This document shows, piece after piece, positions 1 to 52,245 of a stretch of 52,245 nucleotides of DNA. The DNA comes from Saprospiraceae bacterium (lineage in GTDB: Bacteria > Bacteroidota > Bacteroidia > Chitinophagales > Saprospiraceae), in contig JALWSS010000138.1 in assembly GCA_026993525.1 (NCBI GenBank), positions 1 through 52,245 on the forward strand, read 5' to 3'. The notes under the pieces are model-generated. The model worked only from the letters and a program-made list of their open reading frames with translations, did not search any database and was not told the DNA's origin. Position 1 is the stretch's first letter. Each line of letters starts with the position of its first letter. The translations under genes were made by a program, and so were the position numbers.

Positions 1-146
1 GTGGGCTTTGCTCATGGTCCATAACTTGAAATTGTTTCCTGGAGAAGGGGCAGAGTTGAAGACTTTCGTTAATCTTTCCTCCCCCAAACGGTCTGCTTAA
101 CCTCCTATCCCGAGCCGATACCGACCGTATTGGAGTATATTTTATT

Positions 147-240
147 GGTCGGTTGGCCGAGTGGCTAGGCAGAGGTCTGCTTAACCTCCTATCCCGAGCC
201 GATAGCTATCGGCTTCGGGATTCGAATCCGCTACCGACCT
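147..240 (+). tRNA. tRNA-like gene, tRNA-Cys body with GCT anticodon and palindromic variable arm (copy 1)
   Basis: Acceptor strands GGTCGGT (147-153) and ACCGACC (233-239) pair perfectly. The D-stem is GCC/GGC (156-158, 168-170), and the anticodon stem GAGGT/ACCTC encloses the loop CTGCTTA, giving anticodon GCT (179-181). The discriminator is T240, as in tRNA-Cys, and the D-loop also matches tRNA-Cys, whose loop would normally be CTGCAAA. Where the variable loop and 5' T-stem should be lies the palindrome 193-219; the T-loop TTCGAAT (221-227) remains, but the T-stem cggga/ccgct pairs at only two of five positions. CCA is not encoded directly. It may be a tRNA pseudogene or a class-II-like tRNA of unknown charging. 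Confidence 0.5.
193..219. repeat. 27-nt palindromic element inside the tRNA-like gene
   Basis: The arms CCCGAGCCGATAG and CTATCGGCTTCGGG form a long hairpin with one mismatch around the perfectly symmetrical core CCGATAGCTATCGG. The same element sits at the same place in the second copy (503-529). Palindromes rich in CCCGA/TCGGG recur elsewhere in this window (27126-27159, 49778-49806), so this looks like an interspersed family, here lodged in a tRNA-like gene. Confidence 0.75.
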
Positions 241-244
241 CTCC

Positions 245-271
245 AAAGGCGCCTTTCTGGCGCCTTTTTTT
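245..271 (+). terminator. Rho-independent terminator after tRNA-like copy 1
   Basis: GGCGCC (248-253) and GGCGCC (259-264) form a stem with a five-base loop, flanked by AAA upstream and followed by seven T. It lies five bases after the discriminator base, where a tRNA terminator would be. Confidence 0.85.
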
Positions 272-456
272 GTTGAATTGTTGAATTGTTGAGATTGTTG
301 AATTGTGGCGGTGGGCTTTGCTCATGGTCCATAACTTGAAATTGTTTCCTGGAGAAGGGGCAGAGTTGAGGACTTTCGTTCATCTTTCCTCCCCCAAACG
401 GTCTGATAAACCTCCTATCCCGAGCCGATACCGACCGCATTGGAGTATATTTTATT

Positions 457-550
457 GGTCGGTTGGCCGAGTGGCCAGGCAGAGGTCTGCTTAACCTCCT
501 ATCCCGAGCCGATAGCTATCGGCTTCGGGATTCGAATCCGCTACCGACCT
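457..550 (+). tRNA. tRNA-like gene, tRNA-Cys body with GCT anticodon and palindromic variable arm (copy 2)
   Basis: Same architecture as the copy at 147: acceptor strands GGTCGGT/ACCGACC, anticodon loop CTGCTTA, inserted palindrome (503-529) in place of the variable loop and 5' T-stem, discriminator T550. It differs by a single T-to-C change in the D-loop (GTGGCCAGG). Conservation of the acceptor, D and anticodon stems but not the T-stem in both copies shows that the altered form was the one amplified, not a later decay of each copy. Confidence 0.5.
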
Positions 551-554
551 CTCC

Positions 555-580
555 AAAGGCGCCTCAAGGCGCCTTTTTTT
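555..580 (+). terminator. Rho-independent terminator after tRNA-like copy 2
   Basis: Two GGCGCC arms separated by TCAA and followed by a run of seven T. The loop differs from the first copy (TCAA instead of TTTCT) but the stem is unchanged. Confidence 0.85.
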
Positions 581-765
581 GTTGAATTGTTGAATTGTTG
601 AGATTGTTGAATTGTGGCGGCGGGCTTTGCTCATGGTCCATAACTTGAAATTGTTTCCTGGAGAAGGGGCAGAGTTGAGGACTTTCGTTCATCTTTCCTC
701 CCCCAAACGGTCTGCTTAACCTCCGATCCCGAGCCGATACCGACCGCATTGGAGTATATTTTATT

Positions 766-815
766 GGTCGGTTGGCCGAGTGGCCAGGCAGAGGTCTGCT
801 TAACCTCCTATCCCG
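766..815 (+). pseudogene. Truncated third tRNA-like copy
   Basis: Begins with the acceptor strand GGTCGGT and continues through the D-arm and the CTGCTTA anticodon loop to TATCCCGA. The palindrome, T-arm and 3' acceptor strand are then missing, so it cannot fold as a tRNA. The break is followed at once by a different inverted repeat (820-863), suggesting that recombination between palindromes removed the 3' half. Confidence 0.75.
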
Positions 816-819
816 AAAT

Positions 820-863
820 CCGATGCGAGTGCCGTTAACTGTCGGCATCGGCACTGGCATCGG
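820..863. repeat. Imperfect inverted repeat at the end of the array
   Basis: Arms CCGATGCGAGTGCCG (820-834) and CGGCACTGGCATCGG (849-863) pair at 14 of 15 positions around a 14-base loop. It lies at the breakpoint of the third tRNA-like copy. Confidence 0.7.
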
Positions 864-1322
864 TATCAACCAACTTCATTTGCAGTCAACTCCAACGTAA
901 AATGACTTTTTTCAGGAAACTCACGGCAAGATTCATCACAGGTAAGAATGAAAAGCGGGGTACTGACTCTTCTTTTTTCGTTGTACTTCCTGTCAGGTTA
1001 CAACCACAACAAAGTTTACAATTCACAATGGTGTCCAAGGCAGCAAGCTGGCAGTTGATGGACAGGACTTTATAATCATTGGGACACACTGTGGGTATTG
1101 TCCTATAGGCACCAACTATGCCCGACACGAAGTGGTTTGAGAAAACCTATCACTGTCGTCCAGTGCGTACAGGGAATTTGGGCTTAATGCAGAGAAGTTT
1201 TTCCAACTGTGCTTAAATTCAAGGTCTATTGGCTGATTGCCTTTACTATATCCTCCTCAACATTTTCGAGAAACGGATAGTACCACCACGAGATCTACCA
1301 CAGGAGTCGTAATAAATCGGGT
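864..1322. other. Gene-poor stretch between the array and the hemerythrin gene
   Basis: No convincing gene. On the plus strand, ATG 948 opens a short signal-peptide-like stretch (MKSGVLTLLFSLYFLSG) that soon stops. In another frame a ~40-residue peptide ending at 1140 contains GTHCGYCPIG. Together these could be a frameshifted relic of a small exported cysteine protein, but I recognise no family. On the minus strand a short tail ending ENVEEDIVKAISQ before the stop near 1223 may be the end of another relic. I see no strong terminator for the minus-strand operon that ends at 1323. Confidence 0.3.
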
Positions 1323-1982
1323 TTATGGCCTTATAGTGCTAGCCATTTCGTCAAGTTCCAAATTGGAAAGAAACATTTGCGCTTGCGGAAAAACAATATT
1401 ATCCTCCCGGAAAATGTGCAACCTTAACAATTCAATCAGCGCCTTTCCCTGCTCCAATGCAGCATCCAACAGCACCAAACGGGAATTGTGTTCGGGCAGG
1501 CGCATGGACATTCCAAAAAAATTAAAAACGACAGCAGCAAGTTGTAATGCCTTGATATGGTCGTCCTCCAACATATCCACGGCGGTTATAGGAGTAGGTC
1601 CGTGGCCATGTTCGCCTTGTTCCAGTAAGCGCTTTTGCAACAAAGGGAACAAAATTTTATCCTCCTTTTGGTTGTGTACGACAATATTGTTGTCAAAAAA
1701 ATTAAAGAACCTGCTGAGTTTTCCTCCCACCGATTTGTCAATTCCTGTTTTCCGAATGATATTCAATGCTTCCTCGAAAGCGTCCAGTTCCTTGATGCAA
1801 GCTTTGTGCTCATCGCAAAGCTGTTGAAGAAAAGGGTGCAGCTCTTCATAAGGGATGGTTTTCATGTTTGGCGGAGCATAGGCATCGGGAGGTGCCATCG
1901 GTGAAAATTCTTTTTGCTCCTGCTGCTTTTCGGCATTCCTTTTCAAAGGGTCACCTTTGTTGATTACTTTTAATTCAATCAT
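1323..1982 (-). CDS. Hemerythrin HHE cation-binding domain protein
   Basis: This 219-residue cytoplasmic protein has one hemerythrin-type four-helix bundle (about 45-215). The di-iron ligand pattern is visible as H in DEHKACI, H..E in HNQKEDKILFP, H in EDDHIKAL and H...E in LHIFREDNIVFP. Members bind O2 or NO or protect against them; which one applies here cannot be told. The first 40 residues are charged, Pro-rich and predicted flexible. It is the last gene of the minus-strand nitrate island, 59 bases after its upstream neighbour, and is a second di-iron protein beside the Ric-type repair protein between narG and narH. That context favours a role in nitrosative or oxygen stress. Confidence 0.85.
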   Translation of the reverse strand: MIELKVINKGDPLKRNAEKQQEQKEFSPMAPPDAYAPPNMKTIPYEELHPFLQQLCDEHKACIKELDAFEEALNIIRKTGIDKSVGGKLSRFFNFFDNNIVVHNQKEDKILFPLLQKRLLEQGEHGHGPTPITAVDMLEDDHIKALQLAAVVFNFFGMSMRLPEHNSRLVLLDAALEQGKALIELLRLHIFREDNIVFPQAQMFLSNLELDEMASTIRP

Positions 1983-2041
1983 GTTATACTTTTTTTACAT
2001 TATTTCCAGCACTCCAAGTTCAACTACTGGAAGCAATGTAC

Positions 2042-2839
2042 TTATTCCTTTAATTTTTTAAACAACGGTTTCAGCGCATTTTCATAGGCATTTTTAATGC
2101 TTTCTTCCTGCGCTTCCAGTGGTTTTATGAGTACCAGGTCCATCACTTCGCCAGGTGACAAACCGGAATGATACATTGTCTTCACAGTGCCAGTTACCAT
2201 TTTCAATATTCCCGACTCAGCCTCTTGTCGGGAAAGTCCGAATGATTCGCCAAGCTCTTGCAATGCAAATAGTTGAAACCAAAGATAGGTAGGTCCCATC
2301 GCAGTAAGAATGGCAAAGGCTTCCAATTTTTCCTCTTCCACTTCGGGGCATTCTCCCAAAATGCCAAAAATGGAAGTAAGTTCGTCTTTTTCGGTTTGAG
2401 AAAATACATGGGAAAAAGCAAGGGGGGTATAGCCTGCGTTTACAATGGTGGGAGCGTTTGGTACTATCCGAACGATTCGCTGAAAACTACCTAAACTTTC
2501 TGCCATCTTCCCTATTGTGTATTTCGGTGCAAACGATATAAGTACCGCATCCGGTTTCAATTTGGATTTTATTTTTTTCAAAACACCACCCACCGCATTG
2601 GGATGAAGGGCAATGAAAACAAAATCCTTTGAAGCGGGCAGATCATTGTTGTTTAAGGCGGGAACAATTTCAGGATAACTATTTTTCAATTTGTTCAAAA
2701 CCGCCCCGTCCGTGTCGCTGACAATTACTTCACGGGGCATTTTCCCTGCATTTCGGAAGCCCCCTAAAACAATCCGGGTGGCCCGGCCACCTCCAATAAA
2801 ACCAAAAGTTTTGTCTTTCACTTTTTCGCTGAAGGTCAT
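2042..2839 (-). CDS. Pyrroline-5-carboxylate reductase-like NAD(P)-binding protein
   Basis: The 265-residue protein opens with a Rossmann fold (GFIGGGRAT near residue 13) and continues with motifs of the ProC family: VIVSDTD, FVFIALHP, RIVPNAPTIVNAG and a C-terminal helical domain with AMGPTYLW. True ProC reduces pyrroline-5-carboxylate to proline, but this copy is divergent (GGGRAT instead of GxGxMG; the usual C-terminal serine/threonine-rich active-site segment is not obvious), so the substrate is uncertain. I start at the ATG at 2837-2839, four bases after the upstream stop; an earlier ATG at 2866 would overlap it. Its place at the end of the nitrate island has no obvious explanation. Confidence 0.7.
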   Translation of the reverse strand: MTFSEKVKDKTFGFIGGGRATRIVLGGFRNAGKMPREVIVSDTDGAVLNKLKNSYPEIVPALNNNDLPASKDFVFIALHPNAVGGVLKKIKSKLKPDAVLISFAPKYTIGKMAESLGSFQRIVRIVPNAPTIVNAGYTPLAFSHVFSQTEKDELTSIFGILGECPEVEEEKLEAFAILTAMGPTYLWFQLFALQELGESFGLSRQEAESGILKMVTGTVKTMYHSGLSPGEVMDLVLIKPLEAQEESIKNAYENALKPLFKKLKE

Positions 2840-2843
2840 AAAT

Positions 2844-3167
2844 TTATTGTTCAAAGATATCGTCAATCCAAGACAACAAAGCCATCATGGACGGAAAACC
2901 AATGGTAGGCAGGGCAAGGAATGCAATGTGCTGCAATTCTTCCTTTGTGGCTCCGGCCCGCACTGCCTTTCGGATATGCGAATGAAAAGCCCCTTCCAGC
3001 CTGGCCCCACCCGATATGGCTACTTTTATCAAAGCACGGGTCTTGTCGTCCAATGGACCTGCCTTGTGGACAGCATCCCCTAAATCGGAATATGCTTTTC
3101 CGATGGCTGGGTATTTTTCCATGAATCGGGTGAACCGTTTGGGAATCTTATCTTTTGGTGTTGCCAT
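2844..3167 (-). CDS. Carboxymuconolactone decarboxylase / AhpD-like protein
   Basis: A protein of about 107 residues from the ATG at 3165-3167 (an upstream ATG at 3203 is possible). The sequence TRALIKVAISGGARLEGAFH, then AVRAGATKEELQHIAFLALPTIGFP, is the core of the CMD/AhpD all-alpha family. The CxxC of catalytic AhpD is absent (GGARLEGAFHSH keeps the histidines only), so a peroxidase-reductase role is doubtful; the family also holds decarboxylases and unknowns. It precedes the ProC-like gene by four bases, so the two are probably co-translated. The gap to the upstream narK is about 100 bases with no clear promoter. Confidence 0.75.
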   Translation of the reverse strand: MATPKDKIPKRFTRFMEKYPAIGKAYSDLGDAVHKAGPLDDKTRALIKVAISGGARLEGAFHSHIRKAVRAGATKEELQHIAFLALPTIGFPSMMALLSWIDDIFEQ

Positions 3168-3269
3168 GTTTTGCAAGTTTATTCTACAAAAATCCTTATA
3201 CACTGCACACCCCGTTTCATCATTCTTTCAGATGGCAAAACGTGGTGATGAGCAATTACAAAAGAACAA

Positions 3270-4871
3270 TTAAGGGTTTCTAACTTCTGCCTTAGGGCCT
3301 TGATAATACCACCAGTTCAGGGCCAAACATATTAAATAATAAGCAGCGAAACCGTAAAGCGCATATTCCGGTGTGCCGGCCTTGATTTGTTGCCCGAATA
3401 TTTTTGGAATAATGAACGCCCCATAGGCAGCAATGGCAGCGGTCCAGCCCAACACGGGGCCAGCCTGTTCTTTATTGAAAATATTAGGGATACTCCTGAA
3501 AGTCGAGCCATTGCCGATGCCAGTGGTCAGGAACAACAACATGAAGCAGGCGAAAAAGGGCCACCAATATGTTTCGGGCGTTTCACTGCTTCTCGCCTGA
3601 ACGACGAAATAGGCAACCGCCAATGTAGCAATGATCTGAACAATGGTACTACCTGCCGTCACTTTTGCACCACTATCAATTTTATCGGACAGCCAGCCCC
3701 CAACCGGGCGAATCAATGCACCGATGACCGGCCCCAGAAAAACCCATGTCAAAAAATTCGGGGCATTGGGATTGATGAATCCGGGATTCGAAGGGTCAGA
3801 ATACACAAATATATCCTGACACAATTTTGGGAAAGCCGCCGAAAAGCCAATGAAAGAACCGAAGGTCATGGTATATATAATGGTCATGACCCAAGTGTGT
3901 TTGTTACTGAATATGGCAAACTGCTCGTTCAAATTGGTCTTGATTTCTCCCGGAGTAGCATATTTCATCAGCATGACCGTTAAAACAATAACCACCGGAA
4001 GCACTATCCACATATTGATTTTCAAACTGACCAACATGTATGCCCCGATGCCACCAGCCACTAGACCCAATACAATCATGTAAAGGGTTTTTCCAATACC
4101 CTGAATGGTGTTTGGCAGTTTTGGCGTACCGGTAACGACGTTGTTCATGCCAAAAAAGGCTGCTATGGCAGCTATCGTCAAAACTGGAACCCATACCCAA
4201 CCTGCATTCTGGATGCCGGCAAGGGCTTCGTTGCTGACAATGTTCCCGTCCTTGTCAATCGCCGAGAAGAGGTACAGCCCAACCACCAGCGGTATCGTTT
4301 TTTGCATTACTCCAACACCGAGGTTGCCGATTCCCGCATTCAATCCCAACGAAGTACCTTGAACCCTTTTTGGAAAAAAATAACTGATGTTGCTCATTGA
4401 AGAGGAGAAATTACCGCCGCCAAAACCGGACAAGGCAGCAAGGATAGCAAATGTCATGTATGACGTGTTGACATCCTGCAAGGCAAAGCCGACTCCTATT
4501 GCAGGAATGAGTAGCAAAGCCGTACATGTAAAAATTACATTTCTACCTCCACCCAGACCAATAAGGAAGGAATTGGGAATTCTCAAAGTAGCCCCTGCCA
4601 GGCCAGCAATAGCAGGCAAAGTATAGTACAAGCTGTTGATATCTTTGAGTTTTTCAGTTATTTCTTCAGGACTCATGCCAGGTTCAATCATCCCGAAATT
4701 GTAACCAAATTCTTTCATCTTGGTGGCAATGACGCTCCACATTATCCATACGGCAAAAGCCAGCAGCAATGCCGGGATGGAAATCCAAAGATTTTTGGTA
4801 GCGATTTTTTTTCCGGTTGATTCCCAAAATTCCTTGTCCTCAACGTTCCAGTTTCGAATATTTATTGGCAT
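3270..4871 (-). CDS. narK: Nitrate/nitrite antiporter, NarK (E. coli NarK-like type)
   Basis: A 533-residue MFS transporter with about 12 membrane helices. The N-terminus (WNVEDKEFW, KNLWISIPALLLAFAVWIMW) and the nitrate-signature region GGGNFSSSMSNISYFFPKR followed by GLNAGIGNLGVGVMQ closely match the E. coli NarK/NarU type, which exchanges nitrate for nitrite. A second signature (TGIGNGSTFRSIPNIF) is present in the C-terminal half. It is longer than E. coli NarK (463) because of an extra stretch after helix 1 and longer central loops. It is the second of two adjacent narK genes, 12 bases after the first. Two differing NarK proteins side by side, like the NarK1/NarK2 pairs of Paracoccus or Thermus, suggest separate uptake and exchange roles. 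Confidence 0.93.
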   Translation of the reverse strand: MPINIRNWNVEDKEFWESTGKKIATKNLWISIPALLLAFAVWIMWSVIATKMKEFGYNFGMIEPGMSPEEITEKLKDINSLYYTLPAIAGLAGATLRIPNSFLIGLGGGRNVIFTCTALLLIPAIGVGFALQDVNTSYMTFAILAALSGFGGGNFSSSMSNISYFFPKRVQGTSLGLNAGIGNLGVGVMQKTIPLVVGLYLFSAIDKDGNIVSNEALAGIQNAGWVWVPVLTIAAIAAFFGMNNVVTGTPKLPNTIQGIGKTLYMIVLGLVAGGIGAYMLVSLKINMWIVLPVVIVLTVMLMKYATPGEIKTNLNEQFAIFSNKHTWVMTIIYTMTFGSFIGFSAAFPKLCQDIFVYSDPSNPGFINPNAPNFLTWVFLGPVIGALIRPVGGWLSDKIDSGAKVTAGSTIVQIIATLAVAYFVVQARSSETPETYWWPFFACFMLLFLTTGIGNGSTFRSIPNIFNKEQAGPVLGWTAAIAAYGAFIIPKIFGQQIKAGTPEYALYGFAAYYLICLALNWWYYQGPKAEVRNP

Positions 4872-4883
4872 GACTTTGTTGAT

Positions 4884-6374
4884 TTAAACATTCTCAATTT
4901 TCCGCATTAACTCCGGCGATTCTTTGTGCATCATTTTCGTCACAATTCGGTGCATCCAAATCAGGCACAAGGCAGAAAGAAACAGCATGAACATCCAGCA
5001 ACTCGTCCACAATCCGGTGCTTTCTAGCAAATACCCGAAAATAATCGGACAGAAGAAGCCACCTAAACCACCAAGTACTCCGACCATTCCTCCGACAACA
5101 CCCACTTCCTCGGGGAAATAATCCGGGATGTGTTTGTACACACCTGCCTTCCCGACGCCCCAGATACTGCCAATGAGAATGACGAGAACCGCAAAAATCC
5201 AAACATTCGCCTGAAAGAATATGCGGGTAATTCCCTTAGCCAACAATTGCTTTTTGACCACTTTATCACCGACCTTTACAATCGGTTCTTGCCAGACTTC
5301 TTTGGTGGGAAAAATAAATATCCCCTCATCATAATCAATATTTTCAATATCCCTTTTTACCAGTTGATAAGTCTTGTCATCCACCTTTATTTCGGCGTCT
5401 GACACCGCAGTGACTGTTCCTGCACGTTTTGCCATGATGCCCCTGCCCGGGGAGTTTATTTCCATTCTTGGAATAATCAATAAAAAGCTGATAATAACCG
5501 ACGAACTCAGCACCCAATACATCACTTTTCTGGCTCCCCATTTATCTGACATCCACCCGCCGAGCGCCCGTATGACCCCCGACGGAAAACTGAACAGAGC
5601 AGCAAAAATCCCCGCCGTCACCAAGGGCAAATAATATACATTTACGAAATAAGGAACGAGCCACTGAGAGAAGGCGACAAAGCAGCCAAATACGAGAAAA
5701 TAATACATACCAAAACGCCAGACCCTGATATTTTTCAATGGTCTGAGCATCCCTTTCAGCGTCCGTGCGCTTGAGGAAGGCTTTTTATTTTCGGTGAAAA
5801 TGAAAAACAAGATGCCCATTACCACCAAAGCAGCTGCATAAACTTTCGGCAACACCCGCCAGCCTTCAATATTGGTTGCATTATCGGTAAAATATTTCAG
5901 CAAAGTAGGTGCAAACAAGGTAGTGAGGGCAGCACCGGCATTTCCCGCACCGAATATCCCCAATGCCGTTCCCTGCTGATGTCGGGGATACCACACGGAA
6001 GAAAACGCAATTCCAATAGCAAAACTTACGCCCGCAAACCCGAACCCGAAACTGGCAGCAGCAAATTCAAAAAAACTATTTGCATAAGAAAGCAAAAACA
6101 TGGGAATGGCACAGAGAATCAACAAGGATCCGTAAACAGGTTTTCCGCCAAATTTGTCGGTCAAAATGCCAGCAGGCAACCTGAACAATGCCCCGGTTAG
6201 TACGGGAATACCCATCAGCCAGCCTATTTCCACGGGGCCCCAATCAAATACCTGGTTGTCAACCAAAAAGGTGACTAATACACCATTCAGCATCCAGGCA
6301 GCAAAGCATATAGTAAATGCCAGTGTATTGAAAAACAATGCTTTATGAGATTTGAATGTCGCTTTTTCTTGCAT
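4884..6374 (-). CDS. narK: Nitrate transporter, NarK1-like MFS protein with an inserted soluble domain
   Basis: A 496-residue MFS protein. Helices 1-6 are clear (AFTICFAAWMLNGVLVTFL, then LFRLPAGILTDKFGGK, FAGVSFAIGIAFSSVWYPRH, GIFGAGNAGAALTT), typical of NarK1/NasA-type nitrate:proton symporters. Between helices of the C-terminal half, about residues 305-390, lies a hydrophilic stretch (AGTVTAVSDAEIKVDDKTYQL ... VVKKQLLAKGI) that reads as a small beta domain and is absent from E. coli NarK. The last helices follow (GIWGVGKAGVYKHIPDYFP type motif, GVVGGMVGVLGGLGG). The start codon abuts the stop of the upstream small membrane protein. Nitrate import is the likely role; the insert has no known function. 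Confidence 0.9.
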   Translation of the reverse strand: MQEKATFKSHKALFFNTLAFTICFAAWMLNGVLVTFLVDNQVFDWGPVEIGWLMGIPVLTGALFRLPAGILTDKFGGKPVYGSLLILCAIPMFLLSYANSFFEFAAASFGFGFAGVSFAIGIAFSSVWYPRHQQGTALGIFGAGNAGAALTTLFAPTLLKYFTDNATNIEGWRVLPKVYAAALVVMGILFFIFTENKKPSSSARTLKGMLRPLKNIRVWRFGMYYFLVFGCFVAFSQWLVPYFVNVYYLPLVTAGIFAALFSFPSGVIRALGGWMSDKWGARKVMYWVLSSSVIISFLLIIPRMEINSPGRGIMAKRAGTVTAVSDAEIKVDDKTYQLVKRDIENIDYDEGIFIFPTKEVWQEPIVKVGDKVVKKQLLAKGITRIFFQANVWIFAVLVILIGSIWGVGKAGVYKHIPDYFPEEVGVVGGMVGVLGGLGGFFCPIIFGYLLESTGLWTSCWMFMLFLSALCLIWMHRIVTKMMHKESPELMRKIENV

Positions 6375-6821
6375 TTATTCAACAGGTTTTTGAAAGTTGA
6401 TTCGCCCTTTTTCAGGGTATTTTTTGGAATACCGGACGTAATATTTTCCGCCCGGCACTTTAATGTTATCAATTGGTATGGGGTGGTAGGTATTACAATT
6501 TTTATATTTTATTCCATCTATCTCATATTCGAATTCAATGCCTTTCCCTTTTGCAAATACTTCACAGAATCCAAGTGTCGTCCCAATAACATATTCACCT
6601 GAACTCAACATACTGCCTTCTACTTCAATCCATCTAAAAACAGGAATTGCCAATGCAAAAAAAACAATTGCGAAAACTATTCTGATGACTTTTTTTTTGC
6701 CCGAGCTTGTTTTCCATGCTTTGAGCAAATTCAACCCAATGCCAAATATCAGCAACCCAAGCAAGATGAACTTGACTGCCTGTGCTGCCATGAGTTCAAG
6801 ATCAGTTACTGTTAAAAGCAT
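6375..6821 (-). CDS. Small membrane protein of unknown function in the nar operon
   Basis: 148 residues with two predicted membrane helices (VKFILLGLLIFGIGLNLL near 17-34, IRIVFAIVFFALAIPVF near 46-62) followed by a soluble beta-rich C-terminal half (FEYEIDGIKYKNCNTY, GGKYYVRYSKKYPEKGRINF). The C-terminal pattern resembles DUF3592-like proteins, though I cannot assign it. It lies between narI (stop at 6826) and narK (start at 6374) with almost no spacing, so it is surely co-transcribed. An inner ATG at 6791 is an alternative start. Confidence 0.75.
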   Translation of the reverse strand: MLLTVTDLELMAAQAVKFILLGLLIFGIGLNLLKAWKTSSGKKKVIRIVFAIVFFALAIPVFRWIEVEGSMLSSGEYVIGTTLGFCEVFAKGKGIEFEYEIDGIKYKNCNTYHPIPIDNIKVPGGKYYVRYSKKYPEKGRINFQKPVE

Positions 6822-6825
6822 TAGT

Positions 6826-7563
6826 TTAGTTATTCTTCGGTCGCTTCAATGACCAGGGAGTGTGGGGCTTTCTTACCTCCCTGTTGTTCCAGTACCAAAT
6901 TACCTGCTGGTAAGGCCGCCATAGGTAGTCAATAGGGGGAACAAGGAAGTGAACCAGCCTCGAAAAAGGAATCAGCATAATAATCAGGAAAGCACCAACG
7001 ATATGAAATTTGACAACCCAAGGCAGGGCAGCAACTGCGGTGGCATCGGGTTGTAAAGCAAAAACAGACCACAGGTAGGGGGTCAGTACGGAAGCAAACC
7101 AGGAGGAGCCCCACCGGAAATTGTACGCCACCCAAAGACCGCTAAAAACCTGTATCAAAAGCAAGCCAATAATCACATAATCCATCTTGCTCGTCACTAC
7201 GGCTATTCGGGAGTTGGTTATCCTGCGGTACAGCAGATTGACAATTCCAATTAAAACAGCGACACCAAAAATAAAAGCTGTCACCTCCAATATTATCAGG
7301 CGTAAAGGATGAGCATTCCATGCCAGCACACCACTTGGGATCAGAAATGCAATCAAATGGCCAAGGAACAGAAACAAGATACCGATATGGAACGGCACTG
7401 TTCCCCAAAACAACTGCCTGCCCTCCAGAAACTGTGAGGACAGCGAGGAAAATTTGAACCCGTTTCGGTAACGCCATATTGACCCAATCACAAAAACAAA
7501 CAGTGCTATATAGGGCAAGGCAATTAGGAAAAAGTTATTGAGTGCATTGAAAAGATTTTCCAT
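6826..7563 (-). CDS. narI: Respiratory nitrate reductase gamma subunit (cytochrome b)
   Basis: A 245-residue membrane protein with five predicted helices. It carries two b haems and passes electrons from menaquinol to NarH. Likely haem ligands are the His pairs in PFHIGILFLFLGHLIAF and in KFHIVGAFLIIMLIPFSRLVHF, as in E. coli NarI. The start chosen is the ATG at 7561-7563, preceded by AAAGGAT; an ATG at 7632 would overlap narJ and adds a polar N-terminus unlike the family. The length matches NarI proteins (about 225-250). Confidence 0.95.
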   Translation of the reverse strand: MENLFNALNNFFLIALPYIALFVFVIGSIWRYRNGFKFSSLSSQFLEGRQLFWGTVPFHIGILFLFLGHLIAFLIPSGVLAWNAHPLRLIILEVTAFIFGVAVLIGIVNLLYRRITNSRIAVVTSKMDYVIIGLLLIQVFSGLWVAYNFRWGSSWFASVLTPYLWSVFALQPDATAVAALPWVVKFHIVGAFLIIMLIPFSRLVHFLVPPIDYLWRPYQQVIWYWNNREVRKPHTPWSLKRPKNN

Positions 7564-7635
7564 TGTATCCTTTTTACAGTTGAAATAATTTTGCCAATAT
7601 ATTTGACAGGCTTTCAAAATTTGCCATGTCAAAAT

Positions 7636-8301
7636 CTACGTTCCTTCCAATTTGTCCTCCGTCACGATATTCTTCAAAAAATCAGAAGACTCATCTTTCC
7701 GTTCTTCGTTTGTCAAAGTAAAATCCTGCTCCAACACTTTGAGCAACACCTCCAATGTTTTTTGATAAATGGTATAATGTTCTTTTGGTCGGTCAATGAT
7801 GGTTTTGTGTTTCTTTTTATAAAACTTGTCTTTCAATTCAATCTGCTCTGGCTCAAAACCTCGTATCATCCGCCGCAAAGAGGGAGCGATAATTCTTTTG
7901 ACCAATTCTTCCACAATGTAACCATCCTTCATTTTCGGCAACAGGCGCAAAACATTGGGCAGGTGGTCGGCAAGTTCCGAACCACAGTCGTTCCCTGCTT
8001 CACGATGCTCCCGATTCAGATTAACCAACAATTCTCCCCTTTTGTAATCATCACCAAACATCACATACCCTAAGTCCAGCGTTGTAACTGCCTGCACATC
8101 AAATGAGCGGATGAACAGTTCCTGTTGTGTGATCAAGTTTGCTTCTGAAATAAAGTTGGTAAAAGAGGAAAGCAGCTTTGCGGCTTCCGGGTATTGCTCG
8201 TCCAGACAGGATTGGACTTCCCTAACCTTCTCATTAAAACCCTCTCCTGGATAATCAAACAGGTTAGCAATCAACGAGTAATGCTTTATTGAGTTTTTCA
8301 T
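7636..8301 (-). CDS. narJ: Nitrate reductase molybdenum cofactor assembly chaperone
   Basis: A 221-residue cytoplasmic protein of the NarJ/TorD-DmsD chaperone fold. It binds apo-NarG and helps insert the Fe-S cluster FS0 and the molybdopterin cofactor. The recognisable stretch is YIRSFD-like FIRSFDVQAVTTLDLGYVMFGDDYKRGELLVNL, with ELADHLPNVLRLLP after it, both typical of NarJ. It sits between narH and narI in the usual order. The C-terminal third (after about 160) is Lys/Glu-rich and poorly conserved. Confidence 0.92.
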   Translation of the reverse strand: MKNSIKHYSLIANLFDYPGEGFNEKVREVQSCLDEQYPEAAKLLSSFTNFISEANLITQQELFIRSFDVQAVTTLDLGYVMFGDDYKRGELLVNLNREHREAGNDCGSELADHLPNVLRLLPKMKDGYIVEELVKRIIAPSLRRMIRGFEPEQIELKDKFYKKKHKTIIDRPKEHYTIYQKTLEVLLKVLEQDFTLTNEERKDESSDFLKNIVTEDKLEGT

Positions 8302-8340
8302 TTTACAAGTTTCAATTTTAGAGTTTACGGTTTGGCATTT

Positions 8341-9888
8341 CTAAAGCCCCCTCTCAGCTTTTTCTTTGAAACCAAAACCAACACTACCTTTTGTGTCGCC
8401 CGTAAATTCGAGCATCTCTAATGCCTGTTCCCGATGGGCAGGCGGAATGACGAAACGCTCATCAAATTTGGCAAGGGAAGTCAGTTTGTAAATTTCTTCG
8501 GCAGTTTCAACATCCATTCCCGCCCCCCTCATAGTGGCCTCCACTTTTTCCTCGGCAAGGTCACCGACCGTTACATTTCTCCGGTGGATACGCACTGCCA
8601 TCAGTTTTTTCAACACCACTTTTACTTTTTCTTCATCACCTGCGGCAAACAGGTTCGCTATGTACTTCAGTGGAAAGCGGGCTTGGTCAATCGTACCCCA
8701 CAGGTCTTCGGTACTCGTATCGTACAACCAGCTATCATTCCAGAATTTTGCGATAGGATCCAGTTTTTCACCTTGCGATTTATCCTGTTCTCCCAGCGAA
8801 GCCATAACGGGGAGCAATGGCGGGACATAAAAGAGCATCGGCAAGGTTCGAAATTCCGGATGCAGTGGCAACGCCAATCCCCACTTCTTGACAAATTTGT
8901 AAGTCGGGGAATATTGCGCTGCTTTGATAGTGGAATCAGCAACACCATTTTCCTTTGCCGCCTGAATCACACGGGGGTCGAAGGGGTCGAGCAACATGTT
9001 CAATTGACGGTCAATGAGTTTGCCTCCGTCATCAGAAGCCACGCTTTCAATTTGGTCAGCATCGTACAATATAACACCCAAATACCGAATCCTCCCCACG
9101 CAGGAATGCATACAAGCAGGCGCATAACCCGCTTCAAGTCGAGGGTAGCAAAGGATACATTTTTCGGATTTGCCCGTGTGCCAGTTGTAATAGGATTTTT
9201 TGTAAGGACAAGCGGTGACGCACATCCTCCATGCCCGGCAAACCTGCTGATTTATCAATACTACTCCGTCTTCCCCTCTCTTGTAAATTGCACCCGACGG
9301 ACAAGAAGCCACGCAAGCCGGATTGAGGCAATGGTTGCAGATTCTGGGCAGGTAGAAAAACGCCATCCTTTCCAGTTGGAACATTGCCTCCTGTTCCGCT
9401 GGAGACAAGTCCTGAAGGTTGGGGTCTTTCCTCGCATAGTCGGGTGTACCGCTGAGGTCGTCGTCCCAGTTGGGCCCCATTTTGATGTCAATGGGTTTTC
9501 CTGTAATCAGGGAAACGGGACGTGCCGTGGGCTGGTCTTTCATAGCCGGTGACTCGATGAGGTCAAGGTATCTGTAGGTGAACGGCTCGTAGTAGTCGTC
9601 AATGACGGGCAGGTTCGGGTTGTGGAAAATATTTAGCAAGCCCTTTTTCTTGCCTGCCCCTTTCAGATTAATGGTTCCGTTGTTTTTTTCCCAGCCGCCT
9701 TTGTAAATGTCCTGGTCTTCCCATTTGGTGGGATACCCGGTTCCCGGCTTGGTCTCCACATTGTTCCACCACTGGTACTCGACGCCTTTGCGGTCTGTCC
9801 AGATGTTTTTGCAGGCTATTGAACAGGTATGGCAGCCGATACATTTATCGAGGTGAAAAACCATTGAAATTTGGGCACGTACATTCAT
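8341..9888 (-). CDS. narH: Respiratory nitrate reductase beta subunit (four Fe-S clusters)
   Basis: A 515-residue iron-sulfur protein that relays electrons from NarI to NarG. The start MNVRAQISMVFHLDKCIGCH aligns with E. coli NarH. Cysteine groups: CIGCHTCSIAC (16-26), CNHCLNPACVASCP (about 187-200), CRAWRMCVTACP, where a tryptophan replaces a cysteine and so makes the [3Fe-4S] cluster typical of NarH, and CILCYPRLEAGYAPACMHSC. A C-terminal NarH domain follows (RIHRRNVTVGDLAEE). Unusually, its upstream neighbour is not narG but the Ric-type gene, 24 bases away. Confidence 0.97.
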   Translation of the reverse strand: MNVRAQISMVFHLDKCIGCHTCSIACKNIWTDRKGVEYQWWNNVETKPGTGYPTKWEDQDIYKGGWEKNNGTINLKGAGKKKGLLNIFHNPNLPVIDDYYEPFTYRYLDLIESPAMKDQPTARPVSLITGKPIDIKMGPNWDDDLSGTPDYARKDPNLQDLSPAEQEAMFQLERMAFFYLPRICNHCLNPACVASCPSGAIYKRGEDGVVLINQQVCRAWRMCVTACPYKKSYYNWHTGKSEKCILCYPRLEAGYAPACMHSCVGRIRYLGVILYDADQIESVASDDGGKLIDRQLNMLLDPFDPRVIQAAKENGVADSTIKAAQYSPTYKFVKKWGLALPLHPEFRTLPMLFYVPPLLPVMASLGEQDKSQGEKLDPIAKFWNDSWLYDTSTEDLWGTIDQARFPLKYIANLFAAGDEEKVKVVLKKLMAVRIHRRNVTVGDLAEEKVEATMRGAGMDVETAEEIYKLTSLAKFDERFVIPPAHREQALEMLEFTGDTKGSVGFGFKEKAERGL

Positions 9889-9912
9889 GATATATTTATT
9901 AAGCTGTTACAT

Positions 9913-10623
9913 TCAAACCTGCATCCCCACCGCTTTTGGAAACAGGATATTGTTTTCCAAATGAATATGCTGATGCAGGTCATCTTGAAATTCTTTCAGT
10001 TTGGCGTAAAGCACTTTGAACGTATTGCAGGCACCTTCTGGTAGTTGATATTGATTGCTCAATGCAGCAATTTCCTTGAATATTTCACCAGAGGTGTCAT
10101 GCTCGTTTTCCATCATCCTGATTGGGTTCTGTACCGTTCCAAATGGTGGATTGGGAATCGGCAAGCCTTTCCTTTTGGCTTCCACCATCATTTTGATGAA
10201 AGGAAAAAGAATCTGTTCTTCCTTTTGGAGATGTACGGGCAGGTCCTTCGCCACTTCATTGAACAGGTCTCTGATTTTGACTGTTTCCGTGTAATGATGC
10301 CCGTGTACCCTTGCCACTTTTTCGGCATATTGAACAATGAGGGGGATGTTTTCCTTCACATAAGTATGGTGCTTCTCAACGATGTAATCCACCAAAACAT
10401 CCAGTTCCCAATTGTTAAAATCATGCGATTCCGGGATGTCATTGCCCAACGCTAACAGTTCGGCTTCGATATGCGCATAATCAATGCTTTTCCTCCTGCA
10501 TATCTCAGCCAGGCTGACTCCGCCACCACAACAAAAATCTATTCCGTGCTTTTTGAAAACATCGGCTGCTTTGTAGTTTTCGGCAACTACTTCTGCTACT
10601 GTTTTTGATGCGGTTATTTTCAT
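9913..10623 (-). CDS. ric: Iron-sulfur cluster repair di-iron protein (Ric/YtfE/ScdA family)
   Basis: 236 residues. An N-terminal ScdA_N domain (ADVFKKHGIDFCCGGGVSLAEIC, about 20-45) is followed by a hemerythrin-type di-iron domain (about 80-230) with ligands in VEKHHTYV, VHGHH, HLQKEEQILFPF, ENEHDTSG and HIHLENNILFP. Family members repair Fe-S clusters damaged by NO or peroxide and release iron or reduce NO. The gene lies inside the nar operon between narG (stop 21 bases upstream) and narH, so production of the repair protein is tied to the enzyme whose side product is NO and whose subunits carry five Fe-S clusters. That order is not the common narGHJI. Confidence 0.93.
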   Translation of the reverse strand: MKITASKTVAEVVAENYKAADVFKKHGIDFCCGGGVSLAEICRRKSIDYAHIEAELLALGNDIPESHDFNNWELDVLVDYIVEKHHTYVKENIPLIVQYAEKVARVHGHHYTETVKIRDLFNEVAKDLPVHLQKEEQILFPFIKMMVEAKRKGLPIPNPPFGTVQNPIRMMENEHDTSGEIFKEIAALSNQYQLPEGACNTFKVLYAKLKEFQDDLHQHIHLENNILFPKAVGMQV

Positions 10624-10644
10624 AATTTTCTTTTTTACTCTTAA

Positions 10645-13600
10645 TTACCAAACCAGTTTCTCCATTTTTTTTACTATCACATGCGTGTCCCGGTTTGGTG
10701 CTATTGGTCCCCAATAATTAAAATGATAAGCAAACTGCCCATAACCACCGGCCAGGAAATTGGGTTTCAGGTGGACACGGGTAAAACTGTTGTGACCACC
10801 TGCCCGTTTATTGCCCCTCACTTGTGATTTCGGGATGCCCACCGTGCGTTCCGGCACGTGATAGACGATGCACACACCTCTTGGTATCCTCGCACTCACC
10901 ACCGCACGGGTGCAATACACGCCGTGGTCATTGTAAACTTCCACCCAATCGTTGTCTTTGATACCGAGTTCTTCGGCATCCTGCTCGTTAATCCAGCAGG
11001 GTTCGCAACCCCTCGAAAGGGTCAGCATCCGCAGGTTTTCCATGTAGGTGGAATGGATGTGCCATTTGCCATGAGGCGTGAGACAATTCAAAATTTTGGC
11101 TTCGCCGTTTTTCAAAGTATCCCTCAAATCACCGTAGGCTTCGGGTTTGGGGGAAGGCTTGTAGGTAGGTAAATTCTCGCCGTAAGCGATATACAATTCA
11201 TGGTCGAGATAAAGATGTTGCCGTCCGGTGAGGGTTCTCCAAGGCACGAGGCGTTCTACATTATAAGTGTAAGGTGCATATGCCCTGCCCCCGTTCATTA
11301 GGCCCGACCAGAGTGGGGAAGTATTGTACCGTCTTGGTTGCGCCAAAAGGTCGGCGTAGCGGATTTTGACGTCTTCGCTGCCTTCGGCGAGGTCGGCGAG
11401 TTTCATACCCGTTTTCTTTTCTGCATTTTTATATGCCCGCACCGTCAGTTTTCCATTTGTCAGGGTGGACAATTGCAGCACTGCATTTGCCGCCCATTCG
11501 TCTTCCTTGATGGAGGGACGAACCGTTCCGTTTGATTTCTCAACAGGGAAGTGGTTGGAATCGAGCATTTCATCGAAAGCATCTTCACACCTGAAATGAT
11601 TGCCATGTGCACCCAAGCCGTTTTTGCGAATATTGTCACCTAGTGAAATGTACTTGTCGTAAATCTTGGTGTAATCCCGGTCCACCACGGCAATTTTGTG
11701 CATGGTTTTTCCGGGAATAGCTTCACATTCGCCTTTGTACCAATCTTTGATTTCGGGCTGTGCAATTTCACCCGGAGAGTCGTGAGCGATGGGTGCGATA
11801 ACAACATCTTTTTGCGGCTTATTGAAATATTTTTCAGCCATTTCACTCGTCACCCTTGCAATTTGTTTGAAAATATCCCAATCCGTTTTCGATTCCCAAA
11901 CGGGGGCAATGGCTTGGCCGAGCGGATGAATGAACGAGTGAAGGTCGGTACTGTTGAGATCAGCTTTTTCATACCACGAAGCTGCCGGAAGCACAATGTC
12001 GGAATAAAGGGCAGAGGAGTCCATTCGGAAATTGAGATCAACAATCAAATCCATTTTTCCAAGCGGTGCATGTTCGTGCCACTTGACCTCTTTGGTGTGT
12101 TCTTCTGCTTCTTCGGCAATAGAATTGTGATGCGTACCGAGGTAATGTTTCAACGCATACTCATGCCCTTTCATACTGCCCATAATGGCATTTCCCCGCC
12201 AGATATACCACACTTTCGGATGGTTTTCGGGGGCTTCGGGATCACCCACAGCATATTTCAATTCCTTGGATTTCAATTTTTCCAAGACATAATCCTTGAT
12301 TTCCTCATTATTCGATGCACCTTTTTGCATTGCCTCTTTACTCAATTCCAAAGAGTTTTGGTGGAATTGGGGGTAAAATGGCATCCACCCCATTCGGACT
12401 GCCTGGAAGATAGTATCCGCTGTGTGTTGGCGCGTCCATTTATTGTCAGGGACAGTATTGTATTTTGAAAACTGCCCGTCATAACGATATTGACAGGTAT
12501 TGATATAATGCCAAATCGGAGCTTGTTGGAGCCGAATCGCACCTTGCCAATCTTTGCCAAAAGCAATGGTTCCCCATGAGTCCATCGGTGCGAGTTTTTC
12601 CTGCCCCACATAATGGTTCATACCACCGCCGTTTCTGCCGATACAGCCCGTGAACATCATTGAAACGATAGCCGAACGATACATCAAATTGGCGTGATAC
12701 CAATGGTTGATGCCTGCCCCGACAATGACCATACACTTGCCCCCAGTGACATTGGCGGTATTTGCCCATTCTTTGGCAAATTGAGTGACGGTATTCGCAC
12801 TTACGCCCGTAAAAATTTCTTGCCATGCGGGGGTATAGGCTGCATCCTTATCATTATAATCCGTCGGATAATCACCTTCCAAACCTCTGCCCACGCCGTA
12901 TTGTGCCATGCACAAATCATAAACCGTTGTGACGGGGATTTTGCCATTTACCGTATCAATGTATTTTACTGGAACGCCTCGTTTTCGATGATTACCCAAT
13001 CCGAATTCAGTAAATTCAACTTGTAAGACTTCATCACTTTTATTCAAAAAAGTAAGTAAAGGATTGTATTTCTCATCGGTCACGCCATCCTCCAATTTCA
13101 TGTTCCAGTTTCCGCCCTCTTTGTCCCAACGGAAACCTGAACTTCCTTTCGGCACGATGAATTTCCCATTGTCTTCGTCAATATTGAGGAATTTCCAATC
13201 GCCGTTTTCAATGTCTTTGTACTGAGCCAGTTCATTTGCCCGAACTAATCTGCCCTGCTTGTACACATCACCGTCTTTTTCCAATTTCACCAAATACGGA
13301 CTGTCGGTGTATTGTTTTGTATATTCCAAAAAGTAAGGCGTTTGCTTTTCGTGGTGCCATTCCTTCAAAATAATATGTGTGACTGCCATCCAGAAAGCAC
13401 CGTCGCTACCCGCATGGAGCGGCACCCATTGGTCAGCATATTTGCAGACTTGGCTGAAATCGGGTGCAAAAACTACGGTTTTAGTACCATTGTGCCGTGA
13501 TTCGGCGAAGAAATGGCAATCAGGAGTACGAGTCATATTCAAACAAGCCCCCATGTCAGCAATCATTTTGGCGTTGTACCAATCGGCACTTTCGCACACA

Positions 13601-14262
13601 TCCGTTTGCTCGCCCCAGATTTCGGGGAAGGCTGTCGGAAGGTCACAATACCAATCGTAAAAACTCAAATTGACACCTCCGAACAATTGTAAAAACCGCC
13701 CCCCGGCTGCATAACTCATCATGGACATGGCAGGAATCGGAGAGAATCCAACCACTCGGTCCGGACCGTATTTCTTAGCCGTATAAATATTGGACACCGC
13801 CATGATTTCCAAAACCGTATCCCAACTCACTCTCCGGAAACCACCCTTCCCACGGGCTTGCTGGTAACTTTTACGGGCGTCCTCATTGTTTTGGAGGTTT
13901 TCCCATGCCTTCATCGGGTCGCCCCCGGCGTTGAGTTTTTCCCTTTGATATGCATCAAGCAGTGCACCCCGAATCAACGGATACTTAATCCTCAGAGGGC
14001 TGTATAGGTACCAGGAATAGGAAATCCCCCTCTGGCATCCACGGGGTTCGTATGGAGGAAGTGAACTTTCCAAGAGTGGGTAATCCAACTGCTGTGTTTC
14101 CCAAACGACGATGCCGTCCTTTACGTGGATTTGCCAAGAGCAGCCACCCGTACAGTTCACGCCATGCGTACTGCGCACGATGCGGTCGTGCTGGAAACGG
14201 TTGCGGTAAAATTCTTCCCATTTGCGGGTTTGCGGGGAGATTATATCTTCTATCCAACTCAT
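10645..14262 (-). CDS. narG: Respiratory nitrate reductase alpha subunit (Mo-bisMGD catalytic subunit)
   Basis: About 1205 residues. NarG reduces nitrate to nitrite at a molybdenum bis-MGD site. The N-terminal [4Fe-4S] motif appears as [12 protein letters not shown] with the His ligand typical of Nar[25 protein letters not shown] follows. The Mo-ligating aspartate is in [19 protein letters not shown]. There is no twin-arginine leader, so the catalytic site faces the cytoplasm as in E. coli. The C-terminal molybdopterin-binding domain ends [16 protein letters not shown] start at the ATG at 14260-14262 ([11 protein letters not shown]); an ATG at 14316 would add a non-conserved stretch overlapping the promoter-side gap. 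Confidence 0.98.
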
Positions 14263-14324
14263 GCTCTTACTGTATTTTAAGTGAAAAATTGGGATCAAAC
14301 AGTTGACAACTTTCAATCAGCGAT

Positions 14325-15155
14325 TTAATTGAAAGACTTTATTTGGCGTTTGTATATATCGTAGTTGACACTCTTACTTTTCCTGCTATACCAAAGCCCG
14401 CCATATAAAACAAGCAAGCCCATAGCTCCCAGAATGCCAAACAGTATGTAACCGGACGCCATTAAATTGCTTGGTTGTTTGACATTTTTCAGGAAAACCA
14501 GCAAATCGTGAATTTCCCCTTCTGTCAAGTCATGCCCCTCAAAAGCCTGGGCCATTACCGGGAAAGGAGGGTTTTGCAAAATGGCCTTCACCCCTGCCTC
14601 GCCCAAGTTGTCAAACGAAGCACCCACATCTTTGCCCGAAAAACTGTTTTCGGCAAGAAAAATATTGCTCTGGCTATTGTGGCAGGAGATGCAGGAGGGG
14701 CCGCCGTTGGCAAACCTGACCCGTCCTTCAAACAGGTTTTTGCCATTTTCGAGGTCTTCAGGTGTGGCATCCTCAATGACGGAAACCGGTTCAGCTGTGC
14801 CGACACCTCCGTCGGAATTGGCAGCGATATAGCCCAAAATTGACTTTATCTCCGTATCGGTAATCATGGGGTCGGGCATGATGACCTGGTTGAATTCTTC
14901 AAAGAGTGCCATAGCATCCGGGTCACCACTTTTAATCATGGTCTGGGAGGAGTGGATGAATTTGAGCAGCCACTCTTCCGACCGCCGTTCGTGAACATTG
15001 GCAAGGTCGGGGCCAACCAGTCTGCCACTTCCGATGGTATGACAAATGCCGCACTTCAATTTGAACAAATCCGCTGCTTCGGCGTCGCTTTGTGCAATAG
15101 CCGGGGCTTCAATCAACAAACCAAGTATGGCAAGAAGGAAAAATATTTTATTCAT
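14325..15155 (-). CDS. Membrane-anchored dihaem cytochrome c upstream of narG
   Basis: 276 residues: signal peptide (KIFFLLAILGLLIEAPAIAQ), a first haem site CGICH near residue 34 with GRLVGPDLANVHERR and a Met-bearing VIMPDP, a second site CISCH near 155 with FPVMAQAF, then a C-terminal membrane helix (YILFGILGAMGLLVLYGGLWY) and a short basic tail. The protein is thus periplasmic and anchored at its end. A cytochrome c next to narGHI recalls NarC of Thermus and haloarchaea, where it feeds electrons to the enzyme, but that role here is inference. The start ATG at 15155 has AGAGG eight bases before it. Confidence 0.88.
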   Translation of the reverse strand: MNKIFFLLAILGLLIEAPAIAQSDAEAADLFKLKCGICHTIGSGRLVGPDLANVHERRSEEWLLKFIHSSQTMIKSGDPDAMALFEEFNQVIMPDPMITDTEIKSILGYIAANSDGGVGTAEPVSVIEDATPEDLENGKNLFEGRVRFANGGPSCISCHNSQSNIFLAENSFSGKDVGASFDNLGEAGVKAILQNPPFPVMAQAFEGHDLTEGEIHDLLVFLKNVKQPSNLMASGYILFGILGAMGLLVLYGGLWYSRKSKSVNYDIYKRQIKSFN

Positions 15156-15260
15156 GATTGTACCTCTCATTTATGTGTGATTCCAAGGTTTTTCAGCATT
15201 GATGACTTCTGAAAAAGGTCAACACCAGACTTAGACCTACCTCCCTTCGATAAAACAATT

Positions 15261-16523
15261 TCAGTTTATATCCCTGGTGCTGAACAACTCCGGCTTTAAT
15301 GCCAGCATCATCCAGCCCCACGAACTGGTTTTGTCCATGCTCCCTCCTTTGATTTGTTCCGTGGTGGCATTGGAAAAGTAAAATGACAGACCTACATTGA
15401 AGGTAGCGTAAGACGCAATCTTGTACCCGAACACGGCATCTATTTCGCCCCCCAGGTTGCTGTCAAGCATTTCTCCTGGATTCGACAAATCGGCAACGTC
15501 ATTGGCTAACAGAAACTGGTGGTAGAAAAATTTCAAAGAGGACTCGTTGCCAACATTGAAATTGGCATTGAAGTAATAATCTTGCAAACCACCGCCACCC
15601 GTATCTGCCGGGATGTTCAGGAAATAATCCATCCACCCGTAAAACTTGTGGTTGGTGGCGTAAAGGGTATTAAAAGCCTGAAAGTCCTTGTCGTTCGGGT
15701 CATCACCGGAGACGAAATCAAGCCCGGCAGCCAGGGTTGTTTTACCGATTTTGTACGAAGCCCTTACATTAAACAAGTATGCGGCTATGCTTGCGTTGGT
15801 TTTTGTCTTGCCACCTTGCCAATAAGCACTTCCTTCAAAGCTCAAATGGCCCGTTTTATAGGCCAGCAGCGTCCCTAAGGTATATCGCCACGACAAGTCG
15901 TGAACGGTATCATTTTTCTCATAAGCATCCGTTGCCAAAATTCCGCTCCAGGAGAACTTGTCGGATTTTTTTTCTGCGTGCAAAAAGGTGAGTACTTTGT
16001 AATTGTCTGTGCGGTAATCGGTAGTAAAGATATTTTCGCCCGATTGGTTGAATGCCCCACCCAAGTCGAGTTTCAGCCCTTCCTTCTCATACTTAAACAT
16101 CAGGGCATCGTGGCTTCTTGCCTGCTGCGCCCAATTCACGTTTCCCAACAGCCGATGCCCGTCATAGGCGATTTCCTGCCGCCCCGCTTTAATGGCGAGG
16201 TTTTCGGAAAGTGCCAATTGCCCCCAGGCTTCGTGTAAACCGAAACTGGGGTCTTTTGCCAATTGCCTTTCCATACCCCATACCCGAATATCCTGGGGGG
16301 AGATGAACAATTTCAGTTTGTCATTTCTGAAGGCGAGGTTGAGCCTTGTGCGTTGGGAGACAAAAAAAGCAGGGTCGGAGTCAACGGATTTTGGAATCCT
16401 GTACCCGCTCCGGAATTCCGATCGTGGTATGAGCTGCGCGGAAATGGTGAATTGGGAGAACAGTTGTGAAAAGCTGCCCATTATCATCAAGGTGGCAAGT
16501 AGAATTATAGCCGAATTTCTCAT
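15261..16523 (-). CDS. Outer-membrane beta-barrel, alginate-export-type porin
   Basis: 420 residues with a signal peptide (IILLATLMIMGSFSQLFSQF) and many alternating beta strands. The region RSEFRSGYRIPK ... RTRLNLAFRNDKLKLFISPQDIRVWG ... GLHEAWGQLALSENLAIKAGRQEIAYDGHRLLG is characteristic of the alginate_exp (PF13372) family, found in many Bacteroidota near respiratory genes. It is the first gene after the Fnr-like sites and is preceded by AAAGGAG. I infer that it lets nitrate or nitrite cross the outer membrane; alginate itself is not implied by the context. Confidence 0.82.
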   Translation of the reverse strand: MRNSAIILLATLMIMGSFSQLFSQFTISAQLIPRSEFRSGYRIPKSVDSDPAFFVSQRTRLNLAFRNDKLKLFISPQDIRVWGMERQLAKDPSFGLHEAWGQLALSENLAIKAGRQEIAYDGHRLLGNVNWAQQARSHDALMFKYEKEGLKLDLGGAFNQSGENIFTTDYRTDNYKVLTFLHAEKKSDKFSWSGILATDAYEKNDTVHDLSWRYTLGTLLAYKTGHLSFEGSAYWQGGKTKTNASIAAYLFNVRASYKIGKTTLAAGLDFVSGDDPNDKDFQAFNTLYATNHKFYGWMDYFLNIPADTGGGGLQDYYFNANFNVGNESSLKFFYHQFLLANDVADLSNPGEMLDSNLGGEIDAVFGYKIASYATFNVGLSFYFSNATTEQIKGGSMDKTSSWGWMMLALKPELFSTRDIN

Positions 16524-16634
16524 GTAAAAACTCCTTTAAACCCTTGATTTTGTACCCTAAAGGGAACCTCTGAATACATCTTCGAAGATTTCCTTAGGAG
16601 CCGTAAAGGAGCAGGGAATGATCTTGAAAATAAA

Positions 16635-16672
16635 TGTTCTATAACACAAGGAGAATATGTTCTACAACATAT
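16635..16672. promoter_or_regulatory. Two Fnr/Dnr-like palindromic operator sites upstream of the nar operon
   Basis: A perfect 7-4-7 palindrome ATATGTT-CTAC-AACATAT lies at 16655-16672. A weaker copy with the same half-sites, TGTT-CTAT-AACA, lies at 16635-16646; the centres are 23 bases apart. Sites of this geometry bind Crp/Fnr dimers, and one such regulator is encoded 98 bases further on at 16800-17537. The sites are 112-150 bases before the porin start and lie on the path of minus-strand transcription from regulator to porin. Confidence 0.65.
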
Positions 16673-16799
16673 TTTGGCAGGAGTGTTGATTCAGGACGGA
16701 TTCAATATATTTTACACTGAAAATTAAAAGTTATATAAGTAAAATAGCCAGCTATTGAAAAGTTGAGAACCCTGGACAACACATGCAATGGCATCGCGC

Positions 16800-17537
16800 T
16801 CATCTTCCCCAAACACTTATCTCATTTAAGGCATTCAGGTCGTTGATTTTTATATTTCTTTTGTCAATTTCAACTACATTTTCTTTGGCAAAAGAAGAAA
16901 GGACCCGGATGGCATTGGCAGTGGTCATGTTGGCAAGGGCTGCCAGGTCTGCCCGTTTCAACGAAACGTTGAGCACCCCGTCATCAGGAGATTGGCCATA
17001 AACGTCATGGGCTATCAATAAGGCATCTGCCAAACGGGCACGGACATGTTTTTGGGTAAGGTTGAGCAAACGCCCTTCCAGTTCATTCAGTTCCCTGGCA
17101 AGGATACGGATGACCCTTAAGGCAAGGTTGGCATTGTTGCGGATGGTCTTGAAAAAATTGTCCTTGTTGATAATACAAACTGAGGAAGGTTCAAGTGCTA
17201 CCGCAGAAGACAAGAAATACTTTTCTTCCATCAGTGCCCGGAATCCTATGAAATCAACCGGCTTTTTCAGCGCCACAATCTGTTCCGTTCCGTTCATCCC
17301 CATTCTTGAAATTTTCACCTTTCCCTGATAAAGACAAAGCAGTCCTACCGGTCTGGTACCGGCTTTATAAATGGTCTCCCCTGCTTTATAGGACACTTTG
17401 TACTTATTCTCATTCAAGATTATCAGTTCATCACAACTCAATTCACTAAAGAGGGAATGCACTTTTTTGGAACAGCAAAGGCAGTCGTGCATTTCCGTAT
17501 CTAACAATGTAGAACAGTTATTATGTGGTACAGGCAT
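16800..17537 (-). CDS. Crp/Fnr-family transcription regulator of the nitrate island
   Basis: 245 residues: N-terminal cysteine group (C8, then CLCC at 19-22), a cNMP-binding-like beta barrel (YKAGETIYKAGTRPVGLLCLYQGKVKIS), a dimerisation helix, and a C-terminal helix-turn-helix (KRADLAALANMTTANAIRVLSSFAKE). The recognition helix reads TTANAIRVL and lacks the E..SR of E. coli Fnr, so the half-site should differ from TTGAT; the TGTT/AACA sites beside it fit. The N-terminal cysteines could hold an oxygen- or NO-sensitive Fe-S cluster, but their spacing is not that of E. coli Fnr. An inner start at 17492 (MHDCLCC) is possible. Confidence 0.9.
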   Translation of the reverse strand: MPVPHNNCSTLLDTEMHDCLCCSKKVHSLFSELSCDELIILNENKYKVSYKAGETIYKAGTRPVGLLCLYQGKVKISRMGMNGTEQIVALKKPVDFIGFRALMEEKYFLSSAVALEPSSVCIINKDNFFKTIRNNANLALRVIRILARELNELEGRLLNLTQKHVRARLADALLIAHDVYGQSPDDGVLNVSLKRADLAALANMTTANAIRVLSSFAKENVVEIDKRNIKINDLNALNEISVWGR

Positions 17538-17549
17538 GTCAAATACTTT

Positions 17550-18060
17550 TTATCCTCCAAATGAAGTCATGCAAGGGTCCCCTGGTATCTCCCATTTTGG
17601 GGTTGTCTGGTTTTCAAATGCTTTCAACCTGTTGTGCAAGGCATGCTTCCGGGCAATACATTCCTGAATGAGCGGGCGGATGATTACCGCCTTTCCAGGA
17701 GCGGCAATATATCAATTTCATCTTTAGTAATAATGCAATTCCTGAGTTTTCCATCAGTGGTCAGACGGATGCAGCTTCAGGTGTTCCAAAACGGTTTGGT
17801 CATCGTATTGTGTGCCGCAAACGCAATCCGAAAGCCAACCATCCAATAACTTTTGGCAGTGCTGTGGGTATTGTCTTCCAGCTTTTCGACAGGAAAAACT
17901 GCCTTGGTTTTGTCAAATATCTCTTTGTACGAATTTGTCCGCCAGACACGGGTTGCCACCAAAGGGCCTCACCTGCCCAAATGATGAAAATGACAGGGCT
18001 GGAATACCCTAATGCAGGGTTGAACAAAACCCGGGGCCAAGTCGAGTATGAAGTCAGATC
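17550..18060 (-). pseudogene. moaA: Decayed 3' half of moaA (GTP 3',8-cyclase of molybdenum cofactor synthesis)
   Basis: Conceptual translation of the minus strand gives NSYKEIFDKTKAVFPVEKLE, then AKSYWMVGFRIAF and TMTKPFWNT-stop-SCIRLTTDGKLRNCI, and after a frameshift IIRPLIQECIARKHALHNRL ... PCMTSFGG-stop (17550-17552). This is the C-terminal half of MoaA, whose second [4Fe-4S] site normally reads FCNTCNRIRLT: one cysteine is now W, the next is a stop codon, and the third position is shifted. Further frame changes occur upstream, and the N-terminal radical SAM half (CxxxCxxC) is missing. The 5' limit is approximate. A functional moaA must lie elsewhere if the nitrate reductase is active. 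Confidence 0.85.
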
Positions 18061-18104
18061 TGGGGCAGGAATAGCGCTACCACCTGCTGCTGCCTTTCTG
18101 ATAC

Positions 18105-18512
18105 TCAGGCCGGATACTCTACATAGTTTCTCGGTGTCTCGTACAGGCGGACTTTCAGCTCGTATTTGTCGGGGAGTTGTTTGCGCAGTATGTTCCAGAT
18201 CACATAGCAGATGTTTTCAGAGGTGGGGTTGAGTCTGGTGAATTCAGGCACGTCGGTGTTCAGGTTTTTGTGGTCGAATCGCTGTTCGATGTGCTCATAA
18301 ATGATGTCTTTGAGGATTTTGAGGTCAATCAGGAAGCCTGTTTCGGGATCTACTTCTCCGGTCAGTTTCACTTCCAGTTCGTAGTTGTGGCCGTGGTAAC
18401 TGGGGTTGTTGCACAGCCCGAAGACCTCCCGGTTTTTCTCTTCTGACCAGTTGGGATTGTGCAGCCGGTGGGCGGCGTTGAAGTGGGCTCTTCTGAAAAC
18501 GGATACTCTCAT
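18105..18512 (-). CDS. queD: 6-carboxytetrahydropterin synthase / PTPS-family protein
   Basis: 135 residues, the full length of the QueD/PTPS family. Zinc ligands are seen as H in HFNAAHRL and the pair in YHGHNYELEV; the catalytic cysteine lies in GLCNNPSYHGHN, and the substrate-anchoring glutamate is in YETPRNYVEY. It converts dihydroneopterin triphosphate to 6-carboxytetrahydropterin for queuosine, or serves a related pterin step. It is upstream of the moaA relic on the same strand; both act on GTP-derived pterins, so the two may once have been a unit. Confidence 0.9.
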   Translation of the reverse strand: MRVSVFRRAHFNAAHRLHNPNWSEEKNREVFGLCNNPSYHGHNYELEVKLTGEVDPETGFLIDLKILKDIIYEHIEQRFDHKNLNTDVPEFTRLNPTSENICYVIWNILRKQLPDKYELKVRLYETPRNYVEYPA

Positions 18513-18847
18513 ATTGCTTTAACGGATTTCATTGCGACGAAAACAAGTGAAGTGCATTTGGGTTTCAGACAGTACAAAAACAGCGGAAATCCGCTGAAAT
18601 GTCCTCGCCAACACCTGGCAAAGCACTGAAAACATGGCCTTAAGTCAAGATTGCGACAAAATAATTGAAGTTGGTAATTTAGGTGCTGAGAAGATTATTT
18701 GCCACCTTTGTGCATCAACCCAAATCTTACCTGCTGTTTCATTCACCATCACAAGCATATTGACGAAGAAATAGAGGTGCTCCCGGAAATTTGGGACACC
18801 CTTAGATTTTTGAACTAACACTCTTCACACATCCAAAATTCTTACGT
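18513..18847. other. Divergent intergenic region between queD and a T9SS cargo gene
   Basis: No open frame of note. CACCTTTG at 18703-18710 resembles the Bacteroidota -7 element (TAnnTTTG) for the plus-strand gene, with TTGG about 30 bases before it, which is a poor spacing. No terminator or repeat is evident. Confidence 0.35.
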
Positions 18848-20998
18848 ATGACTAAGTTTTTTACCCTTTTAATGTTTTTGGCAGTTTCTGCTTTCGCAAG
18901 TGCCCAGACCATTGTGCTGGAAGAAGACTTCGAAGGTTCAGGAACGCCAACAGGCTGGACCCAAATGACCAATGCCTCCGATGGCGGCTGGCTGTTTGGC
19001 AGTGCTGCAAGCCTTTCCAGCAGTTCCTTCCCCATCCCATCCAATGGCAGCAACATTGCCGCCACCAACGACGATGGTTGCAACTGCAACAAAAGTTCAG
19101 ACCGCCTTATTACGCCAACGATGGACTTGTCTGCCTACACAGTAGTTTTGCTGAAGTTTGACATGTTTTACGGCGCCCTGAATTATCAAGGGGTTGATGA
19201 AACAGCCACCATTGAGTACACAACTGATGGAGGTACAACCTGGACCGTTATTGAAACTTTGCCAGGCAACATTGATGGCTGGCAAAATGGGTACCTGGTT
19301 GACATTTCGGCGCTTGCCGGTCAGTCAAACGTCCAGATTGCCTTCAATTACAACGACGGTGGCGGTTGGCTCTACGGCTGTGCAATTGACAACATACTCG
19401 TTCAGGCTCCGGCTGACTTTGACATTGCCATCACCAGACTGGACGTGCCACGCTATGCACCATTTGGCGACAATGTGACCATCAGTGGTGAGATCACCAA
19501 CTTTGGCGCACAAACCATCACCTCATTTGATGTGACATGGAGCGATGGAATCAACACCTACACTGACAACATCACCGGTGTTGATGTGCCATTCCTCGGT
19601 TCCACAACATTTACCCACAGCACCATGCTTCCACTGCCGCAGGCTGTGACGTATGATTACACCGTAACAGCTGACAACCCTAACGGCAATGCAGACAGCA
19701 ACCCCGCTGACAACCAGTTGGGTGGCCAGGTGTCAGGTGTTACCTACATTCCGAATAAGAAGTCTGTTGCCGAAGAGGGAACAGGAACCTGGTGCGGATG
19801 GTGCCCCCGTGGTACGGACTGGATGGAGTACATGACCGTTAACTATCCGGATGACTTCATTGGCATTGCCGTTCACAACGGCGATCCCATGGTTGTGTCC
19901 GCCTATGACAACGGAATGGGTTTCATGGGTTTTCCCAATGCCCGTTACGATCGCATTTTCGATCTGGACCCGAGCGAACTGGAAGATGCCCTGCCCAACT
20001 TTGCAAGCCGCATCGCACCCGTTGCCCCTGGTATCGAAGCCAGCCTTGACGTAGCCACCATGACCCTTACCGCCGATGCAAGTGCCGAGTTCGTCACCCA
20101 ACTGGACGATCTGAACCTGCGTCTTGCCGTGGTACTTTCAGAAGATCAGGTGCACGGAACTTCAGGCGCCTACGGCCAGTCCAACTACTACGCCGGCCAG
20201 GGCGACCCACTTCCGGGATATGGCTACGACTGGGGCAGCCTGCCAGGCACTGTTCCTGCCAGTGAAATGTACTACGACCACGTTGGACGTGCTTTGCTCG
20301 GAGGCTTCAACGGACAAACCGGTAGTGTGCCAACTTCCGTAATGGCAGGGCAGGTAGCTGACTACCAGTTCAACATGCCCGACTTCAACAAAAACTGGAA
20401 TCCTTACAACATGCACGCCGTCGTGATGGTGCTGGACGGAAGCACCGGCGAAATACTCAATGCAGAAAAAACTGAAGTTGAGGTTGTTTGCCCGGCAGAC
20501 TTCGGTGCGCAAATAGAGGTGATTGATTCTGCTCCAACCGGCCCCGGCGCCATCAACGTGACAGGGCCGAACCCAACTTTTGGTTTTGGTGACTACACCT
20601 ACCTCTGGAGCACCGGAGAAACCACCAAAGACCTGGCGGATGTGCTTCCCGGCACTTACACCCTCACCATTACCGACAAAATCGGTTGTTCGCAAACGAT
20701 TGACGTGGTAGTGGGTGGTGTTACCGGCACCCAGGAAATTGAATCGTTGACCACCATGGCGCTGTCACCCAACCCGGCTTCCAACCTTAGCATTCTGAAC
20801 CTCGAATTCAACGAGACTGTGAATGCCACCGTGGAAGTGCTCAACACACTTGGACAACAGCTCTACGCCGCTCAGTACAGCAACATCACCGGAGGCAAGT
20901 ACGAACTCGACCTCAGCACCTTCAGCAATGGTACTTACTTCGTAAAAGTTACCGTTGACGGTCAGACCAGCGTTCGCCGACTGATGGTGAGCAAGTAA
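18848..20998 (+). CDS. Secreted T9SS cargo protein with Omp28-like thioredoxin domain
   Basis: 716 residues. Signal peptide (FFTLLMFLAVSAFASAQ); a lectin/MAM-like beta sandwich with EEDFEGSGTPTGW at the start (about 22-175); a CARDB-like beta domain (about 190-290); an Omp28-type thioredoxin-like domain whose redox motif is GTWCGWCPRG (about 310-320); a SprB-like repeat (YLWSTGETTKDLADVLPG); and a T9SS type A sorting tail (LSPNPASN ... NGTYFVKVTVDGQTSVRRL). The protein should be exported and attached or released by the type IX system. The CGWC pair suggests disulfide chemistry outside the cell, which is inference. Confidence 0.88.
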   Translation: MTKFFTLLMFLAVSAFASAQTIVLEEDFEGSGTPTGWTQMTNASDGGWLFGSAASLSSSSFPIPSNGSNIAATNDDGCNCNKSSDRLITPTMDLSAYTVVLLKFDMFYGALNYQGVDETATIEYTTDGGTTWTVIETLPGNIDGWQNGYLVDISALAGQSNVQIAFNYNDGGGWLYGCAIDNILVQAPADFDIAITRLDVPRYAPFGDNVTISGEITNFGAQTITSFDVTWSDGINTYTDNITGVDVPFLGSTTFTHSTMLPLPQAVTYDYTVTADNPNGNADSNPADNQLGGQVSGVTYIPNKKSVAEEGTGTWCGWCPRGTDWMEYMTVNYPDDFIGIAVHNGDPMVVSAYDNGMGFMGFPNARYDRIFDLDPSELEDALPNFASRIAPVAPGIEASLDVATMTLTADASAEFVTQLDDLNLRLAVVLSEDQVHGTSGAYGQSNYYAGQGDPLPGYGYDWGSLPGTVPASEMYYDHVGRALLGGFNGQTGSVPTSVMAGQVADYQFNMPDFNKNWNPYNMHAVVMVLDGSTGEILNAEKTEVEVVCPADFGAQIEVIDSAPTGPGAINVTGPNPTFGFGDYTYLWSTGETTKDLADVLPGTYTLTITDKIGCSQTIDVVVGGVTGTQEIESLTTMALSPNPASNLSILNLEFNETVNATVEVLNTLGQQLYAAQYSNITGGKYELDLSTFSNGTYFVKVTVDGQTSVRRLMVSK

Positions 20999-21030
20999 GC
21001 ATTGTTTTCCGGGCCCTGCCCGTAAAGAAA

Positions 21031-21070
21031 AGCCACGACCGTCACTGATGGTCGTGGCTTTCTCTTTTTT
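21031..21070. terminator. Bidirectional terminator between convergent genes
   Basis: AGCCACGACC (21031-21040) and GGTCGTGGCT (21050-21059) form a perfect 10-bp stem with a nine-base loop. TTCTCTTTTTT follows on the plus strand, and a T-rich stretch follows on the minus strand, so it can end both the T9SS gene and the patatin gene. Confidence 0.88.
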
Positions 21071-21097
21071 CAAAAAACTTACAAACGGATTCAACAG

Positions 21098-22930
21098 TCA
21101 GAACCCCTCCCATTTATCGAGCACTTCAAGGGCATGTCGGTACCCGATTTCTACGATCTCGTCAAAGCGTTTCCACTCCATCAGTCCTATTTGGCTGACA
21201 TCGGGATTGAAATAAAGCCCCACCACCGGACGAAAGCGACGAGCCTGAACATCGCTGGCCACCGTACAGCTTTGCATGATGGTGGACATGAGTGATGGAA
21301 TCTTGATCCTGGATTTACTGCTGCCCAGGCGATTGATCAGCACCTCCCAGATATTGGGCAATTTTTCAATTGCCAATAGTTCTTCGCTTTGAACTTCGAG
21401 ATCTACCGCCGCTATTTTCTTCACGCCCAAAGAATACATCACATCAATGGGAAGGTTGTTGAAAATGCCACCGTCAACATGAACACAACCCCTTTCCAGA
21501 ACCGGTGGAAAAATTCCCGGCAGAGATATGCTGCACCTGACAGCCCTGGCCAAAGAGCCGCTCCGGTGAATAACCGGAACCGAATGGGTTAAATTGGTGG
21601 AGACGCAATAGAAATTCAACCAGCAATCTTCAATACCGGTAGTGCCGAAGACCTGTTGGAGCAATTTGTCCATTTTGCGTCCTTTCATCAGGGCGATGAA
21701 AGGCAGCATGTTAAGGTCTGTCACCGGAGTGGGATTGTTCAGGAAGTAATCACGGGCCATTGACTTGAGGTCTTCCGGATTTGTACCAATGGCTATCAAG
21801 CCAGCTATCACCGAGCCGATGCTTGTTCCTCCGACCAGATCCGGTGCTATTCCTGCCTCCGCCAGCGCCTGATACACACCAATGTGGGCCAGGCCCTTGG
21901 CACCACCACCAGACAATACCAGTCCAAGGGGATTGCCGGACAGGAACCTTGCGAGGCGATCGAGGTCTTCCTGGTTTTCGGAGCGAATGTGATGGTGAAA
22001 TTTGAAGTCGTTCCCTTCGAGCAGTTTGCTGGTATCTGAGGGGAGTGCTTTTGTAGAATCGTGAAGGACAACCAGCGTTTTACCAACCGCAACGGAGCCA
22101 TTTTTTTCGTTCAGCAGAAGTTTTGCCGTTGGGTGGGAAAGCCCCCGCCTGCTATCACAGACAAACAGTATCTCATCCGCCTGGCGCAGGCATTTTTCTG
22201 TCCATGTTGTTTTTTCTTCGTCAACGAGGTAGATCAAAAAGTCATTGACGGCCTCCATTTTGTCCAGCCAAACCGCAATTTTCTGTTCGGCTGAACCCTG
22301 AGAGGCCAGGGCCTTCGTAATTCCCTTTTGCCGGAGGTTTTCCCCAACAATGGTGGAACTGAGCAACAGGCAGTTGCCATGTTGGGAAAGAGACTGATGA
22401 AAACGCCTGGCGAAGCCCTCCATGTCAATTCCCGGCGAGCCCGGAACAAGGCACATATTGACCACCTTGTAGGCCACTTTTTCATGCACGTTGACTTTTC
22501 TCAGGCGCTGGATTACCACCCTTGTAATGTTGAATACCACATCGGGAAACTTTTTAACAAGGACCTGAAACGATTCATTGGATATCTTCAACAACAGGCT
22601 GTCCCTTACGGCTGCGATGCTTGCACTGCGCGGTTCGCCGGTCAACAATGCCATCTCTCCAACCGTTTCACCCCGGGTTATTTCCCCCAAAACTTCCCGT
22701 TTTCCTCCGGCTTTTTGGATCAGCGCATGCAGCCGGCCGCTGAGCAACACATAAAGATCGGTGTTTTTCTCTCCCTGATGAAACAGTATCTCCCCTGCCC
22801 GAAGCTCCTTCCACTCCGAGTGCTCCAGTACTACTTCAAGGGAAGCCGGGTCGTTCAACCCGAACAGTCTGCCAAGGGATTCACGAACCAGCTCACCGTA
22901 TGTGTCAATGAGATTGATCCCTCCGGACAT
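21098..22930 (-). CDS. cNMP-binding domain / patatin-like phospholipase (NTE family)
   Basis: About 610 residues. A cyclic-nucleotide-binding-like domain (about 25-140; ILFHQGEKNTDLYVLLSGRLHAL, GETVGEMALLTGEPRSAS) is followed by a linker and a patatin domain: oxyanion loop SGGGAKGLAH, nucleophile motif GGTSIGS and catalytic aspartate in HVDGGIFNNLP. It is the bacterial counterpart of neuropathy target esterase, hydrolysing phospholipids. I start at ATG 22928-22930 because AGGAGA lies directly before it; an upstream ATG at 23020 would add 30 non-conserved residues. Confidence 0.92.
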   Translation of the reverse strand: MSGGINLIDTYGELVRESLGRLFGLNDPASLEVVLEHSEWKELRAGEILFHQGEKNTDLYVLLSGRLHALIQKAGGKREVLGEITRGETVGEMALLTGEPRSASIAAVRDSLLLKISNESFQVLVKKFPDVVFNITRVVIQRLRKVNVHEKVAYKVVNMCLVPGSPGIDMEGFARRFHQSLSQHGNCLLLSSTIVGENLRQKGITKALASQGSAEQKIAVWLDKMEAVNDFLIYLVDEEKTTWTEKCLRQADEILFVCDSRRGLSHPTAKLLLNEKNGSVAVGKTLVVLHDSTKALPSDTSKLLEGNDFKFHHHIRSENQEDLDRLARFLSGNPLGLVLSGGGAKGLAHIGVYQALAEAGIAPDLVGGTSIGSVIAGLIAIGTNPEDLKSMARDYFLNNPTPVTDLNMLPFIALMKGRKMDKLLQQVFGTTGIEDCWLNFYCVSTNLTHSVPVIHRSGSLARAVRCSISLPGIFPPVLERGCVHVDGGIFNNLPIDVMYSLGVKKIAAVDLEVQSEELLAIEKLPNIWEVLINRLGSSKSRIKIPSLMSTIMQSCTVASDVQARRFRPVVGLYFNPDVSQIGLMEWKRFDEIVEIGYRHALEVLDKWEGF

Positions 22931-23168
22931 TTCTCCTGCTTCTTTTATTGATAAAAATAAATTTTCGGAAAGAATGGCGAAAATAGTAAAACATGGCTTT
23001 TCAACCGTAAAAAGTGGCATAAGGCAAACTTTACCCGGGCCAACAATCCGGTGTCATTCCGATTTGCCATTGCCTGACATCTCTGTTAAGAAAGCACTAA
23101 GCCCCTTGCAAGCCGGGCCAAATATTGGCATCTTGCAGCCATTCCGGCTTTCTTAGGAAATTTTGAAC

Positions 23169-23176
23169 TACTTTTG
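23169..23176 (+). promoter_or_regulatory. Candidate Bacteroidota -7 promoter element
   Basis: TACTTTTG matches TAnnTTTG exactly, 38 bases before the ATG of the T9SS gene at 23214. A matching -33 TTTG is not obvious. Confidence 0.4.
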
Positions 23177-23213
23177 TTGTCCGAAACCGGCAATACCGTT
23201 AAACAGAAAAAGC

Positions 23214-23948
23214 ATGAAGCAAACTTTACTTTTATTTTCTTTTCTCATTTCTTCGCTGACCATGTTTGGTCAGTTCGATTTGGAGATTTACCCATCCAAT
23301 CCGGCTGATTATTCTTTTCAGGTTGACCTGAGCGATTTTTGGGCAGAACCCATCGCCCACGCCAGTGTCACCAACAAATCAACCACTATCCTGAACCTCA
23401 GGTGGGAGCGTGAAGTGATCGATGCCCCTGAAGAGTGGGAATACCGCATTTGCGATACCATTGCCTGCTATCCCACCAGTGTATCTTCCAACGTCGTTAT
23501 CGGTGGTCAGCCCAACGCCCCGGTTCCTCTCGGACAAGACCAACACACCCTGATGGATGTTCACGTTTTGCCGCGCGGAGTTGCCGGCTGCGGTGAAATT
23601 GCGGTTCACCTTTCTGATGCTACTGATCCCAACAATGTCATCGAGACAATCACCTACAACATCTGCATAGACCCCCTGACGGCTGTCAACGATCAGTTTG
23701 ACCGCAGCCAACTGAGGATTTTTCCGAACCCTACGGCCAACTTCATTTCATTGACGAAGAACACCGTCGTTCGTCAATTGTGGATTCACAACATCCTTGG
23801 CAAAAGGGTGAAAACTTTCAACACCAGCTACAACGGCCGTTACGACCTCACCGACCTGCCCGACGGCCTCTACCTCGTAAGCATGGTTGACGCCGAGGGA
23901 AAAGTGATCAAAACCGTGCGGGTCAGCAAGCGCAGCATCAGAGCCTGA
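23214..23948 (+). CDS. Small secreted protein with T9SS sorting tail
   Basis: 244 residues from the ATG at 23214 (an upstream frame start at 23163 would precede the signal peptide). Signal peptide QTLLLFSFLISSLTMFGQF; a beta-sandwich domain (about 20-160) with paired cysteines in CDTIACYP and GCGEIAVHL; and a T9SS type A tail (LRIFPNPTANFISL ... LPDGLYLVSMVDAEGKVIKTVRVSK). Function unknown. Export through the type IX system is the only firm statement. Confidence 0.85.
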   Translation: MKQTLLLFSFLISSLTMFGQFDLEIYPSNPADYSFQVDLSDFWAEPIAHASVTNKSTTILNLRWEREVIDAPEEWEYRICDTIACYPTSVSSNVVIGGQPNAPVPLGQDQHTLMDVHVLPRGVAGCGEIAVHLSDATDPNNVIETITYNICIDPLTAVNDQFDRSQLRIFPNPTANFISLTKNTVVRQLWIHNILGKRVKTFNTSYNGRYDLTDLPDGLYLVSMVDAEGKVIKTVRVSKRSIRA

Positions 23949-23967
23949 TACTTTGAGCTGCAAATGC

Positions 23968-24000
23968 AAAAAAGCCCTTCCATACCGGAGGGGCTTTTTT
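23968..24000. terminator. Bidirectional terminator between the T9SS gene and the radical SAM gene
   Basis: AAAAAAGCCC-T-TCC (23968-23981) pairs with GGA-G-GGGCTTTTTT (23987-24000) around a five-base loop. T-runs on both strands suit the two convergent genes. Confidence 0.85.
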
Positions 24001-24017
24001 TATTGGGTGCCTCCAGC

Positions 24018-25181
24018 TCAGTGTTCGATCCAGACTTTGCAGCCTTCTGTGCAATTGGTGCAGATGTCAATTTGATCACGCCCTCTCAGTATTGAGGAAC
24101 GAAAACGCTGATAAGCCTGCCCTGACCAGATTTCCCCGAAGGACTGGCTTTTAAGATCGCCAAGTTGGTGGGTGGCATCTTTGTCGAAACAGCAAGGCAC
24201 CACCTTCCCATCCCAGGTGATGACGCAGGAATGCCACATTTTCCAGCAGTGGTTCAGCAGTTTGTTTTTGACGGCCCAGGTGCCATCGGGCCTTTGGTAG
24301 TACCTCGAATACTTTGGGTTTTCCGGGATGAGCGGATTGCCGTGAGCATAGTCGTAAACCTGGGCTGTTTTCAACTTCACCTCATCCACTCCGATTTCCC
24401 TGGCCAGGCGGTACACCTCGTCCACCTGGTGTTCATTGGGCCGTACCACCAGAAACTGAAAGATGATGTGCGGGGTTTTGGATTTCAACCGGCGCTTCCA
24501 TTTCACCACGTTCCGTGCCCCTTGCAGCACTTTTTCCAGATTGCCCTCCCGCCGGTATTGTTCGTACACCTGCTGGGTGGTGCCATCCAGCGAGATGATG
24601 AGCCGGCTGAGTCCTGACTCAATGGTTTTTCTGGCGTTTTCATCGTTCAGAAAATGGCCGTTGGTGCTGGTGATGGTGTAGATGCCTTTGCGGCTGGCCT
24701 GCGCAACCATGTCCGGAAATTCCGGGTTGATGTAAGGCTCCCCCTGGAAATAGAAGATCAGGAACACCAGGTCTTTGGCCATCTGGCCCAGGGTGTGCCG
24801 GAAGGAATCGCTCTTCAAATTGCCCGTAGGGCGAGTAAAGGCCCTCAGACCGCTGGGGCATTCGGGGCAGCGCAGGTTGCAGGCCGTTGTCGGTTCCAGG
24901 GAGATGCTCATGGGCAGGCCCCAAACGATCGGCTTGCCCAGCCAACGGGTCAGGTGGTAGGAACTGACCAACTTGAGGACGTTCACCAGCTTTCTGAAGG
25001 TCAGTTTGCGCACCAGGTTCAGGCTATCGTGCAGATAGAAACTCATGGGGTAAAGATCGTTTTTCCGAAGGGCAGAAAAAACAGGCAAGGCCCATTGGCG
25101 GAATAATCTGAACTTTGCCTTCGGTAAACCGGACTCATCAAAACCGAAAGCGAGTAGGCCCATGGTCAGCGAATCAATCAT
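24018..25181 (-). CDS. Radical SAM/SPASM domain protein
   Basis: 387 residues. The radical SAM cluster motif is CNLRCPEC (about 108-115), preceded by ISLEPTTA; IFYFQGEPYINP and ITSTNGHFL belong to the TIM barrel. The C-terminal SPASM domain has cysteines in NHCWKMWHSC, VVPCCFDKD and CTNCTEGC, which would hold auxiliary clusters. Such enzymes modify peptides or small molecules; no precursor peptide is visible. The start is uncertain: the first ATG (25181) overlaps the divergent gene that begins at 25162. Confidence 0.87.
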   Translation of the reverse strand: MIDSLTMGLLAFGFDESGLPKAKFRLFRQWALPVFSALRKNDLYPMSFYLHDSLNLVRKLTFRKLVNVLKLVSSYHLTRWLGKPIVWGLPMSISLEPTTACNLRCPECPSGLRAFTRPTGNLKSDSFRHTLGQMAKDLVFLIFYFQGEPYINPEFPDMVAQASRKGIYTITSTNGHFLNDENARKTIESGLSRLIISLDGTTQQVYEQYRREGNLEKVLQGARNVVKWKRRLKSKTPHIIFQFLVVRPNEHQVDEVYRLAREIGVDEVKLKTAQVYDYAHGNPLIPENPKYSRYYQRPDGTWAVKNKLLNHCWKMWHSCVITWDGKVVPCCFDKDATHQLGDLKSQSFGEIWSGQAYQRFRSSILRGRDQIDICTNCTEGCKVWIEH

Positions 25182-25644
25182 TGAAAGGGTGTTGGAAAGA
25201 TTTGAACAGGATGCTGCCCTTTACGAGGAAGCTGCCCGGCATTTTGGCAGGCAGCAACCCGAGTTGTTGCAGTACATACTCAGTGTGCCTGAAGGTGTGC
25301 TGACACCGGAGGAAGGCGAATACCTGCTGTACCTGGCCATCATCATCTGGCAGTCGGTGTGTGATGCCCGTGGCAGCGGAAAACAGCATGGCGGCAAGGC
25401 CATTGAAGCAGCCGAAGAAAAGAACTGGGAGCTTTGGGAGTCCGGTTCTGGAAATTTCAACCAGAGGCTGGATGTATTTTTTGAAAAGACCGACCAGGAA
25501 GACCTGCTGGCCTTTGTGGAGGACTCGCTGACACTGGACGAGGAGGATGAAGAAAGCAACCCGCCGGTGACAAAGGAAGGTGCCGAGCCCGTGTTTATTG
25601 CCCTGAAAACACTGATTGACCTGCTGACCAACCAGCGGAGTTAG
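25162..25644 (+). CDS. Conserved hypothetical acidic protein
   Basis: 160 residues, strongly acidic with no signal peptide or membrane helix. Helical N-terminal half (ESIIERVLERFEQDAALYEEAARHFG, TPEEGEYLLYLAIIIWQSVCDA), then an acidic linker (LDEEDEESNPP) and a C-terminal helix. I recognise no family. It starts inside the first codons of the divergent radical SAM gene, and its stop overlaps the stop region of the convergent transferase by four bases, so it is tightly packed. Confidence 0.75.
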   Translation: MVSESIIERVLERFEQDAALYEEAARHFGRQQPELLQYILSVPEGVLTPEEGEYLLYLAIIIWQSVCDARGSGKQHGGKAIEAAEEKNWELWESGSGNFNQRLDVFFEKTDQEDLLAFVEDSLTLDEEDEESNPPVTKEGAEPVFIALKTLIDLLTNQRS

Positions 25645-26240
25645 GCTTCGAGGTCCCAGCCATGTTGCCGCCAGTCATCTTCGTTGTCAACGTCGCTGAG
25701 GGTGGGCAGGAGGGCATAAGACAATCCCATCCTATCAGCTTTCCGGAGGGTTTGTTCCAAAACTTCACCGGTGCTCCAATGGATGTTTTCAAAAAGTTCC
25801 TTACAGGGTGTTTTCATGCCAATAAGGTAATAGCCACCATCTTTTGCCGGTCCCAGTACCAGGTCTTTTTCATTCAGTTTCTGAAATGCGCTTTTCAGCA
25901 AAGATGCCGTCAACCCCGGTATATCGCTCCCCACCAGCACGGCGCGTCGGTTTTCCGAAAGCACTTGCTCAAAAGCATGGTGCATGCGCTGGCCGATATC
26001 ATCACCTTGCTGGATTCGGGGCAGGTACAGGTCCGCCGGCCATTCCGCTGCTGATCCGCTCTCGTGGCTGAAATAGGCGTAGCGCCTCAGGGGCAACTTT
26101 TCTGCTGTTTGGCGCAGCCGAAGCAGCAAGGCCCTGTAGATTCTCAGGGCCATGGCCCCACCGACGGTGGCTGCCAGGCGGGTCTTGACTTTTCCGAAGG
26201 TGGGGTTCTTCACAAACAGGATCAGCGCCTCGTCATTCAT
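25641..26240 (-). CDS. DUF2064 / TIGR04282-type glycosyltransferase-like protein
   Basis: 199 residues with a GT-A-like nucleotide-sugar fold: LFVKNPTFGKVKTRLAATVG, QGDDIGQRMHHAFEQ, VLVGSDIPGLT, LVLGPAKDGGYYLIGM and LSDVDNEDDW. The family is named for association with radical SAM and selenium-domain proteins, and a radical SAM gene lies 500 bases away. Substrate unknown. Its start overlaps the stop of the upstream glycosyltransferase (ATGA), pointing to translational coupling. Confidence 0.9.
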   Translation of the reverse strand: MNDEALILFVKNPTFGKVKTRLAATVGGAMALRIYRALLLRLRQTAEKLPLRRYAYFSHESGSAAEWPADLYLPRIQQGDDIGQRMHHAFEQVLSENRRAVLVGSDIPGLTASLLKSAFQKLNEKDLVLGPAKDGGYYLIGMKTPCKELFENIHWSTGEVLEQTLRKADRMGLSYALLPTLSDVDNEDDWRQHGWDLEA

Positions 26241-26947
26241 CGGAAAAGGTTGTATTTCAGAATGCAGTAAATGGCCTGCACTCCGTCTTTCCAGTTGATT
26301 TTCTTGCCCTCTTCGTAGGTGCGTCCGTAATAGGAAATGCCAACTTCGTAAATCCTGACACCCGGCACCCTGGCCACTTTGGCGGTAACTTCGGGTTCAA
26401 AGCCGAAGCGCTGCTCCTCCAAATCCAGGCCCTGGATGATCTCCCTCCTGAAGAGCTTGTAGCAGGTCTCCATGTCTGTCAGGTTCAGGTTGGTGAAGGC
26501 ATTGGAGACAAAGGTGAGAAACCGGTTGCCGATGGAGTGCCAGAAAAAAAGGATGCGGTGGGGCTTGCCCCCCATGAACCTGCTGCCGTAAACAACGTCA
26601 GCATGGTCTTCCAGAATGGGCTGCAACAAAATGCTGAACTCCCGGGGATCGTACTCGAGGTCGGCATCCTGTACAATCACAAAATCGCCAAGCGCCTCTT
26701 TGATTCCGGTATGGAGTGCTGCTCCTTTCCCTTTGTTGCGCCGGTGCGAGAAGATGCGCAGGTCAAGGCCCGGATTTTCAGCTTTGAATTTTTCGAGTTC
26801 AGTAAGCGTCCCGTCTGCCGAGCAATCGTTCACAACAATGACCTCGCGCTGCATGCCAGCGGGCAGTTGGGCTTCAAAAACCTTGCTGAGAATGGTACGG
26901 ATGGTCCGTTCTTCGTTGTAAGCGGGTATGATGACGGTAAGCTTCAA
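26237..26947 (-). CDS. Family 2 glycosyltransferase (dolichol-phosphate-mannose-synthase-like)
   Basis: 236 residues. GT2 motifs: VIIPAYNEERTI, VIVVNDCSADGT, HRRNKGKGAALHTGI, VIVQDADLEYDPRE, VYGSRFMGG and YYGRTYEEGKKI. No membrane helices follow, so it is of the short DPM1/polyprenyl-phosphate type that moves a sugar from a nucleotide to a lipid carrier. It is first in a two-gene unit with the DUF2064 protein. Confidence 0.92.
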   Translation of the reverse strand: MKLTVIIPAYNEERTIRTILSKVFEAQLPAGMQREVIVVNDCSADGTLTELEKFKAENPGLDLRIFSHRRNKGKGAALHTGIKEALGDFVIVQDADLEYDPREFSILLQPILEDHADVVYGSRFMGGKPHRILFFWHSIGNRFLTFVSNAFTNLNLTDMETCYKLFRREIIQGLDLEEQRFGFEPEVTAKVARVPGVRIYEVGISYYGRTYEEGKKINWKDGVQAIYCILKYNLFR

Positions 26948-27095
26948 GGCCGGTACGTTTCCATGAAAATAATCGCAAAGAAACGAAGCGGTCTTTAATT
27001 GCCGCAGAATTCCCGGAGTCTAAGTTGAAACGGCGACATTTCAGCAGCCCTGTTGAGGGTCCTTCTGTTTCTGTTGCGGCTTTGTATGCTCAAAA

Positions 27096-27214
27096 CGAAG
27101 TGGTTTGGGCGGCGATCCCGATCCCGTCCCGAAATTCTTCGGGATCCGGGATTCGGGACCCAAACTCCCCATCCACACTGGGCGGGAGTGATGAATTATT
27201 CCCAAACCACTTCG
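27096..27214. repeat. 119-bp MITE-like element with 14-bp inverted ends and an inner palindrome
   Basis: CGAAGTGGTTTGGG at 27096-27109 is repeated inverted at 27201-27214. Between them lies a CCCGA/TCGGG palindrome (GTCCCGAA at 27126-27133, TTCGGGAC at 27152-27159). No open frame fits inside. It fills the gap between the divergent glycosyltransferase and rbfA; the rest of that gap (26948-27378) shows nothing else. Confidence 0.7.
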
Positions 27215-27378
27215 AATCGGGTATACAACTGTTCAGGAAAAGCATTGTTCTCAACGCCGGCTAACATTTCAACTGCACGGATGACAAACATCTCCTTCAT
27301 GCCGGCGATATTAGATAAATAACTATCTTTCCCGCCGAAAGAGAACCAGGGAAAAGGCCCTTCTAAAACCCGGCAACC

Positions 27379-27762
27379 ATGGCTACAATCAGACAAAAAC
27401 AAGCCGCAGAAATGATCAGGCGCCATTTTGGCACCATGCTCCAGCAAGAGGGCTCCTACATTTACGGAACTACCCCCTTTGTCACCGTTACCGAAGTACA
27501 GATAACTCCTGATTTTAGCCAGGCCAGGATATACCTCAGTGTTTTCAACACGGAAAACAAGCAGGAGGTCATTCTTCAGATGGAAGACAACTACTACCGG
27601 CTGAAACAATCATTGGCCGCCAGGATTGGCAAGAAGATCCGCAGAATGCCGGAGCTGAAATTTTTCCTGGACGATACGGTTGACGAAATGTACCGGGTGG
27701 AGGAATTGTTGAACAGAATCGGAATGCCGGCAAATAAGGCTTCCGACGGGGAAGAAGAATAG
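27379..27762 (+). CDS. rbfA: 30S ribosome-binding factor A
   Basis: 127 residues. RbfA is a KH-domain protein that assists late 16S rRNA maturation and cold adaptation. The fold is visible as MIRRHFGTMLQQEG, VTVTEVQITPDFSQARIYLSV and the hallmark MPELKFFLDDTVDEMYRVEELL. The acidic tail ends SDGEEE. No ribosomal or infB gene is adjacent, so it stands alone. Confidence 0.95.
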   Translation: MATIRQKQAAEMIRRHFGTMLQQEGSYIYGTTPFVTVTEVQITPDFSQARIYLSVFNTENKQEVILQMEDNYYRLKQSLAARIGKKIRRMPELKFFLDDTVDEMYRVEELLNRIGMPANKASDGEEE

Positions 27763-27828
27763 CTTATGGTCAACATACCCTGAGCAACAGCGGTTAAAAA
27801 AAACAACGGGAATCAATCAGTAATACTC

Positions 27829-28797
27829 ATGCAAAAGCCGATCACGCTTTCCATTTTTCTTATTCTTTTCGTCGCAATATCGTGCAAACAAAAGCCCAAA
27901 GGCGGCCCCATACAAAACACCTGGTGGCAACTGACATCCTACACTGCCAACAACAAAACGATGCACATCAGCCCCGACCGGGCCATCACCCTCCATTTTG
28001 ACGAAGAAAACGCCAACGGCAAAGCCCCGTGCAACAGCTTTTTCGCCAACTACCGCCCCGATGATGTGTATCTGAAATTTACCAACCTGGCCTCAACTGA
28101 ACGCTATTGCGAAGCGCAGGAACTCGAGAACGCTTTTCTCGACCTCCTTCGGCAAACGACCGGTTATTCGGCCGATGAAAAGGAACTGACCTTGCTGTCA
28201 GAAAAAGGTGCGCTACAATTCAGGTCACTGTCAAAGACAGAGATTCAGGGCTTTCTGACAAAAGAAAAGCAGGAACGGCTGTTGGCGCTGTTCGACACCA
28301 TTGCAACAACACCCCCGCTTCATCTCTACCCCATCATCGAAGTTGACAACGCAAATGGCTATCCCTATTCAGGCCAGTTGATTGATACTTCACTTTACGC
28401 CGCTTTTGAAAATACCAGTTCCGACGTTTGGTTCGAATCAGGCGGGCGGGTTTATGCCATCGGAAAATACGAGGACTTCTACCTGTGCAGGATCCCCGGC
28501 AGGTACGTCTCTTCTGACATCGCCCTTTATGTTTTCAGCAACGGCGAACTAAGGCGGGCAGAAACCGTGGCCTGGGCCTGGTGCGATGAGGGTTGGTGCA
28601 ACCAACAGGACGCCTGGCTGCAAGACCTCAACCGGGATGGAAAAACTGACATCATACAGCACTACCAACTCAGAGACAATACCGGCAAAGTGAAAGAAGA
28701 ACGCATGTCCGTGCTGGTGCAAACAGAAGAAGGCATTTTTGAGGAGGATGCAAGCTTCACACCTGACCCGGCGCTGTTTCCGCTTGAACAGCTTTAG
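27829..28797 (+). CDS. META-domain lipoprotein
   Basis: 322 residues with a lipoprotein signal (LSIFLILFVAISC; Cys near 19). An N-terminal META/HslJ domain (about 28-135) reads NTWWQLTSYTANNK, APCNSFFANY and STERYCEAQELENAFLDLL. The second half (150-322) is beta-rich with tryptophan pairs (AWAWCDEGWCNQQDAW) and an FG-GAP-like DLNRDGKTDI stretch. META proteins are envelope proteins linked to stress or drug tolerance; the substrate is unknown. Confidence 0.8.
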   Translation: MQKPITLSIFLILFVAISCKQKPKGGPIQNTWWQLTSYTANNKTMHISPDRAITLHFDEENANGKAPCNSFFANYRPDDVYLKFTNLASTERYCEAQELENAFLDLLRQTTGYSADEKELTLLSEKGALQFRSLSKTEIQGFLTKEKQERLLALFDTIATTPPLHLYPIIEVDNANGYPYSGQLIDTSLYAAFENTSSDVWFESGGRVYAIGKYEDFYLCRIPGRYVSSDIALYVFSNGELRRAETVAWAWCDEGWCNQQDAWLQDLNRDGKTDIIQHYQLRDNTGKVKEERMSVLVQTEEGIFEEDASFTPDPALFPLEQL

Positions 28798-29164
28798 CAT
28801 CAGAACCAACAGGATGGCACTGCATGTACAGCACCCGCCCGCCGGAAACAACTGCTGCCTCCATCCGGTATGATTTATTGTAAAATTAGCCCGTATCGCT
28901 GTGCCAATCAGCCATAGTGCCTTAATTTGGCGCTCAGGAAACGCAGCTGACCAAGGTTGCTGACTACAATTCCAAATGGCTTTCCACCCCCTTGCGGGCT
29001 GCCCTGCCCAATGTTTAGAGGTCATCGTTTCAAACATCCCGTACATATCAAACTGTCTGTGAACAGTTAACAGGAGCAATTTTGTTGCACCTACTGACTG
29101 ACAAAGCTTATTATCCAGACACTAAAATTGCCGTGTGGAGTAGTGCGGCGAAAAACAAAAGTAC
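28798..29164. other. Intergenic region without recognisable features
   Basis: 367 bases between two lipoprotein genes. A minus-strand frame reaches 29079 but runs against the META gene and resembles nothing known. No terminator, repeat or convincing promoter is seen. Confidence 0.5.
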
Positions 29165-30217
29165 ATGCGTCTCAATTTGATCTGCATTGCTATTGTCCTG
29201 ATTACCGGTTGTCAAAAAGGTCCTGTTTCAGTAAGTGGTGTCATGGTGCCACTGGAGTTATTGGAAGCTTCCCGAAACCAGGGAGTTGACTACACCGGCC
29301 TGCTGGCCAAAGCATTGAAAAACGATGAATCAGCCCTCAAAGAGCTCATCGCATTTGAAGAGTTCCGGGATAGTACCGTTTCCAGCCAACACGCCCTGGT
29401 GCTGTTGACCGTGCTGGAACGACTCGGCGATGAATCCTTTGCCCGCCAATTGGAGCAACTGCCGCAAGACTACCGGAAGCAAGCCTGGGAAAAGCTGGAC
29501 GAAGCCCTCTCACAGCAAGGAAAGTCCTTGCGCGATGCAGCACCTGTGACCTGGAAAACCCTCATTCACAAAGGGGAGGTGATGAATTTCCTCGGCTTGT
29601 ACAAAGCCGGCGACCTGCAAGGCACGTTTTTACTGTGTGGACAGGACGATGCACGCTATGTCACCTACGACGAAACCGGGGCTCTCCAGCGCAATTACAT
29701 CCGCATTCTGAGAAACCCCTACCCCGGCCAGAGCATCGTGGCGGAACTCAACGGCTACATGCTGCCCTTTTTCGGCAACTTGTCATTGCCCGACGGATAC
29801 AAAGGCTTCATCGTCATCACGGAAATTGTGAAGATAGAGGCCAAAAATTTCAGAAACACCTGCATTCCCTTTGACTTGTGGGCCCTCGGAAATGAACCGT
29901 TCTGGCAAGCCCAGGTGTCAGAAAATGAAGGGGTGATTGAATTTCACGAGCTGGGTGTAGAAAGAACCTTGAATTTCCCCTTCGTCCCAATGGTCAAAAC
30001 TGACTCCTCCATGGTTTATTCTTCGGTAAATCCCGGCACCGGAGACAACATTGAACTTCAGGTTGTTGAAGCGCCCTGTGGAGACACCATGTCGGAAAAC
30101 AAGTTCCGTTTCAATGTGAAGGTCAAAGTGAACGGAAAAGAATTCCAGGGCTGCGGACTGACCTACGAAGACCTGCACCCTCCGAAAACCGAAGATGAAA
30201 AACCCGGGGAGGGGTAA
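29165..30217 (+). CDS. Lipoprotein with COG3650-type C-terminal domain
   Basis: 350 residues. Lipoprotein signal LNLICIAIVLITGC (Cys 17); a helical region (45-130) of repeated Leu/Glu helices; a beta domain (130-235); and a C-terminal domain (about 240-335) starting ALGNEPFWQAQVSENEGVI and ending CGDTMSENKFRFNVKVKVNGKEFQGCG (two segments of the same motif). That end is the signature of COG3650 putative lipoproteins, often found beside META-domain proteins, as here. Function unknown. Confidence 0.8.
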   Translation: MRLNLICIAIVLITGCQKGPVSVSGVMVPLELLEASRNQGVDYTGLLAKALKNDESALKELIAFEEFRDSTVSSQHALVLLTVLERLGDESFARQLEQLPQDYRKQAWEKLDEALSQQGKSLRDAAPVTWKTLIHKGEVMNFLGLYKAGDLQGTFLLCGQDDARYVTYDETGALQRNYIRILRNPYPGQSIVAELNGYMLPFFGNLSLPDGYKGFIVITEIVKIEAKNFRNTCIPFDLWALGNEPFWQAQVSENEGVIEFHELGVERTLNFPFVPMVKTDSSMVYSSVNPGTGDNIELQVVEAPCGDTMSENKFRFNVKVKVNGKEFQGCGLTYEDLHPPKTEDEKPGEG

Positions 30218-30224
30218 ACAAAAA

Positions 30225-30256
30225 AGGCCTGCCGGAAGCTGTTGGCAGGCCTTTTT
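30225..30256. terminator. Bidirectional terminator between convergent genes
   Basis: AGGCCTGCC (30225-30233) and GGCAGGCCT (30244-30252) pair perfectly around a ten-base loop, with five T after and an A-run before, so it serves the lipoprotein gene and the PD40 gene. Confidence 0.88.
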
Positions 30257-30277
30257 GCTTTGTCACCGCATTCAGGA

Positions 30278-32344
30278 TCAGTTGCGGACTACACTCATTC
30301 GTTTTCCATTTTTGTACTGCACGATGAAGGCATCTGAAAAGTCCTTGTAGGAGCGGATATTTTTCAAATCCCCAACCGCATCGGCAACGGTGGAATACCC
30401 CCCTATCATGACCCTGTAAAGGCCTTTTTCTTCGAAAAATTCCGACTCCAGCGGGCCGTATTTTTTCACTTCGTCAAAACGGGGGTGATCCAGTTTCAAT
30501 TTGGAAAGTGCGATGATCTGAATCTTGTAACCGGTACCTGCATCCTCGCCAGGTGCAGCCATTCCGGCTTCCTCCTCTTTTGGTTTCGCCGGTGATGAAT
30601 CCGTCACAGCCTCTTTTTCTTCTTTCACAACGGGAGGAGCCGGTTCTTTGGTGGGCTGTGTTACCGGCGGGGTGCTGGTTTTGGGTTTCTTCACCACCGG
30701 ATCGGCAGGTTTCTCCTTTGCAGTCACAGGTTCACTGCCACCGATCATTTGCGCCTCATTCATGTAAATGGGGGCGCCAAAGTCGGTATAGATTGCAAAG
30801 TCGTAGGTATCAAACTCATACGTTTGGGTAGCGTATCCTTCCTTGATGGCTTCCAAAAGGTACTTTTTGGACGGTTCCACAGAGAAGTTGTAAGCGCCGT
30901 TTTCAGAAACTTCTTTGGAAATGAATCGCCGCTGTCCGGTGCTCATGATCTCGTACAATGCAATCTCCACATTGCTCAGTTGACTTCCGGTGCGGCGGTT
31001 GTAAACCTCACCTTTGGCAAACCACTGGCGGGTCGGAGTCAGGTATTCAAACTCGAAGATATCTTCGTCGGTGGTGGTCAGTTTTTCCGTTCCGAATTTC
31101 CTGTTGGAAACGAAAAAACCTCCTTTCCCTGTTGAGGTTTTGACGAAGAAAAAGTCATCAGCGGGAGAGTTGATCGGAGTGCCGACATTTTTGGCACGCT
31201 GCCAGTTGGAGCGGGCACCCTTCGACTTCATGATGTCGAAGCCACCGATGCTGACCTGCCCGTTGGAGGCAAAATACAGCACACCTTCCATGGCGTCGTA
31301 GTACGGTGTGATCTCGTCACCACGGGTGTTGATGGTAGTGCCGGCATTGATGGGCAGGGTAAAATCGTTGGCGTTGCTGTTGATTTCGCGGGTGGAATAC
31401 CAGATGTCCATTCCGCCGTTGCCGCCGCTTTTGTTGGAAGCGAAATACAGAATTTCGGTATTGCCATCGTGAACAACCCAGGGATGGGTGGTGCTGACAC
31501 CCGGTTCATTGATGTAATCGGGGAGTTTTTGCGGAGCTGCCCAGGTTTTGCCCACGCGCTGTGTTACATAGATCTGGCAGCGGGTGGTCATGCCACCCCA
31601 GGCTTCTTCATTGTCGCAAATGGTAAAGTAGAATCGCCTGGTATCCGGGGTAAGGGTTCCGTTGCAGAAGTGCATGTCCTCGATGGCAGGAAAATTCTCG
31701 ATAGGGGTGGCTTTGGCCCATTCTCCATTGACTTTCAGGCTGCGGTAGATCTCTGCCCGTTGTCCCATTGTGGAAGAGAAGTAGAGCACTTCTTCGCCGA
31801 ACGGGAACGGCGAGAATTCTGTTTCAGGAGTATTGACATTACTGCCGATGTGATCAACCCGGATGCTGGCATCGTCTCCTTTACTGGCCATTTGAGCTGC
31901 CAGCTCGCAGCCCCGGATCTCATTCTGAACGATGATAGACACCACCCCTTTGTCGTCTCCTTTGTAGTTGCTCAGGAAGTTGACCAACTCGCTGCTTGCC
32001 GCCTCGTACTGGCCGTTTTGTTTCAGCACACGGGCATACTTCAAACCGATCATTGGCCAGGTGGCATTGTCGTCCTTTATGTGCTGCCAGCAGTCGGCGG
32101 CATTGGCGTAATCTCTCACCAGGTAGAAGCTTTCGCCTGCCTTGTAGATGAGTTCCTTCTTTTTGGTCTTCTTTTTCCAGGCTGAACGGAAATGCTCACC
32201 GGCTTCTTCATACTGGGCATTGTTGTAAAGGTTCTCGCCCAGTTTGGCGTGTTTCTTCCAGCTCAATTTGTCCTGGGCCTGCAGGCTGAGTGCCATCATC
32301 AGGCACAGAATTGTGGATACGAAAATGGGATACTTAAAACGCAT
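30278..32344 (-). CDS. Envelope protein: TPR, PD40 beta-propeller, CarboxypepD-like and C-terminal SPOR domains
   Basis: 688 residues. Signal peptide (STILCLMMALSLQAQ); TPR-like helices (30-130; LGENLYNNAQYEEAGEHF); a PD40/WD40-like propeller (about 165-430; EVLYFSSTMG, ILYFASNKSGGNGGMDIW, GVLYFASNGQVSIGGFDIM); a CarboxypepD-like beta domain (about 450-540); a Pro/Lys linker; and a SPOR domain (about 615-685; YKIQIIALSKL, GLYRVMIGGYSTVADA). This is the PorE/OmpA-family plan of T9SS and gliding components, but with SPOR in place of OmpA, so it would hold denuded peptidoglycan strands. Confidence 0.85.
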   Translation of the reverse strand: MRFKYPIFVSTILCLMMALSLQAQDKLSWKKHAKLGENLYNNAQYEEAGEHFRSAWKKKTKKKELIYKAGESFYLVRDYANAADCWQHIKDDNATWPMIGLKYARVLKQNGQYEAASSELVNFLSNYKGDDKGVVSIIVQNEIRGCELAAQMASKGDDASIRVDHIGSNVNTPETEFSPFPFGEEVLYFSSTMGQRAEIYRSLKVNGEWAKATPIENFPAIEDMHFCNGTLTPDTRRFYFTICDNEEAWGGMTTRCQIYVTQRVGKTWAAPQKLPDYINEPGVSTTHPWVVHDGNTEILYFASNKSGGNGGMDIWYSTREINSNANDFTLPINAGTTINTRGDEITPYYDAMEGVLYFASNGQVSIGGFDIMKSKGARSNWQRAKNVGTPINSPADDFFFVKTSTGKGGFFVSNRKFGTEKLTTTDEDIFEFEYLTPTRQWFAKGEVYNRRTGSQLSNVEIALYEIMSTGQRRFISKEVSENGAYNFSVEPSKKYLLEAIKEGYATQTYEFDTYDFAIYTDFGAPIYMNEAQMIGGSEPVTAKEKPADPVVKKPKTSTPPVTQPTKEPAPPVVKEEKEAVTDSSPAKPKEEEAGMAAPGEDAGTGYKIQIIALSKLKLDHPRFDEVKKYGPLESEFFEEKGLYRVMIGGYSTVADAVGDLKNIRSYKDFSDAFIVQYKNGKRMSVVRN

Positions 32345-32372
32345 AGCAATTGGGATTGATGGTTGTTTATGC

Positions 32373-32963
32373 TCACGGAGTTCCGCTGGTAGAAGGTAGT
32401 TGTTTTAAAAGTTGTTCAACCACCCCCGGAAAATAACGGTGCTCCAGCTGTCTTACTTTCTTCGCAATGTCATCAGGTGTATCGCCCAGGTCAAGGGCAC
32501 AGGTGGCCTGAAAAACGATGTCTCCTTCGTCGTAGTGTTCGTTCACATAGTGTATGGTGATGCCGCTGTGGGGCTCTCCGGCCTCACAAACTGCCCGGTG
32601 CACATTCATTCCGTACATGCCCTTGCCTCCGTATTTTGGAAGAAGCGCCGGATGAATGTTGACCATCCTCCGTTCAAAGGCTTTGACCAGATAAGGCGGA
32701 ACCAGCCATAAAAACCCCGCCAACACCACAAAATCAATGCCGTACCTATTAAGTGTATTTAATATATCTCTTTCTTCGTAAAAACTTTGGCGGGTAATGA
32801 TCTCCGTCGGCACATTGAATTTGGCAGCCCGGTCCAGCACTTTTGCTCCGGGTTTACTACAAACAATCAGGCTTACGCAGATTTCCGGATTGTGTTCAAA
32901 ATGTTGCATGATTTTTTCGGCATTGGTGCCGGAACCTGCGGCAAAAATTGCGATGTTCTTCAT
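32373..32963 (-). CDS. purN: Phosphoribosylglycinamide formyltransferase
   Basis: About 196 residues from MKNIAIF (ATG 32961-32963; another ATG 18 bases upstream is possible). It transfers a formyl group from 10-formyl-THF to GAR in purine synthesis. Motifs: IFAAGSGTNAEKI, FVVLAGFLWLVPPYLV, NIHPALLPKYGGKGMYG with catalytic Asn and His, and the catalytic Asp in HYDEGDIVFQ. It is 28 bases upstream of the PD40 gene and might be co-transcribed with it. Confidence 0.96.
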   Translation of the reverse strand: MKNIAIFAAGSGTNAEKIMQHFEHNPEICVSLIVCSKPGAKVLDRAAKFNVPTEIITRQSFYEERDILNTLNRYGIDFVVLAGFLWLVPPYLVKAFERRMVNIHPALLPKYGGKGMYGMNVHRAVCEAGEPHSGITIHYVNEHYDEGDIVFQATCALDLGDTPDDIAKKVRQLEHRYFPGVVEQLLKQLPSTSGTP

Positions 32964-33230
32964 TGTTGTTGTATTGTTCATGACCCGAATTGCTTTGTTT
33001 ACGCAGCAATGTCAGACCAGCTCTTTGGTAACGGTTGTTTTGAAAGTTTTGACAACATCCGGCATCAATACCCCACTGCCGCCATTCTTTGGCAGAAGAA
33101 GTAATTTCTCTTGAGGTACTGCAAATCAACTGTATGTTCAAAATACTGAAGGATGTCTGCATTGTGGTGCTGCCAATGCAATGTTGAACAAATTACAAGC
33201 CTCACTACATGGCAAAAATCAGAGAGTGCC

Positions 33231-33239
33231 TATCTTTGC
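33231..33239 (+). promoter_or_regulatory. Candidate Bacteroidota -7 promoter element upstream of pepA
   Basis: TATCTTTGC matches TAnnTTTG exactly, about 190 bases before the aminopeptidase start in the otherwise featureless gap 32964-33431. No -33 TTTG at standard spacing was found, and nothing else stands out in this gap. Confidence 0.35.
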
Positions 33240-33431
33240 CGACCCTTTTGCTCCAAGGATAAAGGCCACATTCTACATTCTTGCAATAGTTTCATCCCAC
33301 AAACGAACACAAGTTATATCCCTGAACGAAAACGAATCAAAGAACCGCACTTGCAACAATTGGGGTAAACAAAACACTCAGTAAAGTCACAATGAAGGGA
33401 GCTATGTCTATACCTCCAAAACAAAGTGAAA

Positions 33432-34934
33432 ATGGAACTTGAATTACGTCAACAATTTGGCACCTCCACAGGAGTAGTTGTGATACCGGTAGCAAAGCAA
33501 GGGGATTTCAAAGACATCCTCAGCTTCGTTGCCTCAATAACGGGCATCTCAGAGGCATTGATCACAGAAGACTTCAAAGGAGAGCTCAAGGAAACTGCTC
33601 ACTTTTTCTTCCAGGATGCCAACCGTACCAACCGGCTGATCCTTCTGGGGCTTGGTGAAAATCCGGGATTCAAAGAATTTGTTCTTGCCTTCCGAAACCT
33701 TTTTTTCCGGAACGGAGAAAAACTTTCAAAAGGCATCACCCTCGACCTGCAACAATCAACAACCGGGGCGCCTTACCAGTTGCTCGAAGCTGCCGTCAAC
33801 GGCATGGTACTGGGCCCATACGACGCAGGAAAATTCAAGACGGAAAAGAACGGGAAGAAATCCATTGACTGGGAGGCATTCACCCTCGAGGTGATCATTG
33901 CCGGAACCCGTCCCGATAGCTTGGGAGGCGAAGAAAATGAATTAAAGCAAGCCGTTCGCAAAAGCCGGATCATTGCCGAAGCACAATGGCAAATGATGGA
34001 CCTCGTAAATGCCCCCGCCAACAAAAAACCACCGCAACACCTGGCTGCCTGGGCCATCGAATCGGGCAAAAAGTATGGCTATGAGGTAAAAGTTTACGAG
34101 CTGAAAGCGCTCGAAAAAATGGGCATGGAAGCCCTCCTCGCCGTCAACCGGGGTAGCGAACACCCGCCGGTACTCATTGTGATGGAGTACAAACCAAAAG
34201 CCGGTTCCGCAAAAAAGATAGGCCTGGTAGGCAAAGGGGTCACCTTCGATACCGGAGGTTTGTCGCTGAAGCCCTCCGGCAACATGCACCACATGAAGTC
34301 GGACATGGGCGGTGCGGCCGCAGTTTTGGGCACCATGGAAGCCGCTGCCCGGCTCAAACTTCCGGTACATCTGATCGGTGTGGTGCCGTCCACTGAAAAT
34401 TCCGTTGATGCCAACAGTACCAAACCGGGCGATGTGATCGGCTCCTACTCCGGCAAAACCATCGAGGTCATTGACACAGATGCCGAAGGCCGCCTGATAC
34501 TGGCCGATGCGCTGAACTACACCGTTAAAAACTACCAGCCGGATTATCTCCTCGACCTTGCAACGCTGACCGGCTCCTGCATCCGCACCCTGGGCACACA
34601 GGCAGGAGGCCTGTTCAGCAACAACGATGCGCTGGCCAAAACCCTGCTCGACATCGGCATGCAAACCGGGGAACGCCTGTGGCAACTACCCATCTGGGAA
34701 GACTACTTCCAGGAAATGAAATCGGACGTGGCAGACATCAAGAACCTGAGCTCAACACCGGCAGCCGGGGCCATCACCGCCGCAAAATTTCTGGAATACT
34801 TTACAGAAAAACACACCGCCTGGGCACACATGGACATTGCCGGAGTGGCATTTGGAAGTTCTGAATTCACTTCGCAAAAAAGTGCAACCGGCTTTGGCAT
34901 TCGCCTGTTGGTGGAGTTTCTGGAAAAGGTCTGA
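33432..34934 (+). CDS. pepA: Leucyl aminopeptidase (M17 family)
   Basis: About 500 residues. It is a two-metal cytosolic exopeptidase. The catalytic half shows GKGVTFDTGGLSLKPSG (metal Lys and Asp), HHMKSDMGGAAAVLG, the signature DTDAEGRLILADAL, and DLATLTGSCIRTLGTQAGGLFSN. The N-terminal half (1-160) is the usual non-catalytic macro-like domain. I prefer ATG 33432 to the GTG at 33426. Confidence 0.95.
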   Translation: MELELRQQFGTSTGVVVIPVAKQGDFKDILSFVASITGISEALITEDFKGELKETAHFFFQDANRTNRLILLGLGENPGFKEFVLAFRNLFFRNGEKLSKGITLDLQQSTTGAPYQLLEAAVNGMVLGPYDAGKFKTEKNGKKSIDWEAFTLEVIIAGTRPDSLGGEENELKQAVRKSRIIAEAQWQMMDLVNAPANKKPPQHLAAWAIESGKKYGYEVKVYELKALEKMGMEALLAVNRGSEHPPVLIVMEYKPKAGSAKKIGLVGKGVTFDTGGLSLKPSGNMHHMKSDMGGAAAVLGTMEAAARLKLPVHLIGVVPSTENSVDANSTKPGDVIGSYSGKTIEVIDTDAEGRLILADALNYTVKNYQPDYLLDLATLTGSCIRTLGTQAGGLFSNNDALAKTLLDIGMQTGERLWQLPIWEDYFQEMKSDVADIKNLSSTPAAGAITAAKFLEYFTEKHTAWAHMDIAGVAFGSSEFTSQKSATGFGIRLLVEFLEKV

Positions 34935-34949
34935 GCCCAGCCTCCGTTC

Positions 34950-36173
34950 CTATTTCCCTTCTCCAAATTTTCGCTTCGGATAACAGAGGTAATACTTTAC
35001 AGACGGCCTGGTTTGCAACCCGAAATCGGTAACCTCCGACATGGGTAGTATCTTGCCGCTTTTGTACAGTATCTTGATCTCATCTTTGGAGGTGGAATAG
35101 GCGTGGTTGGTTTCCACCCCGTGAAATACGAGGTAGTCCAGCCATTCTTCCGGGTATCCCTTCCGGCGGATTTCTTCTCTTTTTTCTGATAAATACGATG
35201 CGTCAAACGGATCGTTCTGTAGCTCGATCCGGAACAGCCTACGGTGCAAAGTGCTTTCTGCCAGAAAGCGCAGCAAATGGTCCTCCTGCTCTGAGAAGTT
35301 TTTCAACGCAACAAAAATGTCGTAATCATCGAGGCGGGAAAAATGGGAAAGGGCTTCGCCATTGCTTCGGAAATCCTCCGGTGTCAGGTCCCGGTACAGA
35401 AACCAGGCCAGGCTTCTGGTGACATCCAGCGGATGACCCGCCATGGCCAGCTCTTTGGCCCGCAGCAGGGTCTTCACCAGCATTTGTTCAGCGGCCAGCA
35501 CGGTTTTGTGCAGGTAAACCTGCCAGTACATCAGGCGCCTGGCAATGAGGAACTTCTCGATGGAGTAAATACCCTTTTCCTCCACCACCAGTTCATCGTC
35601 TTTTACAGCCAGCATTTTGATGATGCGGTCAAAGCCGATCACCCCTTCCGACACCCCGGTGAAGTAGCTGTCCCGATTGAGGTAGTCCATCCGGTCCATG
35701 TCCAACTGACCGGAGATGAGCTGGTGCAAAAAGCTTCGGTGGTACTCGTTGTTGAAGATCCGGATGGCCAGGTCCAGTGCGCCGCTGAACTCCCTGTTCA
35801 GCTCTTCCATGAAACAGAGCGACAGCTCCTCATGGGAAATGTTGATGAGGGTATGCTCCAGGGTGTGCGAAAAAGGCCCGTGCCCGATGTCGTGCAGCAA
35901 AATGGCAATGCAGACCGCCAGGGCTTCCTCCTCAGATATCACTGTTCCTTTGCTTCGCAAAACATCAATGGCCTGCCCCATCAGGTGCAAAGCACCCAGG
36001 GCATGGTGAAAACGGGTGTGCAACGCTCCGGGATAAACGTAATGCGTGAGGCTGACCTGCTTGATGCGGCGCAAGCGCTGGAACCAGGGATGCTCGATGA
36101 GATCGAAGAGCAGTTCGTGAGGAATGCTCACAAAGCCGTAAACGGGATCGTTGAAAATCTTTCTTTTGTTCAT
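34950..36173 (-). CDS. HD-domain phosphohydrolase (COG1078, dNTPase-like)
   Basis: 407 residues. HD metal ligands: H in TRFHHALGALHLM, the pair in LLHDIGHGPFSH and D in GQLDMDRMDYLNRDS. The family marker RLMYWQVYLHKTVLAAEQML follows. Members are dGTPase/SAMHD1 relatives or unassigned phosphohydrolases; no allosteric site can be read here. It ends 15 bases from the convergent pepA. Confidence 0.92.
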   Translation of the reverse strand: MNKRKIFNDPVYGFVSIPHELLFDLIEHPWFQRLRRIKQVSLTHYVYPGALHTRFHHALGALHLMGQAIDVLRSKGTVISEEEALAVCIAILLHDIGHGPFSHTLEHTLINISHEELSLCFMEELNREFSGALDLAIRIFNNEYHRSFLHQLISGQLDMDRMDYLNRDSYFTGVSEGVIGFDRIIKMLAVKDDELVVEEKGIYSIEKFLIARRLMYWQVYLHKTVLAAEQMLVKTLLRAKELAMAGHPLDVTRSLAWFLYRDLTPEDFRSNGEALSHFSRLDDYDIFVALKNFSEQEDHLLRFLAESTLHRRLFRIELQNDPFDASYLSEKREEIRRKGYPEEWLDYLVFHGVETNHAYSTSKDEIKILYKSGKILPMSEVTDFGLQTRPSVKYYLCYPKRKFGEGK

Positions 36174-36223
36174 GTATGTTGCGCAGGTGCCGGGGCGGTA
36201 AAATTCACCGGATCATACCGGTG

Positions 36224-36931
36224 TCAGATCAGCTCCGCAAAGATCGCAACATAATAGATGCCTGCCAAAACAAATACAACACCGGCCACCCACCGCATGA
36301 CCAGCTCGATCTGTTTTACACGATTGTACAACAAGCCCACTTTCTCCGTTGCAAAAGCAAGGAAGTAGGTGAAAATAATCACCGGCAAGCCCGTGCCAAT
36401 TGCAAAAACAATGGGCAGGTACAAACCGGAAGGACTTGAAATGGACATCGGAACGAGCATCCCGAAAAAGAGCGCCCCACTGTAAGGGCAGAAGGCAAGA
36501 GCAAACAACAATCCAAGTGCAAATGCCCCGAGCAAGCCTCTGTCTTTGAATTTGTCGGACAGCCTGGAACTCAAGGTTCCACCTGACTGAAAATTCAGAG
36601 GAATTACATTCAGTAAGATCAACCCAATGATGATCAACAATGGCCCCAGGTATTTTTCACCGTTCTGACTAAAGAAACGTTGCAGGTGAAATTTGTTGGC
36701 ACCAAAAAACAACACCAACCCAATTGCAGAATAACTCACAGCCCTGCCCAAAGAATAGAGGACCCCGCTCAACAAAACTTCCCGCTTTCGGCTGATTGAC
36801 TTGGCAATGTATGCCGTAGCAGTGATATTGGTGGCTAAAGGGCAGGGACTTATCGCTGTCATCAGGCCCAAGGCAAATGCTGACAATATGGGTATATTGT
36901 ATTGCTCTACCAGTTGCTGAAGAAAATCCAT
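36224..36931 (-). CDS. CcdA/DsbD-like transmembrane electron-transfer protein
   Basis: 235 residues with six predicted helices. Two cysteine-proline sites in helices, AISPCPLATN (about 28-37) and LAFCPYSGALFFG (about 145-157), are the redox pair of the DsbD/CcdA family, which carries reducing equivalents across the inner membrane. It is the last gene of the metalloid/thiol cassette and its start abuts the stop of the ArsF-like gene, so the soluble thioredoxin partner is probably that lipoprotein. Confidence 0.87.
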   Translation of the reverse strand: MDFLQQLVEQYNIPILSAFALGLMTAISPCPLATNITATAYIAKSISRKREVLLSGVLYSLGRAVSYSAIGLVLFFGANKFHLQRFFSQNGEKYLGPLLIIIGLILLNVIPLNFQSGGTLSSRLSDKFKDRGLLGAFALGLLFALAFCPYSGALFFGMLVPMSISSPSGLYLPIVFAIGTGLPVIIFTYFLAFATEKVGLLYNRVKQIELVMRWVAGVVFVLAGIYYVAIFAELI

Positions 36932-37372
36932 TTACAGCATTTTAAGTTGCTCTTCAATTTTCTGTTTCAACTCGTTGGCAAATTCCTCCTCATCAAAAGC
37001 CTTCATAAATGCAAAATTGGTGAGGTCAATATGATGCTCTTTACCATCTTTGATGACATTCAAAAACAAGGCTGTTCCGGCTGCTTCAAAACGCTCAGCT
37101 ATTTTGGCATTTTCCTCTTCGTCAACATTGATTGTCTGAAAAGTGATCAGGCCTTTTTTCATTTCATCACTGAACTCTTGCTTTAAAAGTTTGGTAGTGT
37201 TATCTTCAATTTTCAGGCAAGTTTTACACCGGTGTGTCGAGTGAAAATCAATCACTTCAATTTTTCCACCAGGCTGATTCGTAGCCATGGTCTTACTGTG
37301 ATCTTCCTGGGCCTGGCAAGATTGAAACAACACAAAAAAGAAGGCGGACAACACAAGAAACTGTTTCATCAT
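36932..37372 (-). CDS. ArsF-like thioredoxin-fold protein
   Basis: 146 residues with a signal/lipoprotein start (FLVLSAFFFVLFQSCQAQ). The motif DFHSTHRCKTCLKIED gives a CKTC pair early in a thioredoxin-like fold, followed by ITFQTINVDEEENAKIAERF. It matches the family named nitrophenyl compound nitroreductase subunit ArsF, known from arsenical operons. It is between the CcdA-like and FmdE-like genes and could use electrons delivered by the former. Confidence 0.82.
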   Translation of the reverse strand: MMKQFLVLSAFFFVLFQSCQAQEDHSKTMATNQPGGKIEVIDFHSTHRCKTCLKIEDNTTKLLKQEFSDEMKKGLITFQTINVDEEENAKIAERFEAAGTALFLNVIKDGKEHHIDLTNFAFMKAFDEEEFANELKQKIEEQLKML

Positions 37373-37420
37373 TTCAGATTTTAAATTTGCAGGAATATGA
37401 AAAAGAATCCAGCTCTGTTT

Positions 37421-38083
37421 TCACCTGGAACAACTGCCGGCGTCTTTGTTCAAAATATCCGTTTTTACAAAATCGTTTCTCAGCACCGGATTCCAGGAAA
37501 AGGAATCCAGAATTTCAATGTCAAAATTTTCATTTGGGTCAGTACTCAGCAAATATTCAGAAAAATCATCTTCCAGATTTTTCAATTCATCCAGTTCGCA
37601 GGCAGAGAGTTGTTGTTTTACGGCAAGTTTTCCCAGTTTGTCAATCCGGGCAGGTTTCACACCGGCTTTCAATTTCACTGCAATGGCATTTCCGTTGTCA
37701 ATTCGCTGTATCACAAATAAGCTGCTAATGCTATCTGTAACATAAAAGGTGCTGAATTGCATACGACCGCCTGTGAGATAAGCCGCTGCATCAGTAAGAC
37801 AGGGAGAAGGTTTGGAAACAACACGCGTATTTGTCCGGTCAACTATTCCGTCGGGGTATAGTTTTTCCAAACCTTCCTTCAGGCCTAAAAATCCAACTAC
37901 CAAACCATCACACAGATGCCCATGAAACGCCTCCAGATCATCCAGGGTGATATTGTGCGTCAACCCCAATCGCCCCTTTGAAAAGTCGGTGTCATTGACC
38001 CTTACAAATAACTCATTCATGTGACTATCTTTCTTCACACAAGAACTCAATCCAATCAATGCCAGCAATAAAAGTAACCTCAT
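37421..38083 (-). CDS. FmdE-family lipoprotein
   Basis: 220 residues. Lipoprotein signal LLLLLALIGLSSC (Cys 15), then an FmdE domain with DLEAFHGHLCDGLVVGFLGLKEG (metal-binding His/Cys) and VSKPSPCLTDAAAYLTGG. FmdE was named for formylmethanofuran dehydrogenase, which is not relevant here; in bacteria it accompanies metalloid permeases. It ends CSR. Its start overlaps the permease stop (ATGA), so it is co-translated. Confidence 0.8.
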   Translation of the reverse strand: MRLLLLLALIGLSSCVKKDSHMNELFVRVNDTDFSKGRLGLTHNITLDDLEAFHGHLCDGLVVGFLGLKEGLEKLYPDGIVDRTNTRVVSKPSPCLTDAAAYLTGGRMQFSTFYVTDSISSLFVIQRIDNGNAIAVKLKAGVKPARIDKLGKLAVKQQLSACELDELKNLEDDFSEYLLSTDPNENFDIEILDSFSWNPVLRNDFVKTDILNKDAGSCSR

Positions 38084-39057
38084 AATAAAACATTAAAAAT
38101 ATAGCCCGACAAAATGATACAAACCGTTACAACTGAAAAGAAAATACCAATCAGTTTTAAAGTCATCACTTTTTTCAGCAACATAGCCTCCGGCAATGAC
38201 AAGCCCACAACACCCATCATAAATGCAATGGCCGTACCGATAGATACACCTTTGTGAACCAGCACCTGTACCACTGGCAATATACCGGAAGCATTGCTAT
38301 ACATGGGCACAGCCAAAACTGTGGCAAGTGGAACAGCCAGCCAATTATCCTTGCTCAGATATTTTTCAAAAAATCCCTCGGGAATATATCCATGCATGAA
38401 ACCTCCAATTGCAATTCCGACCAGAACGTATGGCACCACTCCTTTGAGAATCTTGAACACTTCATTCCGGATTACGGGAAGTCGTTGAAGAAAGGGTGTT
38501 TGCTCAGCCTGAAACTCCTCCTCTTCCCTTGCAGCCTGGGCCAATACTTCTTTTACCCACGGAGTCAGGAATCGCTCCAGCCTTAACTTGCTCAATATAG
38601 CTCCGGAAGTCATTCCTAAAATCACTCCACTGGATACATAAATGATGGTCATTTTCAACCCAAATAATCCGACGAAAAGACCAATGGCAACTTCATTGAC
38701 CAACGGTGAGGTAACTAAAAAAGCAAACGTCACTCCCAGGGGTATGCCCCCTCTGACAAAACCAATAAACAGAGGAACAGAGGAACAGGAACAAAAGGGT
38801 GTGACTACACCAAACGCCGATGCCATGAAAAATTCCAGGCCATACAACTTGTTTCGGGAAAGAAAATTCCGAACCTTGTCAACCGGGAAATAGCTGTTTA
38901 TAACACCCATAAATGAAATGACCAGGACCAGCAACAACAATATCTTCACACTGTCATAAATGAAAAAATTTACAGCTTCGGCAAGCCTGGTTTCCGGCTC
39001 CAGTGAAAAAATACCATAGGTCAGCCAATCGGCCATTTCCTGTATCCATTCAAACAT
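38080..39057 (-). CDS. arsP: ArsP-type permease (COG0701)
   Basis: 325 residues with about eight to ten helices. The family hallmark is VVTPFCSCSSVPLFIGFVRG with a Cys-x-Cys in a helix, followed by TFAFLVTSPLVNEVAIGLF. ArsP exports methylated or aromatic trivalent arsenicals; other COG0701 members are unassigned, so the substrate is inferred from the ArsR, thioredoxin and ArsF-like neighbours. It follows the small thioredoxin by 11 bases. Confidence 0.88.
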   Translation of the reverse strand: MFEWIQEMADWLTYGIFSLEPETRLAEAVNFFIYDSVKILLLLVLVISFMGVINSYFPVDKVRNFLSRNKLYGLEFFMASAFGVVTPFCSCSSVPLFIGFVRGGIPLGVTFAFLVTSPLVNEVAIGLFVGLFGLKMTIIYVSSGVILGMTSGAILSKLRLERFLTPWVKEVLAQAAREEEEFQAEQTPFLQRLPVIRNEVFKILKGVVPYVLVGIAIGGFMHGYIPEGFFEKYLSKDNWLAVPLATVLAVPMYSNASGILPVVQVLVHKGVSIGTAIAFMMGVVGLSLPEAMLLKKVMTLKLIGIFFSVVTVCIILSGYIFNVLL

Positions 39058-39068
39058 GGCTGTAAATT

Positions 39069-39305
39069 TTAAGCCTGTAGAAGCTGTTCTATTTCAGATT
39101 TTGTCGGAACCCTTCCCTTGATGACCACTTCGTCTCCCAAAACCACTGCAGGAGTTGACATCACGTTGTACTTCATGATATCCATGATGTCTTCCACTTT
39201 TTCCACATTCATTTCAAGACCTTTTTCATTGATTACTTCTTCCACAATGGCAATGGTCTTCTTGCACTTCGGGCATCCTGTACCCAACACTTTTACATTC
39301 TTCAT
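39069..39305 (-). CDS. Small thioredoxin-family protein (redox-active disulfide type)
   Basis: About 78 residues with the active site GTGCPKCKK near residue 9 and the cis-proline loop MSTPAVVLGDEVVIKGRVP. It is the small thioredoxin usually found next to ArsP-type permeases. Start ATG at 39305; another lies nine bases upstream. Confidence 0.9.
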   Translation of the reverse strand: MKNVKVLGTGCPKCKKTIAIVEEVINEKGLEMNVEKVEDIMDIMKYNVMSTPAVVLGDEVVIKGRVPTKSEIEQLLQA

Positions 39306-39371
39306 GATTTGCATGTTTTATAGTTTATCGCAAATGAACGATAAGGTTGGATCAAAAAAAAGTGACAATGG

Positions 39372-39686
39372 TCACTTTAAGGAATCAAACATGTCATTGA
39401 AGGCCTCCTGAGCCAATTTCCAGTTCTCCCTGTTGATGCAATACCTTGTTTTCGGTGGAGAGATTTCGCCCTGGATCAAACCCGCTTCTTTCAACTCTTT
39501 GAGGTGCTGCGAAATGGTGGACTGGGCGATGGGCAAAACATCCACCAAATCCCCTGTATAACAACAACTTTGGTTGTTGAGCAACTGGAGGATTTGGATC
39601 CTGGTTGGATGAGAAAGTGCTTTTGCGAAGCGAGCCAACCTTTCAATATCAATCCTGGAGAATGGTTGCGAAGCGAGTTCTTTCAT
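39372..39686 (-). CDS. ArsR-family repressor
   Basis: 104 residues, winged helix: [50 protein letters not shown]. The CC pair in [10 protein letters not shown] is near the ELCVCDL position of ArsR and may bind As(III)/Sb(III) thiols, though the motif is not identical. It is first in the cassette and should control it. Confidence 0.92.
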
Positions 39687-39738
39687 AGCAGATGAATTTC
39701 AATGTTAACACCAATATCTCCGGCTGGTTGAGCCAGTG

Positions 39739-40515
39739 CTATTTGCTGTTCAGGATCAACTCCGCCAGATCGTACACCAATACTTCGTCCTGCTTGTCTT
39801 TGGCTTTCACCCCGTCAGAGATCATGGTGAGGCAGAAGGGGCAATTGGAAGCTACCACAGCGGCCCCGGTTTCCAGTGCTTCTTCGGCCCGTTCCACGTT
39901 GATTCGTTTATCGCCGGGCTCGTCCTCTTTCCACATCTGTGCGCCACCGGCCCCGCAACAGAGGCCTTTGGTCCGGCAGCGTTTCATTTCAACGAGGTCG
40001 GCATCCAGTGCTTCCAGCAATGCCCGGGGAGCCTCGTATTCTCCGTTCACCCGCCCCAGGTAGCAGGAATCGTGGTAGGTGATCTTCTTTCCCCTGAAGC
40101 TGCCGCCCTCCACTTTCAGCCGGCCTTCTTTCAGAAGCTGAAGTAGAAACTGCGTGTGGTGCACCACCTCGTAATTGCCACCCAGCACCGGATACTCATT
40201 CTTCAGGGTGTTGAAACAATGCGGGCAGGCCGTCACTATTTTTTTCACCCCGTACATATTCAATACGGCCACGTTTTGCTGCGCCAGCATTTGGAACAGA
40301 AACTCGTTGCCGGCCCGGCGGGCGGGGTCACCTGTGCAGCTTTCTTCCTGTCCCAGAATGGCAAAATCCACCCCGGCGTTTTGCAAGAGCTCAGCAAAGG
40401 CCCGGGTCACCCGTTGGGCGCGATCGTCAAAACTGCCAGCGCAACCAACCCAGAAGAGCACTTCCGGTTGGCGACCTTCGGCGGCCAGTTCGGCCATGGT
40501 GGGTATGCGGTTCAT
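39739..40515 (-). CDS. CCG-domain Fe-S oxidoreductase subunit (HdrB-like)
   Basis: 258 residues with two CCG domains: FWVGCAGSFDDR (about 20-31), VTACPHCFNTLKNEYP, HDSCYLGRV and GLCCGAGGAQMW, later NCPFCLTMISDG. These hold special [4Fe-4S] clusters as in HdrB, GlpC and LutA. It is downstream of the membrane HdrC-like gene and the two probably form a complex reducing or oxidising quinone with an unknown donor. HdrB proper acts on CoM-S-S-CoB, which Bacteroidota lack. Confidence 0.88.
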   Translation of the reverse strand: MNRIPTMAELAAEGRQPEVLFWVGCAGSFDDRAQRVTRAFAELLQNAGVDFAILGQEESCTGDPARRAGNEFLFQMLAQQNVAVLNMYGVKKIVTACPHCFNTLKNEYPVLGGNYEVVHHTQFLLQLLKEGRLKVEGGSFRGKKITYHDSCYLGRVNGEYEAPRALLEALDADLVEMKRCRTKGLCCGAGGAQMWKEDEPGDKRINVERAEEALETGAAVVASNCPFCLTMISDGVKAKDKQDEVLVYDLAELILNSK

Positions 40516-40557
40516 ATCGGTGGTTTTTCTTTTTGATTTTCTTCGTCAAAATTTCGG

Positions 40558-41910
40558 TTACTGGTTCCAGGCATCGCGTGGGCTACTCATGGCCCAGGCG
40601 CTCTGGCTATTTTCCAGGCTGTTGAACAGCGGCAGCCAGTCGGATGGCCCGGAAGACTCAACCAGTATCTCATAACGGCGTAATTGCAGAATGATATCCA
40701 GCGGATTGATCAACACCGGGCAGGCCTCCACACAGGCGTTGCAGGTGGTGCAGGCATGGATCTCCTCCCGGCTGATGTAGTCAAACAGCGATTTGCCGTC
40801 GTCGTAACCCAGCCTGTTGGGCAGTGGAGTTTGCGGATTCTCGGGGAAGCACTTCGGGTCCTTGCTGTCAATGTTTTTGGACACCTCCTCCAGCCGGTCC
40901 CGCACATCCATCATGATCTTCCGAGGCGACAGCTTTTTCCCGGTGATATTGGCCGGACATTCGGCGGTGCAGCGGCCACATTCCGTGCAAGTATATGCCG
41001 CCAGCAGCTCACGCCAGCTGAGGTGAAACACGTCGCCGGCGCCGAACAGGGGCATGGTCTCTTCCTGCGGCTCTGTCGATGAGGCAGCCGCTTCCGGGTT
41101 CATCATCGCTGCCACTTCTTTTTGTATCTCGGGCATGTTCTTCATCTGGCCCCGTGGCGTCAGGCGGGCGAACCAGGTGTTGGGGAAGGCCAGCAAGATG
41201 TGCAGGTGCTTCGAGATGGGCAGGTAGTTCAGAAACGCATAAACCACCAGCACGTGCAGCCACCAGCCAAAGCGCTCAATGACCATCAGTGTGCCTGTTT
41301 CCAGTCCGCCGAACAGGGCAGGCCCCAGCCAGCTGCTCACCGCAAAATCACCGGTTGGGTGATAGCCCTCCGCCCCCAGAGACTGCAATACCTTGTCAGC
41401 GCCGTTCATGCTGAAAATGCCGATGATGAGCAGGATCTCACCGTATAGGATCAGGTTGGCGTCTGTGAATGGCCAGCCTTTCATTTCCGGCTTGTGGAAG
41501 CGGGGCACCTTCAGCAAATTGCGACGGGCAAGAAAAACAAGCGTGGCCACAAAAGCCAGCAGGCTCAGAATTTCAATAAAGCTGATCAGAAAGGTGTAAA
41601 AGCCGCCCAGCGGCTCAGCAAAAATGCGGTGGTGCCCGGTGACGCCATCCACCAGGATCTCGATCAGTTCGATTTGCGTCAGCAAAAAGGCAACGTAAAT
41701 GAACAGGTGGAAAATGGCCGGTATCCAGTTCTTGAACATCTTCTTCTGGCCAAACGCCACCAGCAGCATGTTGCGCCAACGCCGGGACTTTGGCCCCCCG
41801 ATGGCTTCATCCTGGCCCAGCAATACGTTGCGCCTGATGCGCCTGTATTGCACGAAGGCCAATCCAAACGCCGCAATCGTTACGACGACAAAAACAATGG
41901 GCTGTATCAT
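40558..41910 (-). CDS. Membrane Fe-S protein: NarI-like cytochrome b fused to HdrC-like ferredoxin domain
   Basis: 450 residues. N-terminal half: a leading helix (VFVVVTIAAFGLAFVQY) and four or five helices with histidines (IFHLFIYVAFLLTQIELIE, RFGWWLHVLVVYAFLNYLPISKHLH). C-terminal half: two [4Fe-4S] sites, CTECGRCTAECP and CTTCNACVEACP. The product resembles DsrMK/TmcC-type quinone-linked subunits, common in Bacteroidota. It starts the two-gene unit with the CCG subunit, and the two proteins together would link quinone to a cytoplasmic thiol or flavoprotein. Confidence 0.9.
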   Translation of the reverse strand: MIQPIVFVVVTIAAFGLAFVQYRRIRRNVLLGQDEAIGGPKSRRWRNMLLVAFGQKKMFKNWIPAIFHLFIYVAFLLTQIELIEILVDGVTGHHRIFAEPLGGFYTFLISFIEILSLLAFVATLVFLARRNLLKVPRFHKPEMKGWPFTDANLILYGEILLIIGIFSMNGADKVLQSLGAEGYHPTGDFAVSSWLGPALFGGLETGTLMVIERFGWWLHVLVVYAFLNYLPISKHLHILLAFPNTWFARLTPRGQMKNMPEIQKEVAAMMNPEAAASSTEPQEETMPLFGAGDVFHLSWRELLAAYTCTECGRCTAECPANITGKKLSPRKIMMDVRDRLEEVSKNIDSKDPKCFPENPQTPLPNRLGYDDGKSLFDYISREEIHACTTCNACVEACPVLINPLDIILQLRRYEILVESSGPSDWLPLFNSLENSQSAWAMSSPRDAWNQ

Positions 41911-42152
41911 AAAAGCTCATTTAGAGTATCCGCAAAAGTGCAGCGGCTAAAATAGTCCTTTCACGGTAGAAAAGACATTGGAGGAAAAAAGGAATGAAAC
42001 TCCCGGGAAAGTGTTGAGAGGGGTTGGGAGGGCTACCGATTACTCATAAATCCCCATCACATCGGGAAGTGCCTCTGCAACCCGACTTCATTGAATGTGA
42101 AAAAAAATCCTTCTTATGCCCTGGTGCCCTGGCTGTGCTAATAAGCCGTGGC

Positions 42153-42191
42153 GACATCAGCCATCTTGTAACCCGCTGTTTAAACGGCGGG
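42153..42191 (-). repeat. REP-like unit A: palindrome with GATG tail
   Basis: Read on the minus strand: a palindrome CCCGCCGTTTAAACAGCGGG (42172-42191) followed by TTACAAGATGGCTGATGTC. The apex GTTTAAAC and the tail are shared with the units at 42300 and 42336, in opposite orientation. Confidence 0.6.
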
Positions 42192-42299
42192 AATCTTGCC
42201 AGTACCCCTACACACATCCAACTTCTATTCAAAACATCACATCAGGAATAGCTTTAGCACCAAATCCGGGATGTGCCTTGAAATGGATGCTGATGCTCT

Positions 42300-42376
42300 G
42301 TAAAGATGTTTGATGTGATTGGGGGGTAATCCGCTAACCCCTTGTTGAAACAAGGGGTTTCAAGATGTTTGATGGG
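42300..42376 (+). repeat. REP-like units B' and B: hairpin with repeated GATGTTTGATG tails
   Basis: GTAAAGATGTTTGATG (42300-42315) is a tail without palindrome. AACCCCTTG (42336-42344) and CAAGGGGTT (42351-42359) form a perfect 9-bp stem with TTGAAA loop, followed by TCAAGATGTTTGATGGGG. The remainder of the gap 41911-42545 contains G-rich repeats (GGGTTGGGAGGGG, GGGGTTGAGAGGGGTTC) and no gene. Confidence 0.65.
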
Positions 42377-42545
42377 GGTGGAGAATGCTTTTTCAAGCAT
42401 CGGTTACTTCATGAGTCAGAGCTCTCAGAACCGGAATGATGGATTTGTGGGTAATCGATAGGGTTGGGAGGGGTTGAGAGGGGTTCAAGGCCAGTCGTGG
42501 CATCTCTGGACAACTCCAATATTAAATAGCCTTTTTACAGTGCAT

Positions 42546-43067
42546 TCATTTCTGATCATCTGAGCCTCTCATCAGAAGCTCGATGGTCTTCATGGGGAGA
42601 AACATTTTTCCACTGTCCGGTAACTGGATGAATCCGAATCGCTGGTAAAAACTGACCGCCTCTGTATCGATCGGATCAACCACAACCGTCATGGATCCAA
42701 TGACTCCTGATGCCTCAAAAGCTCTTTTCAGGGAATCGATCAGCAATAATTTTCCCAGGCCCTGGCCTTTGTATCTTTCATCGACTGCCAATCGCCCCAG
42801 CAGGGTTACGGGAAGCGAATAATAGGCCCTTGGTAACTTCTTTCGGATTTTCTCGGGAATTTGTTCTCTCGTAATACCGGCATTGGACAAAGTGTAATAA
42901 CCTTTAATTTCATTTTTTTCATTGCTGAGTACAAAGCAAGCGGCCAGTTTCCTCTTGATATCTTGTCCAACTTGTTTCTGAATGTAGTTATCAAGCGATG
43001 GAATTCCACAGGTAAAGTCTGCTCTTCTGTGTTCTGGATTGAGAGGTTCTGTTAAATACCTGTCCAT
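42546..43067 (-). CDS. GNAT acetyltransferase toxin (TacT-like)
   Basis: 173 residues. GNAT fold: LGRLAVDERYKGQGLGKLLLIDSL (acetyl-CoA loop), VVDPIDTEAVSFYQRFGFIQLP. TacT-type toxins acetylate the amino group of charged tRNAs and stop translation; the early DYIQKQVGQD-like stretch and AKACFVL-like AACFVLSNEKNEIKGYYTLS fit that subfamily. Its ATG follows directly on the antitoxin stop, so it is co-translated. Confidence 0.88.
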   Translation of the reverse strand: MDRYLTEPLNPEHRRADFTCGIPSLDNYIQKQVGQDIKRKLAACFVLSNEKNEIKGYYTLSNAGITREQIPEKIRKKLPRAYYSLPVTLLGRLAVDERYKGQGLGKLLLIDSLKRAFEASGVIGSMTVVVDPIDTEAVSFYQRFGFIQLPDSGKMFLPMKTIELLMRGSDDQK

Positions 43068-43340
43068 TCAGAGCAATTTATTGTATTCCTCAAAGGCAGC
43101 TTTTAATTCTTCATTGGGTTCTTTCCCTTCCATTATGTAATCGAAAAAGATCTTTTGGTCATTTTTCGATGCTATGATTTGATTGTGTTTCTCCACAATT
43201 TCTTCTGCCTTCAATTGAGCCGCCCTCAATATGAACTCCGTCAGACTTCTAAATCCGCCTAATTTGGCGGCATATTCAAATAGCTCTTTTTGTTCTTTGG
43301 TTAATCTTGCATCAAATCTGGTCATTTCAACACTTTTCAT
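43068..43340 (-). CDS. DUF1778-type antitoxin (TacA-like)
   Basis: 90 residues with an N-terminal ribbon-helix-helix (TRFDARLTKEQKELFEYAAKL) and a C-terminal part (IFFDYIMEGKEPNEELKAAF) that would mask the toxin. It precedes the GNAT gene in the usual antitoxin-first order and should autorepress the pair. Confidence 0.88.
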   Translation of the reverse strand: MKSVEMTRFDARLTKEQKELFEYAAKLGGFRSLTEFILRAAQLKAEEIVEKHNQIIASKNDQKIFFDYIMEGKEPNEELKAAFEEYNKLL

Positions 43341-43447
43341 AATTGCTCAATTTGAGTGAAGGTCTAAAAGTACGCCTTATTCCCGTACACAACAAACCTT
43401 GCTGACATTAGTTTTCAAGCATTCTTCGCAACCAAACACCCTAATAA

Positions 43448-44296
43448 TTGTCAGATCCACCGCCATACCGCCTTTCCGACTCACTGCAGCAGCACCGCTA
43501 CCCGGGGTTCCTGCTCAGGTGGCCTTTTCTCATTGGGCTTCTGCATAAGTGGAACTGGCTGGTACACCCCCGCAACAGGGTCGTCAGGCGTGCTTTTCAT
43601 CGTCGCCTGCGGCAACTGGAAGCCGGTGCCCGGGTGCTGGATGCCGGCTTTGGCGACGGGCAACACCTGTTCGGAGCTGTGAGGAAATTCCCGGAGTTGC
43701 ACTTTACGGGAGTGGACAAAATGGACGGGCACATTTGCTTCGCAAAACGCTACTTCTCCCGGTGGCCCGGGGGTGAACAGCCCAAACTGATCAACGCGAG
43801 AATTGAGACCATGACCTGGGAGGAGCAATACGACCTGGCCCTCTGTTGCGGAACGCTTCAATACCTGGAAAACGACGAGGCAGGCTTGCACGCCCTCTGC
43901 AAGGCCCTGAAACCTTCCGGCACGTTGCTGCTCTATGTACCGATCAACAACAGGCGAATGATGCCCTGGTATGGCCGGCTGAAAAAGCGATTCGGCCATT
44001 ACGACGAAAAGCAAAAGAAGAAGAAGGCCTGGACCATTGACACCCTTCGGGAAAAATGCCGGGCTGCCGGATTTGAAATTAGTTCTCAACGATTGGCCAA
44101 CGGCCCGGCGGGCATCCTGGCCAACGAATGGTACAACACCTGGCTGATGCTGGCGGGCAATGCGGGCACCCTTTCGTGGCTTTTGCTGCCGCTTGCTTTG
44201 CCGCTGGTGTTACCGGCTCTGCCGATGCAATGGCTGGACGACATTTTGCCGAAGGAAAAGGGAAATGGCGTGCTGATGGAACTTCAAAAATCCTGA
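43448..44296 (+). CDS. Class I SAM-dependent methyltransferase
   Basis: 282 residues beginning at a TTG. SAM site: RVLDAGFGDGQHLFGAV, acidic residue in FTGVDKMD, DLALCCGTLQYLEND, LKPSGTLLLYVP. A hydrophobic C-terminal segment (LSWLLLPLALPLVLPALPMQW) may touch the membrane. Substrate unknown; the lipid-like tail suggests a hydrophobic one. Its 3' end overlaps the convergent GMC gene by 13 bases. Confidence 0.85.
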   Translation: MSDPPPYRLSDSLQQHRYPGFLLRWPFLIGLLHKWNWLVHPRNRVVRRAFHRRLRQLEAGARVLDAGFGDGQHLFGAVRKFPELHFTGVDKMDGHICFAKRYFSRWPGGEQPKLINARIETMTWEEQYDLALCCGTLQYLENDEAGLHALCKALKPSGTLLLYVPINNRRMMPWYGRLKKRFGHYDEKQKKKKAWTIDTLREKCRAAGFEISSQRLANGPAGILANEWYNTWLMLAGNAGTLSWLLLPLALPLVLPALPMQWLDDILPKEKGNGVLMELQKS

Positions 44297-45798
44297 GGGG
44301 GCCATTCGTTCTGAAGGTGTTCTTCAATGTGGCACATCACGGCGGCCGTGGGGTTGATCGAGCGGGCTGCCGGCAGCATGGCCGTGGAAAAGTGCCAGAG
44401 GTTGGCGATGGCGTTCACTTTGCCGGTCATGGAAAGCACCTCACCCACCGGCAGGCAACCGACGGGGTGGTACACGTCTTCCACTTTGTTGCCGGGAACG
44501 GCCGGGTCGTATTTGGCGGTGTAATTGAGCTTGTTTCTTTGCAATATGGCCTCCACCCGGCTGCGCACGTCGGCAATGGCCTTTTTATCTTCTTCGCATA
44601 TTTCCCAGTTGATTTTGAGCGCCGGCTCGCCGTACCTGTCTGGTTGCAGTGTCAGTTCCAGCGAGTTGCTGTTGGGCACTGCCTGCTCCATGTCCAGCTG
44701 AACGCTCCACTGCTCCGGATGCACCCAGAGCCGCTTTTTCACCAGCATGCCCCAGGCAAAACGGAAGAGAAATCCCGCCCCCTGCAACAAGTCTCTGAGG
44801 CCGATTTTCGTGCTCATTTTCCCGAAGAGCATTTCTTTCAGGAACCTGAAGGCCCGGATGTCTTTGTTGAATACGAAGTGGACAAAGCCCACCATGCCAT
44901 TGCCGGCAACGGCGACCAGGCGTTTGGTCACCAGGCTGCCATTCACCACCCTGGGAGTGAAATCTATGCCGTCCAATTGCGGCCGGGCACCATGTACCAC
45001 GAACAGTTCGGTGGATATGTGATCGCCAAAGTTTTTGCCGATGGGCATGTTCCGGAGCGGGGGATAACTGGATTGAACCTTCAGCAACAGCCTGCATGAT
45101 TCCAATGCTCCGGTGGTGAGGTAAAACCGATCGGCGGGCAGGGTTTCGGTCAGGCCATCTGCTGTTTTCAGCACCACTGCATTTACCTGGCCCTCCTCCA
45201 TTTGAAAGCCGACGATCCGGCGCCCGGTAATGAGTCGAATCCGCTTGCGCAGCGGTTTCACCAGTCGTTTATACAGGTTCCGGTGGCTGTATTTCAGCCA
45301 GATGCCGGTTTTGAGCTTTGTTGACAACTCGCTGTGGGCAACATCCGGATTGAATTCAATGGAGCGGGCTGTGTTGCCGAGCAATTGCTCCAAAACGGTG
45401 CGGCGGTGCCTTTGGTTGATGCGGATGATCTCCGACCAGGTGGGGTCGTTTTGCGGATTGTCTCTTTCGTCAAAAAAAAGCACCTGCCCACCCCACCGGG
45501 CCGAGGTGCCACCCAGCCCGAAATAGCGCCCGTGACTCGCAACGTGGGTGTTGCCGGCATCGGCGGCCACGCCCATCTCCTCCTCGTTGCGTATCCTGCG
45601 CCCGCCCATTTCCACAGCAATGATTTCCACAGCATCACCGTGAAGGTCCAGCAGCCGCCGGATGAGGTAGGAGCCCAGGGTGCCACAACCGATTATGCAG
45701 AGGCTTGGTTTGACGCCGGACTCCCGAATCAAGTCCGGGACGGCGCCCGCGGGGCCTCGAGTGGGTGGGGTCTTTCGTTTTTTGACTGTTTTTTTCAT
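44284..45798 (-). CDS. GMC-family FAD-dependent oxidoreductase
   Basis: 504 residues. FAD Rossmann start SLCIIGCGTLGSYLIRRLL near residue 32; FGLGGTSARWGGQVLFF; substrate half; GMC C-terminal domain VYHPVGCLPVGEVLSMTGKVNAIANLWHFST (in two conserved blocks) and ARSINPTAAVM. It oxidises alcohols or sterol-like compounds. Its ATG overlaps the stop of the TonB-type gene (ATGA), so it belongs to the sigma-factor operon. Near its N-terminus a palindrome (45716-45738) lies in frame, coding VPDLIRESG. Confidence 0.85.
   Translation of the reverse strand: MKKTVKKRKTPPTRGPAGAVPDLIRESGVKPSLCIIGCGTLGSYLIRRLLDLHGDAVEIIAVEMGGRRIRNEEEMGVAADAGNTHVASHGRYFGLGGTSARWGGQVLFFDERDNPQNDPTWSEIIRINQRHRRTVLEQLLGNTARSIEFNPDVAHSELSTKLKTGIWLKYSHRNLYKRLVKPLRKRIRLITGRRIVGFQMEEGQVNAVVLKTADGLTETLPADRFYLTTGALESCRLLLKVQSSYPPLRNMPIGKNFGDHISTELFVVHGARPQLDGIDFTPRVVNGSLVTKRLVAVAGNGMVGFVHFVFNKDIRAFRFLKEMLFGKMSTKIGLRDLLQGAGFLFRFAWGMLVKKRLWVHPEQWSVQLDMEQAVPNSNSLELTLQPDRYGEPALKINWEICEEDKKAIADVRSRVEAILQRNKLNYTAKYDPAVPGNKVEDVYHPVGCLPVGEVLSMTGKVNAIANLWHFSTAMLPAARSINPTAAVMCHIEEHLQNEWPPQDF
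45716..45738. repeat. Palindrome inside the GMC oxidoreductase reading frame
   Basis: CCGGACT (45716-45722) and AGTCCGG (45732-45738) pair perfectly around CCCGAATCA. It encodes part of the non-conserved leader before the FAD fold, so it appears to be a repeat inserted without breaking the frame. Confidence 0.65.
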
Positions 45799-47045
45799 TC
45801 AAATCTGATGGAGACACTGGCGGGTCCCGGGGGTTGCCATTTCGGACCGTTTTTCAGCAGCCGGATGGCTTCTTCATCGCAGCCGCTTCCGAGGCTTTTT
45901 ACGACGGTAATGTCAGAAGGTTTTCCATCTTCGCCAACCTTAAAGCGGAGGCTTACCACCCCGGTGATTCCTTTTGAGCGGGCCTCATCCGGATACTTCA
46001 ATTTCCGGCGCAGGTAGCGCTCCCACTTTTTCCAGCCGCCTTTAGGTTCGGGGCTGTGGCCAGGCACTACCTGTGATGCCGAAGCAATTCTTTTGGTTTT
46101 TTTGGCTGCTTTCATTCCGGTTACCACCACTTCGCTCAATTCGTCCGCGGCCGGTTGCAAGCGAACTGTTATCGCCCTTTCCTGATTTACAAGCACTTCC
46201 TCTGTTTGGTACCCTGTGTATGAAACCAGCAAGCGAGCATTTTTTTCCGGAACGGAAACGGTGAAACTGCCATCCACATCGGTCACCGTTCCTGCATCGG
46301 TGCCCATTACCTGAACAGCAGCGGCGATGAGCGGGTCACCGGAATCAGCATCCAGTACCCTGCCTTTTATTTCGATTTCAACAGGAGCATTCAGAGTAAC
46401 CATTTCTCCGGTGCTGAGGGCAGGGGCGGCAGTGTCGGTCTGGTCTTCAACATTGGCAGCCGCCGGTGGCAGCAAGGTTGTTTCAGGAGTGCGTCTTGCC
46501 GGAGCCCCGGCATTGTCAGCGATGGATTCATCAGGCATAGGTTCGTCAGCAGCGGCATTTTGGGTGTCCTCATTTACCGAAGGAGGTATTGTTGATTCTG
46601 TCAACGCCTCATCCTCAATTCTTAGAGCCTCATGTTCCGAAGGAAAAAATTCTTCTGCTTCATTTGTTTTCAGGTCTGTTTCCTTCCGGATTTGTTCTGT
46701 TAATGTTTCTTCGGCTTGCGCCAATTCCGCCCCATCCGGGCTGAGCAGTGGGGTCAGCAGCCACCAGGCCGCCGCCAGTGCCAGCACTGCTGCCGCCACC
46801 CGTGGCAGGTAGATCAAAAGTGGTGTGCGCTTTTTCTTTTGTCGGAACAACCGCTCGCGGATATTGTCCAGGTGCCATTGGTGGTCATCGTCGGGAAACT
46901 CCCGGTAGCCCTCGATGGCTTCTGCCAGAAACTCATCCGAACGGGCGCGGGTTTCCATTTCCGCCTCATCGTGGTGAGTGGCGTCGCCGCTGAGCCATTT
47001 TCTCAGCAGGTCCAACCAGCCGTGTTCATTTGCAGTTTCTTTCAT
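45795..47045 (-). CDS. Anti-sigma-like membrane protein with CarboxypepD-like and TonB C-terminal domains
   Basis: About 416 residues. A cytoplasmic N-terminal region (1-85) resembling anti-sigma partners; one membrane helix (YLPRVAAAVLALAAAWWLLTPLL is split by the boundary near 90-112); an acidic periplasmic linker; a CarboxypepD_reg-like domain (GRVLDADSGDPLIAAAVQVMG, VTDVDGSFTVSVP, LSEVVVTGMKAAKK); and a TonB C-terminal domain (YPDEARSKGITGVVSLRFKV, VVKSLGSGCDEEAIRLL). Start ATG 47045 overlaps the sigma stop. It may sense the envelope and hold the sigma factor. Confidence 0.82.
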   Translation of the reverse strand: MKETANEHGWLDLLRKWLSGDATHHDEAEMETRARSDEFLAEAIEGYREFPDDDHQWHLDNIRERLFRQKKKRTPLLIYLPRVAAAVLALAAAWWLLTPLLSPDGAELAQAEETLTEQIRKETDLKTNEAEEFFPSEHEALRIEDEALTESTIPPSVNEDTQNAAADEPMPDESIADNAGAPARRTPETTLLPPAAANVEDQTDTAAPALSTGEMVTLNAPVEIEIKGRVLDADSGDPLIAAAVQVMGTDAGTVTDVDGSFTVSVPEKNARLLVSYTGYQTEEVLVNQERAITVRLQPAADELSEVVVTGMKAAKKTKRIASASQVVPGHSPEPKGGWKKWERYLRRKLKYPDEARSKGITGVVSLRFKVGEDGKPSDITVVKSLGSGCDEEAIRLLKNGPKWQPPGPASVSIRFE

Positions 47046-47662
47046 TCCCGGTCTGTCAATTGATCCATTGATTTTATTCCTTTCTTTTCGAGGCACAGGC
47101 GCAGGTTCCTGCGTCCGTTTTGAATGTGCGAGCGAACCATTCCCAGAGGCAGGTTCAATTCCCCGGCGATTTCTTTGTAGCTGGCTTCGCCAAAATAGAA
47201 TTGCCGGATACAATCGAGTTGGCGGGGGGGCAGCTTTTCGAGGCAGTCCTTCAACGGGCCCGCTTGTCCGTTTTCCGGGGCGCCGCTTTGTGGATGCGCT
47301 GCTTCAGCAGATTGCACAAGCATGGCCAGCATGGAAGGAGCCATGTCTTCAAAAGCGATTCGCAGGGGTTCTTTTTTGCGCAATTGCATGAGGCAATGGT
47401 TCCTGGCCACGGTGTGCAGCCAGGGTTTGAAATCCCGCACTTCGTGCTTGCGGAGCTTGTGCACCAGCTCTTCGAAAATGGCCATGACGGCATCTTCGGC
47501 CTTCACCTGGTTCTTGAAATACTTCAGGCAAACACCGTAAACCAACTCTATGTAGCGCTCGTAAAGCATGCCGAGGTGGTTGACATCAGCTTCCTCCCGG
47601 TACAGGCGTACCAGTTCCTCATCGGTGTAAGTTTTCTCATGTCTTTTAAAAAACCTCAGCAT
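47042..47662 (-). CDS. ECF-type RNA polymerase sigma factor
   Basis: About 206 residues from MLRFFKR (47662). Region 2: DEELVRLYREEADVNHLGMLYERYIELVYGVCLKYF, with VKAEDAVMAIFEELVHKL and FKPWLHTVARNHCLMQLRKK. Region 4: CLEKLPPRQLDCIRQFYFGEASYKEIAGEL and MVRSHIQNGRRNL (helix-turn-helix). It is followed by a coupled membrane partner, the usual arrangement for an envelope-stress sigma factor. The divergent vWA gene may be a target. Confidence 0.93.
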   Translation of the reverse strand: MLRFFKRHEKTYTDEELVRLYREEADVNHLGMLYERYIELVYGVCLKYFKNQVKAEDAVMAIFEELVHKLRKHEVRDFKPWLHTVARNHCLMQLRKKEPLRIAFEDMAPSMLAMLVQSAEAAHPQSGAPENGQAGPLKDCLEKLPPRQLDCIRQFYFGEASYKEIAGELNLPLGMVRSHIQNGRRNLRLCLEKKGIKSMDQLTDRE

Positions 47663-47811
47663 TTGCGGGGAAAAAATGGAATTCGCTCGCAAAATATGGA
47701 AAATGCGGGAGCTGTGTTTTGGACTTTTTTTCGCCGGCCGTGTGTACTGTTTTGCGGTGGGTGCATCTGAGAGGAGTCAAACCTTTTTTCACAAATCAAA
47801 TTGCACCCGTC

Positions 47812-49704
47812 ATGAAAACAACATTTTTGGCAACCGTGGCCCTCCTCCTCACCGCATTTTCCCTTTCGCTGCCGCAACAACTGCACAAACTCACCGGCAC
47901 CGTTTACGACGAAACAGGCAACCCGCTGATTGCTGTCAACGTGCTGGTCAAAGGCACCTCGATGGGCACCATCACCGACATTGACGGCACCTTTGAACTG
48001 ATGGTGGCAGACCCCTGCGCCACACTCGAATTCTCTTACACCGGTTTCAAAACCAAAGCGGTCAGCAATGTTTGCGAAGGCAACCCTGTAAGTGTAATTC
48101 TCGAAACAAACCAGGAGGCACTGACCGAAGTGGTGGTAACCGGCAAAAAAGTCAGAACGAGAACAAAGCAAATCACTACCGCAATGGCCATCCTGCCGGC
48201 AGGTTGTGCGGCCGATCATTTTTCCTCGCCTTCCGGCAATGCCTACCTGGAAACCGAACCCAACTGGAACACCGAAGATTACGACCACATCGTGGAGAAC
48301 CGCTTTCTGGCAGTGCGCGACAATCCACTCTCCACCTTTTCCATTGACGTGGATGCGGCTTCGTACAGCAACGTCCGCCGCTTCATCAAAAACGGGCAAA
48401 TGCCGCCCCCCGACGCCGTGCGAATCGAAGAAATGGTCAATTACTTCAATTACGACTTCCCCCGGCCGGAAGCCAACAGCGAAATGCCCTTCACCGTAAG
48501 CACTGAACTGAACGAATGCCCCTGGAAGCCGGAGCACAAGCTCATGCTCATTGGTCTTCAGGGCAAGGTGCTGACACCCGAAAACCTGCCGCCGGCCAAC
48601 CTGGTCTTCCTGATTGATGTTTCGGGCAGCATGCAGGCTCCCAACAAGCTGCCATTGGTAAAGGCTTCACTGAAACTGTTGGTGAACCAACTCCGCCCAC
48701 AAGACCGCGTGGCCATGGTGGTGTATGCCGGAGCAGCCGGGCTGGTGCTTCCTTCCACCCCCGGCAACGACCGCCAGAAAATCGTCAGCGCCATTGATGC
48801 ACTGGAAGCAGGTGGCTCTACCGCAGGGGCTGCAGGCATCAAACTGGCCTATCAAACCGCCCGTGAAAATTTTGCCGAAGGAGGAAATAACCGCGTGATC
48901 CTGGCAACGGATGGGGATTTCAACATCGGCGTGAGCAGCGATGGCGAGCTGGTCCGTATCATCGAAAAAGAAAGGGAGTCGGGCATTTTCCTGACGGTGC
49001 TCGGCTACGGCATGGGCAACTACAAGGACAATAAAATGCAAAAGCTGGCCGACAGCGGAAACGGCAACCACTATTACATAGATGACATTAGCGAGAGCAA
49101 AAAAGTGCTGGTGGAAGAGTTTGGCGGAACCATGTACACCATCGCCAAAGACGTAAAGTTGCAATTGGAATTCAACCCCGCCAGGGTACAGGGCTATCGC
49201 CTGATCGGTTACGAAAACCGGATGTTGCGAAGCGAAGATTTTAAAGATGACAAAAAAGACGCCGGGGAAATGGGTAGCGGCCACAGGGTAACGGCACTTT
49301 ACGAGATCATTCCTGCCGGTGTGAAAACAGACCTGCTGGCCGATATCGATGAGCTGAAATACCAGCAAACGTCCCCCTCAAAAGGAGCCGCAGGCTCTGA
49401 TGAATTGCTGACCGTAAAGGTGCGCTGGAAAGCCCCCGAAGGCAAAAAGAGCCGGCAAAGGGATTTTCCCGTACTGGATTCCACCGGCAAAAACAGTAGC
49501 GAAAACTTCCGCTTCGCAGCTGCCGTGGCCGAGTTCGGCATGTTGCTCCGCAACTCCGAATTCAAAGGCAATGCAACCTACGCCAGCGCCGCCAAACTGG
49601 CCCGCAGTGCCACCGGCAATGACCCCAACGGCTACCGCAACGAACTGGTCAGAATGATTGAAACCGTAGATGCCCTGACCTCACCGCTGGCAACGGAAAA
49701 GTGA
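47812..49704 (+). CDS. Von Willebrand factor A domain protein (YfbK-like) with CarboxypepD-like domain
   Basis: About 630 residues from MKTTFLATVALLLTAF (signal). A CarboxypepD-like domain (GTVYDETGNPLIAVNVLVKG, ITDIDGTFELMV, LTEVVVTGKKVRTRT); a YfbK N-terminal region (FSIDVDAASYSNVRRFIKNG, VRIEEMVNYFNYDFPRPE); a vWA domain with MIDAS DVSGS, T in later loop and ATDGDFNIG; and a DUF3520 C-terminal part. It probably binds a metal-dependent ligand in the periplasm. It is divergent from the sigma operon. Confidence 0.88.
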   Translation: MKTTFLATVALLLTAFSLSLPQQLHKLTGTVYDETGNPLIAVNVLVKGTSMGTITDIDGTFELMVADPCATLEFSYTGFKTKAVSNVCEGNPVSVILETNQEALTEVVVTGKKVRTRTKQITTAMAILPAGCAADHFSSPSGNAYLETEPNWNTEDYDHIVENRFLAVRDNPLSTFSIDVDAASYSNVRRFIKNGQMPPPDAVRIEEMVNYFNYDFPRPEANSEMPFTVSTELNECPWKPEHKLMLIGLQGKVLTPENLPPANLVFLIDVSGSMQAPNKLPLVKASLKLLVNQLRPQDRVAMVVYAGAAGLVLPSTPGNDRQKIVSAIDALEAGGSTAGAAGIKLAYQTARENFAEGGNNRVILATDGDFNIGVSSDGELVRIIEKERESGIFLTVLGYGMGNYKDNKMQKLADSGNGNHYYIDDISESKKVLVEEFGGTMYTIAKDVKLQLEFNPARVQGYRLIGYENRMLRSEDFKDDKKDAGEMGSGHRVTALYEIIPAGVKTDLLADIDELKYQQTSPSKGAAGSDELLTVKVRWKAPEGKKSRQRDFPVLDSTGKNSSENFRFAAAVAEFGMLLRNSEFKGNATYASAAKLARSATGNDPNGYRNELVRMIETVDALTSPLATEK

Positions 49705-49774
49705 GGAAATGAGGAATTGAGGAACTGAGGAACTGAGGAACTGAGGAAGTGAGGAACTGAGGAATTGAGGAACT
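49703..49774 (+). repeat. 8-bp tandem repeat (GAGGAACT, nine units) overlapping the vWA stop codon
   Basis: Nine consecutive octamers of GAGGAACT with variants AAAT, AATT and AAGT at the end of the unit, starting inside the TGA at 49702-49704. A further GAGGAACTGAG recurs at 49834. Confidence 0.9.
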
Positions 49775-49777
49775 GAG

Positions 49778-49965
49778 CCCCGTGCCGATAATAATCGGCA
49801 TCGGGGGAAGAACTGATCCGCCAGCCGGCGGATGAGGAACTGAGGGCACTTTTCGAAGTGCCCTCAGTCGTTGTGAGAGGTTAGGTCAGTGCTTCCCTCA
49901 ACCCCTCTCAACTTCTCTGAACTTCTCTCAACGGAAACCGGTGTAGACGTTGCGGTGCAACGTCT
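49778..49965. repeat. Cluster of hairpins in the gap after the vWA gene
   Basis: Three palindromes: CCCCG-T-GCCGAT / ATCGGC-A-TCGGGG (49778-49806); CTGAGGGCACTT / AAGTGCCCTCAG with a TTCG tetraloop (49840-49867, perfect 12-bp stem); and GTAGACGTTGC / GCAACGTCT (49943-49965), of the AGACGTTGC type widespread in Bacteroidota. No gene lies in this gap. The 12-bp stem lacks a T-run, so it is not a clear terminator. Confidence 0.8.
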
Positions 49966-49968
49966 CTA

Positions 49969-50667
49969 CTAGAACATCACTCCTATCCGCAAGATGAGGT
50001 GGTTGGTGTAACCTTTGGAATCATCGTCGGCAACGTCTCTGGTTACATCGGTGAAAATGCGCTGGTAGTTGATACCGCCCACCAAAGAAGCGTTGGGGCT
50101 GAGTTCGTACTCCACGCCACCGCCGAGGCCCCAGGAAAGTGCCAGTGCGCCGACTTCTTTTTTGATGATGATCTTGTCTTCGTTAATACCGGCCTGCATA
50201 ATGGCACCACGAGCCTGAGAACGGAAACCCAGGGTGATGACCGGGATTTCTGCCCAGTATCTGAGGTAACCAAAAGAGTTGGTTCTGAACTTGAGGCCGA
50301 AGGGAATTTCGACGTACTGGATGCCGTATTTCAAATCAACGCCGGGGAAGAAGGTAGGGTCAACGCCCTGTGGCAATTCGGAGCGTGTCCAGATCTGGCC
50401 ACCCTGCTCGTGGCGCAAGGTGCCACCACTGTTGAAAGCGAATCCAAGGCCAGTGATAAAGGCATAATTCTCCTGGAAATACATTTCTGCAACCATTCCC
50501 AGTTTTAGTCCGAGGTTGGTGCCGTTGCTGTTGATCAGGTTGTCATCGGTGCCCATGAACGAAAAACTGGGGCTGACCTGGAAACCCAGCCTCAGATCAG
50601 TGGTTTGAGCCTGGAGCGCAGCTCCGAGGAAGAAGCAAAATGTGGCAATTGCAACAATTCTTTTCAT
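49969..50667 (-). CDS. Outer-membrane beta-barrel protein (PorT-like)
   Basis: 232 residues with a signal peptide (IVAIATFCFFLGAALQAQ) and about eight amphipathic strands (LRLGFQVSPSFSF, GLKLGMVAEMYFQENYAFITG, YVEIPFGLKFRTNSFGY, SWGLGGGVEYEL, ILRIGVMF with terminal Phe). The YVEIP-GLKF step is seen in the PorT/OMP_b-brl_2 family. A structural role or T9SS link is possible but not shown. Confidence 0.82.
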   Translation of the reverse strand: MKRIVAIATFCFFLGAALQAQTTDLRLGFQVSPSFSFMGTDDNLINSNGTNLGLKLGMVAEMYFQENYAFITGLGFAFNSGGTLRHEQGGQIWTRSELPQGVDPTFFPGVDLKYGIQYVEIPFGLKFRTNSFGYLRYWAEIPVITLGFRSQARGAIMQAGINEDKIIIKKEVGALALSWGLGGGVEYELSPNASLVGGINYQRIFTDVTRDVADDDSKGYTNHLILRIGVMF

Positions 50668-50749
50668 CAGTATTCGAGTTAGTTTTTGTGGTTATCCGCA
50701 ATGACTACGGGGCTTTGTTCAAGTGTACTGCCGTCATGCCTGATTCGGC

Positions 50750-50757
50750 TACTTTTG
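50750..50757 (+). promoter_or_regulatory. Candidate Bacteroidota -7 promoter element upstream of gldB
   Basis: TACTTTTG is an exact TAnnTTTG match 73 bases before the gldB start; TTTG at 50714 is 32 bases upstream, wider than the usual spacing of about 20. Confidence 0.4.
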
Positions 50758-50829
50758 CGACCTGATTCCGGGACACGGATCAGTCATTTGGAAAAAGAAT
50801 CCAATTCACCTCACAAGAAAATCATCAGC

Positions 50830-51891
50830 ATGTTCCTAAAACACCTGATAAACGTGAAAAACCTTCTGTTTCTTTTGCTGATCCTGATTGCACTGACGCA
50901 GGCATGTGAGTGCGGCAAAGGTAAAGATATTCCCGACGTGAGCGGCGTTGAAGCGGATGTGGAAATAAAGCGTTTCGAGCAGGACCTGTTCAATGCCGAT
51001 ACCCTTCGTTTTGGAGAGGCCTTGCAAAGGCTGGAGCAGCAGTACCCTGAATTCAGCGACATCTTTTTCAACCAGATCATGGGCGCCAACGATCCGGGAA
51101 TTGCGCCCGAAGGCGCCGAAGCATACATCAAAGGTTTTGTTGTGGACGAACGGGTACGAAAGCTTTACGATACGGTGCAGACCGTGTTTCCGGACCTTGC
51201 CTGGTTTGAAAAGGACATGGAGCAGGCCATCAAATTTTACCGTTACTATTTTCCGGAACAAACCCCGCCAAAGGAGGTGGTCACTTACCTGTCAGAGTAC
51301 ACCATTGCGGGGTTCCTGTACGGGGAAAATGACATTGCCGTAGGTCTGGATTTCTTTTTGGGAGAAGACTACCCCTACCTGCTTTACAACCCCGGCAATC
51401 CCAATTTCTCCAATTATCTCACCCGGACCTACAACAAGGACCATTTGGTGATGCGCTGTGTGAAAATGCTGGTGCAGGACCTCCTCGGAGAAGCTAAGGG
51501 CAGCCGGATGATTGACCACATGATCCACAACGGGAAGGAGCTTTACCTAATGGAAAAGCTGCTGCCCCATGCGCCTGATACGGTGATTTTCGAATTCTCA
51601 AAACCGCAGATGGATTGGTGCCGCGACAACGAGGCCAATCTGTGGGCTTATTTTCTGACGGAAAACCTGCTTTATTCAACCGATTGGGGCAGCTTCAGAA
51701 AATACGTCGAATACAGCCCGAACTCCCCGGGAATGCCCGATGAGGCACCGGGAAGAACCGGGTCCTACCTTGGTTACAAGATTGTTGAAGCCTACATGGA
51801 GCGCAACCCGCAAACCACGCTCCAGGAGTTGATCACAATGGATGACGCCCAGGCCATCGTAGAAGGGGCCAGGTTCAAGCCTTCGCGATAG
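50830..51891 (+). CDS. gldB: Gliding motility lipoprotein GldB-like
   Basis: 353 residues from ATG 50830, giving a lipoprotein signal (LLFLLLILIALTQAC, Cys 27). Family features: VEADVEIKRFEQDLFNAD, LQRLEQQYPEFSDIFFNQI, KLYDTVQTVFPDLAWFEKD, then GKELYLMEKLLPHAPDTVI, WCRDNEANLWAYFLTENLLYSTD and APGRTGSYLGYKIVEAYMERNP. GldB is found across Bacteroidota and is needed for gliding in Flavobacterium; in non-gliding relatives the role is less clear. A frame start at 50686 would place the signal inside the protein. Confidence 0.88.
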   Translation: MFLKHLINVKNLLFLLLILIALTQACECGKGKDIPDVSGVEADVEIKRFEQDLFNADTLRFGEALQRLEQQYPEFSDIFFNQIMGANDPGIAPEGAEAYIKGFVVDERVRKLYDTVQTVFPDLAWFEKDMEQAIKFYRYYFPEQTPPKEVVTYLSEYTIAGFLYGENDIAVGLDFFLGEDYPYLLYNPGNPNFSNYLTRTYNKDHLVMRCVKMLVQDLLGEAKGSRMIDHMIHNGKELYLMEKLLPHAPDTVIFEFSKPQMDWCRDNEANLWAYFLTENLLYSTDWGSFRKYVEYSPNSPGMPDEAPGRTGSYLGYKIVEAYMERNPQTTLQELITMDDAQAIVEGARFKPSR

Positions 51892-51967
51892 TGTAGGGTG
51901 TAGGGTTAAGAGTGTAGAGTTTGGGAGCGTGTTAGCCCTTGCATCCCTCATCCCTAAATTTGAGATT

Positions 51968-52245
51968 TCAGTAGCTGGAATTTAAAACAAGTTTCTTCGT
52001 GTATATCCTATCCTTGCCCATCAGCTTCAACAAATAAACACCGTCTGGCAGTTTCGGAAGTTTGATCTTTTGTTGAGTTTGTTCAAGAGGAAAACCAGTC
52101 AGTATTAATTTGCCATTGACATCAAAAAGGCTTGCCTTTTTATATTCCATTTCTGGTGATTGTGTTATGACAATAAAATCTCCAGCCGGATTCGGATAAA
52201 TGTTGACAGGTGAGATTCCTTCATCTACTCCATTCGTTCCCAATG
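51968..52245 (-). CDS. T9SS cargo protein, C-terminal part only
   Basis: The last 92 or so codons of a gene that runs off the end of the window. It is a T9SS type A sorting domain: ISPVNIYPNPAGDFIVITQ, ASLFDVNGKLILTG, LPDGVYLLKLMGKDRIYTKKLVL. The cargo domain and start are outside. The ATG at 52243 is internal, not a true start. Confidence 0.85.
   Translation of the reverse strand, partial: LGTNGVDEGISPVNIYPNPAGDFIVITQSPEMEYKKASLFDVNGKLILTGFPLEQTQQKIKLPKLPDGVYLLKLMGKDRIYTKKLVLNSSY

Follow-up and report, generated by a model that had tools for sequence, protein, structure and literature searches.

The first 816 nucleotides of the window (the whole 52,245-nt stretch that was analysed, which is contig C138 of a 5.16 Mb Saprospiraceae genome in 230 contigs, here G000) raise the question of how copies of a tRNA-Cys gene came to be broken by palindromes and repeated in tandem. 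A first-pass annotation had described an amplified array of tRNA-Cys-like genes at this place, and the array is real: TRF returned a unit of 309-310 nt in approximately 2.6 copies with 97% matches at window 1-816 (forward strand), and a repeat search of the window matched 1-254 with 311-564 (98%) and 620-873 (78%), giving units at 1-310 and 311-619 and a truncated third from 620. The copy number is a lower bound, because the array begins at the contig end. According to our junction table, tRNA-Cys copies lie on the forward strand at 147-241 and 457-551, and a third at 766-816 (tRNA match 766-810) ends within its palindrome. Compared with the intact tRNA-Cys of the genome, the first two copies carry a nested 29-nt palindrome, TCCCGA[GCCGATAGCTATCGGC]TTCGGGA (192-220 and 502-530), in place of tRNA positions t46-51, CAGCGG, and TT for AA in the anticodon loop, the second copy differing at one further base. 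The loop CTGCTTA that had been described is thus seen in both copies; the palindrome is also there, although it measures 29 nt rather than 27 and, as it replaces CAGCGG, it is the 5' half of the T-stem that is gone rather than the variable loop and whole T-stem. Each copy had been said to keep its acceptor, D and anticodon stems and a terminator, which holds for two of the three, the third lacking the acceptor 3' strand and the terminator; a terminator-like inverted repeat, recognized from the inverted repeats and the T-run, follows copy 1 at 245-267 (forward strand), with a similar one at 555-576. Each unit also contains one 3' tRNA-Cys fragment with half a palindrome and a deleted T-arm (90-126, 400-436 and 709-745, forward strand, from the repeat search and junction table), the second of which has the loop CTGATAA. 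The inner palindrome GCCGATAGCTATCGGC has 31 occurrences across the genome, compared with 0 for the control. A TTGTTGAATTG-type repeat at 270-306 and 579-615 is present at many other sites of the genome, and TRF found a tandem 8-nt repeat, TGAGGAAC, in approximately 9.5 copies at window 49702-49777.

Neither ARAGORN nor Rfam RF00005 found a tRNA in the window, and the predicted folds of the window copies keep the acceptor pairing and have no T-arm. The first-pass annotation had suggested looking for a normal tRNA-Cys and a normal tRNA-Ser(GCT), and the genome has both, the former (anticodon GCA) at 95-166 of contig C184, near the contig end, and the latter at C134:15436-15522 (Rfam). A new class-II or Ser(GCT) tRNA was rejected, given the normal tRNA-Ser(GCT) and the unscored window copies. 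Among the three readings originally offered, a novel tRNA-like RNA, a decoy, or a pseudogene spread by repeat recombination, the last comes closest, because the window copies are unscored as tRNAs, an intact tRNA-Cys exists and the predicted folds lack a T-arm; the sequence appears to lend no support here to the other two. We take the array to be, most probably, a dead remnant.

On C184, an older Cys copy, with TCCCGAAGACGTTCGGGA in place of CAGCGG, lies upstream of the intact tRNA-Cys, retains GCA and is still scored as a tRNA (ARAGORN; Rfam, 35 bits). A matching Cys pair, with the palindrome TCCCGAAAGCTTTCGGGA, lies within one contig of the congener G004, and the tRNA parts of the older copy are identical in the two genomes, the 20-nt spacer behind it differing at four places by our by-eye count. 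Such constancy beside a varying spacer would suit broken copies that are expressed, functional tRNA-like RNAs or decoys, as would the scoring of the older copy as tRNA-Cys and the predicted folds of the window copies, which are better than those of shuffled sequences (z -4.8 and -4.9). However, the window copies are unscored and predicted to lack a T-arm, the arm that is broken varies by copy, some copies miss one end, and gene conversion from the intact neighbour would likewise keep the tRNA parts alike, so that we regard a functional RNA as quite improbable.

In G002, G004 and G012, tRNA-Cys is flanked by the same upstream and downstream protein genes, and the single tRNA-Cys between these neighbours in G002 and G012 is apparently the original state. 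In G000, the upstream neighbour is on C184, where the Cys copy retains this native gene as palindrome-broken copies elsewhere do, and the downstream neighbour, which directly follows tRNA-Cys in the three relatives, is at window 18108-18533 on the reverse strand (tblastn, 88% to G004), approximately 17 kb behind the array; we take it to be queD-like. Past its tRNA-Cys pair, C184 runs into the start of the window's array unit, and this shared unit start, together with the synteny of the Cys neighbours in G002, G004 and G012, supports the order C184 (reverse complement)-C138. Self-comparison of the relatives' tRNA-Cys loci (L083-L110) revealed a second Cys copy in G004 only, L093 giving two matches of 13 nt besides. 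Among 396 genomes of the order, a sample without G004, one showed the Cys palindrome pattern, namely G000 itself.

The approximately 17 kb between the array and the next native gene are occupied by a nitrate respiration cluster (window 1323-17537), in which Pfam recognized hemerythrin, an MFS transporter, NarI- and NarH-like proteins, a molybdopterin oxidoreductase and a Crp-like regulator, an island-like gain at the tRNA-Cys locus. This would favour the array being the scar of an integrase-type genomic island, but the far end has no tRNA-Cys piece (within the window tRNA-Cys matches only at 147-551 and 766-810), no integrase was found among the seven island proteins run against Pfam, and G004 has the Cys pair without the island, all of which makes such a scar very unlikely. 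Misassembly at the repeats deserves still less credence: the array does begin at a contig end, but the Cys pair of G004 is inside one contig and so are the Met, Arg and fMet arrays of G000.

The Cys locus has counterparts in the same genome. Using self-comparison of 30 tRNA loci and three more together with the junction table, we found palindrome-bearing extra copies at seven tRNA loci of G000 (Cys, Met, Asp, Asn, Pro-TGG, Arg-CCT and fMet), where the palindromes replace 0 to 13 nt of the tRNA in clear cases. A perfect GC-rich stem of at least 6 was present in 16 of the 26 extra copies scored. This set omits any copy truncated by a contig end, as well as the initial Pro copy of C145, a repeat of the final one on C134, and it includes both of a pair of Asp copies that face each other at contig ends and may be a single copy. 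The other ten have no hairpin under this strict rule, which overlooks imperfect palindromes; by eye, three are Arg copies with just such imperfect palindromes, four are window copies with half palindromes, two (Asp and Pro) carry a seemingly decayed palindrome and one Pro copy carries none. At L077 (2305-2511), two tRNA-Met copies have CCCCGATAGC-type palindromes replacing GAGCGC; the second copy still scores as a tRNA, although its type is unknown and its anticodon has four letters.

Palindromes are, however, frequent genome-wide, with 627 occurrences of TCCCGA..TCGGGA against 2 for the control, and may therefore merely settle in spare DNA. On such an account, tandem tRNA duplicates would arise by ordinary recombination, the abundant palindromes would collect in the extra copies because no selection acts there, and a nuclease would be irrelevant at Cys. 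That palindromes also nest in one another outside tRNAs fits this neutral account, which we consider possible but on the whole unlikely. A 44-nt perfect palindrome at L076 (11509-11552) consists of three nested ones, CCCCGATA[CCGAAA[GCCGATAGCTATCGGC]TTTCGG]TATCGGGG, and here, as in the window palindrome, it is as if palindromes insert at the centres of palindromes. As for a mover, the genome has two Y1_Tnp places, and the one that was read (L119) sits among CCGTTCC..GGAACGG palindromes, which are of a different family; on this one place a Y1 transposase was provisionally set aside.

What the neutral account leaves unexplained is a nuclease. At the Arg, Asp and fMet loci of G000, the tRNA copies enclose a GIY-YIG gene whose open frame spans 93-99 amino acids, and the genome's five short PF01541 places, one of them interrupted by an inner stop, all fall in palindrome-broken tRNA arrays; three further PF01541 places are in long frames. 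All three small nuclease proteins that were searched matched PF01541 with E values of approximately 1e-19, and Y, G, R, H and E are invariant in 17 aligned nuclease sequences; these are presumably the catalytic residues. In the G000 sequence read, no GIY-YIG gene was seen at the Cys or Met arrays, which favours the neutral account, or at the Pro-TGG or Asn arrays, and none was seen at the Cys locus of G004 either. Elsewhere in the genus, the Pro array does have a GIY-YIG gene in G006 and G011, and the Asn array has one in G012. All 19 genus loci of the small-nuclease subfamily adjoin a tRNA or tRNA fragments, compared with none of the nine loci of a longer sister subfamily (a count that excludes one contig-edge place, G010:C584).

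The palindrome positions recur between species, which also argues against neutral colonization: in Arg, the position between 21 and 22 is common to G000, G004, G009 and G011 and that between 55 and 56 to G000, G004, G008 and G011; in Asp, a palindrome follows position 31 in G000, G006 and G008 and, decayed, in G001; and in Pro, one follows position 28 in G006 and G011. The broken copies largely match their own species' tRNA, even where the species differ, and are therefore either recent or kept alike by gene conversion. At L161 and L166, from two species, tandem repeats of 81 nt, each joining tRNA-Pro 1-28 to a palindrome and then to a decayed 3' part, lie directly upstream of an intact tRNA-Pro. 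At L135, ARAGORN calls a tRNA-Val that we read as a palindrome-armed Pro-GGG copy.

A five-protein profile search of genome contigs, with a profile that leans to Asp- and Arg-type relatives, gave 396 relatives, and we examined the best 80 of these, from named genomes, which were picked for likeness to the tRNA-linked nucleases. According to the record titles, these 80 come from Bacteroidota, Ignavibacteriota, Patescibacteria, Omnitrophota, Planctomycetota, Margulisiibacteriota, KSB1 and others; Marivirga atlantica (L203), a cultured species, is one of them. An ARAGORN tRNA lies at most 700 nt from the nuclease gene in 67 of the 80 loci, and in 59 there is a partial copy of that tRNA too; of the 13 loci with no ARAGORN tRNA within 700 nt, seven have tRNA fragments and six none that is convincing, four of these six falling within one clade of five (support 98). 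There was no Cys label among the 80 loci. Viral carriers (three loci) have no ARAGORN tRNA and short tRNA-like matches beside the gene, and are too few to use. The layout is regular. At 58 loci the gene's strand carries both an intact tRNA and a fragment. The nuclease gene precedes the tRNA at 43 of them, of which 36 show a 5' fragment upstream and 28 have the nuclease stop codon inside the tRNA; at the other 15 the gene follows the tRNA, and nine of these have a 3' fragment downstream. At L226 (2741-3173), tRNA-Asn matches 8-34 and 35-63 are 377 nt apart and split at the anticodon, perhaps an intron-bearing tRNA.

The fragments are rich in palindromes. Hairpins occur at 10.0/kb in fragments (77 in 7,712 nt, including 25-nt flanks on each side; 61 of 85 copies, strict-rule hairpins being absent from the other 24), compared with 1.07/kb in intergenic sequence (29 in 27,169 nt) and 0.43/kb in intact tRNAs (3 of 90, flanks excluded). 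This roughly 10-fold excess over intergenic sequence at the 80 loci is again contrary to the neutral account. Of 64 insertions in fragments, several of which represent one event, 45 have a stem reached by at most 5% of shuffles, and one 20-nt palindrome, CCTGCCTGCCGGCAGGCAGG, is found repeatedly in Bacteroidota and also in a single Patescibacteria record (L248). Moreover, nuclease lineages follow the tRNA isotype: on a tree of 100 nuclease sequences, 94 of them labelled by the neighbouring tRNA (seven labels set by hand), the isotype label changes 43 times compared with 67-77 times in 200 shuffles, for a tree with few columns and shuffles that ignore relatedness. Neutral colonization leaves this tracking unexplained, as it does the nuclease association.

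An occupied and an empty site could be compared at tRNA-Arg, where G009 (occupied, with two cassettes) and G010 (empty) are alike upstream (69% over 511 columns). In G009, the first broken copy is at the place of the G010 tRNA, and the intact tRNA follows at a distance of approximately 760 nt; beyond it the match to G010 extends for only about 8 bases. In a second comparison (G000 and G004 with G002), the alignment lay in the tRNA only, so this evidence consists of one pair.

Taking these observations together, we lean towards the view that the window array is the nuclease-less remnant of a tRNA-targeted mobile GIY-YIG cassette. In the full form, the observed layout is a small GIY-YIG gene between copies of one tRNA, of which one is complete and the other keeps an outer flank of the locus and carries at least one short palindrome in its D, anticodon or T arm. 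The nuclease would cut uninvaded alleles of its own tRNA gene, and repair from the invaded chromosome would copy in the cassette together with the replacement tRNA, since any nuclease with its own tRNA gene as target would need to supply a working tRNA. Tandem arrays could then arise as the tRNA repeats are cut again and recombine. The displaced copy in its native flank would stay a target unless broken, and a captured palindrome would destroy that target and would also interrupt the homology that might otherwise allow deletion of the cassette. The cell's intact tRNA gene would itself have to escape cutting, and recognition reaching into the native flank is one possibility. The hairpins themselves are a possible target, because the best sequence matches with solved structures are UPF0213 proteins (PDB 1zg2 and 1ywl) and SLX1 entries. 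The Cys array would belong to this system by analogy with the other loci of G000, its nuclease gene having been lost or the nuclease having acted from elsewhere. Against this view stand the Cys loci of G000 and G004, where no GIY-YIG gene was seen, the single hit for the Cys pattern among 396 genomes, the nuclease loci and broken copies that lack a tRNA or a strict-rule hairpin, the genome-wide abundance of such palindromes, and the choice of the 80 loci by likeness to tRNA-linked nucleases.

Beyond the Cys locus, a GIY-YIG gene, an isotype-matched tRNA and a palindrome-broken copy form a larger and strong pattern, which across several phyla has the look of a selfish element that inhabits tRNA genes and has drawn little notice. 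More tentatively, and with somewhat less than even confidence, we suggest that Bacteroidota, Patescibacteria and other phyla harbour in their tRNA genes a widespread class of mobile elements, so far unnamed, that consist of one gene. Each lineage would be bound to one isotype, supply a replacement tRNA and leave a palindrome as its mark in the displaced one. Nuclease and short palindromes would then be two halves of one system, the nuclease perhaps acting on hairpins as an SLX1-like structure-specific enzyme and swapping one for another. Our literature search, with preprints and most subscription journals outside its scope, listed no paper on bacterial GIY-YIG genes with broken tRNA copies or on these palindromes. 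If this view is right, homing cassettes of a single gene reside in the tRNA genes of several phyla and are overlooked by annotation, because the broken copies are missed or miscalled. The ancestral sequence of a palindrome in a tRNA copy is known, so that its insertion can be followed at every base, seldom an option for short palindromes of bacteria, and here a testable nuclease adjoins.

Several known systems invite comparison. Rickettsia palindromic elements are short palindromic repeats that insert inside genes, and we know of no nuclease-tRNA cassette among them. The SLX1 structure entries that are sequence-nearest to the small nucleases are titled structure-specific endonuclease, and to our knowledge neither UPF0213 nor SLX1 proteins have an association with tRNA genes. 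Partial tRNA copies, like those described here, are miscalled by annotation tools and have been attributed to integrated elements or CRISPR-Cas activity; the available part of that report differs in mentioning neither GIY-YIG genes nor palindromes (PMC9897764). In CPR bacteria, insertions with GIY-YIG or LAGLIDADG genes occur in rRNA genes, which resembles our loci in placing small GIY-YIG genes in structural RNA genes, partly of the same phyla, but the host gene is rRNA, and tRNA and palindromes are absent from the text as far as it was available (PMC11270868). SegB, a GIY-YIG homing endonuclease of T-even phages encoded beside tRNA genes, has the reported motif RAWTSGAAC (PMC13096335), which by our reading of the letters would be the reverse complement of the tRNA T-loop consensus. 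Compared by description, SegB is phage-borne, and the available part of that source describes no palindromes and no displaced, broken copy of the neighbouring tRNA (PMC13096335). It is nevertheless a GIY-YIG enzyme by tRNA genes that is reported to cut within them and to drive tandem amplification of a tRNA segment, and thus offers a tested parallel for both the cutting and the tandem amplification (PMC13096335).
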